Below the pieces are notes generated by a model. The model saw only the letters and a program-made list of their open reading frames with translations. It had not been told where the DNA came from and did not search any database. A stretch of 64,000 bases of DNA from Physcia stellaris (lineage: Eukaryota; Ascomycota; Lecanoromycetes; Caliciales; Physciaceae): contig JABSSW010000031.1 in NCBI GenBank assembly GCA_018902385.1, positions 1 through 64,000 of the forward strand, given 5' to 3'. Of this stretch, positions 1 through 64,000 are shown piece after piece (within the stretch, counting starts at the first letter, position 1; the number at the start of each line of letters is the position of its first letter). The position numbers were made by a program, and so were the translations under genes.

Positions 1-1010
1 ATTTTCTCGTAAAATTTCGGCAGACGATAGACGCGATATCAATTCTTCATCGTGAATTCATAAATGTATCAATCTGTTTCGACTGAATCTTTTTCGACGA
101 GTTTAACACAATGTCGCATTCGCATTGCTGACAATCGTACATAGTCGTCGTTCAAAAACAAAATCAAACGTGTATTATGCTCTGAAATTTCGTCGACAGC
201 GAAATTTTAATTTCTCAAAATTCAGTTTCAAATTTTTGTTCTGTGTCTGTCAATCGTATCAAGAAGAAAAAGTATAATCATTTTATGATTCGATTTTGAT
301 TCGAAATGCTGAAAAACGACGTCGCGAGCAATTTTTCAAATTTTCAAAAAGTTCACATTCATTTCATCGTTGACGATGATTCTGAGTTTTCGATGTTTTC
401 AAGTCGAAATATTCTGTCAATTTTCTTGCGATCTCGTGTATTGCATAACTTTTCACGAATTTAACGTCTGAATGATTGTATTGTATCGCGTTTTGATGTT
501 TCGCGTTCGTGAATTTCAAACGTCGACAACGCGATCGACATGATCATCGACGAAAATTTTGAATGTTTTTTTTTCGTCGTTTGTCGAATCGATTCTCGAA
601 ATTGATTGCGACAGAAACGCGCTTTTTGTCGGTGTCGACATGAATGAAAAATGTCGTCAAAAGATTTCGTTCAAACAGAAATTTTCGACGTTAGAACGAA
701 TAAAGTCTGATCGCGACTTCGCGTTAGCGTGATTTGACGATGTGATTCTGAAACTTCGCTTGAAGTTTCAAAGTCAGATTGATTTCAACTAATCAAATTT
801 CGAACTCAATCTGACAAAAAGTATGTATGTTGATGATGTATGAAATAATAAATGTAACGAAAAGCAAAACAAAAAACAAAGCGTGATTCTGAATCGAGTC
901 AACGAAAATGATTGATGTGATGAAAATGTAAAATAAAAGTAAAAAAGAAAATAAAGTAGAAATCGAAAATATACTGAATGAAATCGAATCGAAATCGCTG
1001 TCGTCTCGTT

Positions 1011-1612
1011 GAAATTAGCGCGTTTGAAATTGTTTGCAGACAATAATTATATCAAAATCTTTTCATTTTCTTTTCGTCTTTCTTGAATAGAGCGATGGAC
1101 GAAAAAAAAAACCTGAAATCGAATTGAATGATATGTTTGAAAAATCAAAAAAAAAAAATTCTCGAAGCGTGATGATCAGACTTCACTCGATAAAATGACG
1201 TTGTTGAAACTTTTAACGCGTTTGAGTTTGTCTGCAGACAATAACTATATCAAAATTTTTTTTTTTCTTTTTCATCTTTCTCGAGTAAAACGATGTATGA
1301 AAAAGAAATCTGAAATCGACGTCGAAATGAATGATGATGAATGAAAAATCAAAAAGAAAAATTCTCGAAACGTGATGATCAGACTTCACTCGATGAAATG
1401 ACGTTGTTGAAATTTTTAACGCGTTTGAATTTGTCTGCAGACAATAATTATATCAAAATTTCTTTTCTTTTTCATTTTTTTTTTGAGTAAAACGTGTATG
1501 AAGAAGAAATCTGAAATCGACGTCAAGATGAATGATGATGAATAAAAAATCAAAAAAAATTCTCGAAACGTGATGATCAGATTTCCGTTCGATAAAATGA
1601 CGTTGTTCGAGT
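1011..1612. repeat. Three-copy tandem repeat of about 200 bp
   Basis: Copies are marked by the landmark GCAGACAATAA(T/C)TATATC at about 1036, 1234 and 1437, so the period is 198-203 bp. Each copy continues with a T-rich tract, an A-rich tract and the word CGTGATGATCAGA, and ends with ATGACGTTGTT. Copies 2 and 3 begin at a TGTCTGCAGACA palindrome. No coding sense is visible. Confidence 0.75.
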
Positions 1613-4296
1613 CTGAATCATGCTGATAGCATGCGAAATGACTCGTGACGACGACGATTCTTTTCTGAAATATCGAAATCAGACGATTTATAAATGTTGA
1701 TTTCGATATTGAGTTTGGCGTTTGTCGTTTTTCGTCATGTGAATTCGCTTCGAGAAACTGACGACGTCTCGACTGTTTCTCAACACGATTACGAAAACAG
1801 ATTTTTGCATGAAATGTTGAAAATCGACGAGAATAAAAATGACGTCATTGAATGTCTGTCGACAACAGCGAAAATTTTCATTGTTTGAGCTTTCGTCTTG
1901 TTAAATCTCCGAACTCGTGAAATCGTGATGTGAATCTGATTCGACGTGAAGCAATTGTGTTCTTTGATAATTTAACTGATTTATGAAAACAACGTTAAAA
2001 CTACTTACGTTTTTGCAAAGAACAGAATAGAATCGCGAACATGTCTGATTGAATTCGAACGCTGAATTGATTTATCGATGATAACGCGTTGTCGATCTCG
2101 TGAATCGAAATTGCAAATTAGAAAATGTTGACGTTGTGTTGAATGTTTTGACGTTTTCGATGTTAAACGCGTCGAAAACGCGTCTGCGTTGAACTTTATT
2201 TGATCAATTCAAATAACATTGATTGAAAAGAAGCGATCTGATCGTGAGCTGAAATTTGAAATCGCATATAGAAAAAGTGAATGACGACTATTGATTGAAT
2301 AAATGATGAAATCATTGTATGACAAATGATAATTCGTGAATGAGAATCGTACGAAAGCAAAAACGACAAAACAGAAAAAATTATACTTTCATTGCAATCA
2401 CGCGATCATTTCGGCAAAAATCGTTTACGAAAACGAAATGATCGAGATTTGTAATTGTTCGTGATAAAAACATTTGATATATTGAACAATTTCGTTTTGT
2501 GATTTTATACGATGCTTATCAATTGCGAATAGATTCGAATAATGACGTTAAATCACATATCAGACATTTATCATTTGAAACAATCAAGCGAATTTACAGA
2601 GTGCTGGAAACGATCAATCAGAACTATCAGAAAGTTTTGTATGACAAACTATTCATTTCAATCTCGAGATGAAGTTCACACGTCGAACATCGATATTCAT
2701 GTGAAATAACGCGTTCGATCAATCGATCATTTCGTTGTGAGTTTCATAACTTTAAAGTTTCATTCAATGACTTTACGTTGAACATGTCGTCTGTAAACAA
2801 TATACAATTGATCAGCAGTTGATAAAAACGTTGTCTGCAAACAATATGTATTCAAATTCAGTTCGCGATCGCATTTCAACATCGCAAATTGAAAATCGTT
2901 GTTATGTGTCGACATTTCTTTGACATTGACAAATATAGAAAATCATGTCGAAAAAATTTCGAAAATGTCGCGAATCTTGAATATGCATGTGATTGTTGAT
3001 TCGTGACGATCGTATTGTCGATGATGTACGCGTTTATGAATTTGAATTTATACGATTTAATTCGATGTTCGTCGTGATGTGATTCTGATTATAATTAACA
3101 TAATCTTGACGAAAAAATTCAATTGAAAATTTTTCGTGTTGATTTATCGACACGACTACTTGCATTGTCGTGAAATGTTTCGTTTAAAATTGAGAAAAAT
3201 GTGAATAAAAAAACGATTTGTCGAAAAAAAAAATTGAACGAATACGATCAAGCAACACTGTGTTGATCAATTTGTGAATTGATACATGTCGAACGAATTT
3301 ATTCGTTTTCAACATTTGAGAATTCGTTTGTCGTAAAATGAAATGAGAAACGAAATGACATGAAATTTGATATATTTTCGTCGATTGTGTGTGTAAACAT
3401 TCAGATTATCGACGCAAATCTGAATTTCGACACGTTTGATTATTGAAAGTTCGTCGTTGATTGCGATTTGAAAAAATGATTTGAATCGTTGTTTGTGTCG
3501 TTTTCGCATGAAAAAAACGAGCAATTGCATTAGACGAAAAATGATATTCAAAATTTTTGACAATTTTGTATTTCGTTATCATCAGCGCGAATCGATGTTT
3601 GTGAACGAAAAAATCGTTGATTTCGCGTTTCAATCATCAAAAATGATTTTTTCGTCGTTGCGAAAAATGAAATCGATGAAATTGATTAAAATGATTTGCA
3701 CGTTTTGAAACAAACGTTGAATCTTTTTTTGATGAAATTTTAATAAAATTGCGCAAGTACAAATGAAAAAATTTCGAATGTCGCGAAATGTTCATCGTTT
3801 TCGTCATGTCGCAATTGATCAAAGTGATCGCGTGAAAAAAAAAAAAATTAAAATTGTGTTTTTGATTTTCGATTGTTTGAACAACAAATTGTGCTGATCG
3901 AAACAACATCATTTTGAACGCGACGACTAGAATTGACGCTTGTGCAATGAAACGAACACATTCAATAACGAAATCACGTGAAGTATAAAATAAAACATCA
4001 TGATTGTAAATGAACGATTGTCACGTTGAAAACGATCAAGTGTTTTAGCGCGAAACTCTGATGCGCGTGTCACTCGACGAAAATCGTTGAACGTTTCAGA
4101 TTTGCTGATCAATCGTTTTTTTTTTTCACGTTTCATTTTTCATGAGATCGAGAATAGCGTTTTTGATCAGTCGAAATCCAAACATCGATAACAAACATTT
4201 TCGAATTCATTAATCGACAATTGTCGAAGAAATCATCATGACAGATGTCGAAATTAGTGTTTTTGTATAACGACTGTCGACAGACGACATTCTTTT

Positions 4297-4485
4297 TCTG
4301 TTCGTTTGCAGACGACATTTTTTCATCTGTTGTTTGCAAACGATATCTATTTTTCATTTGTTGTTTGCAAACGATATTTACATTATTTTTCATCTGTTGT
4401 CTGCAGACGATATTTATTCCCCGTTTGTTGTTTGCAGACGATATTTATTTTCATTTGTTGTTTGCAGACGATATTTATTTTTGTC
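4297..4485. repeat. Minisatellite, about 30-bp unit, five to six copies
   Basis: Units of the form CATTTGTTGTTTGCAGACGA followed by TATTTATTTT repeat about every 30-34 bp between 4297 and 4485. Variation between units is mostly C/T and A/G exchange (TTTGCAAAC versus TCTGCAGAC). Long overlapping open frames here are translations of the repeat, not genes. Confidence 0.8.
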
Positions 4486-6994
4486 GTCGACTAATTTGCA
4501 AGCAGAATTCTGTTCAAACAATTTTTCGACTGTTTTTTTCGGATGTTCGTTTGACAAACAAATCAAGTCTATTTACATGAAATTGCGTTTCAAGATGCAA
4601 GATATCGTCGTCGTCTGCGAAAAAAAGAAAAACGCTAAATCAAGTTGTCGAGAACTATGTGATCGACAATTTCATCAAAAAAATAATGTTATTCGAAAGC
4701 GAATATTAAACAAGTACGCGCATCTGTATGAGAATGATAAGTTTCAAATTCGTTTAAGAAATGTATCGTTTTCGCTTCGAAGATCGTCGCGAATGAATGA
4801 ATGATCGATTGATTGTTGATAAGACGAACTGAATTGACGATAAATTGAATTCGACATCTGGAAATTTGAACGCGAAAAATCGTTCGAAAACGACAAAAAA
4901 CGTTCGAAAACATTGAGCTTTCGAAATAAATTTTGAAATGAATATGAAAATCGACAGATGAACATTGTGAACGATAACTCGAAATTCTCGACGTCGCAAA
5001 TGACAATATCAGTCAATTTCACTCTGTCAATCTGAACGTTCGACGATAAAAATGAATCGACATCGAAACGAACGAAAATGTAAATTCTTTTCGATCGTAT
5101 GATGAAACGACGATTGATGATGTAAATGTTCACGAAAAATTTCGAACGAAAATACTTTTGTGTTTACAATCGTTTGATGAAAAAATTCGCGTTTCGTTTT
5201 ACTGAAAATGTCAAATCTGTTCATCAGAAATCAAATCACGTGAACATGAATGTCGATGTAAATCAGTTGATCTGTCGAAAATGTTACGAAATAAATTTCA
5301 AAAAAATGTGTTCGACGTGTAAAATATGATTTCGAATTTTTTTGATTCATTGCAATTGACATGCTAATCTTTCGTTCAATAAGTTTCGTCATGAATAGAA
5401 ATCAATCGTCATTATGTTTTTATGTCAAAAATCAATCGTTTTGAAAATTCGAATTGAGTTCGTGATGTTTTCATCATCGACACAAAAACGAATCAGCAAT
5501 CGCGCATCAACGCTCTCGTGAATGTCGAAAAAGATCGAGAAATTGCTCGTCGTTACTATCGTGATTGAATAATCGCTTTATCACATTTCATCGCGAACGA
5601 TTGAACGACGCGATTCGTTGAAAATGTGAAATGTTCTGTATGCGACACGAAATATGTTCGTCTAAATTTTCAACTGAATGTGTGAGTGATTCGAAATCGA
5701 CACATATCGTATTGTTGCGATTTTCATGTTTGTCGTCGCTGTTGAATATACGACGCAAAGAATCACGAAAATTGTATGTTTTGTAAAACGCTGTCGCATG
5801 AAAGCAGTTGATGATGAAATGACGTGCAAACTAAAAAGTTTTCGAGTTCTCGAAAATTTTCATAAAGTGATTGAATTTCGAATGAAATTGAACATGACAT
5901 TCGATTTTTTTACATTTTTCAAATAGTAAACGTAAGAAATTAAAATAAAATATCAATGAGCATTGATACATTTCATGAATTTTTGAAATTTGTTTGACTG
6001 TCGAGAATGCGATGATTGACATTCGAAATGTGTATACGTGATCTGTGCATAGAATGAAATTCAAAAATTTTGTGATGCGAATTCAATTACGATGCTGTCG
6101 CGCTTGACGACATCAAACGATGAAAAAAAAATGTCAAGACGAATATCGTTTAAACGATCGACGTGTGAAAAAAAAAACGCGTTTTTCAGATGAAAAACGC
6201 AAAAATGTTCGTGACGTGAATAGCAACAAATGTTGAGAACTCGAAATGTGCACGAAAGTGAAATAAAATCGCTGATAATGTCGAAAATGTCAACGACGAT
6301 ATATTAGTGACGATTCGATCAAAAAAATCAAAAAAAAAAAAAAAAATTGTTATTTGAAAAGCGCGAATTTCATTGTTGTGATTTTTTTGAAAAATGCTAG
6401 TGATGCAAAATGAAATGTGACGAACGATTGATGTTTTCAAATCAGTTTATTCGAAAACGTTTTTCGGAAATATTCGAGCTTTGTTCATATGAGTCTCAAG
6501 TTGAGTACTATCGAAAAACGTTTCAAAAAATTGAATTTTAAATGATTCGCTCGATCAAATGCTGAAATTGTAAATCAGACGATTTGATGTCGTCACAAAA
6601 GACAATTTCAAGTCAATTTCATTGAAGACGTTTTGAATCGAAAATCTAATGATACGAATGAATCAATAAATGATGCAAATCATTACGACAATTTGATTTC
6701 GTGATTCAACGTTGTCTACAGTGCGCAAACAGACGATTACGTATGACAAAATTTTGTTAATGAAAAATTTTATTAAAATTTAATTCGATAAGTTTGAACA
6801 ATATCATTGAATCGATGATGAATTCGAAATTTTATATTGAAAAATTTTAACAAGTCGACTTCGACATGATTTGAAAAATGAAAACATTCAAATGAACATT
6901 TTTGCACTCATATTTGAATGTCTCGCTAAAAGTCAGAAAAAATTTTTCGTGTACGTCACGTCATGATGTTCGCAATCAGCATGAACAATTATGC

Positions 6995-7235
6995 ACATGT
7001 TGTTTGCAAACGAAACATCAAAATACGATGAGCACATTGTTTGCAGACGATATGTATTCAGAATAAATATTAATAATGCAATGAGCACATTGTTTGCAAA
7101 CGATATGTATTCAGAATAAATAATGCAATGAACACATTGTTCTGCAAACGATATGTATTCAAAATAGATATTAGTAATGCAATGAGCACATTGTTTGCAA
7201 ACGATATGTATTCAAAATAAATAATGCAATGAACT
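6995..7235. repeat. Minisatellite, about 50-bp unit, four to five copies
   Basis: Units read ATGAGCACATTGTTTGCAAA followed by CGATATGTATTCA(G/A)AATA and AATAATGCA, starting near 7029, 7081, 7129 and 7180, with a diverged leading copy near 6995. It shares the GTTTGCAAAC core with the 4.3-kb array but the rest of the unit differs. Confidence 0.8.
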
Positions 7236-10200
7236 GTGATGATGTGTTGAACAGAAATGAAAATTGAACTCAATTGAGATTTTAATCTATTAAGTTATGA
7301 CAAACGCATTTTCGATTTTTTTTTTTTTTTTTTCTTTTTCGTCGCTTTCGTTTGTCGAAATTTCTGATTGATCATTGACTTCGTTCGACTTTGTTTTTTT
7401 TGTTTTTGTCACATCGACATGAAATTTTTGAACGCGTCGACATCGTAAAATTGATTGCAAATGCAAACTTGTTGAATTTCGAAAATAAACGATTCATGCA
7501 TTCGTAAAGATGATCGTGATCAATTTTTTTGTGCGAATATGATGTTGAACTCATTGCGTTATTTCTTTTTGTATCGTGAACGAGAATCGAGACATCGTTA
7601 TGATGCGATTTCGATACGCGTTTGCTGTGTCGAAAAAAAAGCAAACGATGAGTCAATTCGTTCGCTTCAATTCGATTTGATCGACGATTTCGATCACACG
7701 TTGAATGTTATTGTTTTTGTTGAATTTCAGCTCGATGAACAGATGATCGCAATCGAAAAATGAAATACAAAAAAGCTTTTGATGAACGACAAAAACAAGA
7801 ATTTTTTGAAACGTGTCGTCGACAGAAAATTCTAAAGTGAAAACGACGTAATGCAATCGATTCAAAAATTGACGAAATCGAGCTTTGTTTCAAATGCGCT
7901 TTTTGTCGCGAAAAAAATCGTTTCATTCGAAGAAAATTCGAAGACGATCGATTCATTTGTCATTGACGTAATATTTTTCAAAAACGTTCGTTTTGTTGCT
8001 GTTCGAATCGTACTTTTTGAATGATCGTTCAAAAACAATTTTAAATTTGACATCATCGAGCAATTTAACGACAAAAGCATAAATGAAATCATGAAGCTTT
8101 GCAACTTTCTTCTTCGACAATCGAGACATGAAACGACGATTCTGTTTTTGTCGTTCGACGAAATTCTTGATGTGTTTTGTAACTCGTGTTTTGAAAATGT
8201 TTCAAATATTTTGAATGTAAAGTTGAACAATCAATTCGATTTCAGTTGTCATGATTTTCTGAACGCGTTTGTGATTGATCATATCGTCTTTGTCGTCATA
8301 ATCGAAAATAAAAACTTTTATTCGATCGCGAAACAGTTTGAATGTGCTGTCTTGTTTGATCATAATCGCAACGATGTCACGACAATCTTTGAAACGATTT
8401 TGCATGTCATCGACAACAAGAGTCAAGCGAAAAACAAAACGAAAATCGAAAACGAACAAAAAATCGAATTTTCAAATGATGAAATGAACGAGCAAAAAAA
8501 AATAGTCGTATTTTTGAATGCACTTTTTATAGTTGAGTTCGCGTCGTCGAACGATTTTGACATTCGACGAATCAAAATTTCAATCGATCGTGAGTAGATG
8601 TGATTGTCGAACGACGCGTCGTTTGACGATATTTTGTCACAACTCGCTCATCGTGACAAACAAAATGTCGCTCACGATGAATTGAAAAATTCGAAAAAAA
8701 ACGTTGATCATGAAATTGTATCGTCGCTGTTCGTCAACGAAAACGAGTCTCAAATCATTGAAATCATTGTGACATTGAGTGATCATGATTTCGATGAATA
8801 AAAAATAACGATTGAGCGTGATCGTGATGAAAATGTCGATTTTTTTTTTGAACAAAATTCAGTATGAACGATGACGAGAAAAATTTGCGAAAAAAATTCA
8901 CAAACAGAAAAATGTGACGTTCGAGCTTTCGAATCGTTGATAATTCATGATGATCAGAAATCAATTTCGACGAAATTGTGCATCGATTTCAACTCTTGAA
9001 AAATTGACAAACGTAAACGATACTTTTTGCGTAAATCATTGATGATTTCGATTGACGTCGTATGAAAAAAATTGTGCGCGTCAATCAATGAAATGTCGAT
9101 ACGATGTTTGATTGTTCGTCACGTTTTGAATTGATGAGTTTTGAATTTGAACGATGTCGATTGATCATCGTTGAACTTGCTGTGCACGCTTTCAAAGATC
9201 AAATCATTTCGACGATTAACGATGTGTCATCGATCGAGTTCTTCGTCGCTAAACGACAAATTTTCGAAGTATGTGTTGACGAAAGATTTGACATCTCGAG
9301 CGAAAATAAATCAGTAATTTCGAATCATGATATAAACTTTGTGAAACGTTTGTTCATCGTTCGTTCGAAAAGCGTTAATGAATGTCATTTCGACGAAACA
9401 AAATTCGACGTCACGAGTCAACAAAAATGAATACGTCGCGTTGCGAACTCGACGAGCGACGCTAATCTTGTCGTGAAAAAGCGTTTTTCAATGTTCGAAA
9501 CACGATGTCTTTCACAACAGCGTGATGTTTTTGACAACGAAATCGACATAATGCAAACAAAAAGTATATTCTATTTCGAAATCAACTCAAATTTCGTTCA
9601 TGAATTCGTCGAAAATGCGAAAACGCTGTTTCAAATGAGTGATGAAAATCGTTCGCGTTTTTTTAAAGTTGATCGCTGAAAATGCAACTTTTGATTTCAA
9701 TCAAAAATCATCAACACGAGTTCTTTGAACTTCGCAAATTCGTTGATCAAAGTGACAACTTGAATTCAAAAGACGACAAAATTGTCGACTGAAACGAATC
9801 GAAAATTGTTCATGAAATGATCGACATCGTACATGTGAATTTCTTCTTTATTGTGCGTCTGAGTTTTGACGATTTCAAAACTGAAAAAATGACGCGTTCG
9901 AACATTGATCGACACGCTTGCGCGAATCGCAAATAATACAATCTGATTTATTCAAATCTTCTGCGTTGCATTTTTCAAATGACGAGATTTCGAAAATTTC
10001 ATGTGAGAAAAGAAAACGTGAATATTGTAATTTCAGTCTCGATCATTGAAATCGATTTTTAGACGAAAATTCATGATTTCATGCGATTTGTGTTCGTCGA
10101 TGAGCATCTTTGAATCGTTCATCACACGTTGAAAATAAAATGAAACATACGACAAATTCAAATCGTTTTTCAAATCTTTTAACGTTTTGAAATGCGCAAC

Positions 10201-10460
10201 GAAATCGTCGACATCGAAACGTCGACGCAATTTTCAGTGAAAATTGATTTGTGTCTGCTCGAAAAGAACTTCGAAAACGACGATATCGAGACGATACAGA
10301 GAGAACTGATCGCTAAATAAATTGTTTCAGTTTATGTTTCTGTAATTCTGAAACGAGCCGTCGCGTTGTAGCATTGTCGAAAAATGTAAAAAAACATCAA
10401 TGTTGAAAAATGATTTTGAACGATTGTTTTGCATCATACGTCAATATTGCGCAAAATTCA

Positions 10461-11816
10461 TCATGATTGCGAAAGCATTTGTTTTTTTTTTTTTTGAAAT
10501 GATGTTCTTTTCTGAAATGATGTTATTTGAACGACTTCATTAACGACTGTTTTGACTTGCACGACGATCGTGAATAAATTCATCACAAACGCAAATAAAT
10601 CGCGAAATTTCATGCAAAATGTCTGTTGTTGATTGATTGATAATAAAATTGTCATTTGACAAATGATTGCTATTGTTTTTTTGCACGTCATTGTTGAAAT
10701 GATCAAAACGATTTGATTTTGCGTTTGTTTTCGACTCGCTCGAAAAACTGAAAAAATTTGAAAATTCGAGAAAAAATCGAAGTCGATGTAAATGAGCGAA
10801 AATGAAGATTTTTTTGATTGTTTTGAAAATTGTATCGATGAATTTTGCATCGTCGATGATTCGAGTCGCGAACGAGCTGTAAATGACGATGACGATAAAA
10901 AAAATTGATTTTTGACGCGAGAAGACGACATCAGCAATTGCGTCGACGCATTTTGACGACGAAATGACGAAAAAATTCGTTGCGAAATCGCAACGTTGAA
11001 TGAAAACGCGATTTCGACGAGAATAAACACATCGATCACTGTCGACGTTTTTGAAAAATTGACTGTCGATATGTTAACATTTGAAACATGAAAAGACATC
11101 GCTTTCAATGAGAATGCTGTAATGCTTTTATTTGCAGTGCTAATACAATCTCGAAAATCAGAAAAATTTTTGAAAACGAGATTGCTCTCGACATCACGCT
11201 GTCTGTTATCAGTGATGATGAAAAATGATTTGTTCGCTCTAAATTTTTTAGAAGACGTCAACGATAAAATCTGAATCGAAAGCGAAGCGACTTCTGAATT
11301 CTCTACATACGTTTGAAGAGAAAAACGAGATTGCGACGATATTGAACGTGTTGCAAATTCGAATTTTTGAAATATTGTCGATGACACAGTCGTCGTCAAT
11401 GAATGTGATTCATGTCGTCGTTTCACATGAAAAAAAGCAATCTTCTGAAAATTCGTGACGTAAATAGAGATGTCGATTTTGATGAGCTTCAACAAAATGA
11501 CAAAAAACGTGAATTCTGTGATCTCAAAAAAAGCTGTGCTGATGAAAGAAATTGATGTATTTGTATTGAGCTCGTTCATTGATTCATTGATGTCGATGTT
11601 CGCTTTCTTGTTTGTTTTATATCTTTGAATGTCAGTTTTTTTCGCTGTCTTTTTCTTCTTCATTGTATTGTATTTGATTGAGCGATTCATTGTCACAACA
11701 ATGCGACAAGTCTCACTGTGAACAAATGACAAATGAGCAAAAAATTGATCGTGTTGTTCGCAGACAAAATATCTGTCAAAAAAAAACAACAAATATTTGA
11801 GAAAAATAAAAAGCAA
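10461..11816 (-). other. Long chance open frame (451 codons), probably not a gene
   Basis: This is the longest open frame of the AT-rich block. Its translation has not a single glycine, proline or tryptophan, is rich in S, F, I, K and N, and shows no domain, signal peptide or membrane pattern I recognise. That composition follows from the absence of GG and CC in the DNA, and the length from the scarcity of TAA/TAG. It may be a mutated remnant of a transposon gene, but nothing in it allows a family call. I do not annotate it as coding. Confidence 0.6.
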
Positions 11817-12389
11817 ATCAAAAAAATGATTGATAGAAAAAATGAAATTCGTTTGATGTTTGAAGAAATATTACAAGCGTTAATGCGAAAAGATTTTGAT
11901 TTTCGATTAATGAAAAATGTTTGATCGCGTTGATTGTTGCAAAATGAATGTTGATTACATTGCGCATTAATCGCAGCAAATCTCATCGTGCGCAATGATT
12001 GAGACGAATTGTTGCAATTGACTCGATGTCGAGCAATGAATTCGAAACAATGAAATGAAAATATAATTTGCAAACAGCATGATTTCAAAACAATGAATGA
12101 AAAATGTAATTTGCAAACAACATGATTTTAGTATTTTGAAAACATCATGATTAAATTCATGTTGTTTGCAGACTACATTTTCATTTCATTGTTTCGAGCT
12201 CGTTGTTCGACGAGATTGAAAACGAATGCGATTGTTGACAATTTGAATCGTCTGATGTGCATTGCAAAAAACAAATGATCTAAAAATGAAATAAGATATT
12301 CAACGTTAATGCTCGATAAAGTAAAGCGAAACGATTGAGTCAAGACGAATGACTTTTAAACGTGATTTGATTGATCGCAAATTTTGTTG

Positions 12390-13190
12390 TTGAACGTTCA
12401 TATTTTTGAATGATGTGAAATTCTCGCAATTGAATGACTTTGCACATAATCGTTAAATCAATTTCGTGTCGACGACGTTGAAATTTTTTTTTCGAATGTT
12501 ACAGAAAAATTTCGATAGCGATTATTTGATCATTTCATTTGAAATGATTGTTGAGCGATATGTTGTCGCGAACAAGCTGAAAAAATCGATTATCGTTATT
12601 TTGTATGAAATCAAAATTTCACATCGCATTGATTATTCACACACTGATCACACGAATTTGATTTTTACGACGTTGAATTGCGTTCGTTCAGAACGTCAAA
12701 CAACGAGTTTTCGATGATAGTTTACATTTTTGAGTGATAATCGTTGAATTGTAAATTCGATTAAAAGCAAACGCGCAACTTTTGCTGCTAAATGTTCAAA
12801 AGTTTGTATGAGTTCAAAGCTTCGCAATTGAATCATTTTTTACGCAGTTGTCACATCATTTTCATTTTTGCGAAATTGAATTTTTTTCATCGAGCGTTAC
12901 ACATATCATGTTATCATTAAATATCATATGCAAATGTATCATGAAATGACATCATGATTGCTGAATTGAAAATTTTGAATGAGCGCAAACTGAAAAATCG
13001 AATTGTCATGAATTTGTATAAAGTTGAATTTTCGCAATTGAATAGCAATTCATTCATTTGTCACATCATTTTCATTTTTGCAACATTGAATTCTTCTCAT
13101 CGAGCGTTACAGATATCAGATTTCACATGTTTATCATCTGTTATTTCAAATTTTGATGGAAAGTCGTCCAGACGAGTGACTTAAACAATC
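12390..13190. repeat. Degenerate ~200-bp tandem repeat next to the NLR relic
   Basis: Landmarks such as TTGTATGA/TTGTATAAAG, CGCAATTGAAT, CACATCATTTTCATTTTTGC and CATCGAGCGTTACA recur near 12400, 12607, 12805 and 13013, giving a spacing of about 200 bp. The last two copies are the clearest. A second motif, GTGACTTAAAC/GTGACTGAAAC followed by CGATTTGATTG, occurs near 12350, 13167 and 13227, the last one abutting the NLR relic. Function unknown. Confidence 0.45.
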
Positions 13191-13249
13191 GATTTGATTG
13201 GCTTTATTCTGGCGTCGATCAGAGCGGGTGACTGAAACTAACGATTTGA

Positions 13250-15214
13250 TTGATTCAAGGCAAGCAAATCGAATTGAAAATTTCTAAGTTTCTCGTCTGT
13301 TCGTCTCGTAACTCTAATCCGGACCCGCTATCCATTTATTTGATGTTCGATGACTTTCAGAGACTCTCAAGAGGGGACATTGACTGGCCCGTTGGAGATG
13401 AAACAACAGACATCAGCGGTTTCTGGATCCTTGGCTCCTCTCAATCGGACGAGGCTTCAGATAATCAAGCCTTTGAGCTGACAAAGACATTACTAGAGCG
13501 CTACCCTTTCTTGAACTATGCGGCAGGGTTCTGAGGCTGCCATGCTCGGGAAGAGATTGAATCGCTGTTGGAAGAAACAATCTTAGCTTTTACCCAGAAC
13601 GCTGCAGCACTCGCAAACTTTCTTAAGGCAACATACAATGACAAACAGGGACTGAACAACGAAAATCACGATGATTTATACTATGCTCTGTTCATGAATC
13701 GCCAATTCCTTGAACGTCACATGCCGCTTTTCGTTTTAGCCTACTTTGATATGGAAACCACTTTTGCGAAACTTCTGAAAATTCCAATGTATGCTTCTAG
13801 CGTAGACATCAATCTGTCGGTGCTGACCTGATCACTTGGCCTCCGGCAAGAGCGAATTGCACAACTACTAGTTCAAAAAGGCGCTGATCTCTCCGGGATA
13901 TTCGAACGATGTTCAGCTATGTCGAACGCGATTGATGGCGATCTTCATGAGATCATCCATATGATGCTACAAAGGCGTGGGCCTTCGCTGATCGGTTATG
14001 GAGAGCTCCAATGTGCCATCGAGAAGGACTGTGCATATCTGATTCGAACTTACGTAGACGCTGCGCCTGATCCTGGATCTAAAAAGCAAAGAATCACGGA
14101 AATATTGTCTCAAGTTGCAACAGCGGGCGGCGTGAGGGGTGAGAAAGAGTTCATAGAAGCTATAAGCGGTTTGGACCCTTATAAACCCGATCGGATTTTA
14201 GATTTTCTGTTGGCTGAAGGCGGTGATTTGGAAGATACTAGTATTGATGGACATACGGTACTCCAGAGATGTATTACCACAGGTCATGGTCCCTGCTGCG
14301 GGTCTACCATCCAGAGGTTAATCAGCCGCGGAGCGAACATTACAGTGCATACTAAAGACAACCAGTCAGTTCTCCACCTCGCGGCGGCCTTTAAAAACCC
14401 GGGCGCTCTAAGCGTGCTGTTGAAGAGTTGTCGTGGTCGATTGAGCTTCAATGCTTATGACACTTATGGATTCACGCCACTGCATTACGCAGTCGAGGCT
14501 GGGGACAGTGGTATGATCCTGGGTCTCTTACATGAAGGTGCAGATGATCATTTGCGCACCAAAAGCGGACTCTCAATCCTACATATTGCGGCCATGAATC
14601 ATAGTGGTATCCGATTAGCCCCAGTCAGTGCTTTGCAAGGACTACTATCGGTGCAGCATCTGGCAAACCTGGACGTAAATATTCGATGCCCACAAGGAAG
14701 GACACCTCTTCACTGTGCTGCAGCAGCCAAGGACCTGGATGCCATGCGAGAGCTTGTCCTTGCTGGTGCGGATCTTGATGCAGCAGACTTGACTGGGACC
14801 ACTGCCTTGCAAATGAGCGCCCGGCTTGTTCCGCTTGTCCAGCAGGCTCTAGACGCCGGGCATGATGTGACTCGCAAGATCCATCAGAATAAGACCCTCT
14901 GGCATCTCCTAACATTGCTCCACAAGCGGGCAAAGATCTGCAAGAGAATAGCAGAATTAGCAGCATTGGACCCAGAGCATATGCCAAGGGTGGCAAGTGA
15001 TCACACACATTGCTTACAACAGCTCGCGGAGATAGAGAAGAGACTTCATGACGAGTTCAGTGGATATGACATGACGCAACATCTCCAGGATGCGCAAGAT
15101 ATCGCGCATTGTAACGAATTTGATTACACCGAGTTGGAAACTTACAGTTTTGTCGCGACTATGAAATCCACGTATGAACATTTGTGGACAGGAATGTCCG
15201 CTAGACATATGTAA
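13250..15214 (+). pseudogene. Truncated NACHT/ankyrin (fungal NLR-type) gene relic
   Basis: One frame runs through this stretch and is interrupted by TGA at 13532 and 13829. The first part contains YPFLNYAAGF-stop-GCHAREE, which resembles the helical region that follows the NACHT ATPase in fungal NLR-like proteins (plleYAa.yWgyHa); the first stop sits where the family has tryptophan, fitting TGG to TGA. The last ~430 codons carry about six ankyrin repeats (for example TPLHYAVEAGD, TPLHCAAAAKD, SVLHLAAAF). The N-terminal effector and NACHT domains are absent: the upstream DNA is the AT-rich block. In intact relatives such proteins act as intracellular sensors in non-self recognition (family knowledge). 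This copy looks dead, although a spliced or re-started ankyrin-only product from 13919 cannot be excluded. Confidence 0.7.
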
Positions 15215-15262
15215 AACACTTGAGCATCAGAGATGTATAGAACAATATTATGACTACTATTC

Positions 15263-16981
15263 CAGCGGGTTGTCATTGACTTCACCGTCAAGGATCCAAA
15301 AAGACGCGCCCTCCTCTGGGCTTTATCAAATCTCCTTAGAAGTAGTGTCCTACCAGTTCGAAGGTATGGATGGCATGCAAATCATGCTCGGCTTGAGAAC
15401 GCTCTCTTCAGCCTATTGCAAGCGTTACCAAGATTGCAACGGATCACGTCTGTTTAACCCTTACCCGAGTCTGTCAATAACCGCGAGTGCTGACTATTAT
15501 TTGGGCTCGGAGACGAACGTTGCCTCAATTATGATGAGGTAGATGTAAGGTCTATCCCACTTGCCATCATAGAAGCAATCATCGGGCTCCCACGAGCTAT
15601 CAGCCTCAACGTAAATTGCTATGTTCACATGCTGAATTCACGACTCGGGTTCACCAAGATCTTTTGCTTGGAGTCTCTTAGGGTGTGTATGGTAAATCCT
15701 CCTCATCTCTCAACTTATACGGGCCTTTCCAATTAGGCTTTCGAGGGCAATATTTCCGCAGGTGTTGCAGAAATCATCCATTAGAACCCGCACATGCGGG
15801 CACTCCATCTGTGCCTACAGACGGGCAGAAGCTCATTGTGGCAACACGAATCGTACCGTGAAGTCCGTGAGCACGCTCTCGAGCACATTGGACGAAAGCC
15901 TCATGAACTTGACTCATTGACCCTCGAAGGTGATTTCCTTTTTACCGAGGCCGCCTGGAGGACGTGGAATGCAAATTATAGATGGAATCGTTTGCGGTCC
16001 CTCTCCATTAGCAACATGCCGCTCATCGAGAATGTAACATGCCGACTATGGCCGTTTGCCGTCGCTCAGGAAACTAAAGATATCAGCCTACGAGAGCTTC
16101 AACAGCTTTCCACACAATGATTTTCCCACCTCACACTCCTTGGCTTCCATCCCAATGTCCTTCTCGACGCTGTACAGGCCACTGGGTCGACGTTACACAA
16201 TATCTGGTTTCATGTTAGCGAATATCCCTTGGATTTGTTGGTCGTTCGTGGGCCCACCTTCTCAGAGCTGCTGCTGTCTGCTGCACACGTCACTACCCTG
16301 CAGTCCAGGTGTACGAATATCTGTTGGCTTGGCCTCGATGTAAGTCGATCGAGTCTCCAAGGATCTGCCTCACGCGTGCCGCACCACACAGTGCCATCTG
16401 GCCTTCGGGGTTTCAGAGCTGAGCTATCGGATGCCGCGCATGATCCTAATCCTACGGTATTTCTTTCCAATCCGCCGCAACCCAGCCTCGTTCCATCTGC
16501 ATACCCTTCGCATGGAGACGCTGCCTCCACGCTCCCACAAGCGAATCAAACGCTCATATCGTCCCTTCGGCACTTATTTGATTGCAATGGGAAGGAGCCA
16601 TCGATCGCGGATGCCTCAGCGCTCGATCATATTGCGAACATACCATCCCTACGCCATGTCCGATTGTTCGTCCATCGTGATCGAAATGACTCATGGAGCC
16701 TGTCAAACGCCGACGCCATGGCGACCTTCTGTCGCCTACGGAGCAGCAAACCCGGAAACATCTTAGAGAGTATGATTATCTGCGCAAATAAAAGTGGCGA
16801 TGCAGGGCTCTGGATAATGTGGGAATTGGGTCCTCGGATGGCCACATCGGAGTACCGTCACGATCGAGAATTCGTACGTGAGGTCTGGAACACAGACGAC
16901 AATTTCGTACAAGACAGAGAAGAAGGATGGTACAATGAGTTGAAAAGCCAGCCAGAGTGGGGTGTTGCCGAGGGTTGGTGA
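15263..16981 (+). pseudogene. Degraded F-box/LRR-like gene, unresolved model
   Basis: A first coding-like segment (about 15263-15454) reads QRVVIDFTVKDPKRRALLW. A second (about 15510-15690) ends at a plausible intron, GTAAATCC to CCAATTAG, about 15691-15736. After it one frame runs to 16981, broken by a TAG near 15782 and a TGA at 16118. Leucine-spaced words such as RLRSLSISNMPLIENV and IPSLRHVRLFV resemble the LRR half of fungal F-box-like proteins. The C-terminal ~100 residues look well preserved. No F-box was seen. It could be a pseudogene, or a live gene whose introns I have not resolved; no function is assigned. Confidence 0.45.
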
Positions 16982-17304
16982 ACCAAATTTAAGTCTTACA
17001 TTCCCACAGCTAACGTGTAGCTGTTTATTCCTATCCTACGAAATTTTTGCACTTCAAGATCCTTCTAGACAGCTTCAAGATACCGGGTGCTGTGACTGTA
17101 CAAAGAGCGATTTGACCCCGGGAGGCTTCCAAATACTCCCAAAGGTTTGCACAGTCAACGTCGTGATGGACAAGACTAGTGAGCCATGGTGTGTAGTCAC
17201 GCGTGACCGAATCATATGAAATTTTTCTTAAATGCAGATTAATGTATAACTCCGTGTCCTAAACCAGTCGCTAAATGTTGGACAATGCAGAAAACTTCAT
17301 AAAC
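16982..17304. other. Intergenic, nothing recognised
   Basis: Ordinary composition between the LRR-like relic and the 3' end of the sulfatase-like gene on the opposite strand. No feature seen. Confidence 0.5.
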
Positions 17305-19944
17305 CTAGTCCGCCTTGCAAGGATCATAACGCCATCTCCGCCGGTTCTCCTTCACCCACCATCTAGCAACCTCTGCCGCATCGTTGACCCATGACTCCGC
17401 GTCGATCCCAAAATGATGCCTGACAGCCCCGGCAAAATCTCTCGCATCAAATTTAAAAATCGCGTGCTCTTCGGTAGGATCGGACGCAAGATCGGAAAAC
17501 CTCCACTCGATATCTGGTACAAGAGGTACCACCAGCCGGTACGGCTTCGTCCTCGAGCGCATGCTCAGCCACGTACCACCAGTGTTCATAACCTGGAATT
17601 GATAATCGGGATGGCCCGTAGAGGTCTGGTACCTTTGAGGGCGTATGAGCGATTGCCCTTCATAGAGTGATAGAACCTTGGAAGCCGCCGAGGCGGAAGC
17701 TGAAGGAAGCGAATCTGAAGAGATGAGGAGGTCAAGTATCGTAGGTAATACTTGATTGAGCGACACGGAAGAGTTGATGGTTACCGGCGGAAGATGTGGA
17801 TGTGAGAGTATTAACGGAACACGAAATGCTCCAACGTGAGGATCATCGTAAGGGGTAATGTAATCTTCCAAGATCGAAATGCCATGATCACCGGCCATTA
17901 CGACAAGAGTGTCGTTGGCAACACCGGTTTCTTCCAGGATTTCAAAGACCGTCTTCATCCACCAATCCCCATATCCTATCGCGTTCAAATACCTCTTCAG
18001 GTTCCTGTACATACCACCATTGGAGTGTCCGACCAGCTCCCTATCGAAATCCCAGGGTTCAGGTAAGGTCCAAGGTTCGTGCGTGGCTCCAGTCAGGTGA
18101 GCTAGAAACAGTCGCTGATGGCTCTCCTCGGCATCATTGATGGCATCGCGAAGGCTTTCACGTAGTTCTTCATCGGGATATCCATATAGACAGACTGGCT
18201 CGGTCGTTGGAGGGTGCTTCCATTTTTTGGGATCCTCCAATGTCTCCTTCGTGATCCAGTCGTGAAAACCGAGTTTGGGAGTGAGCAGATTCTGGTTATC
18301 GTAGGTATCAGTAACAGATTGCATATAAAGCGACTTCCAAGGCCATGTCTGATATTCGTCGACTTTCGAACCTTTGGTATCATTCGGGATAGTATTCAGC
18401 AGATTGAATATGTGAGGTAGACATGGTTGGTAGATATGATGATTGTACTCGCGATTAAAGTCGGCCGCAAGTGGAGTGATGCCACATAATGAGCCTGGGA
18501 GACTCTTGAGAGTGTAGGTACCGGTTGTGAAAGCATCCGTGGCGACAATACCTCCACGTGAAGCTGCCGTACTTGATCTGTTGGAGAACGCGCCTGTGAA
18601 GCCTGTAAGATATTCCGCCGTTGGTGTCAAATTTCCCAATCTACGCTGGACCTCTTCGGGAATATCATGGCCGTATGATTCTTGGATAGTGTCAATTATA
18701 CGTGTATCCTTTAGGAGCGGGAAGACGTCAGAGCGGGTGCTCTCTAGCTTAATGAGTATAACGTGCTTGATGTTAGCGTTCTTTTGGTCGAAGACTTCAC
18801 GCAGAGTATCAAGAATTGGATCCTCCAGATTGCTAATGTGGAGTGGATCCTTTTTGGCATCGTAATGAAGCCGTTCCGTGCAGTTGCCAGTGCATGAGTA
18901 CCAATCCTCGAAGCCAGGAATAGACTCCGAGGGCAAGAAGTCCCAATGAGGGGCCACACCCAAAGATGATCTACCCTTTAGCCACCTATCATCGCCTAAG
19001 AATCCTGCGACATCAACTCCAATAAAGCAATACGGCGCGCCGACGAATGGAGATATTAACACGGACCAAGACAAAAACAAGTAAGCGTAATCATGATGAG
19101 GCCGTAAGGCGCTCAAAAGACATAGGACGGCTGTTGCGGCGAGGACGACGGAGCGGCAGGTTTTGCTTGGTTTTGCTGAGTCGCCAGAGATGCCGTCGAG
19201 GGACTCCGAAACCGGAGAAGATGGCACTCCGGGTTCCTTGAGAAGATATTCCGCATCCTCGTAATCAGCAGGACTTATGAACGCCCTCGATTTCCTTGAA
19301 CAGCAGAGGAGAGGGCGTATCACAGTCGACCAAGCCCACCGAGTGATCCAACTAAAGACACCAAGAACACTACCTGTGAATTCGTACACGTAGGAGGCTG
19401 ATACCCAAGAAAAGATGAGAATACATGCGGCTGTGATCAAGAATCCAGTAAGGCCGTACATAAGGGTCTTGAAACCTGCGGCGTCTTGATGGAAGCTAGA
19501 GATCTGTCGCCAGTGGATCTCAGCATCAGTAACAAAGTAAAACGATATATTCGAGGAAGCCATGAACAGAAGCAAGAGACTGCATCGATGGTCAGCATTA
19601 GCTGGACGAGATGTCATCAAGTAAGCTCACCTGATGAGGATTACAAATGTCATTCCAAGTATATCTAAGATCGGCCATGGCTTTATAGGGTGTACAACTA
19701 TCCTTAGGATGTAAATGAACACCAAGTCTTGAGTAAAAAATGTTAGGCCCCACAGAAAGAGCTTAAGCGGCGGTAAGGAGTCGAGATGCGCCCATATGTG
19801 TAACAACTTAGAGAAGACTACAGCGACGCAAATAACGGAGAAACAGAATTGTCGTGAGGCAATGCGACTTCGGGCAAAAGATTTGTACAGTTGTAGAAGG
19901 AATGATGGTGGCCGCGTGGTCAACAGTACACTTCGCGGTGCCAT
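17305..19944 (-). CDS. Membrane-anchored sulfatase-like (alkaline phosphatase superfamily) hydrolase
   Basis: Model: complement of 17305-19579 and 19631-19944, 862 aa. The single 51-bp intron has a GTGAGC donor, a GCTGAC branch-like word and a GATGCAG acceptor. The N-terminal third has several hydrophobic segments (around the intron, then FLITAACILIFSWV and AATAVLCLLSAL). The C-terminal two thirds are the catalytic domain: VILIKLESTRSDVFPL (first metal/nucleophile region), LAHLTGATHEPW, and VVMAGDHGISI (metal-binding D-H). This layout matches fungal sulfatase-domain proteins related to lipoteichoic-acid-synthase-like enzymes. The substrate is unknown; a phosphate or sulfate ester at the cell surface or in the lumen is an inference. 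Translation could in principle begin further upstream at a TTG, but the first ATG of the frame is at 19944. The frame is intact. Confidence 0.85.
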
Positions 19945-22421
19945 GGCTCGTCGATTCGTAGGTTCCCCGAAAGCCTTAGCCCATTTCGATGTCAAAATTC
20001 CTGAAGAAATCTGGTCAAGTCAGGTCAGACTAAAACCATGACAAGATTTAGGGAAGAGAGCAGAGTAAGGTAAAGACTGATGGTGGCAGGGAAAGAAAAG
20101 TTAACAGCGTGGAAATGAGTGAAACTGATCCTCCGATCCTACGACCCCTACACGAGTGAGCGAGGCTGACACCACCAAGCAGCGGCTGAAGGGGCACAGC
20201 CTAATAATGAAGGAGGGGAAGCCAAGTCTGCTAGTGCAGCCAGTTGTAACGAGTTGACTGTCGATTATAGGTAACCGATCGCAATGGGCGGAAATGATTG
20301 GTGGGCCTTTGCTGCCCAAGTCTTGACAGTTGACACGCGACACAAGCGAATTTGTTCCGAATGCCTTCTTTCATCCCTGACCCATACTTAATCCATGTTG
20401 TACCCCGCAGCGAGGAAGAACTGGAGCGCTTGATCGTGTTTCGGATCCAATGCCTGCCTTTCTCGAATCTCGACACTACTCGTAGTAGTAACGGGGAGTG
20501 AGAGCGAAAAACCCAACACAAGCCTAGCTTTAGGTCGTGTGCGTCTTTTCCAAACACGGCAGGTTGAGCCTAGCTTCGAGTCTTGGTCGTGTGCCACTTT
20601 TCCAGACCCGGCAGGTTTACCAATACCCCCCTCTGCTGACTTTCACCTTCGATTCTTTGGCTCTCGTTAAACACCCGCAAGCGCAGCAAATCGAAGAGTG
20701 GTGGAGCTCTGCTCATCGATAATCAAGTGAAGCTTACCTGCAGGATCAGGTGTACCGGGTGTTTGTACCAAATATTGCTGGGCTTGCTACAGGTGTTTCC
20801 TCGTAAAATGAAGAGTCTGCACGGATAGGGGCTCAGGGGCTTGTACACCTCGGCCCCTCCGACGCCTGACTCCACCAATGCGGCCACACAGTGGCAGCCA
20901 TTCCGTCTTAGTGCTTCCCAACCACCTGCACACATACCGCGATCACTTCATATTCCTTACAAAAACGAGTCAGAATGGCGTGCGCAACGACTGTAATTGC
21001 GTGCACACAGTGTACACTATGCGAAGCCTGAAGCATCTGGACTCGTACCGAGGTAAATTCGGTTACTTAGCGATCGGTCACACAGCTTATAATCGCTACT
21101 TTACACAGCCTTCCCGCCAAATTACCCCGCCCCCTGAAAGGGTCCAAAGGGAGCAGCGTGGTTTCAGGGCCAACCCAAATTTAGCAGGGCCCTAAACATC
21201 TCGTCTCATCTCGTCTCATCTCACCTGCAATGCCCATGCACACTACCCGTCATTTCCTTTACTCTCTACGTCAATTTTATACACCGTACTCTACAATACT
21301 GTATCCTCCATGCGTCCGTACAGTGATGAGCCCAGAAGGCTTACCAATAGGTCCAATAGCCCACCGGTACAGCAGAAAGTGTCTCTTGTCAGCCCAAAAC
21401 GGATGTCAGCGCTATTGATTTGTACTCCGCATGGGCGAGGAAATCGCCCCAGTTCGCTTGCCAGGTACACAAAAATGCCATCTACAGCTGCACATTATTC
21501 CAAGTGTTGCGAGCAAATTCGACCATCCTCGAACCCATTTTATGGAGGAATTGGAGCTCCCACCAATGCGAGCGAGATGTAGCGTTCGTTTGCCTTTGTC
21601 TTCAACTTCAGATGAACTGCTCTAGTCCACCCCGAGTCCAGAACTTCAACCTTGTTCTCTGGATTGGTAGAGAGCTTTCAATCTGGGTCGCCAATCTAGT
21701 GAACGCCGCAAAGCATCCCCTGGGCTTCAGTAGGAGCGCCAATGTTGGTGGGTTTGACCTTTGAAATTATCAGCATGCATAAGGGTTTCCAGGGCGAGAT
21801 TTAAGTCTACCGGTCTCGTCCAAATGGAGAAATCCGACGGCCTCTACAAGTCAGATGCCTATGTCTCTTCTATTTACTCCAGCCACCGTAGAATCCAAGC
21901 CAGAGGCTTCTTTCCCTAGGTTTGTCAGTAACCATCTCCTCATAACATCCAATAGATTCCTTGAAGCTCTGCGCCATTGGTCTTACAGCAGTATCGCCAG
22001 GATCCAGGAACGTGTATCTGGTGTCCGAGCCTATAAACACTACCACTCGGTCGTTACAATGGTATCCTGGCATGCAGACAGAAGAGTATACCAGTGATGG
22101 CATAGAAGGTTACTCATAGAGGGCAGAGGGTGGAAATTTTCACTCAAGGGACGAACTGTGACGGAAGATTGCTTGCCGATCTTTCTGAAAAGGCATCCCC
22201 ATGCTCGGAATGAAGACCACGTTCCGCAACGATCTCAAACTACCATATCTTTTGTACCAGACAGTATGGTTTGGCTTGTATTCAACGTTTACTCGCACTC
22301 ACGCTTCACGCCTTCCTTCCACTAAGCGATCATATTCACAGCAGCCGCACAGCAGACGACACATGCGCTTAGGCCAAACGGTGGTTGGTTCCCTATGCAA
22401 TGCAAGCAACTAGTCGTTCTC
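19945..22421. other. Intergenic of ordinary composition, no gene recognised
   Basis: About 2.5 kb with about half G+C. Short open frames on both strands overlap and show no domain. A small TCGTCTCATC/TCTCATC microsatellite lies near 21199-21226. Decayed genes or non-coding transcripts are possible; nothing can be supported. Confidence 0.45.
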
Positions 22422-23047
22422 TTACATGTGACGTATCCCCTCTACTGTTGTTGAGCTGGCATTGCGCTTTTCTCGTTCGCTGCAATAGAAGTCGTAATAT
22501 TGCGAGACACAGCAGTAATACTGCAATCTACATACTAACAATGTTTTCGTCAAATTCAGAAGGAGTGGTCTCTCGCCTCGCAAATTACGATAACACAAAG
22601 TCCAGTTTCGGGAGTGCTCATAGAGGAAAGCCAAAAGCAATAGAATGGGAACCAACAAGACATAGAGGCTAACCACGTTGTCTAAACGATCGAATACCCC
22701 CTCACAGAGGCTATTTGAACTCTTTGCATTGTCAATCTTGTACTTTTCGGCTGCGACGTTGGAGACACATTCTGATTCGTGGGGTCAACATTATTCACGA
22801 GTTGACAGATCCTAGGCTAATGGTTGAGAGCTATTTTGTATTTACACACGCCGTTCGCTTAAGTCCACAGTCTTTCTTCGGTGAAAGCGACTCTGACGTA
22901 ATTTCTAGCTAGGTCAATATACCGAGCCAATAGATCGTCGTACTCTTCTTTACTCTTCTTTACGATCTGAAGAGAGCCACTTCTTCCTGCCTCCTGCGCG
23001 CCAAGCCTGCCGATTTTTTCTTTGCCCGCATATACATATTCCTCCAT
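22422..23047 (-). CDS. Unrecognised small protein with one membrane segment
   Basis: Two coding-like segments are visible. The first starts at ATG 23047 (MEEYVYAGKEKIGRLG) and continues with a charged helix KKSKEEYDDLLARYIDLARN. The second, about 22785 to 22422, reads SECVSNVAAEKYKIDNAKSS, then LDNVVSLYVLLVPILLLLAF, a clear transmembrane helix, and a short Cys-containing tail. I could not place a clean GT-AG intron joining them in frame, so either the model has another small exon or the gene is damaged. I recognise no family. Coding sense is inferred from charge pattern and hydrophobic periodicity only. Confidence 0.35.
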
Positions 23048-23391
23048 CTTTCCCGTCGCCGCAGCAGCACTATTGGTGTTTAACAAATCTGCAATAATCG
23101 CTAACCTGTCACAACTCAACAAATGCGAAGATTATTGTTGTCGCGTTTTTGGAAATTTTAAACGATATACATTCATGAGTAAGTCATAACAAGATCGTGT
23201 TTCTAATAACAGTAGAACACGACTTCCCGTTTCGAGACGTTAAGAGAATTTTAAGGCGGTCTTAATGCACTCTTTTGAACATTCAAGTCGGTCAGAGTAT
23301 CTGTAAGCGATCACATCTCCCACAAATTCGTGACTAAATCTTCGTTGACACTCATGTCATTGTTCTTTCTTTCGCTGCTAACAGCACTCAT

Positions 23392-25040
23392 TTATGGAGA
23401 CAAAACATGCTTGCGCTCCAACGCTTTGGTCAATGAGTCTCGTGTCGAGCCCCTGAAGTAGCAGAGATAGTAATAGAGAAAGGATACACTAAGGCTGAGA
23501 GGGCCGATCAAGGCCCACAATATCCAAAAATCGCTCGAGACGGTGATTCTGTGCTTCTTCTCGTCAAAGTTGAAGAACTGAGATCCGAACACCGCCTGTC
23601 GCGTCGTCAGCTGCGAGTATCTCCCGTGATCGAAGTCATACCGCAAAAGTAGCCAGTGGTAAAAAGGCCATGGTAACACAGGCGATGGCTTTCATCGACT
23701 TGCTATCATTCTTCAGGATGTGGCTATCATGTTGTGTGACCACGTTGAAAGACTAGGTGAATCTCAGTACTGAAGGGGGCTATTCTGAGCCTCTTGTGAC
23801 TTACGAGATTTATGATATTCTGCATACGCTGCTCCGTACTAGCCATTCGTAATTGCCACACCTCAAACTGCACGGCTTTCTGCCCCAGCATTTGATCAGT
23901 CAGATGCATAATGGGTAGAGCTTCGTCGCCTTGGGGCGGTCGAGCGAGAAGCTTTTCGTGAAACTTTTGCAAGTGTGACAGTATAAGTATGGCGGCGTCG
24001 GCACCCTCTTTGAGGTATATGATATGCTTCGCCATCTTATGGAGCCCCACGAAATCAGGGTTACCGGCGTTCTTATTCGTTGCCGTCGCTTTTGCAAGCC
24101 CCAGTGCAGTCTACTACATGTGGTTAATGACTGTTATCTTTGGTCAGTCAACAGATTGGCATACCAGCTCCATCTCTCCAAATTCTTTTCTAGCGATGTC
24201 GACGATATCTTGTGATTGCATCCATAGCTCATCGAGACAAATGGCGAACAGACTAAAAGGGTCAATAAGGATCTCTGCCAAGTCACCGTTCCACGCTCGC
24301 TGGAAACGATCTCTCAGCTTTTTTGTGGCGCTAAATAGCACAAGAACTGCGGAGGCATTCTCCTTGTCTTGGCAATTGCTCCATCTCAGGAACGCACTGG
24401 TACGAATCCATGTCCAATCGCTCTGGCTGATCACGGTTTTGCGTGGATCAGCACACCCTGATGGCTGTGAAGCAACATTGGCAGTTACGTTCTTGCACAG
24501 AAAATGAAACCAGGATGCTAGCTCTCAGAAGTCAGCGGAGCTAAGAAGTCATAAACATCATGCAGACAGCAATTCTTCCCATCGTAGTTCGCGCCGAAGG
24601 AATGCGTAACAGAAACTAGGCGCTGGGAGATGAAGTCTGAAGGAATGGCATAGCGGTCGAAAACGGCCTGAACACTCGTAGCTGATTGATGATGTGCCAT
24701 GTCCAACGGAGCAAAGCTTGAAGACGTGTCAGTGGAGTCGTGGGTCGAGGTAGTAGTGTTTACACAATCTGTAGCCGAGGCTGAGCTCGGTCCTGTAGCG
24801 CTCGAGCATGGGTTGAGATGAGACCAGGTGAAATGGAAACATCACCTATAGCTCACGTCAGCTCGCAAGTTGCCCACAACACAGTCTTCAAAGAGCATCG
24901 ACGGAAAAAAGCTATGTAATACCGGAAGACCATTCAAGCAATTCAACTTGGCACGATTCTGATCCGCTGAGAGGCCCAAGCTGTCTGGCGCGCTCTGTGA
25001 AAGCGCTCTTCCGGCTGTTATCATGGTAGAAAGCCTCCAT
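23392..25040 (-). CDS. CorA-like Mg2+ transporter family protein (fungal type)
   Basis: A multi-exon minus-strand gene. Well-supported exons are 23392-23595, 23642-23752, 23805-24110, 24165-24517 and one beginning at 24568, separated by GT-AG introns of 46-54 bp. The translation shows hallmarks of the fungal CorA-like family: FISQRLVSVTHSFG, SWFHFLCKNV, DPFSLFAICLDELW, FVGLHKMAKHIIYLKEGADA, a basic-acidic helix EQRMQNIINL, then two closely spaced membrane segments, MAFLPLATFA and DFWILWALIGPLSLSVSFLY, near the C-terminus. The GxN signature of bacterial CorA is not evident, as is common in these fungal proteins. The 5' part is less certain: the likely start is ATG 25040 (MEAFYHDNSRK), and introns near 24900 and 24800 are needed to keep the frame. 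Cation transport is a family inference. Confidence 0.7.
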
Positions 25041-25598
25041 TGCGACCGTGTGATGATATCTCAACGAGAGATGGTGATACCATGACGACCGATATAAGTG
25101 TTTGTGGGGTCCCGTGCGACGATCGCACAAGGCTGGACGACGCTAGACTTCTTGCTGGAGGCGGTGCATGAGGATCATCGGGGGTGTGCGTCACGAGCTT
25201 GTGACAAGGCTGACCAGCTCAAGACAAATTCATTGGATCGGCGGCATGCACGAGCCTGGAGCAAGTGGTGGTGTAGTGCAACTTGCGAATTCTCAACAAT
25301 CGCTTATGTCAGATGTTGAAGGGGAGAAGTCAAGAGACTAAAGATAAGGCTTTCTTGCCTCAAAATCCAAAAGGCTTAGTCAATGCGATCTGTTACAGCC
25401 GTGCGTGGTAGTCGGTATTCATTGAACGAGAATTCTAAAACTAGGGAGGAAATATGTACAGATGGAGACCGAAATGCCTGATGTGTAGAGCCTGCGGGAG
25501 CCAAGCCCTAATCACGTGTTTCTTCTAGCCCTGCGACAATGTCTCCTCGCAACAAACGTAATGATAAATTTTGAAAATCACGAAAATAAAAAACGAAA
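25041..25598. other. Intergenic; composition changes to AT-rich near 25550
   Basis: The promoter side of the CorA-like gene, followed by a switch to AT-rich DNA just before the MITE. No other feature seen. Confidence 0.4.
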
Positions 25599-26210
25599 TT
25601 TTTTTAGGAAGTCGCTATTTGCACATTTTCTTTTATTGCGTGCAATCTTTCCCAAGAATTAAAGCTTACGAGACGTGAAAACAAATTCTTCGAATATCAA
25701 AAAGATGAGAAGAAAATCACTTTTGAATGCGTTTCGCATCAAAATTTCATCATGTATTCATCAAAACAATTCGCATGCTAGCTTTCGATCAATTAGATCA
25801 AAACTATTACAAAAAAATTAATTCGTTCGAATTCGAAATCTTTGCAGCAATGTATGATCGCGATATCATTTTCGCAAAACTCTTCGCGAATGAAATTGAC
25901 ATTTGCATATTAATTCTTCGAGAAATGCGACGTTATGATCTCGTCGACCGATTCGAACTCATTGATGATGAATAGACGTTTTACATAGATATTTCTCGTC
26001 ATATGAAATGAAACAGCACGTTGCCGAAAATGTAAAAATGATACATGAAATTTGATGTGACATATGTCTCAAAAATGTTGCGAAAACAATTTTCGATGTT
26101 TGAAAATAATTTTAGATAATTTTTATCGATAGTTTATCGATAAGTCGAAATCATTTCGTAAAATTGCACGCAGTAAAAGAAAATGTGCAAATAGCGATTT
26201 TCTTTTTTTA
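25599..26210. mobile_element. MITE copy A (hAT-like by 8-bp target duplication), heavily mutated
   Basis: An element of 596 bp (25607-26202) with terminal inverted repeats of about 40 bp: the left end reads GTCGCTATTTGCACATTTTC and the right end is its near reverse complement, GTGCAAATAGCGATTTTC. It is flanked by the 8-bp direct repeat TTTTTTTA at 25599-25606 and 26203-26210. The element is the same family as 42509-43111, in opposite orientation. It keeps an ATCGATA-type palindrome near 26127-26145. Its interior is AT-rich, CC/GG-poor DNA. An open frame of 82 codons inside (25727-25975) has no known domain. Eight-bp duplications point to the hAT superfamily; no transposase is encoded. It ends clearly, but was mutated after insertion. 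Confidence 0.85.
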
Positions 26211-26985
26211 AATTATAACGCAAACGTAAACAAACATCACAAAATTGTTAAACGAAATATATTAAAATTTTCAAATAAAATGTTGACGATAATAAACATA
26301 TAAAAAAAACAGCGTTCGATGACGTTGATGAATTTTTTAAATTTCACAATAGAAATCGTCAAAGTAATTTTTTTTCGTTTTCGCATCGATTCAATTTTGT
26401 GCGAAAACGTTAAAAACATGTCACAATTTATTTAAAAAACATCGAATTTTTTTGAATTTTTCATATTATGATCATACATACATGTAACAGATTTCAAATA
26501 ATATATAGAATAACACAATAATATTCATGAAACAAATCGTGTACGTGTATTTCGTATTGTTGTGCGATGAAATATGTTGTTAAACGCGACTGCGAAATTA
26601 ACGAGATTTAATCAATCTTTTGAGATCGATTAGTTAACGAGCATTACGAGTATTCGTAAAACTTGTTGACTCTGAATTTAGCGTCGATTGTGATTCGATG
26701 AAATTATTCTGCAGACACGCTAAGGTCGAAAAATTCTGCTTGCGAGGTCTGCGAGGTCTGCGACGGAGGTCGAAAAAACGCTACTCTGACAACCCCTAAT
26801 GCGCACTAAGAACGGATAGGGAAAGGGAGAAAATTAAAAATTTTCAGCGTCAAGGATTTTATAGTTTTGTGCACCTCGGTGTACTACGGTAGATTGACCT
26901 AATTGACTCTCGGCTTTGTCCTGAAAGGGCTGCCAATGCCGGGCCATGGGATACAGTAGTATATCGTCAGGGACACTACAGTGTC
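26211..26985. other. AT-rich flank grading into the 3' side of the metalloprotease gene
   Basis: 26211-26690 is AT-rich like the block around the MITE. From about 26690 the composition becomes ordinary, with a short GCGAGGTCTGCGAGGTCTGC duplication near 26739-26765. No gene recognised. Confidence 0.4.
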
Positions 26986-27574
26986 TCAGGTACTGAGTGT
27001 ACTGCTAATCTTCGCAACGGTAGTGAATGTGGCAGGAGCCCAGCAACCAGCCTGCCCCTCCGCTGCAGGATCATTGATGCACGCTGGTGCAGTTGTGGCT
27101 ACCTCATCGAAAGCCGAAGTCCCACTATATACGTATGTTGTCTTCGAGCCACCGTCGAGCAGGACGCGTTCGTGAGGTCGCAAGGACTCAGAGGGGTTGA
27201 AGGTTGTACATTGGCCCATTATATCTGAGTCCCTCAATCAATCACTTGACCAACAGTTGAGATGGGGGCCAAGAAAAGACAGCAGATTTGCGGTTGGCTT
27301 ACTTGCAATATAGAAGACCCAATTCGCCGGATTGTTTAGCGCACTGTTTCCCCTTAAGTCCAGCACTGCGTGGATTCCGTAGTACTCTTGGCGCTGTCCG
27401 CGCCCGCCGTTCGAGCTGGTGACATACAGGTGGACTAGCTCATGAAGCAAGACACTCATTGCTGTCCGAGCCAGTCCCTGTCCGGTAGAATAGGCACCGT
27501 TGGGCAGGGGGCCCACGCAATCGTTTGAATCTGGTATGGCCTTTAGTGACGGATCGAATACAGTTGGGCAGAGG

Positions 27575-27583
27575 ATAACTAAC
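27575..27583. repeat. 9-bp target-site duplication, left copy (MULE)
   Basis: ATAACTAAC directly before the left terminal inverted repeat; the identical word follows the right end at 31475-31483. Nine bp is the usual duplication length for Mutator-like elements. Confidence 0.9.
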
Positions 27584-27668
27584 CAATTTTTCTGCGGGCA
27601 GCCCCTCTCCCAAAGCCCCCTACAAGATATCTAACCGCCTTTCGTCTGGTGTATGACTAGTTGCGTCA
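27584..27668 (+). repeat. MULE left terminal inverted repeat
   Basis: Starts CAATTTTTCTGCGGGCAGCC and continues through CCAAAGCCCCCTACAAG and TAACCGCCTTTCGTCTG. It matches the reverse complement of 31390-31474 with only a few differences. Confidence 0.9.
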
Positions 27669-27926
27669 CCTCCCTTGCGCCCGCATTTCGATTGTTAATA
27701 TACTTGCTAAAAAATTAGTCAATGCATCTCTCGTCGAGTGTTTTCATCGAATGATGAACAACACATTCTGCAAACTTCATGCGAAAACGAAAAAAAAACT
27801 TGACGATCAAAAATAAATAAAATATCGATTTGCTCTCGATCGTTTCACGATTTACACATTTCGGACTTCACTGCAAATCTCTTCTTTTTCCAAATATATC
27901 GTTTCTGTACTTCTCATTTCGTCGTC

Positions 27927-30900
27927 ATGAATATTGAATCAAATCGCAATTATGATGCGACGAACAAGCGACGACGAATTATAAAGATCATGTCGCCTGC
28001 GCATTTAAAACCTCCGTACATCGATGAAATTGCTGAGAGTAAAAAAGAAATCAGAACTCGTCTGAATGATTATGTCTTTTCGAAAAACTTCGCTTTCGTG
28101 AAAATTAATGATGCAAATAAGAAACGAAAACGTTATAATTTCAAATGTCATCGCCATGACGATAAGTCTCGTGATTACAGAAAGATTGCAAAAAAAGATA
28201 AACAACGATTCAATATCAAACATAACTTCAATGATTGTTCGCATTTTGTAAGATTGATGTACTACAAATCGAAACAGCATTATGCCTTAAGAATAATAAA
28301 TTCGAAGCATAATCACAAATTGCTTTTCAATTTTTATGATTTGAAACGTGCTCACAGAACTCGTGATCCTGATTTACAACAAACAAAGCAATTAGGTCGA
28401 AACCTAGTCGAAGCGAGTACGAAATATAAACAAATCAACAGAGTGTTTCGATGTTACGAGTTTCGGCTCAATGCGATAGAATATAAGAATCTTTTATTGA
28501 AAGTCAAAAAAAGAACATTTCAGAAGAAATTACGCTGAGCTTTGAGAAAATTAGAAAATCGTGAATTTCACGTTCGAATATCTGAGCGATATGTTGTTGT
28601 TGACAATATACGAATTCATAAGAAAATCGACTTCTTCTGATTCTGCAACGAGAAGCAGATACACATGACTAGAAAATTTGAAAACGAAACAGTGATACAA
28701 ATCGATGCAACGTTCAATATCAACAATTTATTGCTTTCTTTATTCGTGTTGATGATAATTACGAATACTAATACGACGTATTTCGTGACTTATTGTTTCG
28801 TGACTTTCGAATCGATCGAAATTTTCATGTTTATATATGATTGTATGCGAAATTTTTTTTTCTACGATGATTGTCCTGACTCTGCTGTTTTTTTAGACGA
28901 TTTCGCTGCAAATCTCATAGTCTCAATGACGAAAAAACGTCGAATAAAATCGATTTTACATCAACGAGAAATGAAAATCGAACGTGCGAAAAAATGCATG
29001 AAAATCGTCTTTAAAATAGAAATCGAAATGTCGAAAATCGAAAGCGACTGCAAATTTCAATGTTGCATTTGACATGCTGCTCAGACGATCAAGAAACGAC
29101 TCATTAAAAAAAATTATAAAATCGAAACACGCGAAACGCACGCTGATCGTATCTGAACCTGAATCGAATCATCTATTCTCGAAATCTTGAAAATTAATCG
29201 AGAAATCATGCTTTCGACGATGTACTTGAAAAAACAAAAATACATTCGATCGTTCTATGACTTCAAAAAGCATCAATTCGTGAAAACGTACACTCGTTTC
29301 AATCGTAACTTTGAATGCAATTTCAGTCAACGAGTTGAAAATATTCATCTCGATATTAAAAAAATGACGAATAGACAAACGTCTCCGAATATCGCAGCAA
29401 TTCGAATAGACGAGCAGATTAAAAAAAAAATCATGATATATGAATTAAAATTAAATGATCAACGAGCGTATCTTTCTAAATCGTTGCAGCACGATCGGCG
29501 ATCGTTCAAATGCATTAATTTCTATTTTACTCACTATGCTTTGCTAAGAATTTTCGAGCAATGAATAGAGATCAAAAAATGAGTCATTGAGATCGAAAAT
29601 GACGAGAATATTGCGTTCGTAAGAAATAAATGCGAAAACGAATGCGAAAATTCGCTGCGTTACGCTTTGCTCTGCAAATGTTGATTGTATCGCTGTGTCA
29701 TTGAAAAAATTTCGATATCTATTTCATTGATGCATTCTCGTTGACTTTTTGACGATTCCGAGTATGTTGCTGACTGACAGATGAATTTCAATGTCGATTT
29801 CGAAATCGAAAACTACTTTCGAATAACTGTGTCCGAATTTATCAACATCAGCAACGATGACAACGATGACAATGACGAAAAAAAAGATGAAATTGTCGCG
29901 TTAATCAATACAATTGCGATCTCGTTTTCGAAATTCGCGAGAAATCGTTACGTTGCTAGAGATCAGATTCTGCTTGAAAGCATTGATGTTGATCTTCTTG
30001 AAATGCACGAATTCATTGAAAATTTTCACGAACAAAAAAAATACGTCAAGAAGTTTGTCGATCTGATGAATATCTTGAATCAACGATAAAAAAAGAAAAT
30101 CAACAACAAGCTTTTTTTCAGATTTTTTTCTTCTGCAAAGCTCAACGAGAATTTGAAATTCAAAAAAGATCGAAAACGTGCGTTGTGTGATTCAGAAATC
30201 GTCGTCGAAGACGAAACATTAACACGTAATCGTGTTCGAGCTCAAATGAACTCTCAACGCAATAAAATTTTGCATAAGAATTTAAAAATCAAAAATTGCG
30301 AGACGAGAAATTTGCAAACTCAATATCAAGCAATGAGTGAAAACGAGACAAAAGTATCGCAAGTGCAAACGAATTACGTACTGATCACACAATTGCAAAA
30401 GACAAAAAACGAAATGTTGAAAAAAAACGTTCAAATGAGAAACACGTCTGAAATCGAATTTCAAAAGAAAACGTCTCTTGATTTTTTCGTCGATGAATTC
30501 TCTTTTCTGCTTTCGATAGACGTGTTCTCTGTCAATAAACGAGAAACGATCAGAAATTCAAAAACTTCTCAAAATCAAAGCAAATCGATGTTCAAAGTTT
30601 TTTCGTCATTTTTTTCTTTCGAATCTTTCTTCTTTTCTGAATTTTTTTTCTTTTTCGATGCGAATTTCGAAAGCGATGACGCAAAGCCGTTCAATAAACA
30701 ATATTGAAATCTGAGTCAAATCAAAAAACAAAATCAATTCGTCAGTCAAATTTTGATCGAAAATCAGCAAACATCGATTTTTATTGCTCAAAACACTCGC
30801 AATCGACGCGAAATGACTTCGAAACTCATCAAGAAAATCGAATCGCAAAAGCGCGTTGACGAAAAAAAAATTAAAAAAAAAATCGAAACGAAAAAGCAGC

Positions 30901-31016
30901 GACGAAAAATCAAGAAAATAAAAAAAAATAAGAAGCGTGCGAAGGTCATGAAATCTAAAAAAAAACGCATTTCGCAATTAGAAAACTTGTTCGCAAATCT
31001 CAATTTTTCGCAATAA
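27927..31016 (+). pseudogene. MULE transposase frame, broken by TGA codons at tryptophan sites
   Basis: A single frame of about 1030 codons starts at ATG 27927. By hand reading it contains eleven TGA codons and one TAA (near 30087) before the terminal TAA. It has no tryptophan codon and almost no glycine. The N-terminal ~200 codons resemble the FAR1/WRKY-GCM1-type zinc-binding region (FKCHRHDD, NDCSHFVRLMYY, NSKHNH). The DDE core starts at IDATFNINNLLLSLFVL and continues YCFVTFESIEIFMFIYDCMR and DDCPDSAVFLDDFAANL, which fits the first two acidic residues of the MULE catalytic triad. A SWIM-like region follows (CENECENSLRYALLCKC-stop-LYRC). The C-terminal ~250 codons are K/Q/E-rich and probably coiled coil. 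Stops fall where relatives have Trp (for example DFF-stop-FCNEKQ). There is no net frameshift over 3 kb. Confidence 0.88.
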
Positions 31017-31389
31017 AGTAATTAAATAAATAAAACTCACTGCTGCAATAGAATTAATTCTTTGAATTTCTTTTCTCTTTATTTCAGTCTTTACGAATCT
31101 TATTGCGTGATGAAAAACTCGAACACGCGTTGAACTGTGTCAGAAATACGTGTTTATGAATCAGAGCACGTCTAACAGCTCAAACACGAAAAAAAAAAGT
31201 CATATGATCGTCGATGAAAATGAATACGAAATCGAAAACGACGAAAAAATGTGTTTTCGACAAACGAAACGTGATTCCGCTTGATCTCTAATCATCATAT
31301 CAACTCTGCAGGGGCGACGGCGAAATATATCAGATGAAAATCATGCACATCGAGCGCATCAGAACGACGACTAGATATGCTCAGTGACT

Positions 31390-31474
31390 AGTAAGCATAG
31401 TACATACATCAGACGAAAGGCGGTTAGATACCTTGTAGGGGGCTTTGGGAGGGGGGCTGCCCGCAGAAAAATTG
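31390..31474 (-). repeat. MULE right terminal inverted repeat
   Basis: Reverse complement of the left repeat, ending GGCTGCCCGCAGAAAAATTG at 31474, immediately followed by the second ATAACTAAC. It keeps runs of C/G that the element's interior has lost. Confidence 0.9.
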
Positions 31475-31483
31475 ATAACTAAC
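31475..31483. repeat. 9-bp target-site duplication, right copy (MULE)
   Basis: ATAACTAAC, identical to 27575-27583. Confidence 0.9.
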
Positions 31484-31830
31484 GGCCCTGCTCTCAGAGA
31501 TTCAACCTCTGGATCCTTGCAATGAGCTTCTCCAGGATAGAGCACCGGTTCGTCGGGATTGGCGCATATGATGACAGGCTGGGACTCTTCGCCAGCGATG
31601 GCAACGTTGGTTCCGAGGGCGATGTTCGTGAGTACAGTTCTGACCAAGTCAGGATCGGCTCCATTGAAAAACTTGCTGTAGACAGTACTGTTGCTAGGAG
31701 TCTTCAGAGCCACTTGTATGTCACCCCATAATTGTTGAAGTATGCTGTTAACAATCTGTGTGTTGGTGAGCCCGCAGCCGTGAATGATGTAATTGCCGCT
31801 TTGATACGTCTGAGCTGATGCTGTTCATTC

Positions 31831-32198
31831 ATTATTAGCAGGACTACCGCAATATGTAGGCAGATTTTCAGCCTACTGAAAGGGAATAACATAGCTAGGT
31901 AGCTGACGGAAATACCTCCGAAGCTTACATGAAGCCTCATCTTGAAATTCATGAGCTTTCAGGGATATGATCATCGATCAAAGAGAAGAGAACATCGTTA
32001 CTTATGTCCGCTCGTGATCATTATTGGACGGGAGGATATCGCGTAACGATACGGCTCGGCACGGCATCGCGTGCTTCATAATGCTTGAAACGCTTATTGT
32101 TTTTAGAGGCGGTCTCTTGAGCCACAGCTATAATTGATGTTCGCGTGATATGAATAGGTACGATAGTCTCAGTGAGGTGATTCTGCGTAATCTCTCAC
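31831..32198. other. Upstream side of the metalloprotease gene
   Basis: Probably holds the 5' exon and promoter of the split protease. A candidate donor (CAT then GTAAGC near 31926) and an acceptor preceded by the branch-like GCTAAT near 31835 are visible, but I could not fix the start codon. Confidence 0.35.
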
Positions 32199-32801
32199 CA
32201 ATGCTCGCAATTGTTAACTAGATAACTAGTGCATAACTATGCACTAACGGTTATTTTACAAATTTCGTAGTGTAGTTATGCAGAAATCCTCACTAGTGTA
32301 GTGACGGTTATGAGCTTTTTTGCACTAGTGATATCTAAAATTACTCGAATAATGAAAAATACAGTCAAAAATACGATTTTGATAGCGATTTTGAGTTTTG
32401 ATCATTCAAATGAACTCTGAAAACGTTCAAAAATATCAAATTTACTTGTTATTTTTTTGGGATATTTTCAGGATTCAGAACAGCATAATTTAGAGTTAGA
32501 GTTAAGATATTGTAGTGTTGCGAAGCAAAATAGTGAAAATCTTTACAGAAGCAGTAATAAACGTCGTCATGATCAAAAATTTCTAACACGAAATGACAAT
32601 AAATATACAAAGCGAGCAAAACGAGAAAAAAAAGCTGAAAAAACGAGAAATTTAGAACTACAGAAGACAAAACATCAAAAACATCAAAATAACTAGTGTA
32701 GTGAAGGTTATTCGTACATAACCGTTAGTTATCCTGAAATCCTTGTAGTGTAGTGATAGTTATGGCCAAATAACTGCACTAGTTAACAATTGCGAGCATT
32801 G
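32199..32801. mobile_element. MITE copy D with subterminal TAGTGTAGTGA repeats
   Basis: About 600 bp bounded by perfect 23-bp inverted repeats that begin CAATGCTCGCAATTGTTAAC. Just inside each end the word ACTAGTGTAGTGA(C/A)GGTTAT or a variant recurs (near 32265, 32300, 32695 and 32741), in both orientations. The middle is A/T-rich and contains a 79-codon K/R-rich open frame (32457-32696) without a known domain. I could not find a convincing target duplication. It is unrelated to the 596/603-bp MITE family. Subterminal repeats of this kind are typical transposase-binding sites of DNA transposons, so it is probably a non-autonomous element. Confidence 0.75.
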
Positions 32802-33151
32802 TTTCAGACTTGTTTCTCAGAGTGATGACTTCGTTGTTATTCTAGGCAAGGCCATATAGCAGAAGCTTAAGGGATACCTAGACTCTGGATCTAAGTCCAT
32901 CCTCTTAGGTATGCAAGTCAAGCCTATCAAATGTATCTGCATTTTCGATGCTTCGAGCTTTGCTGCGGTCCTGACTCACGATTACTTCTCCATCTTATCA
33001 AAGTAACCCTAATGATCTTCGACGCTTCCCAGGGTTTAGGGTTGTGAAATCACAACAAAATCTATCTGTGCCATGATTCTTTCTTCTCATCTTCGATTTC
33101 CACGCAAAGATCCAATTGATCATTCTCAGCTACCCAATTTCAGAGTCAAAC
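32802..33151. other. Intergenic / promoter of the DUF952 gene
   Basis: Ordinary composition. No feature beyond the presumed promoter of the downstream gene. Confidence 0.35.
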
Positions 33152-33523
33152 ATGCCACCACCCCGTCCTCTCCCCACGCACCTCTACAAGATCCTTTCCA
33201 CGCCACCCCCCTCGCCTCTACCCCGTCATCTGCCCCTCTCCCCCCTTGACGCCAGCGACGGCTTCATCCATCTATCCACGGCTTCACAAACCCCAAGGAC
33301 CGCAGAACGTTTCTTTGCCGCCGCTGATGCGCTCTGGGTGCTTAAGATTCCGCTTGCTCGGATCGAGGGAATGACCAAATGGGAAGAGGGGAGGAGCGGG
33401 ACTTATGCGCATATCTCCGGGGACATGGTGGGGAGGGAAGAGGTCGTTGATGTCAAAGAATTTAGAAAGGGGACGGGAAGTGATTGGGAGAGCGTTTTTG
33501 GTGGGGATGATTGGCTATCTTGA
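33152..33523 (+). CDS. DUF952 family protein
   Basis: A single-exon frame of 123 aa starting at ATG 33152 (MPPPRPLPTHLYKIL). The pattern LYKIL, then DASDGFIHLSTASQ, then AERFFAAADALWVLKI and KWEE is that of the small DUF952 family (COG3502), found in bacteria and fungi and of unknown biochemical function. Length fits the family (about 110-130 aa). The frame can be extended upstream only to a TTG at 33116, and the DUF952 fold starts right after 33152, so I use the ATG. Many CC and GG words and normal composition mark it as a healthy gene. It stands alone between a transposon-rich stretch and the regulator/MFS pair. Confidence 0.8.
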   Translation: MPPPRPLPTHLYKILSTPPPSPLPRHLPLSPLDASDGFIHLSTASQTPRTAERFFAAADALWVLKIPLARIEGMTKWEEGRSGTYAHISGDMVGREEVVDVKEFRKGTGSDWESVFGGDDWLS

Positions 33524-34205
33524 ATTCGGTATGGGAATGTCTGGGTTTCTTGCTACGGGTGATTCTCCGATGACTTACTAACTTAATAATAATGTGCCAT
33601 GGCAGGAGGAGCCCTCTGTCATGTCTTAAGGTTTCAAGTTCTCTTATATCGACTACAACTCCGCGGAACATCATGTTTCTTCATCTTATCTCGGAGACGC
33701 CTTCAAATCACAGAAGATATGAGACCCTGTACTTTACTATCCATTGAAAAATATTGGGGATGCGACCAATGTCTTTCTTTAGGTCTATCTAGCGCATCGG
33801 TATCTCTTTTGCTTTCTAAGACCGATTCTAGTATGTTCGCGGACATCTCTAGAATAGTTAGATCTTTTCCAAGTCGTGGGCTTTTATGGGAGACTGCGCT
33901 TTCTATCAAATTCACGAATGGTGTACAGTAATCATTCCTCACCAGTACCATTTCTTTATTATTTTTCACTGATTCTCAATACTGGATTGAGTGGATGAAC
34001 TTTTGCTTTTGGAAAAGCGTTCGAAAAACAAGGGGGATTCGTATATGATACTTATGAAGATATTGATGATTTGTTCAAGAGTCTAGTAAGATTACGGAAA
34101 CGAAGCATAAGATCTTTACCATCACAGTCGAAGACTTCGAAGTGTTTTACATTTAGATCTGCGTACTAGTGTTGGGACTGATGCATGCTTACAGGGTATC
34201 AATGA
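33524..34205. other. Intergenic, nothing recognised
   Basis: Short overlapping open frames on both strands, without a domain. It contains the 3' sides of the DUF952 gene and of the regulator gene. Confidence 0.4.
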
Positions 34206-36413
34206 CTACTGGATTGCTTCCCAAAACGCCCAATCGATGGCATCAAAATCAAAGTCAGCGATTGCGTCTAGGTCAGCCTGGGTGACGGCTTCGGTCTCAG
34301 CTGACCAATCCCCATCTTGTATGCCAGCAACAGGTACTAGTCTTTTGGCTGGTGTCGAGCTTAAGATATCTGCTTCACCCAGCTTTCTTTTGCTTGGGCC
34401 ATCAGAGTTGCCAGCTTGGCTGAACTCTGAGATTCTAGACTCGAGGCCGACAAGGAAGGCCGGTTTCTGGGGCAAGCGAGACATTCCCTGCTGACGCTCG
34501 GTTAGAAATCTTTCGCGTGCTTTCCAAGCCACAATCATCAGTTCTACCGCGTAAGACTTTCGACGGTCGTCGTGTAGTTCGGATAGCCCGTGATGTGCGG
34601 CATAGACATTGGTGAGAACCTCCCATATTCTTTCGGCTCGAGCAGTGTCGAATTGCCGACGAGCCTCGACCAGAATGTAGACCACTAGAAGTCACGTTAA
34701 CAGAGGACCAGCAGGGGAGATTTAAGGAGACAGACGCGCGCTCCATTGGAAGTAACCCTGAAATTTCCATCTAAAGTGCTTAATCAAAGGATTCAAATGT
34801 AGAAGAACGTCGTATTCTAAGCCTTGCATGCAGACGTCTAAGAGTTCATTTCGGTGGTCCACGCTCAATTCCGAGAGCCGGCCATGATGAGCAAGTGGAT
34901 GTAAGGTTAACCGGCGCATGGCATTGGTAAATGCCCTCGCAGCGATCTGAATCAACGTATCGCGCGGGCGAATTGGATCGCAGAATTGGACAAATCTCCT
35001 GTTGAGGCCGGCTTCGAGGCGGTCAATCAACGCATTTTTCTCACCCCTTGAAAGAGATTTCTCGGCCGCCCAGGAGAATCCCAATCTACTTCCGTCAGCG
35101 CGGCAGAATGAACGCTGCTCTTCTAGTACCCAAAACGTCCAGAGACAGTGCGACATACTCGTCAGACCCTCGCGCTCCTTCGGAGTCTCTCGCATGTGTG
35201 GATCGATATCTTCATCCTCGATGTTCAATGGCAACTTGGTGTCCCATGGAGCGGTTAATGTTAAAGACATGGATCCAGACTTAACACTCAAGGCGATGTC
35301 AAGATGCTGAAGCTGCCACCATATTCGCCGTCGTCTTTCTGTCTCGAAAGGTGAAAGACCTAGGAGACTGCCGTCACGGTGAAGACCGCATCTCTCGGCA
35401 TTACGAATGACGACACCCATCAGTGCCCACAGACCTCTATTATCCAATCGCTCAAGACTAGCGAGCTGAATGGTGGTAAGCTAAGGAGACCTCAAGCAGT
35501 CAGTGCGACGGCTTACAATATACATTGCACATGCTTGCAGAGTGGTGATGTCGGACGCACCGAGAAAGTTGCTACCTGCGAGCGCTTGCTCGCAGCTCAT
35601 CTGAAAGTCCGAAAGTAAATCAACCTTGGATCGTTTCAACAGCGTCAAGCATTCGTCTTCAGTCAGGCTAGTAAGACTCAACAGGTAAACACCGAAGACA
35701 AAGGCATGCTCTGGGAAGGAAAGTCCATCGGGACCACTAGGAACAACGACATTGGCGCGTAGCTGCTCAATCTCCCAATCGAATGATATCTTTGTCAGAG
35801 GATGCACGCGTTGAGAAAAGGTTCCCCATAACAGTATGGCAGCCTGTTGGTCGGGATGTCTCCTTGGTAGTTCTGTGCAAGGACTTCTACTGATGATGCT
35901 GTGGACTGATGATGCTGTGGAGTGCACCGAGGCTGACGCTGGGAACAGTCGGCGTTCGAGGATATCCATCGCTTGAATGTACAGTTGCGTCAGATTCAAA
36001 GAGCTTGCCGTTCCAACTGTGCCAGGTAGACCTTCTAATCGTTAGTTGGCTAACAGCCCGACAGAGGGTACCTACGATTCCAAATATACCGATTGCCCGT
36101 TCTCAGTCACAATCATAGGGTTGGTGCCACTCTGCAGAAGCCTCGCACCATTTACTTTATTTGACGGTTCCTTGACTCGGGCAGAGAACGAGGCAGCCTT
36201 GCGCTTTGCTTGCTCGAGGTCTTGAGGCGCCGTGTACTCGGCGTCGCCACCTAGGCTGGATACTAGAGCCTCCAATTGTTTGATGCGCTCGGTTGGCGAA
36301 ACTTCAGCATAGATACATTGGTCTTGCTTGCGCCGCTTGCAGTTTGAGCACGGCTCTTCTCTGTCGCAGCGGACTTTGCGTTTGGCACACGGCTGGCAGG
36401 CTTGAGACCTCAT
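34206..36413 (-). CDS. Zn2Cys6 transcription factor with fungal-specific TF domain; frame shifted by a 16-bp duplication
   Basis: Model: complement of 34206-34684, 34736-35480, 35517-36034 and 36076-36413. The N-terminus is a zinc binuclear cluster, CQPCAKRKVRCDREEPCSNC then KRR, followed by a short coiled-coil linker (ERIKQLEALVSSLG). The middle region is the fungal-specific TF domain: HPDQQAAILLWGTF, AERCGLHRDGS, FETERRRRIWWQLQHLD. The C-terminus is acidic (DLDAIADFDFDAIDWAFW), a possible activation region. A 16-bp tandem duplication at 35889-35920 shifts the frame between the two domains; with one copy counted, the exons sum to 688 codons in a single frame. The gene is divergent from the MFS pump at 36864, so it is a likely pathway regulator of that pump (inference). 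It may be inactive in this strain, or the duplication could be a sequence error. Confidence 0.8.
35889..35920. repeat. 16-bp tandem duplication inside the regulator gene
   Basis: ACTGATGATGCTGTGG occurs twice back to back (35889-35904 and 35905-35920). Sixteen is not a multiple of three, so the reading frame changes here. The coding frame upstream (FESDATVHSSDGYPRTPTVP) and downstream (RSPCTELPRRHPDQQ) join only if one copy is removed. Confidence 0.85.
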
Positions 36414-36863
36414 TATTGTGAAGGGTACAAATTGCGAGGGAAACTTGCGTGAGGACCATCCTCTAGCAATTTATTCCAGGCCAGTTGATTTATCGCGTTA
36501 TGAATTGGCCCGTCGGAGTTCAATCAACGTCTTCCCGGTCTCGGTCTCGTTCTCGGCCTCGGGGCCGAGACCGAGGCCCAGCATTGCTTGGCACCGACAC
36601 TACATAGTATGTACGAGGTACAACGTAGTTCTAGTAGAAGTTCCCTCGCGATACATCCCGAGTCCAATTATCGGACGAACCCCCGAGTCTAACAAAATTG
36701 CACGCATCTCCACAATTTCACTAACACACAAGATGGGAAGGATGACTTATAAGAGGCTCCGTCCTCTTCTGAAGCTGCTTCAACACGAGTATCGCATCGA
36801 TCGCAATCCTTTATCTGATACTCTGGCCGCTAGTACCATAAGTACAAACGATATAGAACAGTC
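36414..36863. promoter_or_regulatory. Divergent promoter with CGG-type palindromes
   Basis: The 450 bp between the regulator and the MFS pump hold a GC-rich cluster at 36535-36578. Inverted arms GGCCTCGG (36555-36562) and CCGAGGCC (36571-36578) and repeated GGTCTCG/CGAGACC words give several CGG/CCG triplets in inverted and direct arrangement. Zn2Cys6 factors bind paired CGG triplets (family knowledge), so this is a candidate operator for the adjacent regulator. Confidence 0.45.
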
Positions 36864-38733
36864 ATGGCCAAGGAAGAGACTGTCGAGCACACCGAAGACG
36901 AGACCAAGGAGCAGATGGAAGATGAGACGAGCTATCCTCCAAAGACAATCGTCATACCGGCCATGCTAGCGATAGCTCTTGCCGTCTTCTTAGTCGCGCT
37001 CGTATGCTGCCTCCTTCCTGACGAGCTATTCAATCTTGCACTCACACAGATCACAGGATAGAACCATTCTCGGTACTGCTACACCAGCTATCACGGACGA
37101 GTTCCATAGTTTTGGAGATATAGCATGGTACGAAGCAGGCTTCTTATTGCCTCTGTGCATGCTTCAGCTCTCGTTCGGCCGCGTCTACGTGAGTCACACA
37201 AGGAGCTGAAGGATAGAAAGTCTACGAGTACTGATATGAGTGCACTAGACATATTACTCAACCAAGTGGGGTACGGATGAGGATGACAATCCGCTTGGCT
37301 CACATTGTTAATGTTGATTCCAGTACTCCTTGGGCTTGTAGCGATATTCGAGTTGGGCTCCATCGTATCTGCCACAGCTCCTACGTCTGCTGCTCTGATC
37401 GTTGGGCGCGTGATTACTGGCATCGGTGCCGCCGGTATCTCATCGGGGGCTCTTCTTCTCATCAATACGCTCGTGCCGCTCCAATCGCGTCCCAGATATT
37501 TTGGTATGTCTTGACGTTGCATGAACTTGGCAATGCTGACCGCGTGCAGGAAGCCTGGGCGCCGTATTCGGGCTTGCCTCAATTGCCGGACCACTCTTGG
37601 GCGGCTACCTCACCGCTGTGACCTGGCGCTGGTGCTTCTGGATCAATGTCCCTCTTGGCGCTATATCCCTAGTAGTGCTCACTCTTCTCATACCCAAGAG
37701 CCCGGCCGCCCTTCGACCAGCAGACTCACTGTTCGGTAAGATCATCCAATTGGATCCGATAGGATTCATCTTGATCGCTGCGTCAACAGTCTGTCTGCTC
37801 TTCGCACTTCAATGGGGAGGTAATCAGTTATTTTGGAACGACGGTCGCATTGTTGCGCTATTTGTGCTCTTTGGTATCTTCGGTCTCGCCTTCATCGGAG
37901 TTCAGGCTTGGCGTAAGGATGAGGCGACAGTTCCTCCTAGTATATTCTTCCAACGCACCGTCTTCTCAAGCTGTGTAGCATCCCTTGGCATTGGATCGTT
38001 GATCGTGGTTTTTTCTTACTACCTACCAATTTGGTTCCAAGCTATCCAAGGGAAGTCGCCACAGAATTCGGGTCTTTCGCTGATCGCAATGCTGCTCAGC
38101 GTTGTGGTTTTTGTGATGGCTTCAGGATTCGCAACTAGTACCATAGGATATTACGCGCCGTTTCTGATATTAGGAGCGGCATTGTCAATGGTGGGCTCGG
38201 CAATGATATCCACGTTGCAGGTTCACGCGAGCCCAGGGCAATGGATTGGCTTCCAGGTATGAGACTTAATTCTTCTGTGACTATTCCCCGACGCAATATA
38301 CTAATCCACAGGATAGGTAATTGTAGGCGCTGGTTTGGGCTTCGTTCTTCAGCAGCCGAACATTGCCGTACAGACGGTGCTCCCTAAAGAACAAGTTGCC
38401 ACAGGTATGACGCTACTTGCATTCGTCCAGTTCCTTGGGGGTACTATATTCGTAGCCGTGTGTCAGAGTCTACTGCAAAATAAGTTGATTGCGGGACTTA
38501 CTGGCAAGGTGACGGACTTTGACCCAGCTAGAATAGCCAACCTGGGGGCAACATCGCTTCGCGACCTGGTTCCCACCGGAAAGCTTCCACTTGTGCTCGA
38601 TGTCTACAACGACGCTCTTCGATCGGTGTGGTACGTAGCTCTGGGATTGTCTTGCTTGATCTTCTTGAGTTCTTTTGGGCTAGAGTGGAAGAGTGTCAAG
38701 AAGAATAAACCCCAGAGAAGCGGAGCAGTATAG
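36864..38733 (+). CDS. MFS drug/toxin efflux pump (DHA2-type, 14-TM family)
   Basis: Model: 36864-37001, 37057-37188, 37249-37270, 37324-37503, 37550-38256 and 38317-38733, giving 531 aa with every GT-AG junction in frame. One exon is only 22 nt. The N-terminus is an acidic tail, then membrane segments. Family motifs: LDRTILGTATPAITDEFHSF (motif D1-like), IVGRVITGIGAAGISSGAL (motif C region), VPLQSRPRYFG, GPLLGGYLTAVTWRWCFWIN and GLGFVLQQPNIAVQ. These are hallmarks of DHA2 pumps such as those exporting fungal toxins. Expected at the plasma or vacuolar membrane as a proton antiporter. The neighbouring divergent Zn2Cys6 gene suggests a small resistance or efflux module. The frame is intact. Confidence 0.9.
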
Positions 38734-39226
38734 GGGGAAGGTGGCGGAAGAAGACAAGAGAGATTTAGCATCTCATACAGACTAAAATCGTCTTTCAGCG
38801 ACATTCATACTGATAGCATGAACACGGGAGATGTTCCCGTTCGTCGGAGATGTTTACCTCCATGGCTTCTCGGCAGTGAGTCAGTGGCTCAATGCAGCAT
38901 GTTCAAGCAAAAGCACTACCACGGATCATTATAAGATTGTTGCCCTTTTGTTTTGTCTTGTGAAAAGTGCATCATTACCTTAGTACATTTATCGGCTCGG
39001 CATCATCGGCGCTTGCTCGCTTGCGCTTCTTTATCGGCATTTGCCGGGCCTTATCCCGCCGACCTCACAAACATCCTGTCATTGACTCTCTTTCATCTCT
39101 TCATCATTCTCCCATCTTAATAGAAATTCAATATCTGGACTTGCAATTTGAGTCGACCCAGATTCCATTGCTCGTCTACGGCCACTGATCACAATCGTTC
39201 ACCGAGACCGAGTGCGCAAGGCCAAG
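38734..39226. other. Intergenic / promoter of the cold-shock-domain gene
   Basis: Pyrimidine-rich tract (CTCTCTTTCATCTCTTCATC-like, about 39085-39110) upstream of the start, as often seen in fungal housekeeping promoters. Nothing else recognised. Confidence 0.4.
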
Positions 39227-41270
39227 ATGTCCGGTGATAGAGAGATGGGCGTAGTCAAGGTGAGTTACCAATTCCTCAAAGCTTGCCTCAGGTTGCGAAG
39301 ATCCACTGGCGCCAACCAGCTGCTGCACACATCACTACGGGTCCTTCCCTACATCGCTGCAGTTCTTTACGGCAAATTTTGAATACGCCCGAGTACAAAG
39401 TTAGACCACGCTGAGCTGACGCGTCTACAGCGCTGGACCGAGAAGGGCTTCGGATTCATTGAGCGCGAGTCTGGAGGTAGCGAGTAAGCTTTTGGAAACT
39501 CCACGCGATCGGCGGCATGAGCTGACCATGCCCACAGCGTCTTTTGCCATGTGCGCGACAATCCAGGCATCAAAGCCCTCGTCCCCGGCTCCAAAGTCTC
39601 CTTCATCTTCGAAGAGGACGCAAAATCCGGAAAGGCGAAACAAATTCAAGTGGAAGAAGCTGTGGAAGAATTGGAGCAAGTTCGCGAGGTAAGGTTGCTC
39701 TGTACACGGGTCTTTTTTACGAAATGAAGCTTACTCCTTCCGCAGACTGGTACTGTAAAGGTGAGATCACCTTCTTCATTTTTCACTTCACACATCTACC
39801 CTCGGGCCGACAACAGTATGAGCAGGTGCTAAAGCCACTGAGTGACAGCGATGGAATGCCGAAAAGGGCTTCGGTTTCATTGGTCGTTCCGCTGGAGACG
39901 ACTGCTTCGTTCACAAGCGCGAATGCGGGGGTATTGACTTGATCGTCGGTCAAGCTGTGTCCTTCGTCTTTGAACAGGGGGATAAAGGAGCCAATGCCAA
40001 ACATGTAAAAGCGGAGGAGGGCGGAGAACCAGTCGTGGAAGAGGACGAGGGCGAACGCGAGCTGGGTAAAGTCAAGAGCTACAACGAGGAGAAGGGCTTT
40101 GCGTTTATTGTGAGTGGCCAAAGGCTAAGAAGATACGAGACAACCCGACTAACTTTGCTTTTCAAGGCTCGTTGCACGGGAGGAGATGATCTTTTTGCGC
40201 ATAAGCGGGAGTTTGGCAATCTTGAGCCATGGGTGGGTCAACCAGTCTCATTCATCGTGCAGTCTACGGAGAAAGGTGATGCGGCCAAGAAGTGCGTATT
40301 CTACTACCTTTGTGGCCGACAGATGGGCTTAGTGTTCCGTTACAACCAGGGTCCGTGATGAAGAGAGCGTTCCAGAAATAGTATTGTCAGACGAAGGCCG
40401 GGAGGTAAGATACCCTGACTACCTAGGTTGAATTGTGATATTGAGTGGCTTACTGACATACGCATGTGTAGTTCGGTACTATCAAGGTGAGCTCCACCAG
40501 CCGAATCAACTGATGCAGACGGGGATGACATACTGACTGAGACGCGGATCTAGAATTTTATGGCTGACAAAGGCTATGGCTTCATCGTCAGGAAGACAGG
40601 GGGAGACAAGTCAGTTGCCATACTCGCAAAGCCCATTGAGAGCCAAATAATAACAAAGCACTACAGCGCACGCTTCTTTGAAAAGCAATGCAACGGGATG
40701 GTGCCCGTAAAGGACATGTGTGTCTCGTACATCCTTGAAGAATCGGAGAAAGGACCTTCTGCAAAAGATGTGCGCGAAGAAGACCCAGACCGCGTTGCCC
40801 GTGTGACAGCTAAGGTCCACTATGGGAAGGTTGCAGTAAGAACACACCAACGGACCATTGAGATGGGGTGGTGACTGACCCTTATAAGCAATACTGGGAT
40901 CCCACTGAAAAGCGCCCAACCAACGGCTACGGCTTCATCGAGCGCTTCGGAGACTCTACTAGGTCAATTTCACCTTTCACTATTAGCTATGACCGAGCTT
41001 TAACAACATCGCAGGTTCTATTTCCATATGTCCGAGATCGTGGACCCTGATGAAGACGGCGGTATTGAACCAGAGACTGGCGTGTCTTTCATCATCGTGC
41101 CGGCAAGAAAGGGCTTGCAAGCTGCCGCGGTCACTATCGCCGATACTCCTGCAATTGAAGAGAAGAAGGAAGAGCCTTCGCTGGAGACATCCTTCGAGGA
41201 TCTTAACGTGGGGAACGACGAGAACGTGCCACCTGCAGCCATCGATCTGGAAGACCCGAATGCGTGGTAG
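39227..41270 (+). CDS. Five-repeat cold-shock-domain protein
   Basis: Model of 12 exons: 39227-39259, 39431-39483, 39538-39688, 39746-39760, 39849-40109, 40167-40291, 40350-40404, 40472-40486, 40554-40609, 40667-40829, 40889-40962 and 41015-41270; 418 aa with all phases consistent. It contains five tandem cold-shock-like repeats, each with an RNP1-type core: KGFGFIERE, KGFGFIGRS, KGFAFI, KGYGFIVRK and NGYGFIERF. RNP2-type partners are VFCHVR, CFVHKRE, LFAHKRE, RFFEKQ (poor) and FYFHMSE. Acidic linkers separate repeats. The domains bind single-stranded nucleic acids, so an RNA-binding role is likely. Two exons are only 15 nt (TGTVK and FGTIK), and introns recur at the same place in several repeats. 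The last part is acidic and ends in EDPNAW. Start chosen at the ATG giving a repeat-like first exon (GVVK). Confidence 0.82.
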
Positions 41271-42282
41271 TCTCAGCTCCGTATTACCAGGGCGGAGGAA
41301 TTCGTTGCTACCAACAGCAACGAATATAGAGGGTGTCCGGATAAGGTACAGAAACAGTAGCACGTCTTATTCATGTCGGCGACAGGATTCGCTGAGCAAA
41401 CTTCACGGTATCGAGAAGCAGATTTTTTTCAAGTCCACAACAGGGGCTTTATAGGAAAGTGATCAACCAGCTTCCATTTTCGTCTCTTGATCATGAATAA
41501 GAAAATCACACCACAAGCTATGCTTGACCTACCGCATGAAATCGCACTTTGGCAGACTCCCATGACCCCGGCTCTACAGTTCCAATGAGGCCGTGAGCTT
41601 CATTGTTGAGACCTCATGTCCCCTTCATTCCTGTGACAAATTGCAGCGTGTGCCGTCGCGTAGACCAACGCTCGAGGAGCCAGCCGTAGTACCTGGAGGT
41701 CCAAGATCGGCAAACATGGGTCCTTCTGCCACCGCCTGTGCGTATATTTCCCCTCTACGTTCTGGCCCCCATACATTCCAAGCCAGCTAAGCGTCCACGG
41801 CCATCCTCGAAGGTTGCCGCAACCGTCCCTGTAGTGACCCAAGGTGCCAGAAAGGCCTTTTTCCAGCTGGTATCCCGTAATGTAATCCCTTCTCTTCCTA
41901 AGCTTTCAGCACCTCAGCCACTGCGCAGCTAATTGAGGGTCCACGGTAGCAATGAGGATAACACTGAACACAGCGCCGCTTCCGTGACCACACAAAGCGA
42001 GCAGCTCGGAGATTTCAGCCGGCTATGCAGCCGAGGCAGCCATATTGCTCAAGGCGGGAGACGTGCTCGCATGCTGTGGTCTGTCAGCTCTGGCTGAAAG
42101 GTTGAGGGGTAAGCGGACGTGGAGGGAAAGGCACAAGCACAGAGCCCAGGCTCATTGGCTAGTACAGTCATTTGATGGCCCGAGGCGACATTCTCCTGAT
42201 GATGGATCGTGCATAAGTAGAGCCAGGAAGGATCATTCTCATGAGACGAGATGGGGAGCTGGGATAAACACAGCCAATGCGT
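41271..42282. other. Intergenic, no gene recognised
   Basis: Ordinary composition. Open frames are short and without a domain. It ends at the inverted repeat of the piggyBac-like element. Confidence 0.4.
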
Positions 42283-42500
42283 ATCCCCTCCGCATCCAAT
42301 TAGTGAAATTTAGCGTGTTTTCACGCGATCTTTCCTCCCCCACTTCAATCACCATTACTCCACCAAATTTACGTGTATATGTGTATAATTCAGTGAAGGA
42401 ATTCGATAGTATATAAACATTCAATAATTGAAATATGATTACATTCGGAATTCGTTTGAAATCATTAAATTATTTTCAAATGTCTCGAAACGTTTTCAGA

Positions 42501-43119
42501 TTTCTTTAGGGAGCCGCTATTTGCACACCCCCTTCTACTGCGTGCAATCCCCCGGAATGGTTCCGGGCTTATCGATAAGTTATCGATAAGGGTTATTTAG
42601 GGCTAACCTCCAAACACCGGGAGTTGCTTTCGCAACACCTTCAGCAACGTGCTGTTTCACTCAATATGGCGGCGAATACCTTTGAAAGACGTCGAGTCAG
42701 CTCATTTCGACTCAGAACATCTCAACAACAACGGGAACAAAGCGGAGGAGCAAACGGAGAAAACACAAAGCGAATTAGGAGATTGAGGGAAAATCTCGAA
42801 GGCCTTAACGACCTTGACGACCTCGAGCTCTGCGGAACCAATACCGCGGCCATTCAATGTTGCAAAGATCTCGAATTCGAACGAATTGACTTCTTTGTAA
42901 TAGCTTCGACCTCATTGGTCGAAAGCGACAATGTATCTAACATGCGAATTGATTTGATGAGTACATGATGAAATTTTGATGTGAAACGCACTCAAAAGTG
43001 ATTCCCTTCTCATCTTTTTGGTACTCGGAGATTTTGCTTCCGTCTTCCGAAAACTCTAATTCCAAGAGAAGATTGCACGCAGTAGAAGAAGATGTGCAAA
43101 TAGTCGCTTCTTTTCTTTA
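42501..43119. mobile_element. MITE copy B (hAT-like), nested and hardly mutated
   Basis: An element of 603 bp (42509-43111) flanked by the 8-bp duplication TTTCTTTA (42501-42508 and 43112-43119). The inverted repeats read GCCGCTATTTGCACAC at the left and GTGCAAATAGTCGCTTC at the right, with inner ACTGCGTGCAAT/ATTGCACGCAGT. Near the left end is CTTATCGATAAGTTATCGAT. It aligns, in reverse, with MITE A at 25607-26202, but keeps many CC, GG, CT and AG words that A has lost. It sits inside the mutated piggyBac-like element and is itself nearly unmutated, so it arrived later. A 114-codon open frame (42624-42968) has no recognised domain. Confidence 0.88.
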
Positions 43120-43515
43120 TTGATCAAAACATTCGTATGATCATTTTTTCGAATCATGATAAATTTTGAAACATTCAAATGACACGCATAAATTCATTTT
43201 ACATGTCATACAATAATCAAACGTTTTACGATTCGAACGATGTTGTATATTGACATTTCTGAAATTGAATGTTTGACGTTTTCGAAATTTCGTGTGAAAA
43301 TTGATCGAACAATCATTTCATTTACAATACGTCGATTTGACACATTTTGACGATCGATATATGATATTTGAATTTCGTAAAAATTCATCAATCAATTTTT
43401 GAATAAATACACGTCGATTTCGATAATCAAAATTCGTTTGTGATTGATGATAATTTCAAACGATGTATGCATTCGTATTGATCGAATTTATCATGTATTC
43501 GATCATTCGTTTCGT

Positions 43516-44880
43516 TCATTTGAATTGTTCAAATCGTGATATCGTCAATTTATTTCGAAATTGATTTGCACGATTCACATGATTTATATGAAAATTGTAT
43601 TGCATTGCAATAATGAATTGTTTGACGACGATTTTATTGAAATCGTTACGAAAAAACATATCGATCGTGAATCGAGTTTTTCGTGATGTTTGCTCGTTTG
43701 TTTGTGAAATATATGCAATAATAACAAATGAAATCACGTGATTTCGTTCGAGATTTTTTCATACGAAACAATTGATCAATTCATTCACAACTTCATTGTT
43801 CTAAATTCAATTGTGATTTTTTTGCAGCAGTTATTTTTTTCAATTCTCGTGATATATTTATTGCATTGTTTCGTACGATGTCACAAATATCAACATTGAG
43901 AATCAGAAAAGCTCTGACGAAATGAGAATTCGTGAAAAAATTGTCGATAAAACAAACGAAATGATGATAACGTAAATTGCGTGTAATTCGTTCGCAAAAA
44001 ATATATATTGTTTTTTTCGTAAATGAGAAATTAATTTTCATAGCAATGATTTCAATAGTGTTTTTTTTACGTTTTCGAATCGTTTTTGAAAATATATCGA
44101 TCGTGATATCGTTTTTGTGATATTCGAAATCATCGCGAGATTTTCACATCATGAAATCGTGTAAAATGTTTTTATCATTGATCAAAACGTATAAAACGAA
44201 ATTTTTTTTCGTTGATTTGTGTGATAAACGAAATTTGTTATTCATACGATCGTGAAATTCGATTGCGAATTCGTCAATTGCAAAATGATTTTCAAAACGA
44301 GTAAACGAATATAGTTGAAATTTGAAAACGTTCAAAACGTTTTCGATTTTTCAAAATCATGATGCATTGTTGTATGACATTTGTTGATTAAATTCAACGT
44401 TCAAATGACGTTCAATGATTTGATATCGATCGCGATTGAATGATAAATTGTTGATATTTTTTTGAAATCAAAATGATTGAATTGTTGAATTTTTTGCAAA
44501 ATGCTGAATCATGAAAATGCGTATAACAATTCATTGACCTAATTTCATCATAGTGAGTACATTTCAGTTGATTTTTTTGATATAAATCGTTTGATTGATG
44601 TGATGAAACAATAAATCGAATATCGATTGCAAAAAAAACAAAAACAATTGAACGAATTTTCAAAACGTCATACAAACGTGATTCAATTGAAATGATCGAT
44701 AAATAAATGTAATAAAAAATGTATAATTAAATTCAGACGTTTGAATGACTTTTTGCTGTTTCAATACAGTGAAAAATCGTTTTTTCGATTTCGAAATGAA
44801 AGCGTTTGCATTGACGCGTGTTTTTTTTTTCTTTTGCACGATGATTAATTCAGATGTTGATTCAACAAATGACATGTTGT
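43516..44880 (-). pseudogene. piggyBac-like (DDE_Tnp_1_7) transposase remnant
   Basis: Several broken minus-strand pieces, read in transposase order: IDEFAIEFHDRMNNKF (44335-44144; compare IDEaM..F.GR in the family), FVCFIDNFFTNSHFVRAFL with ICDIVRNNAINISRELKK (44041-43793; compare the vyvDNFFTs...GTvR...P stretch), and MQYNFHINHVNRANQFRN (43737-43516; compare YN..M.GVD.aDQ). The pieces lie in more than one frame, so the gene carries indels or introns as well as base changes. It has no intact product. A possible N-terminal piece precedes them at about 44880-44412. Glycine and proline are missing at most conserved positions, as expected from loss of GG and CC. Confidence 0.7.
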
Positions 44881-45033
44881 TTATATGATAAAATAGACTC
44901 GATTCAGACGATTCAAACAACGTCGCAATGATCAGAATAGACGTATTATTGATGGAGTAAATGGTGATTGCAGGTGGGGGGGGAGATCGCGAAATAAACA
45001 CGCTAAATTTCACTAATTGGATGCGGAGGGGAT

Positions 45034-46112
45034 TCCACAGCCGGGCCGACCTTTTTCCGTCTCCTTAGAAATGGAAGGAAAACCTGACCCGCAGCAACAC
45101 AGTGACTCAAGATTCCTCCCTGCAAGTTACTATTGCCTTTGGAGACTTATCGCTGATAGAGCTTCAGCGTGAACTGTTGACTAGGCTGACACTTATCCAG
45201 GCACTTGCTCGGGGTTTCCCATGCACTAGTGAACGGTGGCGTTTTAGATTCCGCGGTTACGGGCCCCCTAGGCCCTGGAGCGAAGCGCTCTAGGGGCGAT
45301 TCCGGGCCTCGCTTTAGTTCGCTGCTAGCTAACTGCCACCTTTGTGCCACACCAGTGCATGGGGTATCATCCGTGATACTCCCACCCCGTCCTTCGTTCC
45401 CCGTACGCCCAACAATCATATACAAGATCTTCACACTTAGACCCCGTCGGCGGCTCACCAAGCATGTACTCATTACTGTTGCATCTATTCGTTCACAGGG
45501 ACCAGAGGATCGACGCGTTAGATGATCGTCACCTTGTATATTGCTGTTGAAGGGGCCGAAGTCGGACAAGCCGCTGCTGCAAAGTGTTCCATGATCCATA
45601 CTCGCGCCGTAACTCAGATACCCTGTCACATTGACAGGTCCGTTTTTCGAACCCAGGATCTTCTTGGCGAAAATTTTGCGGAGTAGGATGATGCTTTATT
45701 GACAGCGTCTTCGTGGGTGTCGAAGACGCAAGAGCAGTTCAAATTCAACGCTGGTAACATCATCTTTATTATAATGTGCATGGATGACCGTCTTGAAGTA
45801 GGTATTCGCGACTACATATTACGAATTAAACGATGCGTCAGAGGGTACAATATATGGCCAAACTCAGAATAACAGAAAGCCCCAACGGGACAAATTCGGA
45901 CTGACTAAGCGATTTTATTCAAGGGACGGTTTTTTCTTTGATTCTAAAAGATTGTGTAAGCAAGGGTAAATACAGGACGAATATGGACTAAGTAAGCAAT
46001 CTCATGTAAGGGATGATCTTGTTTTCTCTTTGTTCCAGATAAAAACTATCCATTATTCGTCACGCACACTCCATCCGCAAGCGCAATCTTCTTCGTCAAC
46101 AAGACTTCAAGC
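45034..46112. other. Intergenic, no gene recognised
   Basis: Ordinary composition. It contains a strong hairpin-like CCCTAG..GAGCGAAGCGCTC..CTAGGGG near 45267-45297 and a second, (A)GACGCTGTCA/CTTCGTGGGTGTCGAAGACG-type, near 45690-45730. The longest open frame (minus, 45147-45629) has no domain. The right part is the promoter of the APH-like gene. Confidence 0.4.
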
Positions 46113-47351
46113 ATGCCTCACAGTATCTCACATTTTTCCACTGGCAGTGAAGCCTCGGAAGCAGAAAGTGAATATTCCGAAACCTCAACCATTGAATACG
46201 AGCACGAGAGTTTCGAAACATTTCGCACCAAAGTAGAAGCTCTATGCAAGGGAATATGGACTTCTCCATTGGTAAAGTTTGATGTCCAACGAGGTCGCGG
46301 AGGGTCCTACAACCGAATCGTCGAAATTACAGTCCACGAGCCTAACTCACCGGCAACTCCAAAAGAGTACATTCTGCGCGTACCGCGATTTGAGAAGAAT
46401 CGGCTTGACAGAGATTTTGCAGCCTTGCAGTACGCCCGTCAACACACAGAACTTCCTATTCCGGAAAATGTCGCCATAGACCTTACGGCAGATAATCCTC
46501 TCGGGGGGCGCTACGTTGTGCAAACCCGCCTTCCAGGTGTAGCTTTGCATGATGTATATCCTACATTGATACACGCGCAGAAGTGTAGCATCGCACAGCA
46601 GATTGGTCACATGTATGCTTCTTTACATACTATAGAAAGTCCGGTCGCTGGAATCATTGAACAGCATTCAATCTCTGGTTTTGTCATACGGCCTTTTGAT
46701 CTCAGAGGCCCATACCACACCACGCGCGCCTCTCCTGCATCGGAAGTCGATTGTGTTGCTGAGGAAAATACAGATACCATCAGCTTTCTGCTTTCTCGGT
46801 GCGCGCTCTGGAAAGGTGAGATTCTTCGTATTGATTCCGAAGATGTTGTCGGAGTTACATATTTCGACCGTTTATCGGACGCGTTAATTAGCATGCATAA
46901 CCTCGGTCAACTACGGGACAACGAGATCACGCTCTGCCATCTTGACCTGGCGCCACGAAATATCCTGGTTTCTATCCAACCTTCAAATACGTCAATCTGC
47001 ATATCTGGAGTTCTGGACTGGGACAGCGTGGTCTTTGCACCCAGAGTTATGGCTTGTGCCCCACCAATGTGGTTATGGAACTGGGCAAGCGGAGATGAAG
47101 AGGAGAATGAGGCAGAGGCTGGGGAGCTCTCTCTCTCCACTGATGACCAAGAGATCAAAAGCATCTTTGAAAAGGCTGTTGGGGCGAAATTCTTGCAATT
47201 CTGTTACAAGCCGCAGTATCGAGTCGTGAGATCATTGATACATTTCGCAATTTTCGGAATGCATTCCAATGAGGATCTCAAAGAGGTCGACAAGGCACTG
47301 GAGGAACTTGAAAGATTAAAGCCTTATCTAGCGGATGAAGGTGCTAATTAG
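46113..47351 (+). CDS. APH-family (aminoglycoside phosphotransferase-like) small-molecule kinase
   Basis: A single-exon, intact frame of 412 aa. The N-terminus is Ser/Glu-rich. The N-lobe carries RGRGGSYNRIVEIT (nucleotide-binding loop region) and EYILRVPRFE with the candidate lysine replaced by the arginine seen in many fungal relatives. The catalytic loop is LCHLDLAPRNILV (about residues 273-285; H-x-D and N) and the metal-binding motif GVLDWDSVVFAPR (about residue 300), followed by the family's typical PPMWLW. Such proteins are numerous in ascomycetes and their substrates are mostly unknown; antibiotic resistance should not be assumed. Base composition is ordinary. Confidence 0.88.
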   Translation: MPHSISHFSTGSEASEAESEYSETSTIEYEHESFETFRTKVEALCKGIWTSPLVKFDVQRGRGGSYNRIVEITVHEPNSPATPKEYILRVPRFEKNRLDRDFAALQYARQHTELPIPENVAIDLTADNPLGGRYVVQTRLPGVALHDVYPTLIHAQKCSIAQQIGHMYASLHTIESPVAGIIEQHSISGFVIRPFDLRGPYHTTRASPASEVDCVAEENTDTISFLLSRCALWKGEILRIDSEDVVGVTYFDRLSDALISMHNLGQLRDNEITLCHLDLAPRNILVSIQPSNTSICISGVLDWDSVVFAPRVMACAPPMWLWNWASGDEEENEAEAGELSLSTDDQEIKSIFEKAVGAKFLQFCYKPQYRVVRSLIHFAIFGMHSNEDLKEVDKALEELERLKPYLADEGAN

Positions 47352-47674
47352 GACTGATTTCCATTCTATCAGCTCCGACCTTCAACCTTTCAGTCCCTCT
47401 TGCAGAGTCGACACAAATACTCAATTAGTCTATCTTATTGTGGTCAGAGTAAGCATTCAATAGTTCAACACTCTCCTTGTCTTTTCAGTATTTTCCGCAA
47501 ACAACCCTAGGCCAACGATCTTTTACTCTTTCAGTCCACGCCACAGTAGCTCTTTATTCCCTCTCCCCATGTCCGAGTCCACCCAATAATGTTATCTCAT
47601 CCCCCATCCCCTTTCTCTGTCCTCTTCCTCAAACCCCTTCTTCCCCTTCGCTAGCTTTACCACCCATTCCCAAA
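47352..47674. promoter_or_regulatory. Presumed promoter/leader of the small Cys-rich gene
   Basis: Pyrimidine-rich leader (TCCCTCTCCCC, CCCTTTCTCTGTCC) immediately upstream of ATG 47675, as in many fungal genes. The frame is open upstream, but that part looks like untranslated leader. Confidence 0.4.
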
Positions 47675-47860
47675 ATGCCAGCCAGATTCACCAGAAGCAC
47701 GCACCACTGCCCTCTGAAGGGCAAAGGCAAAGGAAACTGCCGTAAAGTCAACGGATATTGTACTAAGCACCAGAAGGTGTGTCCGCGTCATCCAGAATTT
47801 GCGTACTTGATCACGGAGGGATGTAACAAGTGTAAGCCTAGGTACGTCGCGAGGCTCTAG
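47675..47860 (+). CDS. 61-aa Cys/His-rich small protein (possible zinc binder)
   Basis: Starts at ATG 47675 (MPARFTRSTHHCPLKGKG) and ends at TAG 47858-47860. It has five cysteines plus histidines in the pattern HHCPLKGKGKGNC, then GYCTKHQKVCPRH and EGCNKCK, suggestive of a small metal-binding fold. No signal peptide, so probably intracellular. Similar small proteins occur widely in ascomycetes, as I recall, without assigned function. The frame extends upstream as a proline/serine-rich stretch to 47477, which I read as leader, because conserved-looking sequence begins at 47675. Confidence 0.65.
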   Translation: MPARFTRSTHHCPLKGKGKGNCRKVNGYCTKHQKVCPRHPEFAYLITEGCNKCKPRYVARL

Positions 47861-50800
47861 TCAGATATGTGACGCCGGATTGCTGACTCTATTTTGGCAT
47901 GGATGTAGACGTTAGAGAGTCAGCTATCCAGTAAAATACCTTCTCATCTCGATTCTGTGCGTTACCATCGCTTAGTTCGAAAATTCTGAATCCAAGTGTT
48001 AAACTACGTAAGCTAAACTTCTAAGACGGTGAAGAGAGACTGTCGGTAGCGCCAATATTTGGGTGACCGTTGATACATATGTTACGGATATCTCACGCTT
48101 AAGTAGAAGTCCCGCTGCACCCTGACATATAGGAATCAAGAGGCCGCCCTGGCGCGGATCCGATACACCCTCTACCAACCACTACGACATCGTCTAAGTT
48201 GGCGGTAATAACATACTTGCAGTCTTTCATCAGTGCCAATGCATATCCATATATAATCGAAGCGACAGGTTAGCTTCATAATATCAAGATGTTTGGGAGA
48301 CGAGAATATAAGTCAGAGAGAATACAGCCCTGGAATTTTCGACTAGACAACTTACGACGCCCCTTAGCTCGCGATGGCGCCCAACATCGCTTCCTGTTGA
48401 AGATAGAGCCTCTCGCTTGAAAGTTATGCTTCTTGGTATATTTGTTCTTGGCAATAAGTTCGGCGAACATTATTTGAAACCGAGCATCAGAGCGAGCTTG
48501 AGCTGGAAATGATCTCAACGTTTCCTCGAAATCGCATTGATGACTTCACCAAGGCTACTTTCGATAGCGATTTCAGACGTGATCGCGGAGGATGTAATCG
48601 GTGCGATGGAATTGGTACTTCAAAAAAGAGGTTTGAGAACGTTCCAATTCTAAGTTACGTTGCTTGACTCATTAATATCTAGTTTCCTGGTATATCAGGT
48701 GATCAAATTCAGCTGTTCTGTAGAGAATTAAACCTGGGCACGAAAATGTCAACTGGAGCACGCTACCAACCTTTGGCATGTCCTAGGCCAAGGTATTCTC
48801 AAGAATCTAACAGGCGGCATCTACAGAGATTCGCATCATTTAATTTCGAATCTCGATGTCAACTTGAGTCTCTAGAATGACAAGTGTCCAAACAAACCAC
48901 TGAACCTTGGTATAATTAGCGCCGAATTACTTGTTCTGTAAAAGAAGTCAAATTTCACTGCATATACTTATTAGTCATGTGGATCTTTCGATGTTCAACG
49001 CTCATGAAGATATGTAATATGTCATAATAAGAACGACTACTACATTTGCATCATGGTTCAAAATAGTTATAAATGAATTTGCTTCATTAATATCCATTCG
49101 ATAATTATCTCAATTAGTACTGCAAAACACGTAATCATGATGTACGCTGTTGAATGATCGACGATACAATTCTTGACATAGTTAGCATTTGGAACACGTC
49201 TATCTCAAGAATACATTCGACTGTTTGATAGATACATATTATCTACATCGCTTTTTGAGAATCTTAGCTTACTACAGGGAGTGGAGCGAGGGAGAAAGTT
49301 CAACCTCCGAAGCCAGCGAAGCAGAAAACGCCGAGAAACGGAGAAGCCTGTCATATATCTCCATCTGACGCCATAAAAACCCCTAGCCAATCTTCGAGAA
49401 CCTCGGTTCCATCTTATCCGAATCCCAATGCCGATTTGCCACCGCAATGGCCACCTACTCCTCGTCTCTCCCCCCAACCCCCACAAGTCTTGCAGAGTTG
49501 AGTAAAGTGCTGCAAAGCGTCGGATAATGACATCTGGGGCGGTATCTTTGTGGTCAACATGGCTCTTCCTGGAGCGATTGGTCGCTCATTTCATAGATGA
49601 CAACAATGGACGTTTGGAATTGATTCGTACAATATCGAACAGATTCTTTTCACAAACGCAAAATCAGACAAGTCTGGTTTTAGTAAAAGTTGTTCAAACC
49701 GGCTCATGGGAGATAGATTGAGCTCGAATCACGGGGGACAAGTCTGGCACGGATCTGGAGTGGGTTCCGAATAACCTCATACCCAAGGCCCCGACCCATA
49801 CCACCAGATTCAAAGGCGATTGAGAGCAGGCCCAGCCATATCCACACATTCATAGATATAAAAACCAGCAGGAGTTCTGTCTATCAACATGCCTCCACAG
49901 AATCCCATCGGAACCCTTATCCATCCACCCATATCCCAAGCATTCAGAACCGATCCCAAAGTTTTCATCATGAGCCACCAAGGGTCCGTTCAAAAGTCAA
50001 GATTTCCATCCACGCTAGATTCGTGCACGGTGGTGATCTGCAGAAGCGGGGGAGATATCTCACTGCACGATGATACATGGCAGGTCCGACTGAACCAGAT
50101 CCCAGAGCCATGGATGATGCACATCAGAATGCAAGTGTCAATATGCAGTCTCGGCAGTGTCAAAAGTGCAAGGTAAATAAACGCGGGGTCAGCATGCACG
50201 ACATGATATGGAAGAAATGTGGCGCTGGACGCGGAGACGTTCGGACGAACTCGCCATCCTCCAATTATCCGAGTCGAGATGAAAAGAGTCCGCTTGAGCT
50301 AGCTGCATACCTTCTGCATCATGAGCCTATCCATCTGCCGATTTCTAATTCAGGATCTCGGAGAACAGCCATTGAGCGCACGACATTTGGAAGTGCATCA
50401 TCGACTGACATCTGTGGGGCGTTTATCTGCATGATGATGTGCTTACATGTACGATCCTTTTCCTGGGCGGGTTCTAGCGTGTTTTAGTGTACCTTAGGGG
50501 AAAGACGTCAGGTCTTGTGGGGATATATCTTGGCGAACAAGAGTTCAGCTCTTACGTCGTTGACGAGATAAGTGAATGGCCCTGTAAGAAGAGCTTGTAT
50601 CCCTAATCTAGCCTGGATGGGACTCTATTTGATCTTTCCGATCTTGTTGTTTGGGGTTCGAGTGCGAACGGTGTACCACTTATTGACCTTTTGGGGTGGT
50701 ATTATGTTGATAACTCTAAGTCACTGCTTCGAAGAATGAGACAATTGAAAAAATCTCATCGTCCTGGGGGTAGTCCGAGCGAATGGTATGAGTGGAGAAA

Positions 50801-51138
50801 AGCCGAAGAATTATTTGATGATTTCTAGAGGGATAGACTGTGTATATAATTGAAAAGGCTCACCAGTCAAGATGATTACGGCCATACCGTTCAACGAAGT
50901 AAAAAGGAGCAACCTAATCGATTCGGAACAGTACCCAAAAAGTACATACAAGTGAACGAACTATCACATCCGCGTTGGGGACTTGGGGATTCTTTAGGAC
51001 TTTGAGACACAATGAAGGTTGCAATGGAACATCTCGACCCCTTGGGGGATTTCATAGGAATTCATAGGAGCTCAAACGTCATTTTATTTGAGACAGGAGC
51101 CGAGTAATCGAGGCAGATACTCACACGTGTACAATGAA
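47861..51138. other. Long intergenic region, no firm gene
   Basis: About 3.3 kb. 48600-49200 is moderately AT-rich but still has CC and GG, so it is not the mutated type. A short plus-strand frame at 49889-50176 (95 codons, MPPQNPIGTLIHPP) is preceded at a suitable distance by ATATAAAA near 49856; it has no domain and could be a small gene or chance. A minus-strand frame at 49205-49486 is Arg-rich and probably spurious. Confidence 0.4.
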
Positions 51139-52417
51139 TCAATCACCACTGGAGCAATCAGCTACAATCTTCGACATGATCATGTCCAACGGCTTGTTCT
51201 CTGACGGTATCGCTTTCAACAGCCTCTGTGACTCCTCATACAGATCTTGGACCACCAAAGATGTATATTCCATGCTCTTGGATTGGGTACGCATGTACCA
51301 TACGGCATGCGCTTTGAGCTGGACATCTTTCGTGTGAAGCCGAAGTATGTTGAGCACGTCGTTGTTTGTTTTGTCACTGCTCCGAATGGCGTGAATGATG
51401 GGAAATGAGAATTTGCCCTCTGTTAGATCCTCACAGTAACCCTTTGCGTCTGTCATCTGTTCTTGGTCAGTGATTTGTGTACTGTTGTCTGGTGATATTT
51501 AGGAATACCTTGTCAGATATGAGATTCTTGTGGTCGTCACAGATCTGAAATAAGAGGCCAAGAGAGTATACAAGTGGGATGACATCGATCGTGCTTGAGG
51601 AGAGGCTTTGAAGCAGTCGGGCCGCCAAGCAGAATAAAGCCCCGGTCTTCTTGGATATCATGTCGAGATACTGGCTTTCTGTGGGGACGGTGAAAGTGTC
51701 CCTCCAAAAGACCTCCATACCTTGCCCTCGATGTAGGTTCAGTAGTTCTTCGTTGAAAATTCGGATTGCCACGGGCCATTTGGGCAGGTTGAATAGTTCC
51801 TGCTGTGCGAGGAAGTATACATAATTGGCGGAATTGATGGTCTGTGCATCTCCAAACACATGATGGGCAGCTGGAAAACCTCGTCGGCGTTGTGAGCCGT
51901 CCTGAATATCATCGATGCTAAGGGATGTCAATGTCGGCCCACCAGGGGGAAAGAACAAGTCACTTACAGAAGAGATGCATTATGCAGCATCGAGATTACC
52001 CTGTCGATTATCTGAAACGATGATTCTTCTACCTGCAGCCAGACATTGAGGGCGCGAAGAAACTCTGTCCGGATATTCTTGCCTGGTTTCTCCAGCAGGT
52101 AATTGAAAGGACCATTGACTATCTGAGTGATTTAGTGGGGATGCCAGCGCTTTAATGACACTATCTCAATTTACCGACTCTCTCCTGGAGTCCCATGGAC
52201 CTTGCGTGTACTTCTTGTCTGCTAAAATGGAGCCTTGGGTCGATTTTGGATCCCCGCTGGCAGATATGGCCTGGCTGCAGTGCTTCTGCTCATCTACCGT
52301 AGTCTTACTATGCTCTAACACTCGTGAAACGTTGCTTTTGGAGTCGCCGGCTCCGTTTGAAAGCTCGGATACTGGTTGAACCATGTGCATGCCATCCACC
52401 ATCGCCAGGGGTGCCAT
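51139..52417 (-). CDS. Geranylgeranyl diphosphate synthase (secondary-metabolism type)
   Basis: Model: complement of 51139-51456, 51509-51917, 51968-52122 and 52175-52417, giving 374 aa; introns are 50-52 bp and in frame. The conserved core starts at [18 protein letters not shown], continues [20 protein letters not shown] with the first aspartate-rich motif DDIQD, then the family's [20 protein letters not shown], and ends with the second motif [12 protein letters not shown]. This is a trans-isoprenyl diphosphate synthase making C20 precursor from FPP/DMAPP and IPP. The N-terminal ~80 residues are a low-complexity extension ([14 protein letters not shown]). Start chosen at ATG 52417, as upstream frame is unlike the family. 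Such extra GGPPS copies usually mark terpenoid clusters; a class I terpene synthase lies 1.4 kb away. Confidence 0.85.
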
Positions 52418-53810
52418 GATCTTCTGCTTTAAAGCCTCTATTGGGATGACAAATGCTTTTGTGATGCTTTCTGTCAACGTATTTTTCCAACCGGATGAAG
52501 TGCAGTCTCGGGAATAGAGTATCCAGGCAGGGTAATCGGCTGCGATGCTTCGCAGACAGAACCACGAGCCGAGGAAAGTTGCAACGATTAGCATGCCAGA
52601 CAATATATGCTTCAGTCGGATAACAACATAGCCTTGGATTGTGATCGAGGAGGATTCACCTGGGCTCTCATAAATGGGCTCGTTCCCAATATGAATGCCG
52701 TCAGGTAGCCTTGTAGCTCTCTATCGTCACAGCGCATACTCATGGTCCCAATCATTCGAGACCATGGGTCAAATATGACGAGATCCCACAGATGGTGGTG
52801 AAGCCAGATCTTAGTGGCCGCATTGATTTTCCCAAGCTGATACGAAGCGCTGAAAGTGGCGCCTCATCACCTTGATACCGTACTCTCATATGCCTTCTTG
52901 CACTCAATTGCATTTCTCCGACGCCGCGCATCAGACCCTTTTTCTTGTGTGACTCGTCTGATAGCAAGCAGTCGGGATCACCGCGTTAGACAAAAAACAG
53001 ACTGTAGCACCGATTCTACCTGATGGTGAGCTTCCTGTTGCGGGTACTGGCACGGTACCTAAGGTAATGTAAGTAGCCCCTCTCCAGTCTCTACTGGTAC
53101 GAGTACCCGTACAGTACTATCGTAAGCCGGGGGACTGGCGACAAGCCGGGCATTCCCGAGAGCCGCCGCACAAGCGCTAGTCCACAAGAAGGTCCTCGTA
53201 TAAGGTACGGAGTAGAGCGGCTGACGCATCCGACGCCTGCTCCAGTAAAGTACTCCACATGCAAGCCAGACCGGTGAATGGTTCGCGTTCGGCCAATGAT
53301 AAAGGTGTGATAGCTGGAACATACAATCGTCAATATCGTCCTACATCGCCATCTGCCTAGTGAGCTGGGCAAGATCCGCCGTGTGCTTAGCCCTAGCGGC
53401 ACGCCCGCTCGGCCTCACCGCTACCAGATCAAGCTGCAGCATAGTGCATTATCATGATAAACACTCACATCTACTGCACACGTAGCTAGTGATACGAGCT
53501 ACAAATGGACTCTCGCATACCGCGGTGAACCCGGCTGCTTGACGTCAGGCCAAGCACTCAAGTGAAAGGGGCCGATCGGTGGCGCTGGAGTATATGCTGT
53601 GTCACATATATGGTGCGAGCATACGCTTGTTTGATGCAGCAACGAGGGCCGCTCGAGCAAGGCAACTGAATCCTTTTCCTTTTCTTTTCATCCTCCCATC
53701 TTCCTCGACGTCCACTTTTTGCAGTTGTAGAAGAATACTCAGTTCCCCGTTGATCATAGAAGATTCAAATCAAGGACTGAAGCGGCCGTCAGAGGTAAAG
53801 CAACAACAAA
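52418..53810. other. Intergenic; possible relic between GGPPS and terpene synthase
   Basis: The minus frame upstream of the GGPPS start is open to about 52603 and contains a hydrophobic stretch MLIVATFLGSWFC. Further upstream, about 52840-52680, words such as LGKINAATKIWLHHHLW resemble, weakly, the C-terminal part of FAD monooxygenases of terpenoid clusters, but stops interrupt them. From about 53000 nothing is recognised. It also holds the promoters of both flanking terpenoid genes. Confidence 0.3.
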
Positions 53811-54963
53811 ATGGAAGTCCTGAGATCATTGACATCCCGCTTCTGGGCTCCTTCACCGCCACCGGTCTACCAACCTCAGGATATCCCTGGCTCGACGCGG
53901 TTCCCTGTCAAGTGTCATCCACAAGCAAGTAAAGTGTGCAAAGAACTCGACAACCTCTTCGCTGAACACTTTCCCTTTCGCACTGCACACGACCGAGAAA
54001 AGTATATCAGAGCAGAGACCAATAAGTGGGCTAGTATGGCATTTCCGCTTGTCAGAGACGATCGATTACTACATGTCACAAAGGCCAATACGCTGCTCTT
54101 TCTGCTTGACGGTACGCGGATTTCCGCTTTCAAGTCTTGCGTGCGATCCGTTGAGGAGTGAACGCTGACGAGGGATCCAGATCTGGCCGAGGATATGAGC
54201 ATGGAGGAAGGAAAGGCCTTTTATGCCAAGCTGATAACACTCGCAAGAGGCGCCAGGCTCCCAGACAGAAACGACGCTTTGGAGTGGATCACGTATGACA
54301 CGTTTGCAGAAATGAGGGAGTGCGATGCCGAACTCACCGAGGAGGTGATAGACGGCGCGATCTTATGCCTGCAAGCGCAAGTGGATCCGGTTCGTCTGAA
54401 GTGTGAGGACATGGGCTCATTGCTCCGCCAACGAGCCAAAGAAGGGGGTTGCGAGTAAGCTTCAGCCCTATAGGGAACTTTCTCTGCTCGCTCTCCCTCT
54501 CCCTCTTTTAATGGTGATAGCTAACGAAATCCTCTTTATTGCTAGGTTCGTGGCGGCTTTGATACGCTTTGGTATGAACTTGCACATGCCGTCCGATGTT
54601 CAGGACTCCCTTCACGAGGTCCACGAGAGCTATTCCAAACTGGGTATGATCGTCAACGATATCGAGAGCTTCGATAAGGAATGTAAGGCGTGGGAGACGC
54701 AGGGCAAAGAGGGGGCTTATATGCTTAACATTGTGAAGCTGATGGCTAAAGACGGAGCAGTGTCCTATGACGCGGCAAAGCGAATTTGCTATATCCTCGT
54801 CCGGGAGTCGGAGTTCGAGCATGAGCGAATTGTTGCTAAATTTCTGGCAAATTCGGATTGGGATAGGGAGTCTTTGACGCGGTATGTGTATGCGCTTGGG
54901 TGTGTTTTGGGCGGGAACGAGGTATGGAGTCAGACGACGGCGCGTTACCATGACCTTCAGTAA
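53811..54963 (+). CDS. Class I terpene synthase (fungal aristolochene-synthase-like fold)
   Basis: Model: 53811-54111, 54181-54454 and 54546-54963, giving 330 aa, all phases consistent. The length equals that of fungal sesquiterpene synthases. Early part: AEHFPFRTAHDREKYI and ETNKWASMAFPLV. First metal motif: LLFLLDDLAEDM, with the second D created across intron 1. Second motif (NSE triad): MIVNDIESFDKE. C-terminal RY pair: SQTTARYHDLQ. All catalytic signatures are present, so it is probably active. Such enzymes cyclise FPP (C15), but the neighbouring GGPP synthase raises the possibility of a C20 substrate. A poly-purine AACAACAAA precedes the ATG, a good fungal start context. Confidence 0.88.
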
Positions 54964-55100
54964 TTAGTTCTAATTGCCAAAGCATTTTGAAGCAGTCGCG
55001 AAAATACTGATATGCTGATACGGTGCCAAGAACTTAATGTATAACCGATGCCTAGGAAAGAGAACAAAGGCCATCATCCAACGCACGTTAATACTCCACG

Positions 55101-56583
55101 CTAGATCTCCAAAGACAGCTGAGTGGTGGAATTGCGAGTTGGGTCACCCGGAAGCCACGAGGTTACCGTCACATCATTTCCGTTCAATTGATAAAACGCC
55201 TTTATCGGTTGGTCCAAATGAGAGCCATCTGCGACTGCAACTTTGGTGCCAAGCATCCCTCTCCCTAGCGTGAAGGCGTCGGGCTCGAGTTTCTCGTTGC
55301 CTGGCTTACCGGAATTGTTCAAAGTCCGAATGACAGAATCGTTAGACTGGTAGTATAGTATATGCTGTCCAATTTGCCTCGCAGCAATACCCTTGACATC
55401 GCTGGAGATGTCGTATGTGGTGCCTGTAAGAAAGCAATCAACCGTTAGCTGTAAGAGCGGAAAGAAATAAAGGGAGAAGACAGTACTTTGGCTCCAATGA
55501 AGTCTTGTACAACAGTTGATGCATTCATATTGTACAACCATGGAGCTGGTGGTGACTGCATAGAGACGCCAGATATTATCCCCTAGGTCGGTCACGAAGT
55601 CAGAGCCCAAATTCACACCCTCATGTTCGTGGCCGAGAGTCCAGGAATCCAAAGCTTTATTCCACAGGACTTCCTGAAGGGTGCCGTTCGATGTCTGATA
55701 ATATATAAACGCGTTGTTGTCAGTAGCACAATCGCCTGCAAATTCTGCAGCGACAGCTGAGTATGGCGCCGCTGTGCGTAGCTGAATAGCGCCTAGTGTT
55801 CCCTTAGTCCAATCATCACTGCCATGGTATCCTCGTAGCTCTTGCAAGACGTCGTCCTTGTCTATGTAGTAAAGATAAATCCTCTCATTTGGTTTTTCCC
55901 CACCCCATGTGGTCGACAGGCCAGTTCTTGATCGTGCATTGTTCGTAACGTAGGAGGATTTATGCCAGCCGCTTCCATTGTATACCACCTTGCGGAGATC
56001 TCCATTAGAATGCTGGTAGAAAAGCAGGTAATTCGCTTCACTCAAGTGAGGGTAGGTTACAACAGCGAGAGAAGTGCCGTTGTATGCCGCAGCACTTCTG
56101 GTATGTGCCGGCAAAGGAGCACTCGAACTCGCTGATGGGGTTGTTGCTGTAAAAGTTGGGAATCTGGGTGAAAATTAGCTCAGAGTCTTAAAAGCAAAAC
56201 AAGATATCATCGTACTGATTGGGATGTGCTTTAACAGCTCGAGAGCCTAGTACCCCTCCAACGCAGGCTCCCACAATGATCAGTGGCAGTATTGTCAACA
56301 GAATCCAAAATTTGCATTCCCTTGATCGGCGCCTTGCACTACCATCTCTTGGTCGGGATGCTTGCGTTGCTTTGTACTGTTTCAAAGGGTGTTCTCTGGC
56401 GACCAAGTGTAGCGCTCCGTCTTCGGTGCTCGTGAGAAATTTCGGGTCTTCATGCCGTCTAGCGGGATATTTCTCGGCTCTTTCGGGGTTTTCTATCACT
56501 TGAAGTCCATCGGAAACTGCAGGCTGACTCCCCGGAGTTCCCGGCGCCATAGCAATTCTCAGATGAGACAGCGTCGAGGTCAT
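55101..56583 (-). CDS. Membrane-anchored fucose-specific-lectin-like protein
   Basis: Model: complement of 55101-55423, 55487-56163 and 56216-56583, giving 455 aa, phases consistent. The N-terminus (about 95 residues) is cytosol-like and basic, then one membrane helix FWILLTILPLIIVGACVGGV. After a Ser/Thr/Pro linker comes a beta-propeller-like region with fungal fucose-lectin words: LLFYQHSNGDLRKVVYNGS, IYLYYIDKDDVLQEL, AFIYYQTSNGTLQEV, LYYQSNDSVIRTL and KAFYQLNGNDVTVTSW, spaced about 50 residues. The architecture (single N-terminal anchor plus lectin) recurs in ascomycetes, as I recall; the role is unknown, sugar binding at the cell surface is inferred. ATG 56550 is an alternative start. Confidence 0.82.
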
Positions 56584-58488
56584 GAGGTTGATAACATAGG
56601 CACACACAGCAGCTTGGACTCGGTTGTTAAGTGGTCTGTGAAACTGTTGACCGACATATAGCGGTGCTGAATCGAAACTGGTGAGGTCAGGAGCAATTAT
56701 ATCGACATTGAGGTGAGATGCCTATGTCTGTGACTTGGATTGTCTCAGCTGCCGTGTGTCAGGGAAATGTTGTGGTACAGTTTCTATTGGCAAGAGTTGA
56801 CCGTACCACTGACTGCTACATCCAATTGAGAAGTGTTGGCGTGAGAGTCACAAAGCCGGATGCCTGGTTGTAACCTCATAAGTAGGCCTATGTAAGGAAC
56901 AGCTAATACATGTCTCTTACAGCAGAGCGTCAGGGGTGATTCCTGCGCAAAGTCGTACAGAAACTCAGCTCTTGAGGGAATGCATTACAGGTGAAAGCGA
57001 TTGGAGCGGCTGACTTATCGCAACTTTAGCTGGCACAGCAGTGTAGAACAGGCCCAATGTTCGATCGACGAATCGCTCAAGCGTAAGGCAATTCAACCAC
57101 TATTTCATTGACGAGATGTTGTATTGTACGAATCATTCAGGCGTCGAGAGTTTGCTAATTTCAGACGCCACCTTGACTGAGTCGTCTTGTGTCGTACCTT
57201 AATTCATTACGAGAGTACGCGAAGGTTGCCTTCGTAACAATAGTCTCTGCCCTCGAGAACATGTGTAGGCTCATGTTTGAGGAGGGCGACAATTGGTATC
57301 GCGACCTCAATAACCTTGGAGAAGATTTGTGGTACAATACCTTGTCTAGCAATATCTGCCGCGATCCAAGAAGACGGTATGAGCAACGACACAGACGAGG
57401 AGAGTGTAGTATATGAACTCACTTGCCGAGCTGCATGCCGACAAAGCGCGAAACCAGTTATTACTGAGACTTCTTGGTCCGGTTATTGCTAGTCGTGTCG
57501 CAAACATGAGCAACCTCTCACTGATGGATTTCAGTCCGATTTTCTTTCTTGCTTCAAGACCCACAACGGCTGTCCGTCGATCAGCCTTTAGTATCCCATG
57601 CTCCAATATGGCACCTAGCTGGGGACCAGCCGAAGCGGGCCTGAAACCGCCTCTGGAACGTTCCGCTGCCGGAAACCCCTATGCGCGACGTCCGAAGTGC
57701 CACCCTTCACCGGTGCTTAGGCGGGGTGGGATACCCTAATTCTCTACCTCACTACAGGATATCCAAACTCACTCTGGTCCGCCTTGAGGCATAATCCACA
57801 ACATTAATGTAATAAGGCCCCTACCTAGTCATTGTGTCGACCAACAACCACCACCCTGAGAAGTCCTACCCAGCCCTCACCCATCTGAGTGGGATTCGCC
57901 TGAGCAGCTCTTCTCAACTGCGAGAGCCCTTGAAGAAATGAGATCAGCGGGCTCGCACCTTGTGCTTTAGCTCAGATTTAACTAGTGTATGTGGGTCCAC
58001 CTTTCGTCCTACGGGCGGAGGGAGAGATAGGCCTAGAGGGCACGGCGGTGCTCTGGGCGGAGGTGGACGTGCTGTCTCGACTCTCGGCCCCGGGGTGATG
58101 GCGCTGGAATGCAAGCTAGTTGGGAGGCCGCACTGGGCTCCCTTCCTAGACGCACCAATTCTGGCCCCGATCGCTCCCCAAGCTCGAATGCCAAGGGATG
58201 AACTTGGCGTCTGGATAATTCACTGTCCAGTAATTGTTCGTAGTTGAAGCACGGGCAGCAGATCTAGCCTTCCGCTGGCTCGGAACGCTGCATTAGTCTC
58301 CCTACTCACATTCCATGACGTAGTAGTGAATCGAAGCTCAAGGATGGAGATCCTAACTCCGACAGAGCAACAACAAGGGAGCATATATGACAGGGTAATG
58401 GCTACTTGCCTTGCACATCCCTTCGCCATTATCCGCGCAGCTTGAAATCTCCTCTTTATCAAATATATCGTTTGGAAATATCGCGAAT
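56584..58488. other. Intergenic with an unrecognised minus-strand coding-like stretch
   Basis: On the minus strand, 57606-57428 reads LKSISERLLMFATRLAITG then SNNWFRALSACSSA. After a plausible GTGAGT to GCGGCAG intron (57367-57427) it continues IVPQIFSKVIEVAIPIVALL to a stop near 57207. I cannot assign a family; part of it faintly resembles the middle of a fungal P450. It may be a gene relic. 57750-58480 shows nothing recognised. Confidence 0.3.
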
Positions 58489-59073
58489 ATGCGTACTCTA
58501 ATACTCCAACTTCTGTGCTTCGTAAGCTTCACGTTGATCTTTGCGCTCAATGGCGACTCTCAGGTGGTTGAGGTAAGAGTTGCTTTTTTTCAATCCATGA
58601 GAAGATTTAATTTCAAGCTCGAAAAGGTCCGTCAGGTGAAACGACAGGAAGACAGTGGACCAGGGGACGAATCGCTCGCCTCGGTGCCAGACGCTACTGC
58701 CGGTTCTGAGCCCAGTGTGTCTTCGATGTCTGCCATGTCCGGAACCTCCTCCATGAGCTCAATGTCAACAATGAGTCCGAGTCCAACCACACCGATCAGC
58801 CAAGACCCCACTTCTACCGCGCAAAGTGCCTCTGATGATACTGCCATCGTGGCCACCGGTACCGAGCCGGAATCCGTTTCTACCTCATCTGAGCCGAGCT
58901 CCATGGTGACCGACTCGTCGAGTACACCTACCATTAGCCAAGACCCGACATCCACGGCCGAAAGTGCTTCAGGCGATACAGCGATTGTGGCCACGGGAGC
59001 TGCCCCAACCGCGACAGGTAGATGGGCTGCTGCAGGATTGGTGGCTGCTGGAATAGGAGGATGGATGATTTGA
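58489..59073 (+). CDS. Ser/Thr-rich secreted, probably GPI-anchored, protein with internal repeat
   Basis: ATG 58489 opens a signal peptide (MRTLILQLLCFVSFTLIFAL). A possible 45-nt intron (58573-58617, GTAAGA to TTTCAAG) can be removed without changing the frame, leaving 179 aa; unspliced it is 194 aa. A KR pair (QVKRQEDS) could be a Kex2 site. The remainder is Ser/Thr/Met-rich with two copies of a block beginning ISQDPTSTA and ending DTAIVATG, about 45 residues apart. The C-terminus is a short hydrophobic tail (AAAGLVAAGIGGWMI), typical of a GPI signal. It is probably a cell-wall or membrane glycoprotein; no specific function is known. Confidence 0.72.
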   Translation: MRTLILQLLCFVSFTLIFALNGDSQVVEVRVAFFQSMRRFNFKLEKVRQVKRQEDSGPGDESLASVPDATAGSEPSVSSMSAMSGTSSMSSMSTMSPSPTTPISQDPTSTAQSASDDTAIVATGTEPESVSTSSEPSSMVTDSSSTPTISQDPTSTAESASGDTAIVATGAAPTATGRWAAAGLVAAGIGGWMI

Positions 59074-59274
59074 GCCGTGGGATAAGAGCATAGCGACTCC
59101 GGAATGGTTGAGGGAGAGTGATAGATAGACCTCCGCGTGGTGAGCCTATTGTGGCAAACTGCAGTTCTGCACGGTACAACACCGTTCCCACCATCTCTAA
59201 GTTATTGTATATATGGAATGTTGATGCCAATGTGGTTCAGACGCAGTTTTGACAGAAGAGTGTTGTAATTCAGC

Positions 59275-60605
59275 TCACAGCTTCGCTCTCTCCGTCGGTG
59301 AGGATTCTTCCATTTCACTCAACTCCATCTTAGGTGACGCTTTCTCATGTGCTCCTCGGCTTCCTGACAACTCGTCAAGATTCGTCTTCCAGGCCCAGTG
59401 TCCATCCTTCTCGTGCCCATTGCTCCGTCCTTCTAGGACGTTGATCACATACTTGCCAATGGTGGGTAGGAACTTGTAGCTGTGGAACGAGCCACCCACA
59501 GCAAGGAAGAGGTTGTTGAGCCGAGGATGAGGATGCCTTGTGATGAGGTGATCCTGAGACGGGGAAACGGCATCCCAGCACAGACGCCAGTAGGCCTCTG
59601 GCCTGCCTTGCGTGTATTGCGGCAGCACTTGATGCGATATGGCACTCCGTGTCTCATCTTTCAATCTTTCAGGAACGTTGCGCTGATCGCGATCTGGTGG
59701 CACGGTGATGCGACGACCGGAACTGGTCGTAACAGAATTGGCAATAGACGGCGCCCAGGTGAGTTTGAGAAGGCGGTTCGATGGGGGCGGCTGGCAATCA
59801 CCAGATTCTCCATAGATCACCACAGGCATGTTGTGGAGCTGGTCCACCTCTTCATCGGCCAACTTGTAATGCGCAACGCAGACCGCCGCTGCCGTGACCT
59901 GTTTTTCAATGCAATCTTCCTCGGGGATATCCAACTTATCCTCGATGGTGGTGAGTATGCTGCTCGTCCAAGCACCAGATGCTAGAACAACCTTCCTAGC
60001 TCTTATCAAGTCTCCGCTGGCGAGCACGACGCCTTCAACGCCGTGAGCGCCGAGTTTCACGCCCTGCGCATTACCTGTGATGTAATTGACACCACGATCG
60101 ACAGCCATCCTCATGAGCTCAGCTGTTGCAGCTGCTGCGTCGCACCACCCGGCCAGGGGGTTCCAGTATGCCTTCTCAAAATCCTCCAGGTTGGTTTCAG
60201 CAAAGATACCACCGCACATGGTTCGCACGGTTTCCAACGCGACATCACTGGTCGGATCTTCCCCCTCTCCCTGAAATTCTGCCGTATCCTGTCGGCCAAG
60301 TCGCTACCCTTATTACTCAGGTTGAGCCAGCCGGTGCGATGGTAGTACCCTTTCCCTTTGAGCTCCGGCCACGTATCCCACGCTTCGATAGCTTCGTAGG
60401 CAAGATCCATGTAGAAGCGTGACGTGTAGTCTGGGCGGATGATCTTGTTGATGTCTGTGGAAGCGGCATGATCAGGTGGGAATGGGGTACGATCAATGAC
60501 CGCGATGGAGGAGGGATCGGGGTGGGTTTTGGAGAGATGATATGCTGTGCTGGTGCCGAAGATGCCAGCACCAACGATGAGAACGTCGTATTCCGGTCCC
60601 GCCAT
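59275..60605 (-). CDS. FAD-dependent amine/amino-acid oxidase (DAO, fructosyl-amine-oxidase-like), one-nucleotide frameshift
   Basis: A single-exon gene starting at ATG 60605. The N-terminus has the dinucleotide-binding motif DVLIVGAGIFGTSTAYHLS and continues with DINKIIRPDY. The C-terminus has RLCWDAVSPSQDHLITRHP and LFLAVGGSFHSYKFLPTIG, both typical of the DAO domain of sarcosine/fructosyl-amine oxidases. The family oxidises secondary amines or glycated amino acids with FAD, releasing H2O2. The frame changes near 60258-60266, in a G5 run on the coding strand: the upstream frame reads NFRERGKI, while the family-like continuation EDPTSDVALETVRTM is one nucleotide over. With one extra nucleotide the length becomes exactly 444 codons. 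It is either a real inactivating deletion or a homopolymer error. No GT-AG intron explains it. Confidence 0.78.
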
Positions 60606-61470
60606 CGTCGTCGATACAGTACGTAGTAGCTTACTCTCGTACCCCAGGCCACCTGATTCGAGATCCTGTCAAGGTCGGTGGTATGAGATGTTCACTGACA
60701 GTGCGAATTGTCCAGTCCTAGCTATCTCGAATTCTCTCAGTCAATAAACCCGCCGATTTCTACCTCCCATTGCTTCTCTTCTCTTCAGTGGCATGACTAA
60801 ACACAATCGTGTCCATCATGAAAGCGAAATGGTGGCTACCCAGTACCTCTACGCTTCTCATGTGCGACACAGAACGGACTCCCAGAAAGGACCAGATCTC
60901 GCACAACCAGCCACCAAGGTGAAGCGATACAGTCAGGGCAAAGGAACGGATTCAATGATCCGTGCTGAAGACGCCGACGAAGACTGCACCACCCTTTTTT
61001 TCTTTTCTTTATCAATGGACTTCTCATAAACTTCGTTCCCTTTATCCGCACTTTACCCCCCTTTCCCCCAGCGCTTAAGACCACCAACGTACGGGTATAG
61101 TCAGGGGCAGAAGAACCCCAGCCTCAGGTATTTATGCTCAAACAAAGGTAACCACGAAGAATAGCCTGTTCTTTTCCTAACCAAACTCAACGCAGACTTC
61201 CGTAGCGTATCTTGGCAGTAGCTTCCACGGATGTCACCATACCCAACCCCAAACTCCAGAGCCAGAGAGCGCCAATCCGAGAGAATGAGATGGCAGCAAC
61301 CATACTGACTCCCCGGACCCATAACTTTTGATCGCGGCGGGGCTATTCTTCTTATGAAGTGGAGAGATTCATCTATAATGAGCCTTCTATATCTACCAAC
61401 TCCCGCAATTCGCGGCTACTTCAGCTACCACAGGCTACCGCTTCATCGCTCTCAACCTTCTCAGTCACCA
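60606..61470. other. Intergenic, no gene recognised
   Basis: Upstream region of the oxidase and 3' side of the P450 gene. Pyrimidine-rich stretches near 60990 and 61040. Nothing further seen. Confidence 0.4.
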
Positions 61471-63424
61471 TCAATGCTGTGATTGCTTTGTAATTGGCCT
61501 GGACGGCTTTCTACTTTTCACTAGAACCCTGACGCCACCCTCCCGTTTCATGATTGGCATATAGCCATCAGCTCCCAGCTGCACATTCTCAATCGGCGTA
61601 TCGTAGAGCTGAAAGTCAAATCTCGAGAAAATTATTGCGATAGCGACGTACATCTCGGCGTAGACCAGACTGTTCCTGGATCAGCAGCGCCCCCTAATTC
61701 ACGCCTACCTTCAACAAATGAAGAAAGTATAACTTACTGCTCCCCAAGACATTTCCTCGAACCATGCGAAAACGGAGCAAAACACAAGTCGATCGTCTTC
61801 TTGCCCTCCGCGCCGAGGAACCTCTCCGGCTTGAATTCATAAGGATCCGGGAAAATGTTCGCATCGTGCCATAGCAGCGCGATCGTCATGCTGATGACTG
61901 TGCCTGGCGGGATCTCCCAGTCTTTGTATCTGATCACCCGGTCGGGTGCGATCCTGGGGAGGTGCGTCGCTATCCCCGCATACGAAAGACGGAGACCTTC
62001 CTGAATGACAGCGGTGAGATAGGGTAAGCTTTCGAGATCTGGAAGGCTGAGTTCGGAGCTCTGCGCGGTTGGAAAGGACTTGAGTTCTTCGCGAAGTTTG
62101 CGGAGGACGGGCGGGTTGCTACAGAGGTAGTAGCTGACTATGCGGAGGACCGATGAGGTCGGCTCCGTGCCGGCGCCGACGAGGCCTTCGAGTTGGCCTC
62201 GAAGCGCGGCTTCTGCTCTGCCGGCTGCGGGGAGGATGTTGGTTGTTAGAAACTCGTGGAACATGATCTTGTGTGGATCTACTTCGGTCGTGATGACCTT
62301 TTCTGCGGTCATGGTTCGAGATTTGAGTTTTTGGATCTGACTGAGCAAGTTCTACGATCGGGATGACGTTAGCCCATTGCTAATGAAGAAGGGAGCCCAT
62401 GGGTGAGAATTCACACCCCGTCTAGACAGGTACTGCGTGGGGAAATCCAGTCAATGGCTTTGACTCACCTCTTGGAGCGCTCTATAGTCACGACTCTGTT
62501 TACTCAGAATTTTCATAACCCAACTAGGAAACGACATGAAGAAGGGAACCAGCCAAGGCATATGCTTCGCTACCCTCCATATCGGTCCGAACCCCGAGAA
62601 ACCATTGACTAAAGCTCGACCGAAGTCTTGGTCGTCCAGACTGTTACAGCTACTGCCTGTGAGAGTATCTGTGATTATGTCCATGGACAATGCGCCATAG
62701 GCATCACCGAGTGCCAGAACTTTGCCCGAGGTCGCATATTCATCAAGTCGAACAGAAAGCTTCTCTACATGTCTGTCAAACATGGGCTTCATTTTAGCTA
62801 CCGCGGGATGGGTGAAAAAAGGCTCCTAGCGTGATCTTGAAGTCAGTCCTTTTTCGACATGATACACAAATTTCGATGGATATTCCTCATGAAGAAGGCG
62901 ACCATCGGAAGAGGTCTCGACATTGCAAGGATAAGGCTGAACAGGTACGTACCAAAGGTTTACGTTGTCTCTCATGTTCGTCATGCGTTACCGCTGCGAA
63001 TCCAATGGCACCGACGGCAAATGGGTCATAGAAGAAGGGATCTTTGTTCCAACGGCCCTCGGAGGTGTACAACACGTTGAAGAAGCCGGGATCATTAACA
63101 TGAACAGCGTTGGGGCTTATGCGGATAATGGGGCCTTTCCAATCATCAATTTATGCTGTTAAACAATAGCGCGCTAGGGGTGTTCCAAAAGATAAAGCTA
63201 CCGTGTTCCTGGTGAAGCTTTTCGATCTTGAATATGTATCTGCCCCCTTTCCACACATCGTAGTATGCCTGATAGCCACGCGTAAGTGCGGCCAGCTTTG
63301 GGCCCGGGAATCGTGCAAGAGGATGAAGGAATAAGCGGTAGAAGACAAGACCGATGACTCCGATGAGTATGAGTGCTGGTGCCGCGTATGATGGCGGAAG
63401 CGAAAGGAGAAACGCAATGTCCAT
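61471..63424 (-). CDS. Cytochrome P450 monooxygenase
   Basis: Model: complement of 61471-61675, 61738-62351, 62469-62825, 62953-63134 and 63202-63424, giving 526 aa with all junctions in frame. The N-terminal membrane anchor is APALILIGVIGLVFYRLFL, followed by HPLARFPGPK. Next come GPIIRISPNAVHVND, the I-helix GLVGAGTEPTSSVL, the ExxR motif in EGLRL, PERFLG, and the heme loop FAPFSHGSRKCLG with the axial cysteine. Everything needed for activity is present. It is an ER-bound oxygenase, and the layout resembles fungal secondary-metabolism P450s. It lies 7 kb from the terpene synthase and next to the FAD oxidase, so a role in tailoring a terpenoid is plausible but not shown. Confidence 0.9.
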
Positions 63425-64000
63425 TGTTGGGTGTTGATACTATAGATTGCAATAATGCCCGGAAAAGCAAGAGTTATAAGACAATTGTCGGGAGATGTTG
63501 TAAAAGTATCTGTGTACATGCAGGGTCCAGGATCGGGTGAGCACGCAGAAGACTGCAAGATCCAGATCGACCCGCTCACATCAACGATACTCACTGATGT
63601 CTGTAATGGACCAGTCAAAGTACACCATGAAGCTTCGGAGTTCGGAACGAGGTATCGCACACTCTAGTAACTCTACCGGTTTGTACCGAGATGGCGCCCT
63701 GTAACCCTGTTTGGCGACTTCAAGCATCAAGGTGGACTCTGACGTTCGAATGCTGGCTACGTACGAGAGTACTGTTTCATCATTGGAACGCCTACAGTTG
63801 TCTATCGTAATTCGTAGGTAATTTCCATCAGTTGAGAATGTCGCTTTACTCATTCGGGCTGCTCGTATTCAGGCAGCCTCCTCCATGGTTCCACGACAGC
63901 AACAGCCGCATGGACGCAAGAGAATAGCTTATCTTAGCTAGATGACAACGCGATCTCCGATGGCTTCGAAGAGCATGAAGTGATTGAATGCTGCAAGATG
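63425..64000 (-). other. Window edge; possible 3' end of a WD40-type gene
   Basis: On the minus strand a frame ending at 63581 contains ARMSKATFSTDGNYLRITI, which resembles the last WD40 blade seen in fungal NACHT-WD proteins (FS.DG.YL). The rest of the frame shows no motif. The gene, if real, would extend beyond the window. Confidence 0.25.

Follow-up and report, generated by a model that had tools for sequence, protein, structure and literature searches.

Does the AT-rich DNA at positions 43120-44930 record a repeat-directed mutation process whose target differs from that of classical RIP? A sequence-only reading had proposed C-to-T change before a pyrimidine (CpY), with CpG spared, in departure from the Neurospora-type rule. 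The locus belongs to Physcia stellaris, a lichen-forming fungus (Caliciales, Physciaceae), whose DNA came from an axenic ascospore-derived culture and was sequenced by Nanopore (R9.4.1, Guppy 3.0.3) and MiSeq (PMC7513301). The window, i.e. the whole stretch of DNA analyzed, makes up the initial 64 kb of a contig of 550 kb, in a genome of 44 Mb.

Data and scope

The assembly analyzed had 43.97 Mb in 147 contigs; the published one is larger, with 46.57 Mb in 184 scaffolds (PMC7513301). Compositional and alignment data covered the window and 69 loci. Three of these loci were 10-kb genome samples (L066, L067 and L068), which represented the composition of the wider genome. Odds ratios are observed over expected values, strand-symmetrized. 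Pairs listed for counting were those with a GC contrast and a length of at least 250 bases.

Composition of the window

Scanning in 250-base steps revealed four CpY-depleted runs in the window, together 18,250 of 64,000 bases (28.5%). The features mapped were:

43118..45033, minus strand: main piece of a PiggyBac-type DNA transposon copy, CpY-hypermutated (BLAST to L025 1399-3321, 82%)
42283..42500, minus strand: terminal 218-base piece of the same PiggyBac-type copy, lightly mutated (CpC 7/23, CpT 8/19)
42501..43117, no strand: MITE-like insert of ~610 bases splitting the PiggyBac-type copy, not CpY-depleted (45% GC, CC odds 0.86, AG/CT 0.95)
1..13000, no strand: CpY-depleted tract (GC 0.328, CC odds 0.02)
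25751..26750, no strand: CpY-depleted run overlapping a mutated MITE-like relative (25608-26196)
27584..31300, plus strand: 3.7-kb duplication, both copies CpY-mutated to unequal degrees (other copy on contig C63)
32001..33000, no strand: AT-rich comparison stretch without CpY depletion (GC 0.366, AG/CT 1.07)

The signature proposed for 43120-44930 was recovered, with odds ratios of 0.01 for CC, 0.20 for AG/CT, 2.92 for CG, 0.42 for TA and 1.44 for CA. The same look had been claimed for 1-13240, and there the values were 0.03 (CC), 0.46 (AG/CT), 2.52 (CG) and 0.32 (TA). A hand count of 43141-43320 was reproduced for G+C (50), CC+GG (0), CT+AG (1), TA (8), CA+TG (29), AC+GT (19) and CG (10, where 26 C and 24 G predict about 3.5); AT came to 26, not 27. 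The genic stretches 14001-25000 and 45501-64000 had odds of 0.91 and 0.94 for CC, 1.04 for AG/CT, and 0.91 and 0.90 for CG. In 500 mononucleotide shuffles, CC+GG averaged 718 for 1-13240 (sd 22, minimum 649) vs 23 observed, and 81 for 43118-45033 (sd 8, minimum 58) vs 16 observed.

Per base, CpC fell to 0.0007 in 1-13000 vs 0.054-0.057 in the genic stretches of the window, and AG/CT to 0.025 vs 0.065. CpA did not change (0.070 vs 0.069-0.071), TpA was somewhat reduced (0.036 vs 0.048) and CpG was not reduced (0.068 vs 0.054). The apparent CG enrichment therefore results mainly from the fall of C and G. AT-richness is not sufficient for the signature, because 32001-33000 has 36.6% GC, yet AG/CT is 1.07, CG 1.20 and CC 0.60.

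Among the genome samples, L066 and L068 had ordinary composition along their full extent. L067 contained 2 kb of CpY-depleted DNA, a third kb that was partly depleted, and a CC-rich end. This end (8001-10000) is unusual CC-rich, CG-poor DNA, with CC odds of 1.37-1.52 and CG odds of 0.51-0.58.

Other observations concern the remaining content of the window. Ten frames scanned within 13919-60237 gave an ankyrin-repeat protein, a sulfatase, an APH-like kinase, a fucose-specific lectin, a DAO oxidase, a fungal transcription factor and a weak MFS match; 3 of the 10 had no match. Tandem arrays lie at 1015-1607, 4297-4482 and 7028-7234 within 1-13240. Positions 8001-11000 of the CpY-depleted tract had 14 other genome matches (67-94% identical), several of them near contig ends or on small contigs, so that this DNA is perhaps subtelomeric.

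C-to-T changes in repeat families

The stretch 43120-44930 belongs to a PiggyBac-type transposon of about 2,147 bases with terminal inverted repeats, as revealed by PF13843 in copy L025 (E 7.8e-33). In the window copy, the PF13843 match (C31:43826-44452) contains three TGA. The coordinates given by the sequence-only reading were nearly right: the transposon piece spans 43118-45033, and one end of the copy, at 42283-42500, is set apart from it by the MITE-like insert. A genome search for this family (family 1) gave 46 matches, including the window copy itself and fragments; 30 were fetched as loci, and 29 of these were counted against L025. The reference has ordinary composition (45.9% GC, CC odds 0.85), and it is not perfectly pristine, since one TGA lies inside its transposase match.

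Numbers of reference C that are now T, by 3' neighbor, were as follows:

Family 1, 29 copies against L025: CpC 3615/3827 (94%), CpT 3564/4301 (83%), CpA 569/6419 (9%), CpG 194/5062 (4%)
Window copy (row L005) against L025: CpC 157/161, CpT 154/184, CpA 14/275, CpG 2/211
Family 2 (gypsy, unrelated to family 1), 11 copies against L035: CpC 4330/4461, CpT 3994/4657, CpA 320/4451, CpG 143/4112
Gypsy copy L052: CpC 442/444, CpT 449/461, CpA 26/444, CpG 0/410
Family 3, 5 copies against L049: CpC 1240/1559, CpT 1230/1903, CpA 426/1965, CpG 334/1811
MITE pair: CpC 38/49, CpT 25/62, CpA 6/63, CpG 5/68

The family 2 count leaves out L039 and a second short stretch of L056, and the family 3 count leaves out six short low-identity pairs. 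L036/L037 vs L051/L054 (about 60% identical) were left uncounted.

CpC and CpT rates were thus far above CpA and CpG rates in families 1 and 2, as in the two-copy duplication described below. The excess was also found in family 3, less cleanly, its reference L049 being partly mutated itself; this family was noisier, with 1354 transversions among 5218 changes. A dominance of CpA, which would have refuted the CpY reading, was looked for in the repeat alignments and was absent. C-to-T change before a pyrimidine with sparing of CpG was borne out, with two refinements: CpA is spared almost equally, and CpC changes faster than CpT. In family 1, the median hazard ratio was 1.5 for CpC:CpT, 23 for CpT:CpA and 48 for CpT:CpG.

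Other types of change were few. Family 1 had 7942 C>T/G>A changes, 369 reverse transitions and 591 transversions against L025. For the window copy, 327 of the 331 differences within 43120-44930 were C>T/G>A.

The 3' base determines the target, and there is hardly any 5' context effect. Family 1 conversion was 0.97 in ACC, 0.93 in CCC, 0.93 in GCC and 0.96 in TCC; GCT reached 0.72 vs 0.85-0.86 for the remaining CpT trinucleotides.

The type of coding damage follows the same rule. RVT_1 gave 150 scored matches among 527 candidates, and 140 of them contained stops (TGA 250, TAA 33, TAG 3). Of 78 stops newly created in the RT frame of gypsy copies, 72 were TGG>TGA, a dominance predicted by G>A after G. 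Viral contigs were scanned for relatives of the gypsy RT domain, in which the signature might be sought in turn, and no relatives were found.

Mutation of a two-copy duplication

The duplication at 27584-31300 allows the rule to be read with no reference copy. Its searched part (28201-30800) has one other genome match, on C63, at 90%. C/T differences vs shared C were 37 vs 2 for CpC, 239 vs 57 for CpT, 55 vs 386 for CpA and 29 vs 459 for CpG, so that 276 of 360 C/T differences lay at CpY. The DNA just outside the window copy has 54% and 50% GC, with CC+GG at ordinary levels; inside its left edge, the initial ~500 bases are graded. The C63 copy has a left flank of 41% GC, and at its right 239 bases are AT-rich without CC/GG.

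Short or diverged repeats seem to escape mutation, because the MITE-like insert (42501-43117) and the repeat-bearing stretch 32001-33000 are both undepleted. The insert has ~45-base terminal inverted repeats and 59 genome matches including itself, mostly partial. Pieces of 104-403 bases of 32001-33000 match nine other places at 67-96% identity. RIP reportedly needs repeats exceeding about 400 bases and 80% identity (PMC4522978).

DNA methyltransferase genes

The sequence-only reading had asked for a RID-like or DIM-2-like methyltransferase, and both kinds were found. A PF00145 profile search of the genome gave four matches, representing three genes: one DIM-2-like (L002), one RID-like (L003, on C5; its database protein has 932 aa) and RID2 (L001, on C6), which is likewise RID-like. 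RID2 lies at L001 850-2510, and its three exons join into an uninterrupted 513-aa model with the motifs PPCQSF, MEETFG and GNAVPP. The suggested unusual domains did not appear: in partial-protein stretches of 1001, 604 and 401 aa, Pfam gave the methylase domain, DUF7893 in the DIM-2-like protein, and nothing else. The 401-aa frame is the first exon of RID2, with PF00145 alone.

An E-[EQ]-T motif is a mark of the RID/Masc1 family. RID2 fits this family, with a compact C5-methylase domain and no BAH/RFD in the first-exon frame, and with PPCQ and E-[EQ]-T in the spliced model. The absence of BAH/RFD is a class mark of RID/Masc1 (PMC4352252).

In a 49-row tree, which contains no Neurospora RID sequence, RID2 fell into a clade of 13 rows (support 99/100), most of them metagenomic, that also contains the lichen fungus Heterodermia. 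The Physcia RID was placed apart from it, in a 20-row Lecanoromycete RID-like clade (support 93/98). The node uniting RID2 with Eurotiomycete DmtA had a support of 81/87. RID2 groups with RID/DmtA-type proteins, and the DIM-2-like protein stands apart on a long branch. Relatives of RID2 share 60-94% identity and come chiefly from metagenomes and Heterodermia. The public Physcia protein set may lack an annotation of RID2, since the best database match is 94% identical and from another source; the database was clustered at 90%.

Origin of the C-to-T changes

The results support repeat-directed, RIP-like mutation with a CpY target, as proposed from the letters. Very probably, a RIP-like process changes C to T in the order CpC>CpT>>CpA>CpG, with a RID-family C5-methyltransferase as the putative agent. 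Two-copy DNA is mutated, and the freshest copies carry almost no other type of change. Duplicates would be sensed by homology, probably before meiosis, and the methyltransferase would then convert C to T, either directly or via 5-methylcytosine. The altered target rule would most likely stem from the RID-like enzyme or from RID2.

Slow loss of 5-methylcytosine is an unlikely source, although it would have an enzyme at hand. A DIM-2-like enzyme would methylate repeat CpY, and spontaneous deamination would erode these sites without any RIP burst. The DIM-2-like gene of Physcia has an open methylase domain, and according to a 2026 review, methylation by DIM-2 of N. crassa extends to all CpN, CpT being preferred (PMC13297926). 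Slow decay would accumulate other substitutions too, and the near-pure C>T change of two copies counts against it. L052 is almost fully converted, and 917 of its 920 changes are C>T/G>A, leaving three others. L022, of family 1, has CpC 109/114 and CpT 94/125 converted, with one other change among 206. Moreover, conversion fades within the element ends: in 12 family 1 copies, CpC conversion in the terminal 20 bases was 0.22 at one end and 0.34 at the other, and it was about 0.9 at 100 bases or more from the ends. This fading argues against slow decay, although several copies have AT-rich flanks beyond the element, some of about 20% GC.

C-to-T change at CC resembles the spectra of APOBEC3G and of UV, and lichens are exposed to sun. 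The target choice of APOBEC enzymes depends on the 5' base, and TC would likewise be damaged by UV. An APOBEC-like cytidine deaminase or dipyrimidine UV damage is thus contradicted by the 3'-base rule and is very improbable as the source, even with eight genome matches to the general cytidine-deaminase family. In family 1, TCA (265/2380) and TCG (56/1984) were nearly spared, and ACC (1039/1075) and GCC (987/1065) were converted. Within CCA, the first C changed (1335/1378) and the second rarely (125/1377). Both strands were mutated in 29 of 29 family 1 copies, and mutated CpT sites were only weakly clustered (z of at least 2 in 11 of 58 strand tests). The genome had no APOBEC_N match, a weak point since no control genome matched either.

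The AT-richness of 29 of the 30 fetched family 1 loci could also reflect the multiplication of an AT-rich, CpY-poor element. Such an ancestral composition has next to no probability, being contradicted by the ordinary-composition copies L025 and L035 (about 51% GC) in two families, which also refute a uniform AT-richness of family members. In addition, CpT conversion ranges from 55% to 98% between family 1 copies. Unmutated CpT sites are shared only weakly, with a median phi of 0.17 among the pairs formed by 14 full-length copies, and the copies were therefore largely mutated separately. For the RIP-like reading, the survival of one unmutated copy per main family (1 and 2) is a difficulty that requires an escape or a late arrival.

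Finally, methylated C misread as T in this Nanopore-based assembly is scarcely credible, given two Pilon rounds with MiSeq data (PMC7513301), a one-stranded CpY methylation that should let opposite-strand reads vote C and make the 97-99.5% conversion of L052 unexpected, and an ageing pattern that an artifact would not give. This pattern is the correlation of residual CpA change with transversions per base (Spearman 0.71, 29 family 1 copies), which suggests age or repeated rounds.

Comparison with known RIP systems

The Physcia process resembles RIP of Neurospora crassa in several features. C:G to T:A is nearly the sole change, on both strands and in repeats and duplications, less cleanly in family 3. 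Both members of a duplication are mutated and its unique neighbors, as seen on the window side, are not, genic samples are ordinary, and relatives of RID and DIM-2 are present. The target differs, as the sequence-only reading had anticipated. The N. crassa order is CpA>CpT>CpG>CpC, and that of T. reesei is CpA~CpG, then CpT>CpC, with one sign lost from the source text (PMC5496416). Physcia nearly inverts the Neurospora order, with TpA not raised and CpA not lost. On all four mutated stretches tested, TpA/ApT was 0.32-0.53 and the substrate index 1.34-1.56. The thresholds are >1.15 and <=0.75, respectively (PMC7882544), so these stretches would score RIP-negative.

CpT is also a main target in Magnaporthe oryzae and Botrytis cinerea, which have a RID/Masc1 gene, and there it accompanies CpA (PMC4352252); in Physcia CpC leads and CpA is nearly spared. 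Microbotryum and other basidiomycetes share repeat-associated C-to-T change in a non-CpA context, but their target is CpG (PMC4352252), the best protected context in Physcia. The CpG signature of basidiomycetes has been linked to a Masc2-like enzyme, and Tuber also shows CpG; the term CpC does not occur in the main text of that paper (PMC4352252). Cladonia rangiformis, another lichen-forming Lecanoromycete, likewise has homologs of both RID and DIM-2, and AT-rich TE tracts with sharp boundaries. Its RIP was described via GC content, with a TE peak near 16%, in a main text where neither CpA nor dinucleotide occurs (PMC12542154). The most mutated Physcia copies counted (L017, L020, L027 and L052) have about 24-25% GC.

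Changes at CpC have been noted in other settings. Monilinia has CpC>TpT double changes alongside classical CpA RIP (PMC8959702). In an SNP table of Rhizoctonia solani, CpC changes are the densest CpN type, in a paper that calls the hypermutation CpG-biased (PMC4014442). The alignment-based dominant form in RIP-capable fungi was given as CpT>TpT (PMC7882544), and a survey from 2025, covering 1,239 species of fungi, concluded on a CpA preference common to RIP-like defenses (PMC12543289). In the open-access literature searched, no account of RIP with CpC as its foremost target turned up. A repeat-directed, RIP-like process is already known; the target rule is what is new.

Implications

The rule alters the type of damage inflicted on repeats, which is mainly TGG>TGA stops rather than TAA or TAG. 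Index-based RIP tools look for CpA loss. L052 has 891 of 905 CpY sites converted, yet its RIP indices are clearly negative. The RIP target range is therefore wider than assumed, and genomes with active RIP may be overlooked in surveys.

Physcia combines two RID-like genes with a simple 3'-base rule and offers a direct route to the determinant of RIP target choice. It is possible, if short of an even bet, that a lichen-fungal lineage acquired RID2 or re-tuned RID, turning RIP into a CpY-specific mutator that spares CpA and CpG. If so, the choice of RIP targets would be a trait of the enzyme that can evolve, and intense RIP of other specificities may go unnoticed in fungi that CpA indices score as RIP-negative.
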